Shown one piece after another: positions 1 through 39,237 of a DNA stretch of 39,237 nucleotides. The notes under the pieces are model-generated. The model did no database searches, was not told where the DNA came from, and saw only the letters and a list, made by a program, of their open reading frames with translations. The DNA lies in IMG/VR virus record IMGVR_UViG_3300019886_000014, positions 1-39,237 of that record. One strand, written 5' to 3'. Position 1 is the first letter of the stretch, and every line of letters begins with the position of its first letter. Source of the stretch: a virus. The translations under genes were made by a program, and so were the position numbers.

Positions 1-13
1 CATCACCAGGAGT

Positions 14-158
14 GGTGACATATCTTCTCCTTTTATATTGTTGCAACTATCGCGTAAAAAAGATGCACAGCTGCCACCGCTCCTGGTGATGCCGTTATAG
101 ACCCCGTGCTATTTGAAAGATACAAAGCTCCATTATTAAGAGTAGGACGTGGACTACT
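14..158. repeat. Terminal direct repeat, left copy
   Basis: These 145 bases recur at the right end (39093-39237) in the same orientation. The only difference is A at 138 against C at 39217. The left copy carries the end of the 503-residue fibre gene and the ATG (bases 19-21, minus strand) of the next gene, whose body lies only at the right end. Gene order is therefore continuous across the junction, which shows a circular or circularly permuted unit of about 39,079 bp. Confidence 0.95.
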
Positions 159-1544
159 AGTTGAGTATGATGGTTGTTGAGCTCCTAAGTTGTGAATTCC
201 AATATCTAATGTTTGCCCAGAAGACATGTTAAATATACCAGAACATGCAGCAGCGACACCTGCATATGCAGCGCTAGTTTGCAGACCCATTCTCATTCCA
301 CCTACTCCAATACTAAAAGTAGCAACACCCACCTCAAAGGCCCAAGAAGAGATTATGTAACAAAACCCTACGCCAGCAGCAGGAAGTATTTGAAAAGGAA
401 TGCCAGAAGAGCTTATAACATCTGTTCCTGTCATTGGAACTCTTATATATAAAGTAGACCCAGCCCCTGGAGCCGCCTGAAAGCTTGGAAGGGTTGAAGA
501 ACCATTGCTTGTTAAAACATAGCCAGCGGTTGAGATTCCTGTATCTGCAGATTGTAAAGCTCCAACACTTGTTGTGCCTCCACAGATTGGCGCGTATTGT
601 GTGAAACTTGTTTTTGAGGTTCCGCCAAAAGGAACTGTGATCGTGCTGGCATTCCATGTGCCCGTTGTTACCGTGCCAAGTGTATTTATTGAAGTTTGAC
701 CAACATAATTTGATGCGATATCTATAATTGGATTTGAAGCGGTGCCAGAAATAGTTATCCTATTTGCTGTTCCTGTTACAGTAGAAACGCCGCTGTTAGT
801 ATCAAGAACGGTATACCAGTCCGTGCCATTGTCTGTTAATTCAATTGCTCCTATCTGTGTATTAAATCTTATAGAGCCGGCTATTGCTCCTCTTTGCGCT
901 GTTGTTCCAGATGGTAAAGTAACAGCCGCAGTTCCTGGTAGAATCGGATCTGGATCTATGGATATAGTGACGTTTCCAGTTGGAGCTGATACTACAATCT
1001 GATTTGCTGTCCCAGTTAAGGTGGTTACAGCGCTCGGGCTTCCTGTTGTAAATGGAACCCATGTTGAGCCGTCTAGTGTACCCTCAAAAACTGAAGTCTG
1101 TGTATTAAATCTTATGCTACCAATTACTCCAGCTTGTTGAGCTGTTGTTCCTTTTGGTAATCCTACTGATCCTGTTCCAGGTAATCTTGGATCAGGATAA
1201 ATTGATATAACAACATCACCAAAAGTTGGGTTTGCTATTAATTCATTAACGGTACCTGTTACTGAATTTACAATGTTTCCGCTGAACTGTGGAACCAGGT
1301 CCCAGTGTGGTCCCATCCCAACTCTAACAAACTCATAAAATCCCGCTCCTAATGTTGATGTTGGTGTTTCACGTGTAACTACTAAGGCCACATCTCCAGG
1401 ATAGATACCTTGTGGATTTGCAAGCCAATCTATATATCCGGTTTGTTCGACAACGCTAACTGGGTCATCTGTAAAAATATAAGTAATCTTTGGATTGACT
1501 CCGCCCTGTCCTGGCGAGTTTACTTGATAAGATAATACTGGCAT
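33..1544 (-). CDS. Tail fibre-like protein, 503 aa
   Basis: Probable distal fibre or host-contact protein. Residues 1-90 form an N-terminal domain shared with the products at 2959-4032 and 38366-38857 (a T/ETDD..S.V...GY pattern). About 2.5 repeats of roughly 75 residues follow, built on VTGTAN...IS.DP..PGT and GTTAQ..GSIRFNTQ. Next comes a segment with YAPICGGTT, GALQS, STAGYVLTSNGSS and LPSFQ, also present in the 318-residue neighbour and common in phage and giant-virus fibre proteins. The C-terminus is a beta-rich domain of about 130 residues. The start is supported by AAGGAG upstream of the ATG. It is the last fibre gene before the small membrane gene across the junction. Attachment of this domain to the virion is inferred. 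Confidence 0.7.
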   Translation of the reverse strand: MPVLSYQVNSPGQGGVNPKITYIFTDDPVSVVEQTGYIDWLANPQGIYPGDVALVVTRETPTSTLGAGFYEFVRVGMGPHWDLVPQFSGNIVNSVTGTVNELIANPTFGDVVISIYPDPRLPGTGSVGLPKGTTAQQAGVIGSIRFNTQTSVFEGTLDGSTWVPFTTGSPSAVTTLTGTANQIVVSAPTGNVTISIDPDPILPGTAAVTLPSGTTAQRGAIAGSIRFNTQIGAIELTDNGTDWYTVLDTNSGVSTVTGTANRITISGTASNPIIDIASNYVGQTSINTLGTVTTGTWNASTITVPFGGTSKTSFTQYAPICGGTTSVGALQSADTGISTAGYVLTSNGSSTLPSFQAAPGAGSTLYIRVPMTGTDVISSSGIPFQILPAAGVGFCYIISSWAFEVGVATFSIGVGGMRMGLQTSAAYAGVAAACSGIFNMSSGQTLDIGIHNLGAQQPSYSTSSPRPTLNNGALYLSNSTGSITASPGAVAAVHLFYAIVATI

Positions 1545-1554
1545 GTAATCTCCT

Positions 1555-2010
1555 TTACGTTATTGTATTTATAATTGAATAAAACATTGTCACATTAACA
1601 AGTCCATTTCCTGTTATATAAGGCAATGTTGTATTTGATGCATATATTCCAGTATTAATAATGCTGCTTATAGAGCCTGTCAAGTTTAGATTAAGCTCTG
1701 ATGATTGGGTTACTATATTTTGTGTATTGCTTAATAGGGATGGAGAAAACATTGCTATGTTTGCACTGCCGCCATGGATTGTATTTCCATATTGCAATAC
1801 AAAATTTCCATTACCATCTGATCCTGTATAAGCCGGAAGTGTATAAACGTATTCATAAAAAACATCATGAAAAACAATAATAGTATTAGTCCCTTGTGCT
1901 GGTATCATTAATACAGGCGTTGCATACATCGCTTTAATGTTTGCAGAAGACAACACTACTGTAGACTTTATATATTCTACTGGTGAATTTATTTGCGTGC
2001 TTATTGCCAT
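1555..2010 (-). CDS. Small fibre-associated beta protein, copy A
   Basis: This 151-residue protein is one of three tandem paralogues (with 2024-2488 and 2497-2949) that also resemble the C-terminal half of the product at 4053-5009. Shared features are an N-terminal MA..TQ(L/I)N peptide, a strand ending LSSANI..M, then PVL..PAQG, a HDVF.EY motif, an LQYG motif, and a late INTG(I/V)Y(A/I)SN motif. There is no signal peptide or membrane segment. Its place inside the fibre cluster suggests an exchangeable virion tip or receptor-binding module. That role is inferred. Confidence 0.7.
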   Translation of the reverse strand: MAISTQINSPVEYIKSTVVLSSANIKAMYATPVLMIPAQGTNTIIVFHDVFYEYVYTLPAYTGSDGNGNFVLQYGNTIHGGSANIAMFSPSLLSNTQNIVTQSSELNLNLTGSISSIINTGIYASNTTLPYITGNGLVNVTMFYSIINTIT

Positions 2011-2023
2011 TCCTTTGTTCCCT

Positions 2024-2488
2024 TTATGATGTAGTTGTTATCACGGAATAAACCAGTGTTATTTTTGCCGTAGAATTACCGCCAGAATAAGCCGCTGTAT
2101 AATTTGAAATATATACGCCTGTATTTATAACTCCCGTAGTTGTATTTAGTGAAATTCCACCACCGTCAGCTCCATTGGTAATATAAAAAATGCTTTCAGG
2201 CTCTGTAAAAAAATTACTTGTATACGCTAAAATTGGGTGTACATTAGAGTCCGCTCCAGTGCTTCCATACTGTAATTGTGGAGGGTCTCCGTTAATATAT
2301 GTGGTTGTATTAAAAATATATTCATTAAAAACATCGTGAACCATGATACAGGTATGAGCTCCTTGAGCAGCTATTAAAAGTATTCCAGTTGTATGCATTG
2401 ATTGAATATTTGCAGATGATAAAGTTACTGTTGTTGTGAAAACAGGGATAGGGACTGTTGCTGTATTTAGTTGTGTATTAATTGCCAT
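2024..2488 (-). CDS. Small fibre-associated beta protein, copy B
   Basis: This 154-residue paralogue of its two neighbours has LSSANIQSM, AAQGAH, VHDVFNEY, LQYGS and GVINTGVYISN at equivalent positions. Its N-terminus (QLNTATVPIPVF) is nearly identical to that of copy C and resembles the start of the 318-residue fibre protein, as if the small genes arose from that gene by partial duplication. The middle part (about residues 70-115) differs most between copies, as expected for a ligand-contacting surface. Function is inferred from position only. Confidence 0.7.
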   Translation of the reverse strand: MAINTQLNTATVPIPVFTTTVTLSSANIQSMHTTGILLIAAQGAHTCIMVHDVFNEYIFNTTTYINGDPPQLQYGSTGADSNVHPILAYTSNFFTEPESIFYITNGADGGGISLNTTTGVINTGVYISNYTAAYSGGNSTAKITLVYSVITTTS

Positions 2489-2496
2489 TTTTCCCT

Positions 2497-2949
2497 CTAA
2501 GCAGTAGTTGTCACAATAGTATAAAAAAGGCTAACCCTAAATGTTCCGTTTCCAGCTGTATAATTATTTATGGTTGTTGATGCATATACACCTTGATTCA
2601 CATAACTTGTAACCACATCAGAATTTGTAAATGGAACTGTTGGGTCTCCTCCGAAATCACTGGCAGAGCCATTAGGGTCGATATTGGAGTTTGTAATTAT
2701 CAATCCAGAATCAGATCCGGCGCTTCCATATTGAATTGCAAATCCACTTCCATTCGCATAAGGTGTACCACCGTATGCATACTCAACAAAAAAATCATGA
2801 ACAAATATAGTTTTATGAGCACCCTGAGCCGGCACAATCAGCACCGGACTCGTGTACATAGCTAAAACTTGAGCAGACGATATATTCACCACGTTTTTAA
2901 AAACAGGAAAAGGCACTGTCGCGGTATTTAATTGGTTATTAACGGCCAT
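2497..2949 (-). CDS. Small fibre-associated beta protein, copy C
   Basis: This 150-residue protein is the third tandem paralogue. It contains ISSAQVLAM, VPAQGAH, VHDFFVEYAYG, IQYGSAG and YVNQGVYAS. Gaps of 8-14 bases separate the three copies, so they are almost certainly co-translated. The start has AGGTGA a few bases upstream. No catalytic motif is visible. It is most simply read as a trimeric or pentameric jelly-roll-like tip subunit, although the fold is a guess. Confidence 0.7.
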   Translation of the reverse strand: MAVNNQLNTATVPFPVFKNVVNISSAQVLAMYTSPVLIVPAQGAHKTIFVHDFFVEYAYGGTPYANGSGFAIQYGSAGSDSGLIITNSNIDPNGSASDFGGDPTVPFTNSDVVTSYVNQGVYASTTINNYTAGNGTFRVSLFYTIVTTTA

Positions 2950-2958
2950 AATTCACCT

Positions 2959-4032
2959 CTATGCTGTTGTTACGCCGCTACTAAAAACCCAATCTACCGA
3001 CCATGTAGTATTTGCGGTAATGCATGACACTTGAATTGAATCAAAATTAGCTGCTGATGTGATTGTTCCTCCGCTTGAGGTAGCTGACTGTCCTACCTGG
3101 ATTGTCTGGCCTGTGTTCGCTGTTAAAATCCAACCAGCTGCGCCCTTCCCTTTTACTATGACAATGGAGCCTATGGGAGCTGTGGCCGGGAGTGTGATCG
3201 TAGTCTGGCTAGCTGAGCCCACGATATAGCCGGTGTTAACCGCGGCTGCTTGGGTTGTTCCAGCGATATTTGAAAACGTAATTCCGCCTCCACCGGGAGG
3301 GCCGCCATCGGTTAGTAATCCTAAATTAGCTCCGAATACCGCTACATTCCCGACTGTTGGAGGGACTGCACCGTCATAAGCAGCTATATAGACCTCACTA
3401 TTGGTTATTGGATTTGGCAAAAGATAAGTCTTGCTTGCTGCTATAGAAGGATTGTTATAAAGCGTAGAGCTAAAATTTCCATTACTTGCATCCAGTGCGT
3501 ACATAGAAAAATAGCCTGAACTTACGGTTGTTGGATAAGCGGTAAAACTACCCTGAAATCCACCATCTGGAGCGCCAGAACGAATCGAACCTTCAGCTGT
3601 GATGATAGCCCCGGCTGTTACGCTTCCATCTGCTATAACGTTAGCCGTTAAAAGTATGCTTCCATCAGTTGTTACGTCTCCAGGACCTGAAGATATGGTT
3701 CCGTTTGTGTCCGTGAACCGGGCCATTGCGCCTGCCACTGTTGGAAGAACAACCCCGCCACCTCCGGATGCTTGATAACCTTCCATTAATACAAGGCTCC
3801 AGTCTCCTCCAGAATAGGTCATGCTCATTGCGGTTACGGCCTTGTTTGCTCCAGTCCCTGTGCTAACAAGAGCTAAGGCATTCTCGCTAAGCGGTAAATT
3901 TTGATGGGTTAAAACATTTAAGTAACCAGCAGTTAAAACGGTAGATATACTATCGTCAGTTTCTATACGAACAATACTTGGGACTTGCCCAGCATTACCG
4001 ATATCGTTAAAGCTTGTGCTTATGATTGGCAT
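2959..4032 (-). CDS. Tail fibre-like protein, 357 aa
   Basis: The N-terminal 90 residues (PSIVRIETDDSIS..LTAGYLN...ALVSTG) match the start of the 503- and 163-residue products and probably form the common virion-attachment domain. A glycine/serine-rich middle follows. The last 100 residues (GTTQAA.NTGYI, TTITLP, GKGAAGWILTANTGQTIQVG, WSVDWVFSSG) form a domain also seen at the C-terminus of the 405-residue protein at 5020-6237. It resembles beta modules widespread in fibre-like proteins of viruses of protists and bacteria. It is probably a receptor-binding fibre. Confidence 0.7.
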   Translation of the reverse strand: MPIISTSFNDIGNAGQVPSIVRIETDDSISTVLTAGYLNVLTHQNLPLSENALALVSTGTGANKAVTAMSMTYSGGDWSLVLMEGYQASGGGGVVLPTVAGAMARFTDTNGTISSGPGDVTTDGSILLTANVIADGSVTAGAIITAEGSIRSGAPDGGFQGSFTAYPTTVSSGYFSMYALDASNGNFSSTLYNNPSIAASKTYLLPNPITNSEVYIAAYDGAVPPTVGNVAVFGANLGLLTDGGPPGGGGITFSNIAGTTQAAAVNTGYIVGSASQTTITLPATAPIGSIVIVKGKGAAGWILTANTGQTIQVGQSATSSGGTITSAANFDSIQVSCITANTTWSVDWVFSSGVTTA

Positions 4033-4052
4033 TTTATAAATTCCCTTTTATG

Positions 4053-5009
4053 TTAAAGTTGGGTCGGCACCACTATGTATGAAACAATAACGCCTACAGA
4101 ATTTCCTGTTCCTGCGCTGCCAAAGTTTCCACCTGCATTAGATAAATATATTCCTACACCGTCAAAGGTTGCTTTCGTTACAGCATTTAATGCTACTGGA
4201 ATAGCTCGAGACATTACTTTAGCTGATCCAGCAAATTGAGTGGCTGTTATTGCTCCCATAGTTGCAGTTCCTGCACCTGAGGCAACATTCCCATACTCAA
4301 GAACAATATTCGTTGCGCTTCCTACTACAAAGGGAGAAGAACCGTATATATACATAAGCTCCAATGACATAACCACAATCATATTTCCCGTCGTTGGAGG
4401 TCCAATTATTTGGATTGGCGTGGTAAACATATTCTGGAATTGAGAGCCGGTTAAGGTCGTGCTTATAGTATTTACAAACGTAGTCGGGATAGGCTGGAAT
4501 GACGGCAACGCCGAAGAGCCATTGCTTGTAAAAACGTTAGTAGATACTCCCTGCCCAGTAGAGGCTACCTGTAATGCACCGGTTGCTGTGGTCCCGGCAC
4601 ATACCGGAGCATAAGCGGTTGTCATTGTTGCAACACCTGTACCCCCCGTCGTAACGGGTACAGTAAACGGAAGAGTCGAGGTAATACTAGGTACGCCACT
4701 GCCGTTGGTTGCCAAAACCGAATTATTAGCGCTAGTCAGACCAGAAATTGTCGTTCCGCTTGAAGCATAATACCCAAGCTGATTTGCTGTTCCGCTTGAA
4801 ACAACCCCAGATGAGCCGCCTGTAGTTTGCAAAGTTCCAGAAGTAGGAAAAGTTATAGCGGTGTTTCCTGTCAAAGTACCTGCAAATGTAAACGATCCAG
4901 ACAAGGAAGAGTTCCCGCCAACTGTAATGGTTCCTGTATTTGCTACACCAGTTCCGCCAGATGCGGGAGGGATTGGAACCGTATTTGTATTTAAACTATT
5001 ATTTGCCAT
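4053..5009 (-). CDS. Tail fibre-like protein, 318 aa
   Basis: Three parts are visible. The N-terminus (MANNSLNTNTVPIPPASGGTG) ends in the GGTG motif typical of phage fibre repeats. The middle has TVGGNSSLSGSFTF-, NQLGYYAS- and YAPVCAGTTATGALQ-type repeats. The C-terminal 140 residues align with the three small paralogues at 1555-2949 (LTGSQFQNMF..P, IVLEYGNVASGAG, GVGIYLSNAG). It therefore looks like the full-length parent of those modules. No protease or chaperone domain is recognised. Confidence 0.7.
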   Translation of the reverse strand: MANNSLNTNTVPIPPASGGTGVANTGTITVGGNSSLSGSFTFAGTLTGNTAITFPTSGTLQTTGGSSGVVSSGTANQLGYYASSGTTISGLTSANNSVLATNGSGVPSITSTLPFTVPVTTGGTGVATMTTAYAPVCAGTTATGALQVASTGQGVSTNVFTSNGSSALPSFQPIPTTFVNTISTTLTGSQFQNMFTTPIQIIGPPTTGNMIVVMSLELMYIYGSSPFVVGSATNIVLEYGNVASGAGTATMGAITATQFAGSAKVMSRAIPVALNAVTKATFDGVGIYLSNAGGNFGSAGTGNSVGVIVSYIVVPTQL

Positions 5010-5019
5010 TTTTAATCCT

Positions 5020-6237
5020 TTAAGTAATTACAAATGCAGACGAAACCGGGCCATACATACCCCATTCTGAATCCGCGACTATACAAACAAGCGTGATAGC
5101 GTCATATCTGTTTGTAGAGCCAACGGTGCCTCCGGCTGTTGAAGGAGAACCTCCAACATGAATAATTTGTGAAACAGCGGATTGAATAATCCATCCGGCA
5201 GCCCCTTGACCTTGAACGCTTATCATTGAGCTGACTGGGGCAACGGACGGTAAAGTTATCGTTGTGGCCCCAGCATTAGATATGATATATCCGTTATTAA
5301 TATCTGCCAGAGCCGTGGTTCCAGCTACGGAGTTCCATATTAAACCCCCACCTCCAGTAGTAGAGCTAATCATCAAAGAATTAGAGCCAGCGGTTAGGGT
5401 TATACCTGATCCCGCCATTATTGATGCTGCCTGCGGTTGTCCACCGGTAGAACCTATTACCACCTGTCCGTTAGTCAATGATGATGACCATACGGGAACG
5501 CCTGCAGAGGAGGAAACAAGCACCGCACCATTTACTACTGCTGTTTGACCTACGGTGTTACCTGCAACTGCGTATAAGAGCCCATTTATCGTTGTAGTAG
5601 ACGGATAGGTGGTTGTGGACCAGCTGGGCGCCGATGATGCGCCAGAGCGCAATATCTGGCCTGCTGTGGCCGTTCCGGGCAGTATGGCACCTGTTGTAGC
5701 GTTGCTATAAAATATTCCGCCATTACTTGCTGAAAGGCTAGCGCCAGTCCCACCCATCCCGAGGGATAAAGGAAAAGATGGGATGCCGCTAGTTAAGGCT
5801 AATGTGCCTGACGCATCAGGAAGCTCAACTACCAAGGTTCCAACCGATGCTTGACCTTTTAATGTGGTTTGCCCGGTTACTGAGCTTGCAAAAACTGCTG
5901 TAGCAATTTGAGATATGTTTTTAGAGCTATCAAATAAGACTCCATTGATATTTACATTACCCATCATCTTTGAGGAAATGTTTAAATCAATATTAGAATC
6001 AGAGCCTTTTGAAGATATAGTAGGGCCTAATGTAGTATCTGCGTTTTCAAAAGAAATATAATTAACGGCTGAGGAGCCAACACTAGAATAGCCTAACAAA
6101 AAGTTGCCGTCCGCATCCGAAATGCCGGTGCCTGGGAATGTAAACTTTACATTATCTGATGCTCTTAACCCCACAACAATATCGCCTACGCGAACGTTGC
6201 CACCAGATGTGAACTGGCTAAACTTAATATCGGCCAT
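5020..6237 (-). CDS. Tail fibre-like protein, 405 aa
   Basis: The N-terminus (MADIKFSQFTSGG, then VGDIVVGLR) resembles the short linker domains that start many phage tail fibres. Residues 120-260 are alanine/serine/threonine repeats with GGTGASLSASNGG and GQILRSG..SAPSWS, a common collar-type fibre repeat. The last 100 residues share GYII(S), TTITLP, GQGAAGWI and a W-containing tail with the 357-residue protein. It probably forms a trimeric fibre; the neighbouring genes support this. Confidence 0.75.
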   Translation of the reverse strand: MADIKFSQFTSGGNVRVGDIVVGLRASDNVKFTFPGTGISDADGNFLLGYSSVGSSAVNYISFENADTTLGPTISSKGSDSNIDLNISSKMMGNVNINGVLFDSSKNISQIATAVFASSVTGQTTLKGQASVGTLVVELPDASGTLALTSGIPSFPLSLGMGGTGASLSASNGGIFYSNATTGAILPGTATAGQILRSGASSAPSWSTTTYPSTTTINGLLYAVAGNTVGQTAVVNGAVLVSSSAGVPVWSSSLTNGQVVIGSTGGQPQAASIMAGSGITLTAGSNSLMISSTTGGGGLIWNSVAGTTALADINNGYIISNAGATTITLPSVAPVSSMISVQGQGAAGWIIQSAVSQIIHVGGSPSTAGGTVGSTNRYDAITLVCIVADSEWGMYGPVSSAFVIT

Positions 6238-6253
6238 CCTAGCCTCCTAATTT

Positions 6254-6610
6254 TTAGTTATTTGTCCCTACTGCGTATAAGACAATGCTTACATCTGTTG
6301 TAGCCGTGCTACTCAAAAAATGAATCTCATCTCCTGCGCTAACCTCTCTACATAATGGGAAGGCCCCGGTTAACATCTCAGATGTTGAAGCTGCAAAAGT
6401 TGTACCTGCAGTTGCAGCGGCCGCTACATTAAGAGCAACCCATACTTCACCGGCTGCAACAGTTTTGAGTATAGCTTTATATTTAGAGGCTGCCCCAGGA
6501 ACAGTAAAAGTAGTATCAGTAGTAATCGCTAACTTAGCGCTATATTTTAGGTTTGGAAAACGTAAACCAAAATCGGTTACGGTTTGCTGAGCTATGTATG
6601 GTGTAATCAT
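6254..6610 (-). CDS. Small structural protein, 118 aa
   Basis: I do not recognise the family. The protein is beta-rich and alanine/threonine-rich, with no cysteine pair, signal peptide or membrane segment. It lies between the tailspike-like gene and the fibre genes in the same orientation, so a small virion or fibre-adaptor role is likely. The start ATG is followed by ITPYIAQQTVTDFG, and AAAAGGAT stands upstream. Confidence 0.6.
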   Translation of the reverse strand: MITPYIAQQTVTDFGLRFPNLKYSAKLAITTDTTFTVPGAASKYKAILKTVAAGEVWVALNVAAAATAGTTFAASTSEMLTGAFPLCREVSAGDEIHFLSSTATTDVSIVLYAVGTNN

Positions 6611-6630
6611 TTTAAAATCCTTTTAAGTTG

Positions 6631-8865
6631 TTAAGCTATCTTTCCTAATCGACAGTCAGCTGTATAATGGAATCTAATATAAGTCTCATCTGTTCCATTT
6701 TGAACGCCAGGAACTGTTTCTATTACGATCTGTGAGTTTGAGAAATAATACACCCCAAACATTCCATTTGATGTTTGCACCCATCCTATAATATTAGGAT
6801 TGGATCCCGTCTGTAATCCTTGTTCATAGGGATAGCCAATGCCAGTTTCAATTACACCTTTGAATGAATATGTATATGATACCGTAGCAGCCGCCCCAGT
6901 TACAGGCGAATATAAAACTACCGTAGGCGCCACTCTTTTAGGTATATCATAAGTAATACCAAACGAACGAGTTGCAATATCAGTATGAGTTCCATCGCTA
7001 GTTGGATTTGCACCCTGTTGCCTAATTAAAAGACCAGGCAAACTAGCTATTCCAGGATTAACACCTTGGTTATAGCTTTTCTCATAGTAGAATTGGCATT
7101 GAGATAAAACATCAGAGGCTGACATAGCCGCTGGTCTTGTTGGCAAATCTCCCTTATTTAAGGATATTGACACAACATTAATGACCGGAGCTGTAGTCCA
7201 CGAAAAAGTAACAACCATGGCAAACTTATCCGTATCAGACAAGCTTCCAGAATCAACCACTTCCCATCCTGAAAATTGGATGTCATTGGACGTTGTTGGA
7301 GTATTGGCAAACACTTGGGACCTTGCCGTATCTAAATTGCTCCTTCCTACTTCTGTCCATCCAGAGGCTGTCTTGGTAAATGTTCCGTCTATAGCAATAG
7401 TTCCCAATGATGCCGGAAGGATAGGAACCACTGAGGCTGCCGTACCTACAAACAGTTGGGCTTTTACGGTAACAACGCCCGCACTGGCTGTTAAGTAAGC
7501 TGAAATATTAGAGCTTAATTTAGTGTAGAGCATCTCTTTTGCCTGAGCTCCAGTAAGATACTGAATCATATACATAGCATCATTGGCTGAAGCTGGAGAA
7601 AGTTGTAAAGCCCCTGTTATGGCGTTTCTAGCAACAGCTACATTTCCTGCCACGCTATTGCATATAGTCTGGTCCCAAACATAATCTGGGGTTCCAGTTA
7701 CTATAGTCTGAACTGCCCCGAACTGAGCGGGATTTAAAGGAAAGTCCCAGGCAGTAAGAAGGCTTGGAATCGGAGAGGTTGCATTTCTTGGAATATAATA
7801 ACTACCCAATAATGCTTGGTCTCTATTGGCCGAGGCTTCATCATATTCAAATACTGGCGCCGCTATTACTCCAGAAGAAGGAACCACCTGCACGCTACTA
7901 ATTTGAACTTTTGAGTTTGGTGAAAAGGATATGTAAATATCTATATACCCAGATGTTCCGCTATTAGCATCATCTGATAAAGGCATAGCTATAACGCTTG
8001 AACCTGTATACATAGTATATGGATCGCCAGTGGGAATAAGCTTATCAAAAATAGTAGTTAAAGGAGTGGCTCCAGAGGATGGATGATAATACATTTGAAT
8101 TGATGTGTCAGCTCCAAGCTCATTTCTAGCCAAAATATTAGCAGATAAAAATACGCTTTTAGCTACCGTGCTAGACCATAGGCCTGAATTCGTATTAAAT
8201 CTTTGAGATAAGTAACAGAAAGTAACTCCAGAGCTTACTTGAACCTCAATAACATAAGGAGGGCTAGTAGGTACTGTAGATGATCCGGCTACGGCAATTC
8301 TTTGAACCGTTACAGTTCCCGTTCCCGATATTACAAAGTTCCAATCTGGAGCAAAAGCAAAAACCTTATCTGTATCTGAGCTTACAGTATAGGTAGTTGT
8401 CTGAGGCGTTAACCCGGGAACATCATTAATAAGAATCTTTGTAAATTGAGGATTTGAGACCTGATTTTGAACTGGTGCTCCAGATTCTCCATCTACCTGG
8501 TCAGCAACCACTCCATTTGGCCATGCCTCACGGGTAAACTGGTCAACCCCAACGTCACTTTCTACATCGACATAATACAAATCGACAGTAATGCCGTCGT
8601 CAAGATAAGGATAGTAATAGATAACAACATTATCGCCTCCATTGTTTTGTGGTGTTCCAACTGAGCTAAGGGTAACTGGGTTATCCAACTCAACATATTG
8701 ATAGTTAGGAGGAGAGCCAGTTAATTGATATACGGTTTTCTTAGTTGATCGCGCAACATCTCTATAAAATGTTAACTTACCCCCAGATAAAGGCAAACCA
8801 GAATCTTTATCGACAAAAATCTGCTCTAACGGTCCGTCAGTTATATAATGTGGATCTAATGCCAT
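6631..8865 (-). CDS. Tailspike-like protein, 744 aa
   Basis: The N-terminus (residues 1-120: TDGPLEQIFVDKDSGLPLSGGKLTFYRD, here cited in part) follows the pattern of the P22-type tailspike head-binding domain, in which a short beta domain carries a GKIY-like strand. Beta-rich repeats with many W/Y residues follow. The C-terminal 130 residues begin with a QCQFYYEKSY motif found at the end of several phage tail proteins. No catalytic site of a glycan hydrolase or lyase is identified. The start codon overlaps the stop of the upstream ejection gene (TAATG), implying coupled translation. Adhesion or receptor contact is inferred. Confidence 0.7.
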   Translation of the reverse strand: MALDPHYITDGPLEQIFVDKDSGLPLSGGKLTFYRDVARSTKKTVYQLTGSPPNYQYVELDNPVTLSSVGTPQNNGGDNVVIYYYPYLDDGITVDLYYVDVESDVGVDQFTREAWPNGVVADQVDGESGAPVQNQVSNPQFTKILINDVPGLTPQTTTYTVSSDTDKVFAFAPDWNFVISGTGTVTVQRIAVAGSSTVPTSPPYVIEVQVSSGVTFCYLSQRFNTNSGLWSSTVAKSVFLSANILARNELGADTSIQMYYHPSSGATPLTTIFDKLIPTGDPYTMYTGSSVIAMPLSDDANSGTSGYIDIYISFSPNSKVQISSVQVVPSSGVIAAPVFEYDEASANRDQALLGSYYIPRNATSPIPSLLTAWDFPLNPAQFGAVQTIVTGTPDYVWDQTICNSVAGNVAVARNAITGALQLSPASANDAMYMIQYLTGAQAKEMLYTKLSSNISAYLTASAGVVTVKAQLFVGTAASVVPILPASLGTIAIDGTFTKTASGWTEVGRSNLDTARSQVFANTPTTSNDIQFSGWEVVDSGSLSDTDKFAMVVTFSWTTAPVINVVSISLNKGDLPTRPAAMSASDVLSQCQFYYEKSYNQGVNPGIASLPGLLIRQQGANPTSDGTHTDIATRSFGITYDIPKRVAPTVVLYSPVTGAAATVSYTYSFKGVIETGIGYPYEQGLQTGSNPNIIGWVQTSNGMFGVYYFSNSQIVIETVPGVQNGTDETYIRFHYTADCRLGKIA

Positions 8866-10766
8866 TAGTTTGTTCCCTCTTTTTTATTATCACTTCGCGA
8901 TGTTCTTATAGCCTGAGAGGTTGCAGGAACCCCAAGCTTTTTAAGCCATTCCACTGTTACTGCTGCTCTTTTTGACGTATCGCTAATTTTATTTAACTGT
9001 CTAATTTTAGCTGGCCAGTTTTTAGATAACCCAAACTTAATTGCAGCTTCATCAAAATCACCGTTTTTGAACATTTTCATAAATGAGTCCAACATCTCTT
9101 TTTTAGATCCACTTCCTACTTGGCCCGCAGCTTCTGAGCTACCTGATGCAATCTGGTCTATAGATTTTGATCTAACATTTTTTAAGACAGAGTGTAGTTC
9201 TTCTAAATTTTTCATTGCATCTTTAGCGCCAACATTTAACTTTTGAACATTTTTATTGTCAGTCGTTGTTTCTGCCAGCATTCTTGATAACTCTTTATGT
9301 GTATCCTTGTTGCCAAAATTGTCTACAAAAGATTTTGAGTCTTTTAATTTTGATTTAAAGAAATCCTCTACTTTCCCTCGAGCCTTGCTTAACTGGGATA
9401 GCCTTAATGCTTCCTCAGCTGGAGCTATATTTTCCTTTATAAAGTTATTTAATTTAGCTCTTTCGTCTTTTGCTTTCTTAATAACATTATGTTGCATCTT
9501 GCTATCAGGAGCGCTATTTAGGCCGGCTATTCTATGGTCATATTGTTGCTTTAATCCTTGAAGATACTCTCCATTTCTTCTTCTATCAGCCACCTTCATA
9601 TGTCCAAACTTTTCTTTCATTTCAGGGGTGCTCATGAAGGCATCTTCCGCCGCAGTAGCAACCTTAGATTTAAATATATCTTTATGCTCATAGTTGGGCT
9701 CTACTCTACTTCTAGAATACCTTTCTAATTGTTCAGCTTTTCGTGATCCTTGCGTCTCGGGGTTATATATTTTGTTTTGAGCTTTTTCAATATTGCTATG
9801 CACAGCTTCAGCCTGTTTCTTCTGTCCCTGCTGAATCAAATCTTTAGAAGCTCCGGTTTTTCCAAGCTTGCCTTGTTCCGAAATTACACTTGAGTGTTGC
9901 GAAGCTTCCTCAGGAGTTAAATGAATTCCCATTTTTCGGCCAGCTCTATAATTTTGCCGTGCCGTCTTATCAATATATGGACTTATTTTTTCTGCATAGT
10001 TTTTAACATGATGGTTTGGATCTAACTTTGGATTTATAAACTTTCCACCAGCTTTATAGGCGGCGGCAGCAGCAGCATATTGGGCAGCCGTAGGCAGTCC
10101 CGCTTCTTTCGCAGCCATAAAGGCAGCACCAGCAGACATAACAGGAGCAATTTGGCTTTTCAACCATCTTGCAGGTTTACTTTTAGACATTAAGGCTTCT
10201 GAAAGCAAATGCATGGGAGCTGTTACCGCAGCAGCAGTTCCACCTTGATTTAAGGCATCCTCAGGATTAAAAGCAGCCGCAACACCACCTTGAAAAGCTG
10301 CATTGCCTAAAGTTCGGCCAGCAAGCCCCATTTTTGCCAGCCTTCCCATTGGCGTCATTGAAGCAAGCATTTGAGGGCCTATTCTAGAAGCTCCTTGTTC
10401 TTCGGCTACATTATGACCGTAATCCTCTGGAGACTCTTGATAATTCACCGGATTGCCGCCGGCTCCTTTGGGAGGAAGGCCTTGTCTCGGGCGATATTGC
10501 TCAGCAGTAGATTGATTTTGCCATGGCAGTCCACCTGTTTCTTGCCCAGGCATGCCAAAGTACTGTTGATACCTATTAGGCTCTTCTTGTTGAGAAGCTT
10601 CCTGTGGTTGAGGCTGTTGGCCCTGACCACCTAATGCTTGGCCCTGGCCACCTTGAGATTCGGAACCAAGATTAGATAGGAATGCGTCTTGCTCAGCAGC
10701 GGGCATCCTGGGGTCAAAATGAACCCTTCGTCCATTTGGGGCAATTCTTTCTATATAATCCGCCAT
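8865..10766 (-). CDS. Ejection-type internal virion protein, 633 aa
   Basis: The protein begins with a short segment (YIERIAPNGRRVHFDPRMPA) seen at the start of several phage internal proteins. Next are a long Q/G/P-rich low-complexity stretch (residues 35-100), an alanine-rich hydrophobic segment (about 125-240) that could span a membrane during ejection, and a long charged helical C-terminal half. Length and order match the P22 gp16 position, third of three ejection proteins. Sequence similarity to gp16 is not obvious by eye, so the assignment rests on architecture and synteny. Confidence 0.65.
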   Translation of the reverse strand: MADYIERIAPNGRRVHFDPRMPAAEQDAFLSNLGSESQGGQGQALGGQGQQPQPQEASQQEEPNRYQQYFGMPGQETGGLPWQNQSTAEQYRPRQGLPPKGAGGNPVNYQESPEDYGHNVAEEQGASRIGPQMLASMTPMGRLAKMGLAGRTLGNAAFQGGVAAAFNPEDALNQGGTAAAVTAPMHLLSEALMSKSKPARWLKSQIAPVMSAGAAFMAAKEAGLPTAAQYAAAAAAYKAGGKFINPKLDPNHHVKNYAEKISPYIDKTARQNYRAGRKMGIHLTPEEASQHSSVISEQGKLGKTGASKDLIQQGQKKQAEAVHSNIEKAQNKIYNPETQGSRKAEQLERYSRSRVEPNYEHKDIFKSKVATAAEDAFMSTPEMKEKFGHMKVADRRRNGEYLQGLKQQYDHRIAGLNSAPDSKMQHNVIKKAKDERAKLNNFIKENIAPAEEALRLSQLSKARGKVEDFFKSKLKDSKSFVDNFGNKDTHKELSRMLAETTTDNKNVQKLNVGAKDAMKNLEELHSVLKNVRSKSIDQIASGSSEAAGQVGSGSKKEMLDSFMKMFKNGDFDEAAIKFGLSKNWPAKIRQLNKISDTSKRAAVTVEWLKKLGVPATSQAIRTSRSDNKKEGTN

Positions 10767-12010
10767 TACTTCTTACCTCCGTAAGGAACAACTATAGGAG
10801 GCTGATTATAGTTATTAACCATTTGTGGGTTTGCTGCAGTTCCGGGCGAAGCGCCTGGTCGTGATTGAGAAGCTGGCGCAGGGGGGGCAGCATACTTATT
10901 TTGGGCCGGTACCAATAAATCAGAAAGGTTCCCGGCATTATTAACATACTTAATATGCTCTTTAGTTAAAGTAGAAAATGCAGACTTCATAAGTTTTTCA
11001 GCCTCAGCTGGAGATAAACTTAATCTATTACCATCTAAGAACTTAAGCAATCTGTTCATTTCTTTAGAAGTTACAGATCCTTTAGTAAAAGCCCTTACAT
11101 TAGTAGCTAAGGATTCCATTTTATTTTCTGCATCTTCATATTTACGCCAGTTTTCATTACCAGCAGCTCTATCAATTCCTTTTTGTTTTTTCGCAATTAT
11201 TCCACTATACCGAGTTGCATCTTTTATATTGATATCATCCATAAGAGTTTGCATAACGCTACCTGCTTGGAGCTGAGGCCACATTGCTGCTGGAACAGTC
11301 TTTTGTATTTCCCTGGATTTCAGTATTGCCAACTCACCGCCTACCCTTTGTCTTTCCTCTGGCGATAGATTTTGGTTCTTAAGCAGATCTTCTCTGTCTC
11401 GTATAGATTGAAAAGCTTTTTCAGTCTCAGATGCTCCGGTCATTGCGGATTTGGCTTGTGCTTGTTGCATCAGACCTCGAAACATTAGATCTGGAGCGCT
11501 TCCGGCTCCATGTTTCTTGATTATATTTTGATGGTCATTTACCATCTGCCCCATATCAGTTTGAGGTCGACCAAGAGCTTGCGCCGAGGCATACTTGTAA
11601 GCATTCTCTGCGGCAGTAGTTCCAGGCATTAATTTTGTCTGTAAATTGGTATGAGCTGTATTGGCCCCCTGATTAGCTATTAATGATTGATTTAATTGAG
11701 GCATCCACTGAGTTTGCATATTGGTATGTGCAGTATTAGCTCCAGTATTAGCAACATTAGCAGCGTTAATCTTTGGATTCCATTCATTCTCTTGTCGTAT
11801 CTTAGTTAGATTCTCCTCAGACATCCTGGGTGCATAATTAAGCTCATTCTGCTTAAGAGCGTTAGCAAGAGCCTCTTGTTGCTGTTCTCTCAACAATCTC
11901 TGAGGTAACGCGCCCATTTCCATGCCTTGCTTCAAATTATCGGCAAAGTTACGGGCCCAGGGCTTCCCGATTGGCGCTATATTTGCAAAGTTAATTGGCT
12001 GAAATGGCAT
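10766..12010 (-). CDS. Ejection-type internal virion protein, 414 aa
   Basis: This helical, Q/N/A-rich protein occupies the P22 gp20 position. An internal repeat is visible at residues 80-130: AANVANTGANTAHTNMQT is followed by a near copy, ANQGANTAHTNLQT. The rest is charged helix. The stop overlaps the start of the 633-residue gene by one base, consistent with coordinated synthesis. It probably travels into the cell with the DNA, by analogy with podovirus ejection proteins. Confidence 0.65.
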   Translation of the reverse strand: MPFQPINFANIAPIGKPWARNFADNLKQGMEMGALPQRLLREQQQEALANALKQNELNYAPRMSEENLTKIRQENEWNPKINAANVANTGANTAHTNMQTQWMPQLNQSLIANQGANTAHTNLQTKLMPGTTAAENAYKYASAQALGRPQTDMGQMVNDHQNIIKKHGAGSAPDLMFRGLMQQAQAKSAMTGASETEKAFQSIRDREDLLKNQNLSPEERQRVGGELAILKSREIQKTVPAAMWPQLQAGSVMQTLMDDINIKDATRYSGIIAKKQKGIDRAAGNENWRKYEDAENKMESLATNVRAFTKGSVTSKEMNRLLKFLDGNRLSLSPAEAEKLMKSAFSTLTKEHIKYVNNAGNLSDLLVPAQNKYAAPPAPASQSRPGASPGTAANPQMVNNYNQPPIVVPYGGKK

Positions 12011-12013
12011 CTT

Positions 12014-12721
12014 TTATTGCCTCCAAAATGGTGAAGCTGGTGGATACATAGGCGCTCCTCCACTTGATGGTTGAGCTGGTGGCTGTCCTTGGTTAGATGC
12101 AAATCCTCCATATTTGGAGTTATTCATGTTTTGTCCGAATTTGCTTACATCCCAGCCATTTTTATTTCCGGACATTCCGCCTGACAAACCACCGAGCGCA
12201 CCTATACCAGCTCCCGGAAGACCGCCCGTAGCAAAGCCCATGGCTGCACCACCTGCGCCTTGAAGTAGACCTTGTAATATGTCATTCCAACCGGTGTTAT
12301 CTTCTCGAGCTTGGTTATAAGCTAACTGACCCTGAGTGCCATATAGATTAGACATATCTCCACTATAGCCTTGGGCCGCTCCAAATCCTGTGTTGAACAA
12401 ATCTTTATTGTTATTAAAATATTGTTGCATATTATCGTTTTGCAACGCAGCAGCTAACCGGCCAGCTCCAAGTTGTTGGCTTTCGGTTCCACCCATTCCG
12501 TTTGCTCTGGCATAACCTCTTTGCTGCTTTAAGGCTTCATCCATAGCAAATTTCTGACCTGGTGATTGTTGGTAATCGCTCATCCATTGATTTTGCAAAG
12601 CAGAAGGATCCCTTCCTGCACTTAAATAAGGATCATATTGCTGGTTAAGCATTGGCTCAATCTTATCTAAATATTTGTTTGCTTCATTCTGGGGGTTTTT
12701 CGGGTTGCTAAATGGCCACAT
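12014..12721 (-). CDS. Ejection-type internal virion protein, 235 aa
   Basis: The N-terminal half (ANKYLDKIEPMLNQQYDPYL..GR, then SPGQKFAMDEALKQQRGYARANG) is a pattern common in podovirus internal proteins. The second half has a glycine/alanine-rich hydrophobic stretch (residues 150-185) that could insert in a membrane, and a Q/P-rich tail. It is first of the three ejection-type genes, in the P22 gp7 position. Three bases separate it from the next gene. Confidence 0.65.
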   Translation of the reverse strand: MWPFSNPKNPQNEANKYLDKIEPMLNQQYDPYLSAGRDPSALQNQWMSDYQQSPGQKFAMDEALKQQRGYARANGMGGTESQQLGAGRLAAALQNDNMQQYFNNNKDLFNTGFGAAQGYSGDMSNLYGTQGQLAYNQAREDNTGWNDILQGLLQGAGGAAMGFATGGLPGAGIGALGGLSGGMSGNKNGWDVSKFGQNMNNSKYGGFASNQGQPPAQPSSGGAPMYPPASPFWRQ

Positions 12722-12734
12722 GTTTAAAATCCTT

Positions 12735-13031
12735 TTAAGTGCTTGTTACTGTTTGAACTGTTCCAGCTCCGCTTTTAAACTGAAGCTTATTTAAGGTCAC
12801 GTTATACCATAATGTCCCTAGTGGTATATTTATATCGTTCGCGTATGCATTTATTTCTGTTGTTATCTTTCTAGGCAGCTGTAATCCTGTATTAAAATAA
12901 TCAACTACCTGTGATAATATCTGATAAGTTAAGTCATTATATAACTGAGCATTTACAGTTAATTCGCCCTTTTCATCAGTATAACGCATATTGAAAAAAG
13001 GAGGCAGACTTGGTATTTGGGTAGTAGCCAT
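12735..13031 (-). CDS. Small tail-assembly protein, 98 aa
   Basis: Not recognised by family. The last third (LGTLWYNVTLNKLQFKSG) looks like the short beta motif that decorates many phage tail proteins. It starts in the stop region of the upstream gp10-like gene (shared base 13031). In P22 the needle gene gp26 follows gp10, but this product is much shorter and shows no heptad repeat, so needle identity is not claimed. Confidence 0.55.
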   Translation of the reverse strand: MATTQIPSLPPFFNMRYTDEKGELTVNAQLYNDLTYQILSQVVDYFNTGLQLPRKITTEINAYANDINIPLGTLWYNVTLNKLQFKSGAGTVQTVTST

Positions 13032-14626
13032 CAGTATATCTCCGCAATTCCATCTGCAACAACAAACCTGTCTAATCCCCAGAATCTTAATTGAATAGTT
13101 AATTCATTTGCCTGGCCGATCCTATGCCATCTTATTTGATTTCTAAAATGCGCCATTTCATTTAGCTCTCTTCCAACGATATTGCTAAACGACTGATTGC
13201 CATTTTTAGAAACTGACATATCAACTCGAGGCCTATTATTATCAATATCACACGAACCAGATTCACTAAGCATTATTTGGCCAATCTCGCTTATTATTGT
13301 ATCTTCGCTTATCTCGGTTATAAGAACTCCATTACACCCTTCTGATGCAGTAAATGTAGTTACACCTTGCTCTATCCAGAATGTAAACATTCCGCATCTG
13401 AAAGTTGAGCTGTCCTCTTTTCTTATTGTCTTACATATTCTTATTCGTGGTATTTCTTCGCCTATAGAATCAGGTAAAGTAGAATAATCATAAGTATTAA
13501 AGTTATCGGCAATTTCATAGATAGCCGCATCCCTAAGCGATATAAGGTATGATTTTTCATTAAAGTAAACAACATCTCTAGCTATATGAAAGTTTAGGTT
13601 TTCATCGGACAAATGGAAAAACTGTCCACTCGTAAAATCGTGGATAAGAGTCAGATTATCCTTTGGATTAAAGAAGGTTAACTGATAAAACAAATGACCA
13701 TTCTGACGAAAAAAGAACGCGGTTGATTGTTCTGGAAACTCAATGCTTTCCATCAAGTGATCTATACCATCCGTGGATATTTGTTTAGTCTCAGCACCAT
13801 TGGTTACCATAATAACAGGAGAGTTAGCCTCATTGACTGCTAACCAAGCAATTGTGTCTTCTCCTGCTGCAATAGTAGATATGGAAATACAACCATTATC
13901 AATATTGTAAGAGGACACCCTAATATATTGTTTAGATATTCCACCGACTGATTCCGCACCAACAAAGGTCCAGATTTCAGCTACAGATTCTCCAAGAACA
14001 ATAACGTTATTTCCTCGCCCAGGTATTCGCTTAACAGCTACGGCTCTATCAGGCTTAGTAGATAACGTTTGCTCGGAGAATACCGATATCTTTGTATCAT
14101 CACTTGGATCTTGCTCAAATGAGTACCATTTCTGATTATTTGCACTTCCTCTTGTAGGAGCAATTAAAAATAACTCATTATGATATGAGACATACCCGGG
14201 AATAATTGGAGCACCAAGAACATCTAATAATGGCTGTAAGTTGAAAACCCCACCAGGGTAATAATATATATAGGCATTAGTACCGTCTACTAGGCAAATC
14301 TGACCTTCAAGATTCTCATCTATGAAGACCTCGCCAGTTACGGTAGTTATATTATCTATGAAGATAGGGGCTAGATTAGAATTTAATCGATATACACCAG
14401 AGCCAATAACAACGATGAGAAAACCACCCCGCACAGAACGAAAAATAGCTCTTCCTTCACCAAAGGTGGCAGGCTGCGCAACTTTCTTATACCCAGGGAA
14501 GGATATCATCCAACTGTCACTGATGTACATGTTGTATGTTTTTTCTAGGTTTATCTTAGGCCACACCCCAAATTTTGAGCTGCCAACTACGTTGACCGGC
14601 TCTTGTGTTGATAGTTCTGTTCCCAC
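13031..14626 (-). CDS. P22 gp10-like packaged-DNA stabilisation protein
   Basis: This 531-residue protein probably closes the portal channel after packaging. The N-terminal region (KINLEKTYNMYISDSWMISFPGYK, cited in part) and the repeated beta-sheet segments that follow (GSGVYRLNS, YHNELFLIAPT, KRIPGRGNNVIVLGESVAEIW) fit the beta-propeller-like tail-hub proteins of P22-type phages. The start is GTG at 14626, preceded by GGAG five bases upstream; the next ATG would remove conserved sequence. The gene follows the gp4-like gene, as in P22. Confidence 0.7.
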   Translation of the reverse strand: MGTELSTQEPVNVVGSSKFGVWPKINLEKTYNMYISDSWMISFPGYKKVAQPATFGEGRAIFRSVRGGFLIVVIGSGVYRLNSNLAPIFIDNITTVTGEVFIDENLEGQICLVDGTNAYIYYYPGGVFNLQPLLDVLGAPIIPGYVSYHNELFLIAPTRGSANNQKWYSFEQDPSDDTKISVFSEQTLSTKPDRAVAVKRIPGRGNNVIVLGESVAEIWTFVGAESVGGISKQYIRVSSYNIDNGCISISTIAAGEDTIAWLAVNEANSPVIMVTNGAETKQISTDGIDHLMESIEFPEQSTAFFFRQNGHLFYQLTFFNPKDNLTLIHDFTSGQFFHLSDENLNFHIARDVVYFNEKSYLISLRDAAIYEIADNFNTYDYSTLPDSIGEEIPRIRICKTIRKEDSSTFRCGMFTFWIEQGVTTFTASEGCNGVLITEISEDTIISEIGQIMLSESGSCDIDNNRPRVDMSVSKNGNQSFSNIVGRELNEMAHFRNQIRWHRIGQANELTIQLRFWGLDRFVVADGIAEIY

Positions 14627-14650
14627 AAAATCTCCAAAGTATCATGTAAA

Positions 14651-15361
14651 TCAACTTGGGATAAATCCCTTTCCAAGGTTTATCCAAGCCCAACTATAAG
14701 TCGCATTACTGCCTTGCAAAGAAGAAACCTTCTCTAACTGTAAGTCTATTAGTTTGGATTTCTTATCTATCCATCCCTCGTACTTACCTAATTGCTTTAC
14801 AACACCTGGAGGGGTTACATAATTATATTCAGCACAAATTCTATCTGCTAAGGCATACCTTAAATATGTAGTGTAAAACTTATCTAAAGTTAAGCTTAAA
14901 TCTTGATTTAACGTCACTTCAGTAAGCCTAAATGTCCCGTGTAACTCTAAAGGGTAAGCTTGGTCTGCAGTGAAGTAAATATATAGATTGCCTCCGCCAA
15001 GTTTTCTTTCGAAATACCATTGATACGGCAAACTTCTTATGCTCTCTACTCGGTTAGAGCCAAAATAAGCATTTCTTTTTGTATACGACATACTAAATCG
15101 AACAGATTGCTTATAAAAAACAAGCGTATCAACCGCAATTAAATTCGGTATGGAATATATCTCTTGTCCAGGAACCGCAGTAAGATTATAGGTTGATTCG
15201 TAAGGAACCATTCCATCGTCTACTGTTTTCTCTGTAATAATATCGTTTAGCCAACCAAGGCCATCCCCAATCTGTTGTCCACTAACGGTTTCGAATTCGC
15301 GTGAAACCACGCCGGATGCATAAAAAGCACCTGCTATTAACTGGTTAGTTGTATACGCCAT
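14651..15361 (-). CDS. P22 gp4-like head-tail adaptor
   Basis: This 236-residue protein has the features of podovirus tail-accessory or head-completion factors: a helical N-terminus (TTNQLIAGAFYASGVVSRE), a GLGWLNDII helix, a central beta segment, and a C-terminal helical region with DKFYTTYLRYALADRICAEY, a typical pattern in this family. In P22, gp4 joins the portal to gp10, and the gene order here is the same. GAGGCC and AAGGAGG-like sequence lies upstream of the ATG. Any muramidase activity, reported for P22 gp4, cannot be judged from this sequence. Confidence 0.65.
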   Translation of the reverse strand: MAYTTNQLIAGAFYASGVVSREFETVSGQQIGDGLGWLNDIITEKTVDDGMVPYESTYNLTAVPGQEIYSIPNLIAVDTLVFYKQSVRFSMSYTKRNAYFGSNRVESIRSLPYQWYFERKLGGGNLYIYFTADQAYPLELHGTFRLTEVTLNQDLSLTLDKFYTTYLRYALADRICAEYNYVTPPGVVKQLGKYEGWIDKKSKLIDLQLEKVSSLQGSNATYSWAWINLGKGFIPS

Positions 15362-15383
15362 CTTGGGGCCTCCTTAGAGTTCT

Positions 15384-16130
15384 CTACGCTAAACTATCTG
15401 AATAACCCGCAACAAGAATTACCAGAGCATCACTCGCCGATGTTTCTTTATGGGTAATAGTTGGCACGGTAACATTCAGAGCCTCTGGCACCACGACGAC
15501 TCCTTGTTGAGCTGCGGCAACCCCGCTTCCTACTACAACCATACCTGCAGTAGCGGTAGAACCAAATGGCGCCATAGTGGCAATATTGGCTGCGCTTGCT
15601 GGGGTGTATGTATATTTTAAGTAAGCTTCAGTAGCCAAAGATGCTGGTATACCTGCAGCTAGAGACTGGCTCACATAAGATGTAGAGGTTGTAATCGCTG
15701 GTGTCGCGATAGCAGTGTCGTACCACATATCTCTTGATGAGCTGTGGCCATATTGCCAGAACTTAAGGATCAAAGCGGAACCATCGGTCTTAATATAACC
15801 AACACGACGGAACATATCATAACCAAACGGTAATGAAGGGGCCGTTGCGCTTAGCGATAACAAGCTTGCTGTTGGCTTATATTTCGTAGAATCACCGATT
15901 ACGTACACGGCATAAAAACTGCTAGCAACTGCTGCAGCGATGTCTACACCATTAGCACCCACTGATGTAACAGTGTTAGTAACGGGAGCACTTAAAACGA
16001 TATCATCAATATTTGTTGAGTTACTTGCAGCGCCAGCAGCCATTGTTAAAGTGGTTGTGGTAGCAAAAGCTAACTCTAATCCGTTCACGTACTTAACGCG
16101 AGCGTTTACAATTGGGCTATTTACGGACAT
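15384..16130 (-). CDS. Structural protein, 248 aa, after coat gene
   Basis: I recognise no family with certainty. The protein is beta-rich, alanine/threonine/serine-rich and free of cysteine. It starts MSVNSPIVNARVKYVNGLELAF and has YDMFRRVGYIKTDGSALILKFWQYG in the middle (both cited in part). A gene in this position next to the coat often encodes a head decoration or tail adaptor, and abundance in virions would be expected. The start is supported by AAAGGAGATAAAA upstream. Confidence 0.6.
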   Translation of the reverse strand: MSVNSPIVNARVKYVNGLELAFATTTTLTMAAGAASNSTNIDDIVLSAPVTNTVTSVGANGVDIAAAVASSFYAVYVIGDSTKYKPTASLLSLSATAPSLPFGYDMFRRVGYIKTDGSALILKFWQYGHSSSRDMWYDTAIATPAITTSTSYVSQSLAAGIPASLATEAYLKYTYTPASAANIATMAPFGSTATAGMVVVGSGVAAAQQGVVVVPEALNVTVPTITHKETSASDALVILVAGYSDSLA

Positions 16131-16154
16131 TTTTTATCTCCTTTAGATCTTGGG

Positions 16155-16187
16155 GCTGCGACGCAAATGCGGTGCAAATACGTCGCA
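16155..16187 (-). other. Hairpin between coat and 248-aa gene
   Basis: The minus strand can fold TGCGACG with CGTCGCA around a 17-base loop. No U-run follows, so it is not a clear terminator. It may act as an RNA processing or stability hairpin between the highly expressed coat gene and the next gene. Confidence 0.4.
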
Positions 16188-16193
16188 AATTAT

Positions 16194-17438
16194 TTATATA
16201 GGCAGTGCAACCATCATCGCGTATTCATCGACGAGTGTAGAACCCCATATAACATCGTGTACCATCCCTCTTTGGTTTTGTCCGAAGAGTGACCCATAGT
16301 ATTGGCGAATACTTGCACCTGAATCAGGATCCATTGCAATAGAGGTTGGGAATGGAACTTCTTCGGGTAATTTTGGCATTGCCAAAAAGAGCGGGTTTCC
16401 AGAAATAATCAATCCGCATCTATGGTCCGGAAGAACTGAAACTTGCATACCCGCAACAATTGGAGTGTTTAAGTTTTGGTCTTGCCCAGCATTTACCTGT
16501 AGAGGAGGATAAATATTTACTGTTACTTGTGAACCGGCAGTTGAGGCAGCATTTGCCGTTGCACGGAACTGGACAGGAGACTGAGATTGCTTATGTCCAA
16601 TAAAGGTAAGAAATCTAGCATTAGTTTGTCCACTAACTCCATCGCTAAACTGGAATTTATCGTACTGTTTAATTGAATTAACATCTGAAGCAGCGTTTGT
16701 GCCTGAGAAGGTAATTGCAATAACCGCACCGTTTCCATCTAAAGTTGTAGAGACAACAGTTAGAGTTGAACCTTCATTTCCTTCTGTTCCCGCAAGATGC
16801 GTTTTTAAAAGATTGGATTGATGCCATTCGCATTTACTAAAGTCACCAATCTCCCATGACATGGCTTCTTTATTACCGCGGTCAGTAGTGAACTGATTGA
16901 GTCCGCTATTAACGATAAGAGGGAAGGTCAAATCTGATAGGTAACCTTTAGTATCTGTTGGTACTGCACCAAAGTTACGAAAGAAAGCTAGAGCGTTAGC
17001 TAATTGTAAATATGAGTTAATTGGATTAATTCCATCTCCGTAGAAACGGAAAGTATTGGTCTCAGCAAGCTGCGCAACGTTAGATTCAACTTGGGTACCT
17101 AACTCTGAGGTAGCTGACTTACCAAATTTAGGCATATAATCACGTACATTGAAAATAAATTGTTGGGCGCTGAACTCATAAGCTGTTGAAGCTTGTTGAT
17201 CTACCGTTAAATTCTGTACACGCTGTACGGCTGGCTGGAAAGTTACGACCAATGAATTGGTAGTAGTAAAACGAGGAGGCAGATCGAATGAAACTGTGTC
17301 CCCGAGATTTTTTGGCACGCTGTCATTAAAACCGACGAATTTTTTATTCGCAGTACTTAAGAAGCAAAATGAGTTGAGCAGAAGCGCCAAGTTACTTTCA
17401 TTATAAGTAATAACTTGTTGCAAAATATTTGTAGGCAT
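16194..17438 (-). CDS. Major coat protein, P22 gp5-like
   Basis: This 414-residue protein is the likely capsid shell subunit of the HK97 fold. It follows the scaffold gene, has the length of P22 coat protein (about 430), and shows GDTVSFDLPPRF near residue 50, an N-terminal helix and a C-terminal Q/G-rich segment before VALPI. The start is set at the ATG at 17438 (MPTNILQQ), seven bases after AGGGAG; an upstream TTG in frame has no better signal. That Shine-Dalgarno lies in a hairpin arm (17446-17470), suggesting translational control. Confidence 0.8.
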   Translation of the reverse strand: MPTNILQQVITYNESNLALLLNSFCFLSTANKKFVGFNDSVPKNLGDTVSFDLPPRFTTTNSLVVTFQPAVQRVQNLTVDQQASTAYEFSAQQFIFNVRDYMPKFGKSATSELGTQVESNVAQLAETNTFRFYGDGINPINSYLQLANALAFFRNFGAVPTDTKGYLSDLTFPLIVNSGLNQFTTDRGNKEAMSWEIGDFSKCEWHQSNLLKTHLAGTEGNEGSTLTVVSTTLDGNGAVIAITFSGTNAASDVNSIKQYDKFQFSDGVSGQTNARFLTFIGHKQSQSPVQFRATANAASTAGSQVTVNIYPPLQVNAGQDQNLNTPIVAGMQVSVLPDHRCGLIISGNPLFLAMPKLPEEVPFPTSIAMDPDSGASIRQYYGSLFGQNQRGMVHDVIWGSTLVDEYAMMVALPI

Positions 17439-17445
17439 CGACAAT

Positions 17446-17470
17446 CTCCCTTTGTTTTTAATAAAGGGAG
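17446..17470 (-). promoter_or_regulatory. Hairpin sequestering the coat gene ribosome-binding site
   Basis: On the minus-strand RNA, CUCCCUUU (17470-17463) pairs perfectly with AAAGGGAG (17453-17446) around a 9-base loop. The second arm contains the coat Shine-Dalgarno, seven bases before the ATG. Translation of coat would need the stem to open, for example by ribosomes leaving the scaffold gene, whose stop is 31 bases upstream. Confidence 0.6.
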
Positions 17471-17500
17471 CAACGTCCGTTGTCTTTTACGAGAAGAAAA

Positions 17501-18241
17501 CTAACCCTTTAACCAGGGCTGGTCTCTTAAATCTCGCACTGTCAGCTTTCCGTTACTCCCCGAAACTCGGGAAGGTTGTAAAGGATTAAGCGGAGCAGCA
17601 GTTGAATATTGATCTGCCTCTTGTCTCGCATTGTTGTTCTGCGAAATAGATTGAGAAAGTTTCATCAACTCTGCATATGCGTGCTTGGGCGACCGCTGTG
17701 CCAGTGAATCAATAGTAACGAGTTTTGAAGGATTTTTACTAAGTTCGTAAATAATGTCCCCTGCATTTTCCAATCCGTTCACCAGATAAATGAGCTGGGG
17801 AAAAGCTGATGGGTCAAAATCTTTCGTTATCTCGTCGAAGTCTCCGTAAGCTTGACGACCAGAATCCATTTTCGAATGATAGTTATTGATCACGTTCGTC
17901 ATTTCTTGTTGGAATTGACGTTCCTGCATCTCTCTATTAAATCGTTCTTGGACTTGTTGATAGATAGCATCAGCATCAACATCAGAGGGTCCGCCTTGCG
18001 GCATGCCTTGAGGTTGGCTTTGCATTTGCGGTTGCTGCTGCTGGTGCTGCTGCTGCTGCATTTGCATTTGCTCTGCGCGTTGTTGATACTCCCTTTCAAC
18101 TTCTTGTCGTGCTCGTGCTGCCGCATTTTGCTTTTCTCGTGCAATAAGGGCATTGACTTCAGACTGCGTTAGAGTTTTCTCTGGCGCTGCCTGTTCAATA
18201 CCAGTCGGCTGGGCTCCGCCCATTTGATTCAGTTCATCCAT
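17501..18241 (-). CDS. Scaffolding protein, 246 aa
   Basis: This assembly chaperone lies directly upstream of the coat gene, as in P22. It is highly charged and helical: a TLTQSEVNALIAREK segment, a Q/M/P-rich low-complexity stretch (about residues 60-90), a helical middle, and a basic C-terminal tail ending VRDLRDQPWLKG, where scaffold proteins usually contact coat. The start is taken at 18241 (MDELNQMGG), because GGAAGG sits seven bases upstream. In-frame ATGs at 18247 and 18256 lack a spaced Shine-Dalgarno. Confidence 0.75.
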   Translation of the reverse strand: MDELNQMGGAQPTGIEQAAPEKTLTQSEVNALIAREKQNAAARARQEVEREYQQRAEQMQMQQQQHQQQQPQMQSQPQGMPQGGPSDVDADAIYQQVQERFNREMQERQFQQEMTNVINNYHSKMDSGRQAYGDFDEITKDFDPSAFPQLIYLVNGLENAGDIIYELSKNPSKLVTIDSLAQRSPKHAYAELMKLSQSISQNNNARQEADQYSTAAPLNPLQPSRVSGSNGKLTVRDLRDQPWLKG

Positions 18242-18389
18242 GTACATACCTTCCATTTTTTTGCACTGTTACCCGCGTGTCGCGGTAGAGCCTCGTTTCG
18301 ACGAGTTCGCCAAGCTTTAATCCTTAAAACTTGGAAAAGTAAACCGGCGTTTAAAGTGACCGTGCACTATTAGTTTTACTACTAAAATT

Positions 18390-18418
18390 AGTTTAGCTAC
18401 TACTCAAAATAAAGTCAA
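18390..18418 (-). promoter_or_regulatory. Sigma70-type promoter for scaffold and coat
   Basis: On the minus strand TTGACT (18418-18413) is followed after 17 bases by TAAACT (18395-18390). It lies just downstream of the tRNA-like element. The leader of about 140 bases to the scaffold gene contains two small GC-rich hairpins (ACGAG/CTCGT near 18292 and CCGCG/CGCGG near 18280). It would give extra transcription of scaffold and coat. Confidence 0.5.
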
Positions 18419-18429
18419 CTCTCTTTTTT

Positions 18430-18538
18430 TGGTCGCCCCAGCTGGAATCGAACCAACGCCTTATATGATTGGAACAATGCGACAGGAGAGCAACATTGTT
18501 CTAATCACATTTCCCTCTTCCAGTTAAGGTACAGGGCG
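18430..18538 (-). ncRNA. tRNA-like RNA with an outsized hairpin in place of the anticodon arm
   Basis: Reading the minus strand, CGCCCTG (18538-18532) pairs with TGGGGCG to form a 7-bp acceptor stem with two G-T wobbles, followed by A73 and an encoded CCA (18432-18430). T8 and A9 precede a D arm (CCTT, 8-base loop with GG, GAGG). The T arm is canonical: GTTGG, loop TTCGATT, CCAGC (18457-18441). Between D and T arms are 56 bases instead of 23. They fold into a stem of 8 bp (one wobble), an A-C mismatch and 8 bp more, with a 14-base loop (18493-18480), and then a 5-base AAGGC variable region. No normal 7-base anticodon loop can be drawn. It could be a tRNA mimic, a tRNA with an insertion in the anticodon arm, or a decayed tRNA, although the intact pairing argues against decay. 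Confidence 0.7.
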
Positions 18539-18712
18539 ATTAAATGGTTGGCACGCCTATGGACAAACGCACCAACCCGGAGATCACATGACTGACTCTC
18601 TTTAAGTATAGTTGGCTTTTAAAAGAATGAAAAACGGATTTATTCACTCTCAAACCGCCCTACTCCGTGTAAAAAACCAAGTTTCTAGTTAAAAAAACGG
18701 GAGGAGGGGGGC

Positions 18713-18788
18713 CGATCATATTTCAGTGCCAACTTATAAGATTTCGGTCCTCACTTATAAGATAAGCATCACAAGCGATCATATTTCA
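18713..18788. repeat. Two pairs of short direct repeats
   Basis: CGATCATATTTCA occurs at 18713-18725 and 18776-18788, the second copy overlapping the stop of the 62-residue gene. ACTTATAAGAT occurs at 18732-18742 and 18753-18763 between them. The nested arrangement may be protein-binding sites or a trace of duplication. Confidence 0.6.
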
Positions 18789-18974
18789 TTTCTTTTTCAT
18801 CTTACCTAGGGTCTCAGCCAAATTTGCTCGCTTACGCATAAGAGGGGATTTACTCTTCTCAGCCTTCTCAAGTTTGGCCTCGGGAATTTTCTCTCCCTTT
18901 TTTATGTGCAGCGCAGCTCTAAGTGCCCCTGGTTTTTTTATTGCAGCTGTGATGAAGTTCTTCTTCGCTTTCAT
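18786..18974 (-). CDS. Small basic protein between portal and scaffold, 62 aa
   Basis: This lysine-rich protein (KNFITAAIKKPGALRAAL, KKGEKIP, then KRANLAETLGKMKKK) belongs to a type of small basic protein often found between portal and scaffold genes in podoviruses. GAGGA lies eight bases before the ATG. The product is helical and should bind nucleic acid or acidic protein surfaces, but its exact role is unknown. Confidence 0.7.
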   Translation of the reverse strand: MKAKKNFITAAIKKPGALRAALHIKKGEKIPEAKLEKAEKSKSPLMRKRANLAETLGKMKKK

Positions 18975-19119
18975 GTATAGTGTCCTCGTTTTTAATATCA
19001 GTGCTTCTTCTCTTACCTGAATTTCGTCTAAGCTTGCCTCTCTTGGTGGACGCTAATAATGCAAGAGCTTCAAAGAGGGCCTCATTAGATCCAATGTCAT
19101 CACTTTGTAGTTCTTGCAT
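18919..19119 (-). CDS. Possible small protein overlapping portal end, 66 aa
   Basis: The frame starts at the ATG at 19119, inside the last codons of the portal gene, and ends inside the 62-residue gene. The product is charged (helical ALFEALALLAS segment, then K/R-rich, then acidic). No good Shine-Dalgarno is visible. It fills the otherwise non-coding 125 bases between portal and the 62-residue gene, which is the main argument for it; it may be spurious. Confidence 0.35.
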   Translation of the reverse strand: MQELQSDDIGSNEALFEALALLASTKRGKLRRNSGKRRSTDIKNEDTIHESEEELHHSCNKKTRGT

Positions 19120-21253
19120 TTGTACGCTCAAAAGTATCCGCCATCTTTACTAGATTCCCAATGATTTCTCGAGAGGTTTCAGCATCTTGTTGGGCCGCCT
19201 TTTGATCAAGCTCTAAACCTTGCATCCTAATCTTAGCTATGGTCTCCATAAACTTAGTTTCGGAATCTCTTTCTTTTAGGGAAATATTTGCAGCATCAAC
19301 TCTGGACTTCTCTTGTATAGACATCAGCCCTAACTGTTCAATGCTTGGAGCTTGTAATGCACGCTCGGCTTGAGCCATTTCAATTTCAACCCTTTTTTGA
19401 TCTATCTGAGCTTGTTGTTGCATTTGTTGAATTTGGGCTTCACTTTGCTGGGCTTGTTGCTGAGCCTGTTGTTGCCTTTGTTGCATTAGCTCTTGCTCAA
19501 ATTCGGCGGCTTTCTCTTTAAGACCTTCAATTCCTCGGATTTCAATATTGTCGAGAAGGATTTGCAACCCATGTTCGTTCATAAATTGACCAAAAATAGG
19601 AGATGCATTCATTAGGCTTGTTATTGTGTTAAGTGCAATTTCTTTTTGCATTGCAAAGTTAACGCCAGCCTCAACCTTGACCTCAAGCGTGTTGGGGTCA
19701 TAGTTCATATAGATGCTGCCTTTCTTGTTGATTTCAATATGAGAACGTTTTCCGTCTGGCAACATTATAGGAAGGCTTCGTGGTGTCCTGTAATACTTAG
19801 GTATTAAATCAACTACAATTTGAGCTACCCGATTAAGGGCTTTAATATACCCAACGATATATGGAACTGAGGCGTTGTTGCTTTGTATTGCTGAACGAGC
19901 AAAAGCTATGCCACTCATATTGTCTTTATTTAAACCTGCCGCACCATCATATGAACCAAGAATTGCCTGGGTCATTTCATCCGACATTCTAAATGTTTGT
20001 GATATCTCGGGGGGTATTGGAGTACGGTTAACCTCGCGAGGGGGAGGAAGTTGTACATCTGGACTACGACTGTCCAAGAAATGATTATAAACAAGAGTGT
20101 CCGCTTTTTGAACGTTTTGGTATGCGGTTTGATAATCTTCTGGGATCGACTCGATGGCAACAATAAACTTGTGTTGAATTGTGTTCTCGAGCTCATTCGC
20201 AAGCGATTGACCGGCATAATTTTTTAAACGCTGAATCCCTTTTGCGTGATAAACATACGGTCTTGTCATTTGAGCCGTAGATCCACCCTCTGTTATATTG
20301 ACTGAATTACCGTCAACAAAAACTAGAGGAAGATGCTTAAAATCGGTCTCAACATATTCTAGCACTTGGGACTCACAGAAGCGATATCGACAGATATTTT
20401 CTATTGTTGTCATACGAGGCTCACCTACAGGTAGGGGAGGTTGCTCAATATGACCTTTCTCATTCCATACTTTTATAAAGGCCTTGTACTCTTTTTCCGT
20501 GACTACATGGCCGTTGGATAGCTTGACAATCTTTTCACGCTTGCATTTCTTCTCATAAAAATCACAAACCAAAACGATATCTTCTGTTTCATTTTGGAAT
20601 GACCAACTAAAACCAGAAAGCTCTCTGGTAAATGTCATGTTCGAAGTGGAATCCTTTCCGTACTGCTCCTCAAACGCTTTACGTGTCATGGGTGATAATT
20701 CACCGCAATAACGACCGTCTCCCTTATGAGAATCCCGAGCTAGCGGGTCAAAAAAACAAAGAGTAGGGTCGAAAACTCGTGTAACACAAATCTTTTGCTC
20801 AAAGGACATCTCATTGACATACTCAGTCATAACTTTCATTACTGAGAATCCGCCTGCTAGTTCATCAGTCATGATGTTATAAGCAAGCATGTCGTTAGAT
20901 GACTCTGAAAATATTGCTCCTAAATGGCCTTCTAAAACTTTTAATGTATGAACAAATTCGGGGGTTATTGAGGAAAGGGGAACGCCATCGGCTGCCCTAA
21001 CGGTTAACCCTGGTTGTTGTTTTGCAAACTCTCCTCGCAGTCTGGAAATGTAAGCTTCTAATATGTTAAATTCAATCGTTGGCTTGCCGGTAGTTTGGAG
21101 GGCCGCAACCTCTTGCTGGTTCATCGAAGACTTGAACACGAATCGCATAAAATCGTGAAATCTTTCGACGTTATGGTTGAAGTAGGACTGAGCCTCTTCG
21201 ACCGTTTTTTTTAGATCTTTAATCCGTTCAGAATATTTCTTGGCGATTTCCAT
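19100..21253 (-). CDS. Portal protein, P22 gp1-like, 717 aa
   Basis: This protein forms the dodecameric ring at the packaging vertex. It has the P22-type length (725 in P22), an N-terminal helical region, a central wing with YFDPLARDSHKGDGRYCGE-like sequence (cited in part), and a helical barrel-like C-terminus with QQRQQQAQQQAQQ (residues 590-620) followed by long charged helices. It follows the large terminase gene and overlaps its end. The ATG at 21253 is chosen over 21265 because the AGGGA motif directly abuts the latter and cannot serve it; spacing to 21253 is long (12), so the start is uncertain. Confidence 0.85.
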   Translation of the reverse strand: MEIAKKYSERIKDLKKTVEEAQSYFNHNVERFHDFMRFVFKSSMNQQEVAALQTTGKPTIEFNILEAYISRLRGEFAKQQPGLTVRAADGVPLSSITPEFVHTLKVLEGHLGAIFSESSNDMLAYNIMTDELAGGFSVMKVMTEYVNEMSFEQKICVTRVFDPTLCFFDPLARDSHKGDGRYCGELSPMTRKAFEEQYGKDSTSNMTFTRELSGFSWSFQNETEDIVLVCDFYEKKCKREKIVKLSNGHVVTEKEYKAFIKVWNEKGHIEQPPLPVGEPRMTTIENICRYRFCESQVLEYVETDFKHLPLVFVDGNSVNITEGGSTAQMTRPYVYHAKGIQRLKNYAGQSLANELENTIQHKFIVAIESIPEDYQTAYQNVQKADTLVYNHFLDSRSPDVQLPPPREVNRTPIPPEISQTFRMSDEMTQAILGSYDGAAGLNKDNMSGIAFARSAIQSNNASVPYIVGYIKALNRVAQIVVDLIPKYYRTPRSLPIMLPDGKRSHIEINKKGSIYMNYDPNTLEVKVEAGVNFAMQKEIALNTITSLMNASPIFGQFMNEHGLQILLDNIEIRGIEGLKEKAAEFEQELMQQRQQQAQQQAQQSEAQIQQMQQQAQIDQKRVEIEMAQAERALQAPSIEQLGLMSIQEKSRVDAANISLKERDSETKFMETIAKIRMQGLELDQKAAQQDAETSREIIGNLVKMADTFERTNARTTK

Positions 21254-22796
21254 TATTTTTAGCATTCCCTGCTGTTAGTCGTTCATTAAACTTGTTGTTT
21301 AACTTACTTAAGATTTCACTTCTTGTGTTATCTGTCTTATTAATACTATATACGGTCTTATCTATAAGCGCCAACCGAATTGCGTCGGCAAAAGTGTCAG
21401 CTATGTCATCATGACGATGGCTATCATTGGCTGTAATCGAAGTCATATGCTTGATACAATGGTCTCTATGTTTTGCTCCTTTTGTAAATGAGATTAGCTT
21501 GGAGGCTACGTATGGTTGAATCTCTAAAAATCGTTGGGTTTTGCTACCTGATGCTCTGGTTCTTTCTATTTCTCGGATGGTTATCCCTCTAAGTTCTTTA
21601 AGGATGCTCACAAGGGTAACTCCGGTTGATTTCTTCTCTATTGCTGCCATTAAAGGAGGTTTACGATGTCTAGTACATTCAGTATAGAATTCAACGAAGG
21701 AATCTTTTAGATCTTTTGGTTCAACTCGAAGCTCAACCGTGTCAAGCCAATGGACACCCAATTCACCGGACTTTTTGCCGAAGTTGACAATCTCATAGAC
21801 GCCCCAAAAACTGAAAACTGTTGCGTCATTCCAACTCTTGTCGGTCTCTGCTGTGTCACAGGTAATAAACGTGATAAGCATTTCAGGCTCTTCATCCAAT
21901 GTGATGAACCAGTCGGGTTTGAATAATCCTCCTCCTGCAGGAATCGGATTCTGCTGAAACTGGCTTGCGAAAACGTAAGGGTCTTTGTCTTGCTTGATAA
22001 GCAATGACTCTAACGGAAAAGCTTCGGGGTAGAGTGCATTACCTAATGGGTCGATGCTTTGCAATATAATCCTTTCCCAGTCGTAGCCATCTTTACCCTC
22101 AAGTAGGTATGCGGCAAGGTCTGCCTCATGAACTCTTTGCCCAATGTAGATGTACGGGACATTAACTCCCCGAGCACGCTGTTGTATTGTTTCTCGATAA
22201 TTCTCAATAACGCCTTCACGAATAGTATTAGAATGTGCCTCATCAATCTTATGGCTATCATCCATGATGACAGCACCTGAAAAGCGGTCTAAACCAGGTA
22301 GTCCGCCATCCTGCCCAACAATAGCCCCAGCTGAGCCGAATGCAGCGATACTGCCGCCAGCTGTAGTTTGAAAGAACTCTTTCGCCTTACTATCCCAACG
22401 AATACTAACGTCAAACAAATACCTATAATGCCGTAATCCAATAATACGTTTGATTGTTTCAGTATGTTTGGAAGCCAAGGATTTAGAATAAGAAATATAT
22501 AGATACCTGCTGTCAGGATATTTAGACAGAGTCCAAGCAATCCACATACACAAGAGAGTTGACTTTGAGTGGCCTGGCGGCACATTGATAATAAGTCGTT
22601 GACTTGGTATTTGAAGTCTTGCGGCTCTTGTGAGGGCTCTACAGATTGTGACGACATGCGATTCTCTCCCGATAGGTATAGGTACAATAAAATCTCGTCC
22701 AGTGAGAAGAGGGTAAAAGACTTTGCAGAACTCTAAGAGACTTCCTTGGAGCTCTGCAACCATAGTTTCTTTATCTAAATCTAATGTGCGTTGCAT
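21228..22796 (-). CDS. terL: Terminase large subunit
   Basis: This 522-residue ATP-driven packaging motor has a P-loop at residues 73-80 (PPGHSKST), a Walker B strand near 175-180 (AVIMDD, followed by SHK), and the RNase H-like nuclease start near residue 295 (FITCDTAETD), with further acidic residues towards the C-terminus (HDDIADTFADA). The second acidic residue of Walker B is D instead of the common E. It overlaps the 264-residue gene upstream by 16 bases and the portal downstream, so translation is probably coupled. Confidence 0.93.
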   Translation of the reverse strand: MQRTLDLDKETMVAELQGSLLEFCKVFYPLLTGRDFIVPIPIGRESHVVTICRALTRAARLQIPSQRLIINVPPGHSKSTLLCMWIAWTLSKYPDSRYLYISYSKSLASKHTETIKRIIGLRHYRYLFDVSIRWDSKAKEFFQTTAGGSIAAFGSAGAIVGQDGGLPGLDRFSGAVIMDDSHKIDEAHSNTIREGVIENYRETIQQRARGVNVPYIYIGQRVHEADLAAYLLEGKDGYDWERIILQSIDPLGNALYPEAFPLESLLIKQDKDPYVFASQFQQNPIPAGGGLFKPDWFITLDEEPEMLITFITCDTAETDKSWNDATVFSFWGVYEIVNFGKKSGELGVHWLDTVELRVEPKDLKDSFVEFYTECTRHRKPPLMAAIEKKSTGVTLVSILKELRGITIREIERTRASGSKTQRFLEIQPYVASKLISFTKGAKHRDHCIKHMTSITANDSHRHDDIADTFADAIRLALIDKTVYSINKTDNTRSEILSKLNNKFNERLTAGNAKNNGNRQEIF

Positions 22797-23575
22797 TCTT
22801 TTATGCTAGCAACTATCTCTTCCTTTAGTTTAGCGTTCTCATCAAGTGCAGTCTTGTTTTGCTCTAGAGTTTTAAGAAGCTTCTCCAGGAGATTCTTAAT
22901 CTTATCTTGCTCCGAGATAATTTCCTTTTCTTTAGTTTCTACAACATCTAACAGCTTAGGAGTTGCATAGAATTCGCCTGTTTTAAATTCTTCTATACGC
23001 TCTTTTTCTCTATAAGCCTTAATAAAATCATGATAGTTTCCCTTTGATCCACAACCAAAGCAATGATAAGTTTGCTCTAGTTCGTTAACCGTAAAGGATG
23101 GTGTTTTTTCTTTGTGAAGAGGGCATAGAGCCGTATACTTACCAGGCAACTTTTCTTTTAGCTCAATCTTGCATCTAATGATGTCGACAATATTCACGTC
23201 CTCAGGTTTTAAATTTTTATATATCTCAGACTTCTCGCATTTGATTTCCTTTTCTAGGTCTAGAATCTCGGTAACATAATCATGGTATTCCTGCATAGCG
23301 AGCTCTCTTCTAGCTCTTGCTTTAATAGATGTATCTATTTCACCTCTATGTTTTAAACAAACCAAAAGATCATAACATTCCCCTCTTTGGATTTTGTTTA
23401 TCTCAGCAGCTGCCAAACCAACAATATCTTCTCTAACCTGCACTATATCGCAATCAGCTGATAACTCAATTACAGCTCCAGAAACTGGCAGACCTTTATA
23501 ATTCTCGTACACTTCCTTTGTAAAATACTTTTGACCCTTTTCGTAAAGGGCGGCAAGTTTTTCTTCCTTGGTCAT
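22781..23575 (-). CDS. Primase-type CHC2 zinc finger fused to phage family domain, 264 aa
   Basis: Residues 1-115 belong to the family of four paralogues in this operon (start MTKEEKLAALY; motif RGECYDLLVCLKHRGEID.S). Residues 128-190 are a DnaG-type zinc-binding domain: C151-P-L-H154, KTPSFTVN, and C172-F-G-C175. No TOPRIM or RNA polymerase domain follows, only a coiled coil (about 205-260). It cannot be a whole primase. It may bind primase recognition sites or the host helicase-primase complex. It overlaps terL. Confidence 0.75.
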   Translation of the reverse strand: MTKEEKLAALYEKGQKYFTKEVYENYKGLPVSGAVIELSADCDIVQVREDIVGLAAAEINKIQRGECYDLLVCLKHRGEIDTSIKARARRELAMQEYHDYVTEILDLEKEIKCEKSEIYKNLKPEDVNIVDIIRCKIELKEKLPGKYTALCPLHKEKTPSFTVNELEQTYHCFGCGSKGNYHDFIKAYREKERIEEFKTGEFYATPKLLDVVETKEKEIISEQDKIKNLLEKLLKTLEQNKTALDENAKLKEEIVASIKECNAH

Positions 23576-24027
23576 TAATGAGATGCTCCTATATCTTGTT
23601 CATAGTGGATTTGCTCTATTTCTTTCATATCTTCTTCAAACTGCTTCGTACATATATTCAACTCTTCAGCTTCAATCTTATTCATGTCTTTTTGAAACGC
23701 GGCCGTAAGATCTTTTCTTTTTCTTTCAGCTTCCCTCATGGTTTCATTAACTGAATCCTTAATTCCTGATTCTTTTATCTTTTTAATACAGAATAGAAAG
23801 TCATAAACCCCTTCTCCGTCTATTTGGTCAGCGATATGTTGTGTGAATTGCGTGGTTATCCAGGATGAAGCTTGCAAGACAGCAATAGACGCAACCTTAA
23901 CACGTAAGGACTTCCATAATTCATCTTTGAAATTATCAATCCCCATTCCGTATTCCTTACATATTTCTTGTTCTTTTTTCTTGTATTCAAGATACAAAGC
24001 GGTTAGCTTTTCTTCTTTAGTGCTCAT
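23575..24027 (-). CDS. Paralogue family protein, 150 aa
   Basis: The start MSTKEEKLTALY and the core motif GEGVYDFLFCIKK...KDS..E..REAERKRK match its neighbours at 22781, 24017 and 24960. The protein is charged and largely helical with a glutamate/lysine-rich C-terminus. Its stop shares a base with the next start (TAATG type). It is not a known family to me. The repeated conservation of the YDxLF segment suggests a binding surface. Confidence 0.7.
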   Translation of the reverse strand: MSTKEEKLTALYLEYKKKEQEICKEYGMGIDNFKDELWKSLRVKVASIAVLQASSWITTQFTQHIADQIDGEGVYDFLFCIKKIKESGIKDSVNETMREAERKRKDLTAAFQKDMNKIEAEELNICTKQFEEDMKEIEQIHYEQDIGASH

Positions 24028-24379
24028 TTTCTTCGTTCCTTATTTTTTCAGCCATTGCATTTATTATTTCGTACTTCTTTTTGAAGTTTTCTTGTTCTTT
24101 TTTTCTTCTTGCTTCAGCTTCGTCCGAGCAATCGTATTGGCCTTTATCTTTTAGCACGAACAAAACGTCATAACATCTTCCGGGCTGAATATCGAAGCTA
24201 AAAAGAGCATCAGAAATATTCTTGGCAACATCGTTTGCCAAACCAACGGGACAAGTGTCTGAAGGTATTTCTAAAGCAAACCCGTCATTCTTCTGCCCTA
24301 TATACCTTTTTACCGATTCTTCTGTAAGATATTCGCTAGCATCATCATATAACTTTTTAATTCGCTCTTTCTTAGTCAT
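24017..24379 (-). CDS. Paralogue family protein, 120 aa
   Basis: It starts MTKKERIKKLYDD and contains PGRCYDVLFVLKDKGQYD.SDEAEARRKKE, the clearest copy of the family motif. It closely parallels the first 110 residues of the zinc-finger fusion at 22781. The ATG at 24379 is preferred to an in-frame TTG at 24391 because GAGAG lies upstream. It overlaps the 150-residue gene by 11 bases. Confidence 0.7.
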   Translation of the reverse strand: MTKKERIKKLYDDASEYLTEESVKRYIGQKNDGFALEIPSDTCPVGLANDVAKNISDALFSFDIQPGRCYDVLFVLKDKGQYDCSDEAEARRKKEQENFKKKYEIINAMAEKIRNEENEH

Positions 24380-24578
24380 GTACGCTCTCAATATGTTCTT
24401 TTAGATTGTTAACATGCTTTGATAGGAGCTCCCATCTGGCTATTACTGAGGTAATATCGAATATAGCCTCGTATTCAGAGTCATTCAAAGCCTTTTTTGC
24501 TTCTTTTTGAAATTTAGCCGCATTAAATATAATGCTAGTCAAGTCACTCTCGTACTGCATCAAATCTTTTTCTTTCAT
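24372..24578 (-). CDS. Small helical protein, 68 aa
   Basis: Charged, helical and without recognisable family (LMQYESDLTSIIFNAAKFQKEA, cited in part). It is overlapped at both ends by its neighbours in the operon, which supports translation. No cysteine, signal peptide or membrane segment is present. Confidence 0.6.
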   Translation of the reverse strand: MKEKDLMQYESDLTSIIFNAAKFQKEAKKALNDSEYEAIFDITSVIARWELLSKHVNNLKEHIESVHD

Positions 24579-24970
24579 TCTGATTCCTTACTTATTTTAT
24601 CTAAAACAAACCCAATTGCTTTTTTATGCTGTGCTTCTGCTTTGTCCCATGTTGAGGATCTCTTGCAATATATATCCTTCCCATCATCAAACACCATGGT
24701 TTCAAAGAATAAAGCTCTCATACTTTTGCTGAAACCGTGCGGTGTGCCAAGAAAGACGGTAGAGACTTTGTATTGGTTCATTTCAGTCATACCTACGCGC
24801 TTATTATTTGGTATCGCGCTCATCCATTGGCCCCACTCGATAACGTCATCACACTCAACCGCGACCTTATCTTTTAGAATATACATAACCGGAAAGTTCC
24901 CTTTTTTTAAGATATCACTTACTGATTTTCTTAATTCTTGTTCAGTCAGGGAGGTGTCTTTAGTCTGCAT
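24575..24970 (-). CDS. Conserved phage hypothetical protein, 131 aa
   Basis: It contains ECDDVIEWGQWMS, VSTVFLGTPHGF, LFFETMVFDDGKD and STWDKAEAQHKKA. This series of motifs is familiar from small hypothetical proteins in many phages of proteobacteria; their role is not known to me. The start at 24970 is favoured because GGAG is nine bases upstream; the ATG at 24985 has no Shine-Dalgarno. It overlaps the upstream gene by 11 bases. Confidence 0.7.
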   Translation of the reverse strand: MQTKDTSLTEQELRKSVSDILKKGNFPVMYILKDKVAVECDDVIEWGQWMSAIPNNKRVGMTEMNQYKVSTVFLGTPHGFSKSMRALFFETMVFDDGKDIYCKRSSTWDKAEAQHKKAIGFVLDKISKESE

Positions 24971-25361
24971 CAAAAACGTCTCCATAAAGACGCGTGAAGT
25001 CTTCTCGTATTAGGTCTGCCTTCCTGTTTCTTTCGATCTGAGCTAGAAGCCCCTTCTTTCTTTTCTCGTGAGCCTCTTCGGACTTATCCCAATCTCCTAC
25101 ACGATGAACCGCAAATAGAATCTTATATACTCCAGTCGTATCTACTTTACTTTCTAGTGCTCCGTAAAAAAAGGCAACCGTATCCTCTATGGCTCTTTTT
25201 ATATCCTTTTCTTTATCAAGTTCTATATCGGCATATTTCCAATTTAAGTCTTTATAATCCTCGATGTTTAAATCTGGTATTTCCTCATATAAAGCATTCA
25301 ATCTCTTGCGTAAATATTCTGTACCTTCTTCTTGTTTTGCTTTGATTTCTTCTTCAGTCAT
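24960..25361 (-). CDS. Paralogue family protein, 133 aa
   Basis: This is the most divergent member of the four-gene family: MTEEEIKAKQEEG at the start and DTTGVYKILFAVHRVGDWD.SEEAHEKRKK near residue 80. The ribosome-binding region directly before the ATG (25362-25373) is perfectly complementary over 12 bases to the candidate small RNA at 32227-32368. The start overlaps the stop of the sigma-4-like gene by eight bases. Confidence 0.7.
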   Translation of the reverse strand: MTEEEIKAKQEEGTEYLRKRLNALYEEIPDLNIEDYKDLNWKYADIELDKEKDIKRAIEDTVAFFYGALESKVDTTGVYKILFAVHRVGDWDKSEEAHEKRKKGLLAQIERNRKADLIREDFTRLYGDVFDAD

Positions 25362-25860
25362 AAGCCCTTCTTGTGTTGTTAATTAACCTCATCAATCTGT
25401 TTGCTGAATTTAGCATTCCAGCTGTGCACGTATAGCCGTGTAAGCACACATCTTCTAGTTCCTTGTTTGCAAAATCCAGGAGTTGCTGGGCTTCTACTAT
25501 TATACTCTTTACAATGTTTATGTGAAGATCATTGTCAATGGGGTGAAAGTTTTGAGTCCAATGTCTCATGCCCATTAACATATGAACGTAATGTAGCCTT
25601 GTTATTGCCGTATCTCTTCTTTGACCTATTCTTTCAGAGGAGACGCCATAGTGTGCAGCAACATCTTTTAGATACATCCGTCGCGACATGTCTCGGTTAT
25701 AAAGCATTTTTAAAATCTTGATGTCTTTAATCTTTAGTCTCGTAAAGACTGCTACCTGGCTATCTGTTGGCTCCTCACCTAATTGTTCTCGAATGCGTAT
25801 CCTTGCTAACTCTAAAGTTCGCATAAAGTTAGAACTTTCAGACTTAAGGCTATATCTCAT
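25354..25860 (-). CDS. Sigma region 4-like protein, divergent, 168 aa
   Basis: Residues 42-95 have the layout of sigma factor region 4: a first helix pair (IKDIKILKMLYNRD), then a helix-turn-helix (YLKDVAAHYGVSSERIGQRR). Against the region 4.2 signature VTRERIRQ, E, R, I and the final Q are kept, but two basic positions are changed (S and G). It may therefore bind the RNA polymerase flap or DNA with altered specificity. The C-terminal 75 residues are unassigned. The start ATGA overlaps the stop of the alpha-CTD-like gene. Confidence 0.65.
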   Translation of the reverse strand: MRYSLKSESSNFMRTLELARIRIREQLGEEPTDSQVAVFTRLKIKDIKILKMLYNRDMSRRMYLKDVAAHYGVSSERIGQRRDTAITRLHYVHMLMGMRHWTQNFHPIDNDLHINIVKSIIVEAQQLLDFANKELEDVCLHGYTCTAGMLNSANRLMRLINNTRRAYD

Positions 25861-26276
25861 TTGTCTCTTTTCAACCTCATTCCAAACCTTAGTCCTTCCT
25901 TTTTTAGCGCCGTCTTTAGCTTAACAACATGAATATTAGTTAACCCTGGAACCTTTATTAAATCATCTTCTTTAAGAAGCACTAACTGTCCAACCGTGTA
26001 TAACCCCTGACAAATAAGTAGATTGATTATCTTTCCGCTCACTAAAAGATTTTCAACAGAGTAGGTGCCCAAGTTATCAATAGGGGGTTTAGGCATCATT
26101 TGCTTTTTGACTGCTTTGATGTTGTTCATGAGGAACTGATAGTGCGTCAGTATCTCTTGCCAGTCAGGTGGTTCACCTTTTTTTAACGTGAGCCCCTCGT
26201 GTTTTGCTGCGTTTGCAACATTTATTGCATTATGATGAATCCGAATTAGACATTCCTTTATCTCGCCGTCTTCCAT
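25857..26276 (-). CDS. Stand-alone RNA polymerase alpha-CTD-like protein, 139 aa
   Basis: Residues 74-135 align by eye without gaps to the C-terminal domain of the bacterial RNA polymerase alpha subunit (V..L..S....N.L.....YT(V/I)G.LV....DLIK.P.L...(..)K.ALK..GL..GMRL). The position of E. coli R265, which contacts the UP element, is lysine (K82), and N268 is kept (N85), but G296, K298 and S299 are not. The N-terminal 70 residues are helical and not an alpha N-terminal domain. A generic helix-hairpin-helix protein is the alternative; the GMRL tail argues for alpha-CTD. It lies between two sigma-4-like genes. Confidence 0.65.
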   Translation of the reverse strand: MEDGEIKECLIRIHHNAINVANAAKHEGLTLKKGEPPDWQEILTHYQFLMNNIKAVKKQMMPKPPIDNLGTYSVENLLVSGKIINLLICQGLYTVGQLVLLKEDDLIKVPGLTNIHVVKLKTALKKEGLRFGMRLKRDK

Positions 26277-26279
26277 TAG

Positions 26280-26615
26280 TTATATTCCTTCTTCCTCTTT
26301 TAAAAAATCTCTAAGCGCCTCTTGTTTTGTTGGCTGTCTTAGCCTTCTCAATGCTTTTGCCGCTATTTGTCTTATTCGTTCTCTAGTGACACCTTCTTCA
26401 TTGCTTATATCTTGCAATGTTCTTTTAAACGTTCCGTCTCGATTGTAACGCCAACAAAGAATACGTACTTCTCTTTCTGGAATGTTAAGAGAGCCCGACG
26501 CTTCACTAAAGCTTCTGCTTGCATGATCACCTTTTGATATTTTATCCATAACTCCAAAAAACAACTCAAATGTGGGATCTCCCCAGTCTTCTTCTGTCTC
26601 TTCATGTGAATCCAT
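26280..26615 (-). CDS. Stand-alone sigma70 region 4 protein, 111 aa
   Basis: Residues 44-107 match region 4 of primary sigma factors. The recognition helix VTRERIRQIAAKALRRLR (76-93) and the following QPTKQEALRDFL copy the C-terminus of E. coli sigma70 almost residue for residue; the arginines and glutamate that read the -35 element are all kept. Regions 1 to 3 are absent. It could compete with the host sigma for the beta-flap or for the -35 element. It is three bases from the alpha-CTD-like gene. Confidence 0.85.
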   Translation of the reverse strand: MDSHEETEEDWGDPTFELFFGVMDKISKGDHASRSFSEASGSLNIPEREVRILCWRYNRDGTFKRTLQDISNEEGVTRERIRQIAAKALRRLRQPTKQEALRDFLKEEEGI

Positions 26616-26617
26616 AC

Positions 26618-26899
26618 TTATTCTTCCTTGTTAATTGTTTCTGATAATTGCGTTTGTAGGTTCTCAATTTCTACTTTTAACCATCCGATATGTTCTTGAT
26701 GATCTTGTAGCGTTCGAGATTGTTTAATTCTGTGGTCTTGAGTTCTTTTCAGTTCTCCAAAGAGGTAATCTAGAATATCTACCATTTCCTCTACTTCATC
26801 ATCATGAAATGACTGATAACCCTTGGCAGGTGCGGGCCGCTTAAGACAATCTCTAATTCTTTTTACCCTAGAATCTGGATATTCATCATTTTCATCCAT
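26618..26899 (-). CDS. Coiled-coil protein, 93 aa
   Basis: Not recognised. The N-terminal 45 residues are charged, and the last 50 form a probable coiled coil (LFGELKRTQDH..., LKVEIENLQTQLSETI). It is two bases from the sigma region 4 gene and overlaps the upstream gene by one base, so it belongs to the same translational unit. Confidence 0.65.
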   Translation of the reverse strand: MDENDEYPDSRVKRIRDCLKRPAPAKGYQSFHDDEVEEMVDILDYLFGELKRTQDHRIKQSRTLQDHQEHIGWLKVEIENLQTQLSETINKEE

Positions 26900-27180
26900 T
26901 AGTCATCTTCCTCTCCCCATTCTGAACCATCATTTTGATATATATCGTTCACGCGCTGTATATGTGAAAGAATCCTAAAAGCATGACCAGACAGATTATC
27001 AGGGCTTCGAATAAATCCCCCATCATATGTGTTGTGCTCTTTATCATGCTTTAAACCACGTATAGTTTCTTTCACATAATATTGTAAAGCGCTAAGCTCA
27101 TTTATAATGTCGTGAAAAGAATTAATGTAATCATTTAAAAGTTTCTCGGTTTTTGGGTTTATTGCTTTTTTGTTATCCAT
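26899..27180 (-). CDS. Hypothetical helical protein, 93 aa
   Basis: Not recognised. Helical N-terminal half (TEKLLNDYINSFHDIINEL), then a basic linker with HDKEHNTYDGGFIRSP, and an acidic tail (GSEWGEEDD). AGGGGGAA lies just before the ATG. Confidence 0.65.
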   Translation of the reverse strand: MDNKKAINPKTEKLLNDYINSFHDIINELSALQYYVKETIRGLKHDKEHNTYDGGFIRSPDNLSGHAFRILSHIQRVNDIYQNDGSEWGEEDD

Positions 27181-27189
27181 CTATTCCCC

Positions 27190-27303
27190 CTAATCATCTG
27201 AAAGTATCCATCTTATAAAAAGGCATGTTAAACCTATAAGAGTCAAAGAAGCGCATGTAACTAAAATCCATACGAGAAGTCCGATCGCAACATGTTCATG
27301 CAT
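27190..27303 (-). CDS. Small single-span membrane protein, 37 aa
   Basis: Residues 4-33 are hydrophobic (VAIGLLVWILVTCASLTLIG continuing to FIRW), with a charged SDD end. AAGGAG stands eight bases before the ATG. It fills the gap between two other small genes. A regulatory or superinfection role is possible, but nothing in the sequence defines it. Confidence 0.6.
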   Translation of the reverse strand: MHEHVAIGLLVWILVTCASLTLIGLTCLFIRWILSDD

Positions 27304-27315
27304 TAATACTTCTCC

Positions 27316-27519
27316 TTATTCAGCATCAATTTCTTCTATCCTTTTGTTATACTCCTGCCATCGTGACTCAATAAATCCATCTGATTTTAGACACCAAGAC
27401 TGATTTTCCATTCCTCTGCATCGCCACTGTTCTGCTTTTGCTTTAAGCGCTAGTTTCTTTCTTCTTTTGGCACATTCTTCTTCTGTATATGTGCAATCTT
27501 CCATGCCGCCAAGTCTCAT
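27316..27519 (-). CDS. Small cysteine-containing protein, 67 aa
   Basis: Contains four cysteines in the pattern CTYTEEEC...WRCRGMENQSWCLKSD and a helical C-terminus. The spacing could bind a metal, but I know no family with it. AAGGAAGG precedes the ATG. Confidence 0.6.
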   Translation of the reverse strand: MRLGGMEDCTYTEEECAKRRKKLALKAKAEQWRCRGMENQSWCLKSDGFIESRWQEYNKRIEEIDAE

Positions 27520-27569
27520 TAGCCTTCCTTTTTATTATTCAAAGATCTCTTCATTGTAATACTTCTCAG

Positions 27570-27782
27570 TTAGTATTCCTCAATAGTCTTTCTTATTTTA
27601 TGAATAACTTCGTGGCTTGCTCTTATAGAAATCATTTGAAGTTGTCGTATATCTTCCAGCTCTTGTATAAGCTTTATAGCAGCCTTAATTTCGCATTCAT
27701 ATTCTTGTTTGATGTAGTCATCTTCTACAATAGACCTTAGATCTTGTAAAATCTCAGATATTGTTTTTTCCAATACATTCAT
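27570..27782 (-). CDS. Small coiled-coil protein, 70 aa
   Basis: Almost entirely amphipathic helix, with ISEILQDLRSIVEDDYIKQ and IKLIQELEDIRQL. The start is set at the ATG at 27782, with AAGGAA nine bases upstream; an in-frame TTG lies two codons before. No family recognised. Confidence 0.6.
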   Translation of the reverse strand: MNVLEKTISEILQDLRSIVEDDYIKQEYECEIKAAIKLIQELEDIRQLQMISIRASHEVIHKIRKTIEEY

Positions 27783-27784
27783 GA

Positions 27785-28426
27785 TCAATATTCCTTTTTA
27801 TTAACTTCGGCTAATTGCAACTTTAGAGCCATTAACTCTGCTTTAATACTCTCATTCTCGCCCTGTAACTGCTCTACCGCACGTCTATCTCCAAAGATAG
27901 TAGGTGCAAGTTTTGCCGCGTGCCATTTTTTCGTATCAACGATAAGCCGTCTAGAAGCAATGAAGCCAGGATCGATTTTGCTACAGCCTTGTTGGTCAGA
28001 AATATACTCCACTTCCTTCGCAATCTCCTCGCAATCTTCACCCATAAGATATGTTTGATGTTGTTTAGCTAGCTGGTAACGGGTGGAAAACTCAGGATGT
28101 TTCCATCTCCATAGGTTTACCGTTGACTGGTCCGGCATCATCTCATCATCAATGCACATCTGCTTTAAACCTACAGCACTGGATGCAACTTTGTCGATTA
28201 TATAATCCGCAAGCTCCTCTGTGTACGTAGTAGGGCGCCCCATCTTGGGTTTAGATGACTTCTTAGCCTCCTCCATTACGGTCTTCCATGCCTCGCTTTT
28301 CTTTGCGTAATAAGCCTCTTGAGCCTCTGTGTGAACCTTCTTTCGTCCAGGCTTTGGTTCCTCAATATTCTTTCTCAAAGACGGTATTTTGTTTTGGCTT
28401 TTTTCCAACTCGTTTTTTCTTGGCAT
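27785..28426 (-). CDS. terS: Terminase small subunit, Sf6/P22-type
   Basis: This 213-residue DNA-recognition component of the packaging machine has a basic N-terminal tail, GRPTTYTEELADYI (a segment typical of small terminase proteins of this type), a helix-turn-helix with DDEMMPDQSTVNLWRWKHPEFS, and DTKKWHAAKLAPTIFGDR. The ATG at 28426 (MPRKN) has GAGGA upstream; the frame could extend to 28450, where no Shine-Dalgarno is visible. Unusually, about 5 kb of small genes separate it from terL. Confidence 0.8.
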   Translation of the reverse strand: MPRKNELEKSQNKIPSLRKNIEEPKPGRKKVHTEAQEAYYAKKSEAWKTVMEEAKKSSKPKMGRPTTYTEELADYIIDKVASSAVGLKQMCIDDEMMPDQSTVNLWRWKHPEFSTRYQLAKQHQTYLMGEDCEEIAKEVEYISDQQGCSKIDPGFIASRRLIVDTKKWHAAKLAPTIFGDRRAVEQLQGENESIKAELMALKLQLAEVNKKEY

Positions 28427-28634
28427 CTTTTGTGTCCTCAGGTTTCTCATCTATCTTAGTAGGAGGGATTCTTTCTATTATACCCTTACCAAGGCACATT
28501 GGACAGTCAGTTAACGTACCTCCTGAGTTATCAAAAGACCATGCGCCCCTTACTTTGTATAGCTTTTTTCTCCCTCTGCAGCGTATACATCTTCTCTTGC
28601 CATCATCAATTTCGGGTCCCTTTCTTAAATCCAT
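28362..28634 (-). CDS. Zinc-knuckle protein, DnaJ-like CxxCxG repeats, 90 aa
   Basis: C-I-R-C-R-G (about residue 16) and C-P-M-C-L-G-K-G (about residue 44) form a two-knuckle zinc site resembling half of the DnaJ cysteine-rich domain. A basic lysine-rich tail follows. It overlaps the small terminase gene by 65 bases. The start at 28634 has AAGGAATTT upstream. It may bind single-stranded nucleic acid or unfolded protein; no function is established. Confidence 0.7.
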   Translation of the reverse strand: MDLRKGPEIDDGKRRCIRCRGRKKLYKVRGAWSFDNSGGTLTDCPMCLGKGIIERIPPTKIDEKPEDTKDAKKKRVGKKPKQNTVFEKEY

Positions 28635-28722
28635 TTTAAATTCCTTTTTTGTATATACATACCAAGACTCTATCACAGGGCTATGCACAAAATAAAATAT
28701 TTTAATTATTTGCAAATAAATA

Positions 28723-28751
28723 TTGACACTCTCGTAACACGGTGTTATTAT
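28723..28751 (+). promoter_or_regulatory. Early promoter 1 with palindromic operator
   Basis: TTGACA (28723-28728), a 17-base spacer and TATTAT (28746-28751). The spacer and -10 carry TAACAC-G-GTGTTA (28735-28747), a perfect 13-bp palindrome also present in promoter 2 at 32972. It drives the gene at 28791. The likely ligand is the ribbon-helix-helix protein encoded at 32685-32879. Confidence 0.8.
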
Positions 28752-28790
28752 ATTCAAATAATAAACAAAACAGAAAGAGTGAGATGTAAA

Positions 28791-29603
28791 ATGCCAAATG
28801 AAGAAACTAGAGAGATGAGAAACTACGCAAACTACATTACTAGAAAGATTAAAGAAGAAACGGCTGAGCTTGAAGTCTATCTTCAAGATCGATATAAGAC
28901 GCTTGAAGCTTATAAAACATGTAGATTTGAAGAGTCTCATAACGATGATGAGCTTGCTTATCTAGTGGAAACCGAGCTCGGAGAAGAACCACAATATTTT
29001 GACGAGCAAAATGGGACACAGGAAGAACAAGATCAGTATGAAGCTCTTTATAATGGATATTACGAAGAATTACACTCAACGCTTAATGAAATAGATACAT
29101 TTCAAGAAGCAAACGAGAGTTGTTATTTAAAAGAGGACAAGGATTATGCTGAGTTCATCGAGCAAGGAGCTGAGCTTGAGACATTGGTGGAACAGCTTAA
29201 AGCTTTTACAGATAAATTAATACAAACCAGGAGACATAAAATGAAAGATTATTATGAAGCCGATATGCAATGTTTAGAGTTGGTCCATTTATCTAAGGAT
29301 GTTTACGAAGACATCAGGCAAGCGTGCAATGCAATGGACCGTTACAGCGCAGAGAAAGATTTTAACCGTCCAACGCTTACAAGAATGTATTATCACTTAT
29401 ATAAATTCATCTTAGCATTTAGAGCCTCGGAAGGAATGTGCGGTCATCAACTGTTCAATCACTTTTTAAAGAAGTTAAAAATATATGAAGAATGTGGAGA
29501 GTTTGATTCGCAAAGAAACAAAGGCATGACGGATCCAGAAGTGGTCGCCGTAAATATGATTTTAGCTTATATAGCAACAAGCTTTATAGAAAGTCACGAT
29601 TAA
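28791..29603 (+). CDS. Acidic early protein, 270 aa, with internal start
   Basis: Not recognised. The N-terminal 150 residues are very acidic and helical (EEDELAYLVETELGEEP-like sequence); the C-terminal 120 are less acidic (MKDYYEADMQCLELVHLS to YIATSFIESHD, cited in part). GAAAGAGTGAGAT lies upstream of the ATG. An in-frame ATG at 29241 has its own strong CAGGAGACATAAA site, so a second product of 120 residues is likely. It is first gene of the operator-controlled plus-strand unit. A role in takeover or DNA mimicry is speculation. Confidence 0.75.
   Translation: MPNEETREMRNYANYITRKIKEETAELEVYLQDRYKTLEAYKTCRFEESHNDDELAYLVETELGEEPQYFDEQNGTQEEQDQYEALYNGYYEELHSTLNEIDTFQEANESCYLKEDKDYAEFIEQGAELETLVEQLKAFTDKLIQTRRHKMKDYYEADMQCLELVHLSKDVYEDIRQACNAMDRYSAEKDFNRPTLTRMYYHLYKFILAFRASEGMCGHQLFNHFLKKLKIYEECGEFDSQRNKGMTDPEVVAVNMILAYIATSFIESHD
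29241..29603 (+). CDS. Probable internal in-frame product, 120 aa
   Basis: The ATG at 29241 is preceded by CAGGAGACATAAA, almost the same as the site of the next gene (CAGGAGAAGTAAA at 29613). Such a site inside a coding region, in frame and with correct spacing, is the sign of dual translation. The product would be the C-terminal domain without the acidic half. Confidence 0.5.
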   Translation: MKDYYEADMQCLELVHLSKDVYEDIRQACNAMDRYSAEKDFNRPTLTRMYYHLYKFILAFRASEGMCGHQLFNHFLKKLKIYEECGEFDSQRNKGMTDPEVVAVNMILAYIATSFIESHD

Positions 29604-29626
29604 TATCAATAACCAGGAGAAGTAAA

Positions 29627-29938
29627 ATGAAAATGAACGACGTAATAAATATGACTAGAAACATCATTAAATCAAAAGACATTATGGAGATGATTTATAA
29701 GCTTAGGGGAGTAGAAATCAACTTAAGCCCAGATACTCATGGGTTTATTTTATTTAATACTCTATGTTTATTATCTCCAAAAATAAATAAGCTTATTGAT
29801 GAATATAAAGAGGTAGACGATCATTTGATGAAGCTTGTAAGAAAGAAGCTTATAGTAGACGACTATATTTCAAAAATGAAAAACTCAATGCTGGAAGAAG
29901 GATTCTTTTCTTGCGCATTCCCCCGAGTTTACATTTAA
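29627..29938 (+). CDS. Hypothetical early protein, 103 aa
   Basis: Not recognised. Charged and helical, with no signal or membrane segment. CAGGAGAAGTAAA precedes the ATG. It is the second gene of the first plus-strand unit and overlaps the end of the convergent nuclease gene by 54 bases. Confidence 0.7.
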   Translation: MKMNDVINMTRNIIKSKDIMEMIYKLRGVEINLSPDTHGFILFNTLCLLSPKINKLIDEYKEVDDHLMKLVRKKLIVDDYISKMKNSMLEEGFFSCAFPRVYI

Positions 29939-30352
29939 TAAGCTTGCGCCTGACATCAGATATTTCTTTATCTCTTGTTGGGCGTCTTCACAACTATAGG
30001 CAACCACAACAGAATAGTTTTGTTCTTTTAGCTCTTGATGAAAATCTTTTTGAACCTTAGAGACTCTTCCTGTGTCGGATTTCATTTCTATAAACAATCC
30101 AGGAACAAAAACTATCTCAATCATTGGTTCCGCTTCAGGATGGGGCTGGTGTTTGACTCTATAAACTCTTGGAACTAAAAGCTGTAGGTCTGGCATTCCT
30201 GCTCGCAGACCCATCGCTTTCATCCTAACAGCTGACTGTAGCCCTAAATAAGTACCCGCGGGATAACCCACAAGTAAATTTTGCAATTTAGGGTACTGCA
30301 GCTTAAACCACTTAAGTAGTGCTATCTGACTAAGTGACTCTTTATATTTCAC
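29885..30352 (-). CDS. VRR-NUC domain nuclease, 155 aa
   Basis: This PD-(D/E)xK-fold nuclease has GMPD at residues 52-55, IEMK at 88-91 (E89 and K91), and a conserved glutamine after VSKV (Q101), followed by the usual YSVVVAYS strand. Stand-alone proteins of this type are common in phages, and some act on DNA junctions. The start is GTG at 30352 with AAGGAAG upstream. It lies downstream of the winged-helix gene in a probable replication unit. Confidence 0.85.
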   Translation of the reverse strand: MKYKESLSQIALLKWFKLQYPKLQNLLVGYPAGTYLGLQSAVRMKAMGLRAGMPDLQLLVPRVYRVKHQPHPEAEPMIEIVFVPGLFIEMKSDTGRVSKVQKDFHQELKEQNYSVVVAYSCEDAQQEIKKYLMSGASLLNVNSGECARKESFFQH

Positions 30353-30376
30353 CTGTACTTCCTTGTACGGTAAGGG

Positions 30377-30421
30377 CGCGATCTAAATAATGGTTAGAAA
30401 ATTAGATCGCGTTTTGTTTTT
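30377..30421 (+). terminator. Rho-independent terminator, plus strand
   Basis: CGCGATCTAA (30377-30386) pairs with TTAGATCGCG (30402-30411), followed by TTTTGTTTTTT. It ends rightward transcription from early promoter 1, so that RNA runs antisense through the whole VRR-NUC gene. On the minus strand the stem has no U-run after it. Confidence 0.75.
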
Positions 30422-30603
30422 TACACTGCTACTTCAAATAGAGCAGGATCGATAGGACCTAGGTCGCCTTCCATTACAATTAACATTGTCAATCTAGACA
30501 AGCCATCTCCTAAATCTTCTAGTAAATAGTTCCCGCTGTATGCGAACTCTCCAGCTGCTCCACCTGATACAGCTTTAACTTCTGATAAACATAAATCTTT
30601 CAT
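30421..30603 (-). CDS. Double-glycine-leader peptide, 60 aa
   Basis: The N-terminus MKDLCLSEVKAVSGG matches the class II bacteriocin/microcin leader: L at -12, E at -8, V at -7, V at -4, G at -2 and -1. Cleavage would leave AAGEFAYSGN..., an acidic peptide of 45 residues without cysteine. The start at 30603 is preferred because AGGAG is seven bases upstream; ATGs further upstream are too near to it. Export would need a host peptidase-containing ABC transporter; none is encoded here. Confidence 0.65.
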   Translation of the reverse strand: MKDLCLSEVKAVSGGAAGEFAYSGNYLLEDLGDGLSRLTMLIVMEGDLGPIDPALFEVAV

Positions 30604-30664
30604 AATCATTCTCCTATTTTGTTTAATGTACCTGATTGAAACCCAATATTGCAAATGCTTGCGT

Positions 30665-30865
30665 TTAGCCAGTTAACTTTATTTCTTCTACAGCTTCTTT
30701 TTTAACCTTCCTTTGTAGTTTAGCTAATTGTTTGATGAATACATCTTCGTATAATTCCCACGCCTCATCTTCGGTAATGGGGCGGTCATCAAGCAAATCG
30801 ATCGCCCTGTCATGTGCTAGTCTATGTAATCCATTTACCGCCCAGTCTTTGTGTGTTTTCAGCAT
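30665..30865 (-). CDS. Hypothetical protein, 66 aa
   Basis: Not recognised. Helical and charged (WAVNGLHRLAHDRAIDLLDDRP, cited in part; EDEAWELYEDVFIKQ), ending in a basic segment. GAGGGA precedes the ATG, and the gene overlaps the end of the winged-helix gene by 44 bases. Confidence 0.65.
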   Translation of the reverse strand: MLKTHKDWAVNGLHRLAHDRAIDLLDDRPITEDEAWELYEDVFIKQLAKLQRKVKKEAVEEIKLTG

Positions 30866-32048
30866 TTAACGTTCCCTCGTTTAATTTTATACATGAGTTA
30901 TTAACAGAAATTGTGGATAAATTTTTGTTAGCTGCTTTCTTAAGTTCGTTCTTGACGATACTTTTCGCTAACAGTTCGAAACTGTGTACTCGATTCCCGG
31001 CCTTGAGAATCGTAGCAACTAGGTTTTTGACAGAATTTATTACATTTATTTTTATATCATCGCCACAATTGAGCTCCTTTAGCACCGTGGTTATTGCCTT
31101 TTGCTCTTCTTCTGAGAAGTTGCGACAGATTTTTATAAATACATTTCGTGATAGCCCGGTGTTGTTCTCCGGCATTGATTCTTTTTTGTTTGAAATATGA
31201 GTCGGATTGCTTTCAGTATTTTGGTAATTTGCCCTTCCAAGCTGGAGATTACTCAAAAATCCGTCGGCATCGCCTGTCGAGATATGCCAACTTTCAGCAA
31301 ATAAAATTTCCCTAGGGGGTTCGTCGAGGTCGATCGGCTTGGCGCTGAGGTCAATCTTGCCGGTAAATCGCTCAGATGTATTATTTCCCATATGGATATT
31401 TCTTAGATCTGGGATATCCATATTAGAGGTGACATTTAGTTCAAAACCCACTGATTCCGGGGTGTTTTCGACCTGTTTTTCAACTTCTCGAGGTGACATT
31501 TGTACTTTCTCTTCCTTTTTGACGTTCGACTCTTGGGATAACTCGATAGTTTTTAATCGAAGTTGCCCTTCATTATTTTGTATCACATAAAAGTATAAGT
31601 CTCTTCCTAAGCTGGTTGACTCGTATCTATAGGCAGATCTAAAGCTTTTGCTTCTTTTGTAAGAGAGCAGCCCAAGGTCACCCATTTTCTTTATCAATCT
31701 TTTTATTTGCCTTACATTTAGTAACTTATCATACCCATAGCCATAAATCTCTCTAGCCAGCGTACTTTGTTTTGTTATACAGTTTCCAAGCTTGAGTTCG
31801 CGACCAACTATAAGCTTTAGCAAGCAGCCAATGGCTGAACGCCTACCGGTAGTTGGATGCTGAAGAAGAGGATAACGAATTGATTGTATTTTTTCTATCT
31901 CTTCCTGAGTACGATAGATTACTTTTATATCTGTGTAGGAGCTAGTGTTTTCGGGGTTTTTTTGTTTAAATTCAGGTATTTTTGAGAATAAATTGGATAA
32001 AAAGCTAGAAACTTGATTCGGACTGTTGCTTTGTGTAACCTGATACAT
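30822..32048 (-). CDS. Winged-helix protein, candidate replication initiator, 408 aa
   Basis: Residues 75-150 form a winged helix-turn-helix: GCLLKLIVGRELKLGNCITKQ (cited in part), a STLAREIYG helix, VRQIKRLIKKMGDLGLLSYKR as recognition helix, and a wing with YRYEST. This layout is typical of phage and plasmid initiators (lambda O or RepA type). The middle (residues 180-290) is low-complexity, and the C-terminus is helical. No helicase or polymerase accompanies it. It could instead be a transcription regulator. AAGGAAACC lies upstream of the ATG. Confidence 0.6.
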   Translation of the reverse strand: MYQVTQSNSPNQVSSFLSNLFSKIPEFKQKNPENTSSYTDIKVIYRTQEEIEKIQSIRYPLLQHPTTGRRSAIGCLLKLIVGRELKLGNCITKQSTLAREIYGYGYDKLLNVRQIKRLIKKMGDLGLLSYKRSKSFRSAYRYESTSLGRDLYFYVIQNNEGQLRLKTIELSQESNVKKEEKVQMSPREVEKQVENTPESVGFELNVTSNMDIPDLRNIHMGNNTSERFTGKIDLSAKPIDLDEPPREILFAESWHISTGDADGFLSNLQLGRANYQNTESNPTHISNKKESMPENNTGLSRNVFIKICRNFSEEEQKAITTVLKELNCGDDIKINVINSVKNLVATILKAGNRVHSFELLAKSIVKNELKKAANKNLSTISVNNSCIKLNEGTLNAENTQRLGGKWIT

Positions 32049-32073
32049 TATGATATGGTTTCCTTTGGCGAGG

Positions 32074-32115
32074 ATTATAAGAATCTTGAATCAGAAGGTT
32101 GAAGTCTGATTCAAG
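32074..32115 (-). promoter_or_regulatory. Promoter of winged-helix gene overlapping an inverted repeat
   Basis: TATAAT (32079-32074, minus strand) lies about 26 bases before the ATG. The inverted repeat CTTGAATCAGA (32085-32095) and TCTGATTCAAG (32105-32115), 11 bp with a 9-base spacer, covers the region upstream of the -10, where a weak -35 (TTCAAC) falls. It is best read as an operator; as RNA on the plus strand it could also be a terminator. Confidence 0.55.
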
Positions 32116-32129
32116 GGAAAATTTTTGTT

Positions 32130-32156
32130 ATATATTATTTAAATATAACAGTTGTA
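32130..32156. repeat. AT-rich inverted repeat
   Basis: TGTTATAT and ATATAACA form an 8-bp inverted repeat with a 9-base AT spacer, in a very AT-rich stretch between the winged-helix gene promoter and the small-RNA promoter. It is a possible binding site or DNA-unwinding element; no iterons were seen here. Confidence 0.4.
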
Positions 32157-32191
32157 CATGTTACGACAGATCTGAAATAAAAAAAACTGTT

Positions 32192-32220
32192 TTGTGTATT
32201 TATTCGTAATAACACATTAT
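32192..32220 (+). promoter_or_regulatory. Likely promoter of the candidate small RNA
   Basis: TTGTGT (32192-32197), 17 bases, CATTAT (32215-32220). The spacer contains CGTAATAACAC, close to the left half of the early operator. The 8-bp sequence TTACGACA at 32161 and its complement TGTCGTAA at 32241 flank the promoter. Confidence 0.45.
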
Positions 32221-32226
32221 AGTTTT

Positions 32227-32368
32227 ATTGAAGATGGATTTGTCGTAAGATTACAAGACCGGATACGTAGACAGGTAACAAGGTGTTTATTTTTGATTAG
32301 GTTGGTTAAAGCCCTTCTTGGTCGAGCGTATATACAGAAACTACTGGTCTGCATGTCCGGTTTTTTTT
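32227..32368 (+). ncRNA. Candidate antisense small RNA
   Basis: The RNA ends in a strong rho-independent terminator: 32258-32272 (ACCGGATACGTAGAC) pairs with 32347-32361 with two wobbles and one mismatch, then eight T. The enclosed sequence includes TTAAAGCCCTTCTTG (32306-32320). Its complement occurs perfectly at 33033-33047 and 34559-34573, directly before the ATGs of the 44-residue gene and recT. A 12-base version lies before the minus-strand gene starting at 25361. No convincing protein is encoded: a 62-codon frame overlaps it but lacks a ribosome-binding site. The 5' end is estimated from the promoter. Confidence 0.6.
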
Positions 32369-32457
32369 CGTCCAGATTTTAACCTATCCATTTATTTTTT
32401 TTTACTTTTCTGTGTAATACTAAAATTATAGTAATAATCACAGGGAGTGAAACTTAT

Positions 32458-32706
32458 ATGTCATTTTTCAAACTTTTAAGCGATAAACAAGAAGACTTCG
32501 AACCCGATGATCGCTCGTATTGTGACGAAGATGAAGATCCATATTGCACGGATTTCTATAATATAAAAGCGGGCGAGCTGGAGAATTTCCTAGAGGTGAC
32601 CCTAGATACAGGGGAGCAGTTTTTTGTCCCCCTAGAGTGGCTTATAGCGGCTTGCAGGTATCATCGATTCTCTTCAGATACCGCTCATAGTGGGTTCATG
32701 CATTGA
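32458..32706 (+). CDS. Small acidic protein, 82 aa
   Basis: Not recognised. The first half is strongly acidic (KQEDFEPDDRSYCDEDEDPY, 20 residues) and the rest is mixed, with VTLDTGEQFFVPLEWLIAAC. CAGGGAG precedes the ATG. Its size and charge fit DNA-mimic or anti-restriction proteins, but no family match is seen. It converges on the ribbon-helix-helix gene with a 22-base overlap. Confidence 0.7.
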   Translation: MSFFKLLSDKQEDFEPDDRSYCDEDEDPYCTDFYNIKAGELENFLEVTLDTGEQFFVPLEWLIAACRYHRFSSDTAHSGFMH

Positions 32707-32879
32707 TACCCGTCAATTTCCTGTTTCTTAATAAGCTCGTCTATGCCCGACATCATGCATTCATATGCAAAGACAGCTGGCTTAATTTCATCTCGATAAC
32801 ACGCTCTTTTGATGCGGGCAAACTCGCTTTCGGTAAGGCGGATGGACATCGTTACTTTCTTTTCTTTAATTTCGCTCAT
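32685..32879 (-). CDS. Ribbon-helix-helix repressor, 64 aa
   Basis: A basic N-terminal strand (KKVTMSIRL, residues 7-15), helix TESEFARIKRACYRDE and helix KPAVFAYECMMSGIDELIK form the MetJ/Arc/CopG fold. It is divergent from early promoter 2 and reads from its own promoter at 32911-32939. It is the only obvious small DNA-binding protein near the repeated 13-bp operator, so it is the likely repressor. GAGG lies five bases before the ATG. Confidence 0.75.
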   Translation of the reverse strand: MSEIKEKKVTMSIRLTESEFARIKRACYRDEIKPAVFAYECMMSGIDELIKKQEIDGYQCMNPL

Positions 32880-32910
32880 GAATACCTCTTATTAATTAAA
32901 TCATGGGGGA

Positions 32911-32939
32911 ATGTTACCTGATAGTTGTGTTACAGTCAA
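32911..32939 (-). promoter_or_regulatory. Promoter of the ribbon-helix-helix repressor gene
   Basis: On the minus strand TTGACT (32939-32934), 17 bases, TAACAT (32916-32911). Directly after the -35 is GTAACAC, one half of the early operator, and GTAACAT overlaps the -10. This suggests autoregulation through half-sites. Confidence 0.6.
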
Positions 32940-32971
32940 ATTTTATTAAAGAAAATAATTTTAAATAATTA

Positions 32972-33000
32972 TTGACACTCGTAACACGGTGTTATATAAT
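32972..33000 (+). promoter_or_regulatory. Early promoter 2 with palindromic operator
   Basis: TTGACA (32972-32977), 17 bases and TATAAT (32995-33000): a perfect sigma70 consensus. The same palindrome TAACAC-G-GTGTTA occupies 32982-32994, just before the -10. It drives the recombination operon starting at 33051. Confidence 0.85.
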
Positions 33001-33032
33001 TCTTGGAAGTCGACAATAATGAAGACTTAAAT

Positions 33033-33054
33033 CAAGAAGGGCTTTAAAAAATGA
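33033..33054 (+). repeat. 22-bp repeat covering a ribosome-binding site, copy 1
   Basis: Identical to 34559-34580. It contains AAGAAGGG, the linker CTTTAAAAA and the ATG (33051). The first 15 bases are the perfect complement of the candidate small RNA segment 32306-32320. Confidence 0.9.
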
Positions 33055-33185
33055 CAAACGCAGAACTATCACAAAGAATCAGTGATTATCAAAATGAACT
33101 ATTAAATTTCTTTTTCATGTACGATGAGAAAGATGATTTCCACATGGAAATGGTAGAAGCTGAAAGCTTACAAGGAGGTGAGTAA
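33051..33185 (+). CDS. Small acidic early protein, 44 aa
   Basis: First gene after early promoter 2. The sequence MTNAELSQRISDYQNELL then an F-rich stretch and acidic DEKDD and EMVEAE is not recognised. Its ribosome-binding region is the first copy of the 22-bp repeat, complementary to the candidate small RNA. The stop overlaps the next ATG (TAATG). Confidence 0.65.
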   Translation: MTNAELSQRISDYQNELLNFFFMYDEKDDFHMEMVEAESLQGGE

Positions 33186-33310
33186 TGGGCATGGAGTATT
33201 ACGACGAGTATTTACCAGAAAATGATTGTAGTAGAATTTTTATGCCAGAGTGTTTTGAATTTGAAGACGAATCAACTCACTTTGATCTTTATGGGTATGA
33301 TGAAGAATAG
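33185..33310 (+). CDS. Small acidic protein, 41 aa
   Basis: Strongly acidic and tyrosine-rich (MEYYDEYLPEND, FEFEDE, YGYDEE) with two cysteines. It is not a known family. GGAGGTGAGTA stands before the ATG, which shares a base with the previous stop. Too short for most gene finders but clearly placed in the operon. Confidence 0.6.
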   Translation: MGMEYYDEYLPENDCSRIFMPECFEFEDESTHFDLYGYDEE

Positions 33311-33321
33311 GAGAAATTGAA

Positions 33322-33492
33322 ATGGCGTATTTAGTTTTATTGTTTTCTTTAGTTGGTTTACATTTTTGTGTAAAGAAGATTTTATCCATAATTTCTGAAA
33401 TAAAAAGAGATGTAACTAAGTCTTTATCGAAAAAACGTAATAATGCCTTCGTTCTTTCAGATTACGTAGGCGCAAAAGAGAGAATTACATAA
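33322..33492 (+). CDS. Small membrane-anchored protein, 56 aa
   Basis: Residues 2-19 are hydrophobic (AYLVLLFSLVGLHFCV), followed by a basic cytoplasmic-type helix (KRDVTKSLSKKRNN). GGAGAAATTGAA precedes the ATG. Its stop overlaps the next ATG. Function unknown. Confidence 0.6.
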   Translation: MAYLVLLFSLVGLHFCVKKILSIISEIKRDVTKSLSKKRNNAFVLSDYVGAKERIT

Positions 33493-33656
33493 TGTTATAT
33501 AAATATTTAATTTGCTTCGTACTATGGGCAATTATTTTGTACTTCTTTATAAGCAAAGGATACAAAGACGGAGTGAACATTAGAGCTATAGCTTTGAAAG
33601 AAGCCAAAGAAGAGTTCATGAAAGAAATGAAAGAAAAGGAGGAGCTTAACAAATGA
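33492..33656 (+). CDS. Small membrane-anchored protein, 54 aa
   Basis: Residues 5-20 form a membrane segment (YLICFVLWAIILYFFI), followed by a long charged helix rich in lysine and glutamate. It is overlapped by the stop of the previous gene and by the ATGA start of the nuclease gene. It may form a pair with the preceding 56-residue protein. Confidence 0.6.
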   Translation: MLYKYLICFVLWAIILYFFISKGYKDGVNIRAIALKEAKEEFMKEMKEKEELNK

Positions 33657-34573
33657 GCTTTACTTTTGAGCAACAAGAGCAAAGATTAAATCATATTTGC
33701 GGCTCTGATGCTGCGGTAATATGTGGAATCTCCCCTTGGAACAACATAATTAAACTATGGCAAGAAAAGACAAGATTAAAAGTTTCTGAAGATATATCTG
33801 ATGATCCAAGAGTTAAAGCGGGCATAATGCTTGAGCCTATCGTGAGGGCTTGGTTTGAAGATGTAACAGGATTAAAAGTTGATGTTCACGCTGAGTTTAT
33901 AGAGCACGGAACGCTTTCATTTCTTGGAGGCCACGTTGATGGCTTAGTAGGTGATGATGCAATATTTGAAGCCAAAACTGCCGGCTACGATGATGGATGG
34001 GGAGCTCAAGGTGAAAACATAATTCCAGATCATTATCTTATGCAAGTTGCGCATTATATGATGATTACAGACAGAAAAAAGGCTTATGTAGCAGTCCTAA
34101 TTCGCGGTAGCGATTTTAGACACTATGTTATAGAAAGAAATTATCAGCTTGAAAAAATGATAATTAATCAATATAAAAAGTTCTGGGAAAATGTCTTAAC
34201 AAATATTGCACCGGAGCCTAAAAATGGAGACGAAGTTCTAAGCTTATATGGGTATAAATCTATTGCAGAACCTATTGTAGCAGACGGGGATATACAAAAT
34301 GATTTAGACACACTGGAAAACATAAAGCAGACTCTCAAAAAGGCTAATGAAGTTAAGGATAAATTAGAAGATAGAATAAAAATATACATGGGGCAAAAGG
34401 ATACATTGCTAACACTAAATGGTAAAATAGCTGCAACCTGGAAACAGGCACAAGAATCAGTTAGGTTTGATCTAACTGCTTTTAAAAAAGAAAACAAAGA
34501 GCTGCATGATAAATATGTAAAATCATCGACAGCTTCAAGAAGATTCGTATTAAAACAACAAGAAGGGCTTTAA
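33653..34573 (+). CDS. YqaJ/lambda-Exo family exonuclease, 306 aa
   Basis: This protein probably resects double-stranded DNA ends to give single strands for RecT. Signatures are GSDAAVICGISPW (residues 17-29), LEP with E61, GGHVDG with D96, and E106-A-K108, the metal-binding PD-(D/E)xK set. A coiled segment (260-300) ends the protein. AGGAGG lies before the ATGA start, and recT follows after three bases. Its stop codon lies in the second copy of the small-RNA target. Confidence 0.9.
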   Translation: MSFTFEQQEQRLNHICGSDAAVICGISPWNNIIKLWQEKTRLKVSEDISDDPRVKAGIMLEPIVRAWFEDVTGLKVDVHAEFIEHGTLSFLGGHVDGLVGDDAIFEAKTAGYDDGWGAQGENIIPDHYLMQVAHYMMITDRKKAYVAVLIRGSDFRHYVIERNYQLEKMIINQYKKFWENVLTNIAPEPKNGDEVLSLYGYKSIAEPIVADGDIQNDLDTLENIKQTLKKANEVKDKLEDRIKIYMGQKDTLLTLNGKIAATWKQAQESVRFDLTAFKKENKELHDKYVKSSTASRRFVLKQQEGL

Positions 34574-34580
34574 AAAATGA
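34559..34580 (+). repeat. 22-bp repeat covering a ribosome-binding site, copy 2
   Basis: Identical to 33033-33054. It covers the last codons and stop of the exonuclease gene, the recT Shine-Dalgarno (AAGAAGGG) and the recT ATG (34577). The first 15 bases are the perfect complement of 32306-32320. Confidence 0.9.
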
Positions 34581-35392
34581 GTGACGTTACAAGAATTAAT
34601 AATGAAATCCCAGCAATGGACAGACTACAAAAACTAAAACCTTATTTGGATAAGATACTTCCAGAAGGAATGAAGTCAGATAGGCTAATTATGTCTGCAG
34701 TGGCTGAGTTGAGAAATACGCCGGCATTAAATAGTTGTTGTCCTAAATCAATCTGCGGTGCTATACTCCGGGTTGCTCATATGGGACTTGAGGTGAATTC
34801 TTTACTAGGGAAGGTCTATTTAATCCCTAGAAAAGGAGAAGCTACTTTGATGTTAGGTTACCGTGGAATGATGGATCTCGTAAGAAGATCTCCAGACGTA
34901 TTGTCCGTTAAGGCTGGCTGCGTATATGAAAATGATTTTTTTGAATTTGAAGATGGCACTTCCCCAAGCATTAAACATGTAAGAAAGTGGGCAGATAGAG
35001 GTTTGTTTTTAGGTGTATTTGCCATGGTTGTTCTAAGAAATGGTTATACACAGTTTGAGCTTATGTCTAAAGAAGAAGTAGATAAGATTAAAACTCGAGG
35101 GGTTAACGCCGGCGGATCTGGTGCCTGGGTCACAGATTATAACGAAATGGCAAAAAAGACCGTCATTAGGCGTCTATTTAAAACGGCTCCGTCTTCAATG
35201 GAGCTTGGAATGGCTATAGAATTAGATGAGCAGTACGAAAGAAAAGAGCAAAATCTTAAAGCCGTTCTTAAAGAATGCGGCGTTGATGATGAAGATGTTG
35301 ACGGGGAAGTGGTAGCTGAGCAGCCAAAGACTCAACAACAAAAACTAATAGATAAGCTTACGAGTATGGAGAATGAGAAAAATGAGACTTAA
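34577..35392 (+). CDS. recT: RecT-family single-strand annealing protein, 271 aa
   Basis: It anneals complementary single strands during phage recombination. The RecT core is visible: AELRNTPALNSCCPKSICGAIL-type sequence, LEVNSLLGKVYLIPR, TLMLGYRGMMDLVRRSP, and AKKTVIRRLFKTAP. The length is usual for the family. Its partner exonuclease is just upstream. Translation is likely controlled by the small RNA whose target overlaps its ribosome-binding site. Confidence 0.92.
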   Translation: MSDVTRINNEIPAMDRLQKLKPYLDKILPEGMKSDRLIMSAVAELRNTPALNSCCPKSICGAILRVAHMGLEVNSLLGKVYLIPRKGEATLMLGYRGMMDLVRRSPDVLSVKAGCVYENDFFEFEDGTSPSIKHVRKWADRGLFLGVFAMVVLRNGYTQFELMSKEEVDKIKTRGVNAGGSGAWVTDYNEMAKKTVIRRLFKTAPSSMELGMAIELDEQYERKEQNLKAVLKECGVDDEDVDGEVVAEQPKTQQQKLIDKLTSMENEKNET

Positions 35393-35525
35393 TTTAAGTT
35401 TAATGGGCTTAGTTTGTGCCTTTTTGTTTGCTGGTTGCGCCGGAGTAGATTACCACAAAGAGGGCGCCTATAGGCAAAGCACTAACGGACATACCTATTC
35501 TTTTAAATTAACACCTAAGAAGTAG
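35382..35525 (+). CDS. Small lipoprotein, 47 aa
   Basis: MRLNLSLMGLVCAFLFAGC is a signal peptide with the lipobox LFAGC (cysteine 19); the mature part is 29 residues (CAGVDYHKEGAY...). It starts inside the end of recT. It would be an outer-membrane or inner-membrane lipoprotein, a location typical of superinfection exclusion or of the outer component of a spanin pair, although here it is in an early operon. Confidence 0.7.
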   Translation: MRLNLSLMGLVCAFLFAGCAGVDYHKEGAYRQSTNGHTYSFKLTPKK

Positions 35526-35534
35526 GAGGGCAAA

Positions 35535-35612
35535 ATGGGAGTTTTCGGCCTTATGGCAAGCATATTTTGTTTAGCATTCGTTCTTAAGTTTATGTTCGAT
35601 ATAGATTTATAA
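35535..35612 (+). CDS. Membrane peptide, 25 aa
   Basis: MGVFGLMASIFCLAFVLKFM followed by FDIDL is a single hydrophobic helix. GGAGGG lies six bases before the ATG. Function unknown. Confidence 0.5.
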   Translation: MGVFGLMASIFCLAFVLKFMFDIDL

Positions 35613-35693
35613 GCTAACACACAAATGAAAGTTATGTAGCTTGTTAAAATAAATAACCGTATTGTTGTAACTTCATGATAACCTTTTTATTGG

Positions 35694-35719
35694 GGGACGC
35701 GCTACTTATGTTCCCCACT
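35694..35719 (+). promoter_or_regulatory. Hairpin in the leader of the peptide island
   Basis: GGGGA and TCCCC can pair around a 14-base loop about 15-20 bases before the ATG at 35737. No U-run follows. It may affect translation of the first peptide; no clear promoter was found in 35613-35736. Confidence 0.4.
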
Positions 35720-35736
35720 TAACAAAAGGAAAAATT

Positions 35737-35991
35737 ATGAACATAATCAACAATGTGCATTTAAATTATATATCAGGTGCGGGCTTAAAGCTTTCTGGCG
35801 AGGATTATTCCTCAGAAAAGAATTATAGTTATGTAGCTTTTACTCCTCAATTTGACGGTTCGTTGCCTCCTGAGCTTCAACAAAGGATAGATGCCGGAGA
35901 AAGCTACCATAGTATGCGAAGCGACTTATTGGCCTATAGTCATTACACAATGATTATGCAGGCTATTTATCCGGAGCTATACACAAGATGA
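35737..35991 (+). CDS. Bacteriocin-like peptide A with ISGAG leader, 84 aa
   Basis: The leader MNIINNVHLNYISGA matches the double-glycine type (G at -2, A at -1, I at -4, L at -7, I at -12). It shares H-L..ISGAG with peptide B at 36286. Cleavage after A15 leaves GLKLSGEDYSS..., 69 residues, rich in tyrosine and serine, without cysteine. AAAGGAAAAATT precedes the ATG. The mature part is not a known bacteriocin. Confidence 0.65.
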   Translation: MNIINNVHLNYISGAGLKLSGEDYSSEKNYSYVAFTPQFDGSLPPELQQRIDAGESYHSMRSDLLAYSHYTMIMQAIYPELYTR

Positions 35992-36305
35992 CGACTGAAA
36001 TAGATAACAAACCAACTGAATTTTTTATTCCCGGAACAGAAGAGCCCGGGCTAATGGCTTTTGATTTTTTAAAAGCAGCAAACACTGCTGTTCATATTAT
36101 GTCAGAACAGATAGAAGTTGTGAGCTCAGAAAATATAGAAACTCAAAAAGAGTTAATTATGTCTACGGTTGTAATGCACGCAGTACTTTGTACAATTATA
36201 AAAAATTACACTACATTTGATAGACCATCTTTATTTGAGGCTACAAACCTAACAAAGATTAGCGAAACTGATTCTAGGGAAGAATATGAAAAAATTAAAC
36301 ATTGA
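35988..36305 (+). CDS. Hypothetical protein in the peptide island, 105 aa
   Basis: Not recognised. Soluble and helical (FLKAANTAVHIMSEQIEVV; ELIMSTVVMHAVLCTIIKNY) with one cysteine. The start ATGA overlaps the stop of peptide A, and its end overlaps the start of peptide B, so all are co-translated. It could be an immunity or accessory protein; the sequence does not decide. Confidence 0.65.
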   Translation: MTTEIDNKPTEFFIPGTEEPGLMAFDFLKAANTAVHIMSEQIEVVSSENIETQKELIMSTVVMHAVLCTIIKNYTTFDRPSLFEATNLTKISETDSREEYEKIKH

Positions 36306-36591
36306 GCATTTATCTTTAATTTCTGGTGCCGGAAAATGGTCAGTTGATGTTCCAACTTGGGGCGATTTGCCCTATAGCCCTATAGATTCTGCACCGCCTT
36401 CGAGCTCGCAAATTGATTACGGACTCATGGCAATATTAATGGGCAATGCCGCATTTTTTGGGTGCCTAAATGGGGCTCGCACGGGTGGGGTTTATGGTTG
36501 TGTCGCAGGTGGCGCTTATGCAGGAATTGGAACTATGACCGCATTTATTTTTGCAGATTCATATAAAATGTATACGGACAATAAAAAATAG
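36286..36591 (+). CDS. Bacteriocin-like peptide B with ISGAG leader, 101 aa
   Basis: The leader MKKLNIEHLSLISGA has L at -12, L at -7, I at -4, G at -2, A at -1. The mature part ends in a hydrophobic glycine-zipper region: G67, G71, G75 and G76, G80 at four-residue spacing (residues 50-90). Cysteines at 60 and 72 could form a disulphide. This is the pattern of pore-forming class II bacteriocins and large microcins. TAGGGAAGAAT precedes the ATG. Confidence 0.75.
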   Translation: MKKLNIEHLSLISGAGKWSVDVPTWGDLPYSPIDSAPPSSSQIDYGLMAILMGNAAFFGCLNGARTGGVYGCVAGGAYAGIGTMTAFIFADSYKMYTDNKK

Positions 36592-36600
36592 AGGGATTAT

Positions 36601-36894
36601 ATGATAGTACTTAACAAGAATATTATTCGTAAGCTAGATAGAATTAGAATGGCTGGAAAAGCCGGTGTTCGCATTAGGGCAATATTTGTTTTAATTATAT
36701 CTATTGCTATATGGTATACCATGAAGAATGATATTTTTGAGCGGTACAATTTTACAATTCTTGCTCTTTTGTTGTCTACTTTTATAATAAATTTAATTTC
36801 AGATATGCTTAAAAGTGAAACCGAGAATATCTTGGATGCCATTGAGTATGATAAGGCAAAAATTAAATATAATAGTGCTGATACCAAGTTTTAA
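36601..36894 (+). CDS. Two-span membrane protein, candidate immunity protein, 97 aa
   Basis: A basic N-terminus (KLDRIRMAGKAGVRIR) is followed by two hydrophobic segments (about 26-42 and 51-69) and a charged tail. GAGGG precedes the ATG, 9 bases after the stop of peptide B. Small membrane proteins directly after bacteriocin genes usually protect the producer; that role here is inferred from position and topology. Confidence 0.65.
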   Translation: MIVLNKNIIRKLDRIRMAGKAGVRIRAIFVLIISIAIWYTMKNDIFERYNFTILALLLSTFIINLISDMLKSETENILDAIEYDKAKIKYNSADTKF

Positions 36895-36914
36895 CCAATA
36901 AAGAAAGAATAAAT

Positions 36915-37265
36915 ATGACATATAAATCTAAAGATGAGAAAGGCCAAATTAATATTGGCGAAAAAGTTGTTAAGGTTTTTGAAACTAGAGGACATGACAA
37001 AGCTTCTAAAGTTGAAACAGAATTTAAGTTTCAGAAATTCATAGAAGAAGATAAATTTTTAACCGGTGAAATGATTCTAGATGTCATAACTATGGTTATG
37101 ATGTGTCTTGGGAATGCTAAAGATGACAGGTTGGGTCTTCAAAGAAACCATTATTTGTTTGTAAATGCAACACTATACTCAATGTATTGTGAATACAGAA
37201 AAAAATATGGAGCTGAAGGGGAGCCTCTATCTTTTAGAGACATGACAGGAATAATTGTAGGGTAG
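36915..37265 (+). CDS. Hypothetical protein, 116 aa
   Basis: Not recognised. Mixed alpha/beta, with FKFQKFIEEDKF, MILDVITMVMMCLGNA and NHYLFVNATLYSMYCEYRKKYG. There is no leader or clear membrane helix. AAAGAAAGAAT precedes the ATG. It is the last gene before a pair of strong hairpins. Confidence 0.65.
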   Translation: MTYKSKDEKGQINIGEKVVKVFETRGHDKASKVETEFKFQKFIEEDKFLTGEMILDVITMVMMCLGNAKDDRLGLQRNHYLFVNATLYSMYCEYRKKYGAEGEPLSFRDMTGIIVG

Positions 37266-37287
37266 CCATACGAAAATACCGTACAAC

Positions 37288-37405
37288 TGAACTTGTAACT
37301 AATAGTCACTAGTTCATGTATAGAAAAGTGGCATTATCTATACATGAACTCCTAATCATGTATAGAAAAGTAATGTTTTCTATGCATATTAAATTGAACT
37401 TGTAA
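37288..37405 (+). promoter_or_regulatory. Tandem hairpins flanked by direct repeats
   Basis: Hairpin 1: 37311-37324 pairs perfectly over 14 bp with 37337-37350. Hairpin 2: 37358-37369 pairs over 12 bp (one wobble) with 37376-37387. Both start with the same 16-base sequence (37314-37329 and 37356-37371, TCATGTATAGAAAAGT). TGAACTTGTAA flanks the set at 37288-37298 and 37395-37405. It lies directly upstream of the gene at 37417 and is probably a control region. Confidence 0.7.
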
Positions 37406-37416
37406 GGATTATTTAC

Positions 37417-37677
37417 ATGTTGGGAAAAGGTCAAGACCATCTAATACCATATAAAACTTTTTGCAAGAAAAACAAAGATCTCTTTCTTGCAAAGATCCTT
37501 AGTGATGTTATTAAAATTATGCACATAAAAGAACATAAAGAGATAAATAAATACTATAAGGACCTATTTAAGGAAATAAATGGGCATATGTTTGTAGATA
37601 CTAATGAATTAGACAAAATCAGTCTTGATATTTCCAACCCAACAAACTGGATTGAAATAAAGAATCGTCAACTGTAA
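37417..37677 (+). CDS. Hypothetical basic protein, 86 aa
   Basis: Not recognised. Helical and lysine-rich (YKTFCKKNKDLFLAKILSDVIK, cited in part). AAGGATTATTTAC precedes the ATG. It is controlled by the hairpin region upstream. Confidence 0.6.
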   Translation: MLGKGQDHLIPYKTFCKKNKDLFLAKILSDVIKIMHIKEHKEINKYYKDLFKEINGHMFVDTNELDKISLDISNPTNWIEIKNRQL

Positions 37678-37685
37678 AGGAATCC

Positions 37686-37714
37686 TTGACAGTTGGGGCT
37701 TGTAAATTTATAAT
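37686..37714 (+). promoter_or_regulatory. Perfect sigma70 promoter without a gene downstream
   Basis: TTGACA (37686-37691), 17 bases, TATAAT (37709-37714). It does not carry the early operator. No convincing reading frame follows for about 1.4 kb on this strand, but a structured RNA does. Confidence 0.8.
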
Positions 37715-37907
37715 GTCTTTGTTGTTAGCCTGAAAGGCGTTTTAGTTTCCATCGGAAGGTGGTTTTCAAAGAAAGAGTGACTTCTGCTTTGAACAGCTTA
37801 TGATTAAGCAAACTAAGATACAGTATTGTGTAGTACGTCGGAATTTCCGACGAAGTCAATTTCCCACTTAGTCGCTTCATGACGTCTAGGTGGGATTCTT
37901 CAAAATT

Positions 37908-37946
37908 CAATTTCTCAATTTCTCAATTTCTCAATTTCTCAATTCT
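37908..37946. repeat. Tandem 8-bp repeats
   Basis: CAATTTCT is repeated four times without gap (37908-37939), followed by a shortened fifth copy (37940-37946). The repeat may be an iteron-like protein-binding site or a slippage product. It is the only tandem repeat of this kind seen in the window. Confidence 0.85.
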
Positions 37947-38017
37947 AAAGTTTCCCAACTAAATTTAAAAAGAAAACTTAGGTTAACCAGCTTAAAACGG
38001 GTCATATCCACTCAAAA

Positions 38018-38045
38018 GGGTGATTAATATTATAATCACCCCTAT
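38018..38045. terminator. Bidirectional rho-independent terminator
   Basis: GGGTGATTA (38018-38026) pairs with TAATCACCC (38033-38041) around a 6-base loop. CTATTATTTT follows on the plus strand and TTTTGAG on the minus strand. It separates the plus-strand RNA from the end of the minus-strand late unit at 38152. Confidence 0.7.
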
Positions 38046-38151
38046 TATTTTATCCAGTTTTTGCATGAGTTGGCGAACTATTTTCGCTTGCTACCGAAAT
38101 TTTAAAATAGGTAGCAAATCGGTATCAACTGGTGACAAAATGTAACCGGTT

Positions 38152-38355
38152 CTATATAAGCGTCTCTAAATTGTCATTTAAATCAAAACTGACTGGCTTA
38201 ATTTCCTTGTCTTCTAAATAAATTACATCAACCTGAACCGGATCTCTTTCAAATAACATTTCATGATTGCATCCAAAGTATCCTAACGCATAAGCAGAAA
38301 CACACGACAACGTAAAAACTATAATCAAAGATACTGAGCCAGATTGTTTGTTCAT
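38152..38355 (-). CDS. Small membrane-anchored protein, 67 aa
   Basis: Short basic start, a hydrophobic helix at residues 7-29 (VSLIIVFTLSCVSAYALGYF) and a soluble acidic tail of about 38 residues. It is the last gene of the late unit, a usual place for lysis genes. It could be an inner-membrane spanin-like or antiholin-like protein; neither is certain. Confidence 0.6.
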   Translation of the reverse strand: MNKQSGSVSLIIVFTLSCVSAYALGYFGCNHEMLFERDPVQVDVIYLEDKEIKPVSFDLNDNLETLI

Positions 38356-38365
38356 TTATGTTTTC

Positions 38366-38857
38366 CTATGGAACCAAATAAGCTATGTAATTTACAGTTA
38401 ATGTTGCGCCTGGATCTGAAGTTAGTGTTAATGCAAAAGACCCGGAACCTGCCGCAGCTTTTGCAACTGCAACCGTATTGCTTGATGTAGATATTGTTGC
38501 GATAACAACGCTTGAAGATGTCATGCCTGGAACGCTAATAGTTAATGGCCCCGCTCCAGCACCACCAATATTTGCTGTTCTTGCTACTATTACATTTGTA
38601 TCCTGAATCAAAGACCAATGACCTGAAGCAAATGCAACCTCTAACCAATATGTGTTAACAACTGGTGAGTTCGTAGTTGGCTTTGTAGAAACTAATGCCA
38701 TCATGCCGTTTTGAAGTGGAACGTTTTCTGCGAACATGTGATCCAAATAACCTACAGCTAAAACTTCTGATAAAGTGTCATTTGTTTCTACAAAAATCAT
38801 AGAAGGAAAGACCCCGCCCAATCCTGCTTGTCCAACTTGAAAACTTAAAACCGTCAT
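38366..38857 (-). CDS. Short fibre-like protein, 163 aa
   Basis: The N-terminal 90 residues (MTVLSFQVGQAGLGG, VETNDTLSEVLAVGYLD, MMALVSTKPT) are the same domain that starts the 503- and 357-residue fibre proteins. Only a 65-residue beta/alanine-rich tail follows (SSVVIATISTSSNTVAVAKAA, cited in part). It may be a base fibre, or a truncated fibre. Position after a membrane gene shows the fibre and lysis genes are interleaved. AAGGAGATAG precedes the ATG. Confidence 0.7.
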   Translation of the reverse strand: MTVLSFQVGQAGLGGVFPSMIFVETNDTLSEVLAVGYLDHMFAENVPLQNGMMALVSTKPTTNSPVVNTYWLEVAFASGHWSLIQDTNVIVARTANIGGAGAGPLTISVPGMTSSSVVIATISTSSNTVAVAKAAAGSGSFALTLTSDPGATLTVNYIAYLVP

Positions 38858-38872
38858 AACTATCTCCTTATA

Positions 38873-39100
38873 TTAATTGTTTTTTTCATCTTTTGATTCT
38901 ACAACTTTCTCTATCTCATCCAGTGTATTATCCAAAGATCCATCTGGCAAATTTAATGCTTTTTCAGCATTTTTCTCAATCATCTCTTCTAATATTTTTT
39001 CAATCTGTGTTTCATCTTTTCCCATTATTTTAGAGTACAAAACTACAGAGACAGATGAAAATATTAAAACTCCAAGCATTACAATGTTTACAGGTGACAT
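38873..39100 (-). CDS. Small membrane protein, 75 aa, candidate lysis protein
   Basis: One membrane segment (IVMLGVLIFSSVSVVLYS, residues 6-23), then an acidic helical tail with coiled-coil character (IEKILEEMIEKNAEKAL). It starts inside the terminal repeat, so it follows the 503-residue fibre gene in the circular map, with AAAGGAGAAGAT before the ATG. It may be a holin or spanin subunit; no endolysin gene is next to it. Confidence 0.65.
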   Translation of the reverse strand: MSPVNIVMLGVLIFSSVSVVLYSKIMGKDETQIEKILEEMIEKNAEKALNLPDGSLDNTLDEIEKVVESKDEKNN

Positions 39101-39237
39101 ATCTTCTCCTTTTATATTGTTGCAACTATCGCGTAAAAAAGATGCACAGCTGCCACCGCTCCTGGTGATGCCGTTATAGACCCCGTGCTATTTGAAAGAT
39201 ACAAAGCTCCATTATTCAGAGTAGGACGTGGACTACT
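39093..39237. repeat. Terminal direct repeat, right copy
   Basis: Same as 14-158 apart from C at 39217. It contains the start of the 75-residue gene and the end of the 503-residue fibre gene, as on the left. Confidence 0.95.

Follow-up and report, generated by a model that had tools for sequence, protein, structure and literature searches.

A phage packaging operon encodes small proteins that carry the two upstream promoter-contact domains of RNA polymerase, region 4 of sigma-70 (sigma-4) and the C-terminal domain of the alpha subunit (αCTD), and in two related phages these domains are joined through a long helix in a single protein. The same order of sigma-4, helix and αCTD recurs in elements of Bacteroidota. 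At close to even confidence, we read the cassette as a set of adaptors that would dock on host RNA polymerase and upstream promoter DNA and redirect initiation. The window, by which we mean the whole stretch of DNA analysed, is a virus record of 39,237 bp whose terminase, portal and capsid genes mark it as a tailed phage.

Position of the cassette in the packaging operon

The cassette lies in the variable interval between the genes for the small (TerS) and large (TerL) terminase subunits, in a packaging operon of densely packed small genes (Table 1). Strand and coordinates of the three reading frames agree with those given in an earlier, sequence-only reading of this DNA. That reading had spoken of early promoters, and an early placement is not supported by the position of the genes between the terminase genes. 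It had also stressed that they are adjacent and translationally coupled. The close spacing is confirmed, with a gap of 3 nt between the sigma-4a and αCTD genes and an overlap of 4 nt between the αCTD and sigma-4b genes, but such packing is general across the operon, so that coupling by itself is not special. No tRNA genes were found in the window.

Table 1 Features of the cassette and its surroundings, in window coordinates.
Feature	Position	Strand	Description
Sigma-4a	26280..26615	-	111 aa, stand-alone sigma-70 region 4; region 4 at residues ~45-107
αCTD protein	25857..26276	-	139 aa; helical N-terminus poorly modelled, C-terminal RNA polymerase αCTD
αCTD fold proper	25860..26084	-	Residues 65-139 (VIA model range)
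Sigma-4b	25354..25860	-	168 aa; residues ~38-91 form a degenerate region 4, followed by an unassigned C-terminal part
Terminase small subunit, upstream boundary of variable interval	27785..28450	-	Pfam Sf6_terminase 1.2e-19; phrog_1482 2.5e-27
Terminase large subunit, downstream boundary of variable interval	21228..22796	-	phrog_38 1.6e-82
36-bp element resembling a promoter or pac site, immediately ahead of packaging operon	28647..28682	-	Single copy per genome

TerL relatives in IMG/VR are 65-93% identical to the window protein, except for two remote ones at 26%, and comparison of the genomes found in this way identifies the TerS-TerL interval as a variable cassette. The cassette is accessory, being absent from several close relatives. 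A search of 84,980 genomes found no relative of TerL or of the linker-αCTD part of the L010 fusion described below. That the DnaB and αCTD sequences look proteobacterial is only an impression.

The 36-bp element in front of the operon scores 39-48 in six genomes, compared with at most 13 elsewhere in those genomes, and is a poor match to the sigma-70 consensus. We rejected it as a cassette-specific promoter since its presence does not co-vary with the cassette: it is missing from G006 and G019, and relatives without the cassette have it, which leaves no support for such a role. A role as late promoter and one as packaging (pac) site are equally possible. Near-perfect and perfect consensus promoters were found on the opposite (+) strand at 28723, 32972 and 37686, the latter two being perfect TTGACA-17-TATAAT promoters (32972-33000 and 37686-37714).

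Several other features of the window were noted. One unnamed protein family (MTKEEKIxAL...) has four tandem members on the minus strand (24960-25361, 24017-24391, 23575-24027 and 22781-23575), and in the last of these the family sequence is joined to a CHC2 zinc-ribbon primase domain; in the related contig L007, a member of this family is joined to sigma region 4. On the plus strand, positions 33653-35392 encode a pair of RecE-like exonuclease and RecT-like annealing protein. Small proteins with a leader-like start ending in GG or GAG (e.g., MKKLNIEHLSLISGAG) are encoded at 36286-36591 (+), 35737-35991 (+) and 30421-30654 (-), and a further one in L051 (5315-5521, -); these starts resemble the double-glycine export leaders of bacteriocin-type peptides.

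Sigma-4 and αCTD folds in the window proteins

Sigma-4a is a stand-alone region 4, as had been claimed. It matches Pfam Sigma70_r4 (PF04545) with an E-value of 2.4e-11 and 43.4 bits against a cut-off of 24.1, and it aligns without gaps to region 4 of E. coli RpoD in the PDB (E = 4e-12), including 'VTRERIRQIAAKALRRLRQP'. Equivalents of Arg584, Glu585, Arg588 and Gln589 in the -35-reading helix are retained, as is the basic C-terminal helix. The match of sigma-4b to the same Pfam family (E = 1.3e-3, 18.7 bits) stays below the cut-off of 24.1, but the protein matches phrog_351, a phage sigma factor family, at 2e-4 and can be aligned to other phage sigma-4 proteins. Its -35-reading residues are altered, in line with its earlier description as a degenerate region 4. 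Pfam gave no match to sigma regions 2 and 3 in either protein; thus, neither is a complete sigma factor.

Residues 61-136 of the αCTD protein align without gaps to the E. coli αCTD (E = 1.3e-5, phmmer against the PDB). Because its match to Pfam RNA_pol_A_CTD (PF03118; E = 1.5e-3, 18.6 bits) falls below the cut-off of 23.8, evidence from the fold was required. The AlphaFold2 (AF2) model has a pLDDT of ~85 over residues 72-133 and is poor in the N-terminal half. The Foldseek matches listed for this model are RNA polymerase alpha subunits, with TM-scores of 0.76-0.92 against isolated-domain targets, and VIA-align superimposed 75 residues on 4mex_A with a Z-score of 13.4 and an rmsd of 2.0. All of the best structural matches, with Z-scores near 13, are αCTDs of RNA polymerase. 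The modelling thus indicates that the 139-residue protein carries a genuine αCTD fold. The sequence-only reading had named a purely generic helix-hairpin-helix result as grounds for abandoning the assignment; the fold comparisons by Foldseek and VIA instead gave RNA polymerase alpha and rule out the generic identity (HHH_5 appears weakly, for L011). Only the C-terminal domain of alpha is matched in these 139 residues, and the alpha N-terminal domain, which serves core assembly, is absent.

In E. coli numbering, the DNA-contact set of the αCTD comprises Arg265, Asn268, Gly296, Lys298 and Ser299. The window protein has Lys at the position of Arg265 and keeps Asn268, both as previously noted; the replacement of Gly296, Lys298 and Ser299 by Thr, Ile and His had been missed. 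With these three residues gone and Lys in place of Arg265, DNA binding by the window copy is doubtful.

Natural fusions in related phages and in Bacteroidota elements

In L010, positions 2446-3228 encode a single protein of 260 residues that consists of sigma-4, a long helix and an αCTD, with matches to Sigma70_r4 (7e-8) and RNA_pol_A_CTD (4e-8) that both exceed the Pfam cut-offs. Its AF2 model has the same order, with sigma-4 (pLDDT ~90) followed by a helix at residues 110-182 and then the αCTD. L011 encodes a free sigma-4 followed by a fusion of 256 residues (7466-8236) in which a degenerate sigma-4 and a long helical linker precede an αCTD that scores above the Pfam cut-off (3e-12). The two fusions are 31% identical, the conserved linker included, so that an assembly error in a single contig is no explanation. 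A search driven by the alignment returned, among the matches listed, only L010 itself. That the two parts of the polymerase are functionally linked, as had been proposed from their adjacency, can now be based on these natural fusions and on those in the Bacteroidota elements described below. The proposed set of three proteins is not borne out: relatives have sigma-4 alone, sigma-4 plus a fusion, or a single fusion, and the three genes are therefore not the conserved unit.

Further variation is seen in the same interval. In L007, sigma-4 is joined to a different family of cassette proteins, and L025 carries an isolated sigma-4. L003 and L011 encode an αCTD-like protein of 130 residues directly before TerL, which has lost Arg265 and Asn268 and is under strong purifying selection (dN/dS 0.06). 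An αCTD protein also precedes the terminase in L001, an unrelated phage contig. Among the 11 genomes of the window's phage clade in which the interval was seen, 6 are positive for sigma-4, and all 4 αCTD-positive genomes are among them (Fisher p ~0.045; ~0.12 without the distant L012 and L013). The occurrence of αCTD only alongside sigma-4 in this clade is suggestive only. A putative additional sigma-4 in G008 (9753-9863) was rejected, as the reading frame reads as an HNH-type endonuclease with a helix-turn-helix (HTH) tail. Just upstream of TerL in L010 (4012-4479, +), a reading frame of 155 residues looks, by eye, like a P4-type integrase cut down to its N-terminal portion, the catalytic domain missing.

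Using the L011 linker plus αCTD as a tblastn query, we found a second setting for this architecture. The human-gut phage records MT835636 and MT837876 encode proteins with the order HTH_17, sigma-4, helix and αCTD, and the IMG/VR contigs L062 and L078-L084 hold further copies, with integrases and an S24-type regulator in the vicinity. The gut prophage-like contigs with this order are L058, L060, L062 and L078-L084. On the Chryseobacterium plasmid NZ_CP034172, typed as mobilizable, WP_124785686.1 consists of sigma-4 followed by an αCTD, both above the Pfam cut-offs. The RNA_pol_A_CTD cut-off is exceeded by the αCTD copies of L058, L060 and L085. Pairs of gut fusions mostly have dN/dS values of 0.09-0.23, the value of 0.82 for L081/L084 being based on very few changes. 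The common order of sigma-4, helix and αCTD could reflect shared descent or convergence. L061 was rejected as a fusion relative because it is an ordinary full-length rpoA, and nearly all other plasmid matches to the αCTD, like those in Salmonella and Acinetobacter phage records, are host rpoA or chromosome-sized records. A gut phage protein in L059 (5731-6468, +) has a possible transmembrane start, a coiled coil and a C-terminal αCTD above the Pfam cut-off (1.6e-5), without sigma-4.

Arg265, Asn268, Gly296 and Lys298 are retained in all four Bacteroidota-type proteins aligned, for which DNA binding is therefore likely. The αCTD of the L011 fusion retains the same four residues, and that of L010 has Thr at position 265. 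The -35-reading residues are altered in the sigma-4 parts of both fusions; L010 retains the KALRKLRQPS helix. DNA reading and protein contact may thus be split between copies inside one phage, to judge from these alignments.

Possible action on host RNA polymerase and comparison with known systems

From the domains, the fusions, the retained residues and the selection on relatives, we infer binding, promoter choice and timing as follows. The sigma-4 module would dock at the site of host sigma region 4, on the beta-flap and -35 element, or contact the host αCTD. The αCTD module would take up a neighbouring position, bound to upstream DNA or to host sigma region 4, much as the host αCTD does in PDB entry 3n97. 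Covalently joined, or supplied separately from adjacent genes, the modules could act as a two-point clamp through which polymerase is recruited or re-targeted, the most likely targets being phage promoters active in replication and packaging. Degenerate copies (sigma-4b and the sigma-4 portions of the fused proteins) have probably retained protein contacts and lost DNA reading.

Several pieces of evidence speak for adaptors: (i) The L010 and L011 fusions have their domains in the order also found in the Bacteroidota gut elements and on the Chryseobacterium plasmid. (ii) The Bacteroidota-type proteins retain four DNA-contact residues, and the -35 helix of the window's sigma-4a is intact. (iii) The αCTD is confined to sigma-4-positive genomes in the clade. 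(iv) Purifying selection acts on the second αCTD-like protein and on most gut-fusion pairs. Against adaptors stand the lost DNA contacts of the window αCTD, the lost -35-reading residues of the L010 sigma-4, the 36-bp element that does not follow the cassette, the accessory nature of the cassette and the high dN/dS of L081/L084, on few changes. Some of these losses would suit a set of decoys or inhibitors, in which free modules cover the beta-flap, the -35 and UP DNA or the surfaces contacted by activators and in this way stop initiation by the host, with polymerase not guided to phage promoters. We consider this less likely than adaptors. Separate modules that lack core-binding sigma-2 or alpha-NTD cannot form a holoenzyme on their own, degenerate DNA contacts in the window αCTD, sigma-4b and the L010 sigma-4 are compatible with protein decoys, and P7 of phage Xp10 is an example of a known phage inhibitor of initiation that acts via the sigma factor (PMC3985653, PMC5053324). 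However, sigma-4a retains its promoter-reading residues, and the Bacteroidota fusions keep the main αCTD contacts to DNA and add a specific HTH, which fits targeted regulation better than blanket blocking.

The neighbouring genes might point to a different role. They are small replication and packaging genes (the terminases, a CHC2 zinc-finger primase fragment and, in relatives, a DnaB-like helicase), and the 130-residue αCTD-like proteins lack Arg265 and Asn268, so the cassette might encode ordinary DNA-binding regulators or replication or packaging accessories that borrowed HTH and αCTD folds and gave up contact with RNA polymerase. We find this improbable, as generic DNA binding would not predict that two promoter-contact modules of the polymerase are fused repeatedly, in identical order, in separate lineages. 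Captured fragments of host rpoD and rpoA in decay would account for the degenerate copies and the patchy distribution, but the reading frames are intact and operon-packed, dN/dS is low for most homologue pairs and the fusion architecture is conserved, all of which makes debris very improbable. Slightly more tentatively than the adaptor reading itself, we propose that a class of transcription factor with the make-up sigma-4/long helix/αCTD, which re-targets host RNA polymerase, is employed by phages and other mobile elements from two or more bacterial groups, either independently or as a shared device. A single small protein would then mimic everything with which the polymerase grips the upstream part of a promoter.

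The domains are identical in kind to the host αCTD and sigma region 4 seen on UP and -35 DNA in 3n97, to whose αCTD chains the window and L010 αCTD models align. The host carries them on two large subunits, whereas in the phage they are small proteins or a fused chain without core-binding parts. Stand-alone phage αCTD and stand-alone phage sigma-4 proteins are already annotated in databases. ORF40 of Erythrobacter phage vB_EliS-L02 is annotated as a stand-alone phage αCTD with no function given (PMC9127768); it shares the fold with the window protein and differs in being an annotation alone. That genome paper is the one account of phage αCTD homologues, and no functional study was found, in the open-access literature, which likewise yielded no report of a sigma-4/αCTD pairing or fusion. 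Rhodococcus phage Finch has both domains in separate, distant genes (αCTD at 116 kb, sigma-4 match at 89 kb). WP_124785686.1, named 'DNA-directed RNA polymerase subunit alpha C-terminal domain-containing protein', has sigma-4 and then αCTD in one protein, like the phage fusions, but resides on a Bacteroidota plasmid and has a longer N-terminal part.

If the adaptor reading is correct, these proteins would offer a natural minimal tool for studying αCTD/sigma-4 cooperation, possibly a compact promoter-targeting part, and a testable function for 'alpha C-terminal domain' proteins listed unexplained in databases. The fusions point to a scarcely studied route by which mobile elements could steer or block host transcription. 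In phage T4, gp33 and gp55 are small factors at the sigma-4/beta-flap site, and AsiA and MotA bind host sigma-4; the cassette proteins resemble them as small phage factors that would act at this site. Sigma appropriation by AsiA and MotA is the subject of PMC6755090. The takeover of transcription by phages has long been a classic model, and its known factors bind host sigma-4 or substitute whole sigma factors, whereas in the phage studied here sigma-4 itself is phage-supplied, together with an αCTD. A factor bearing both upstream promoter-contact domains would thus be a new solution to transcription takeover.
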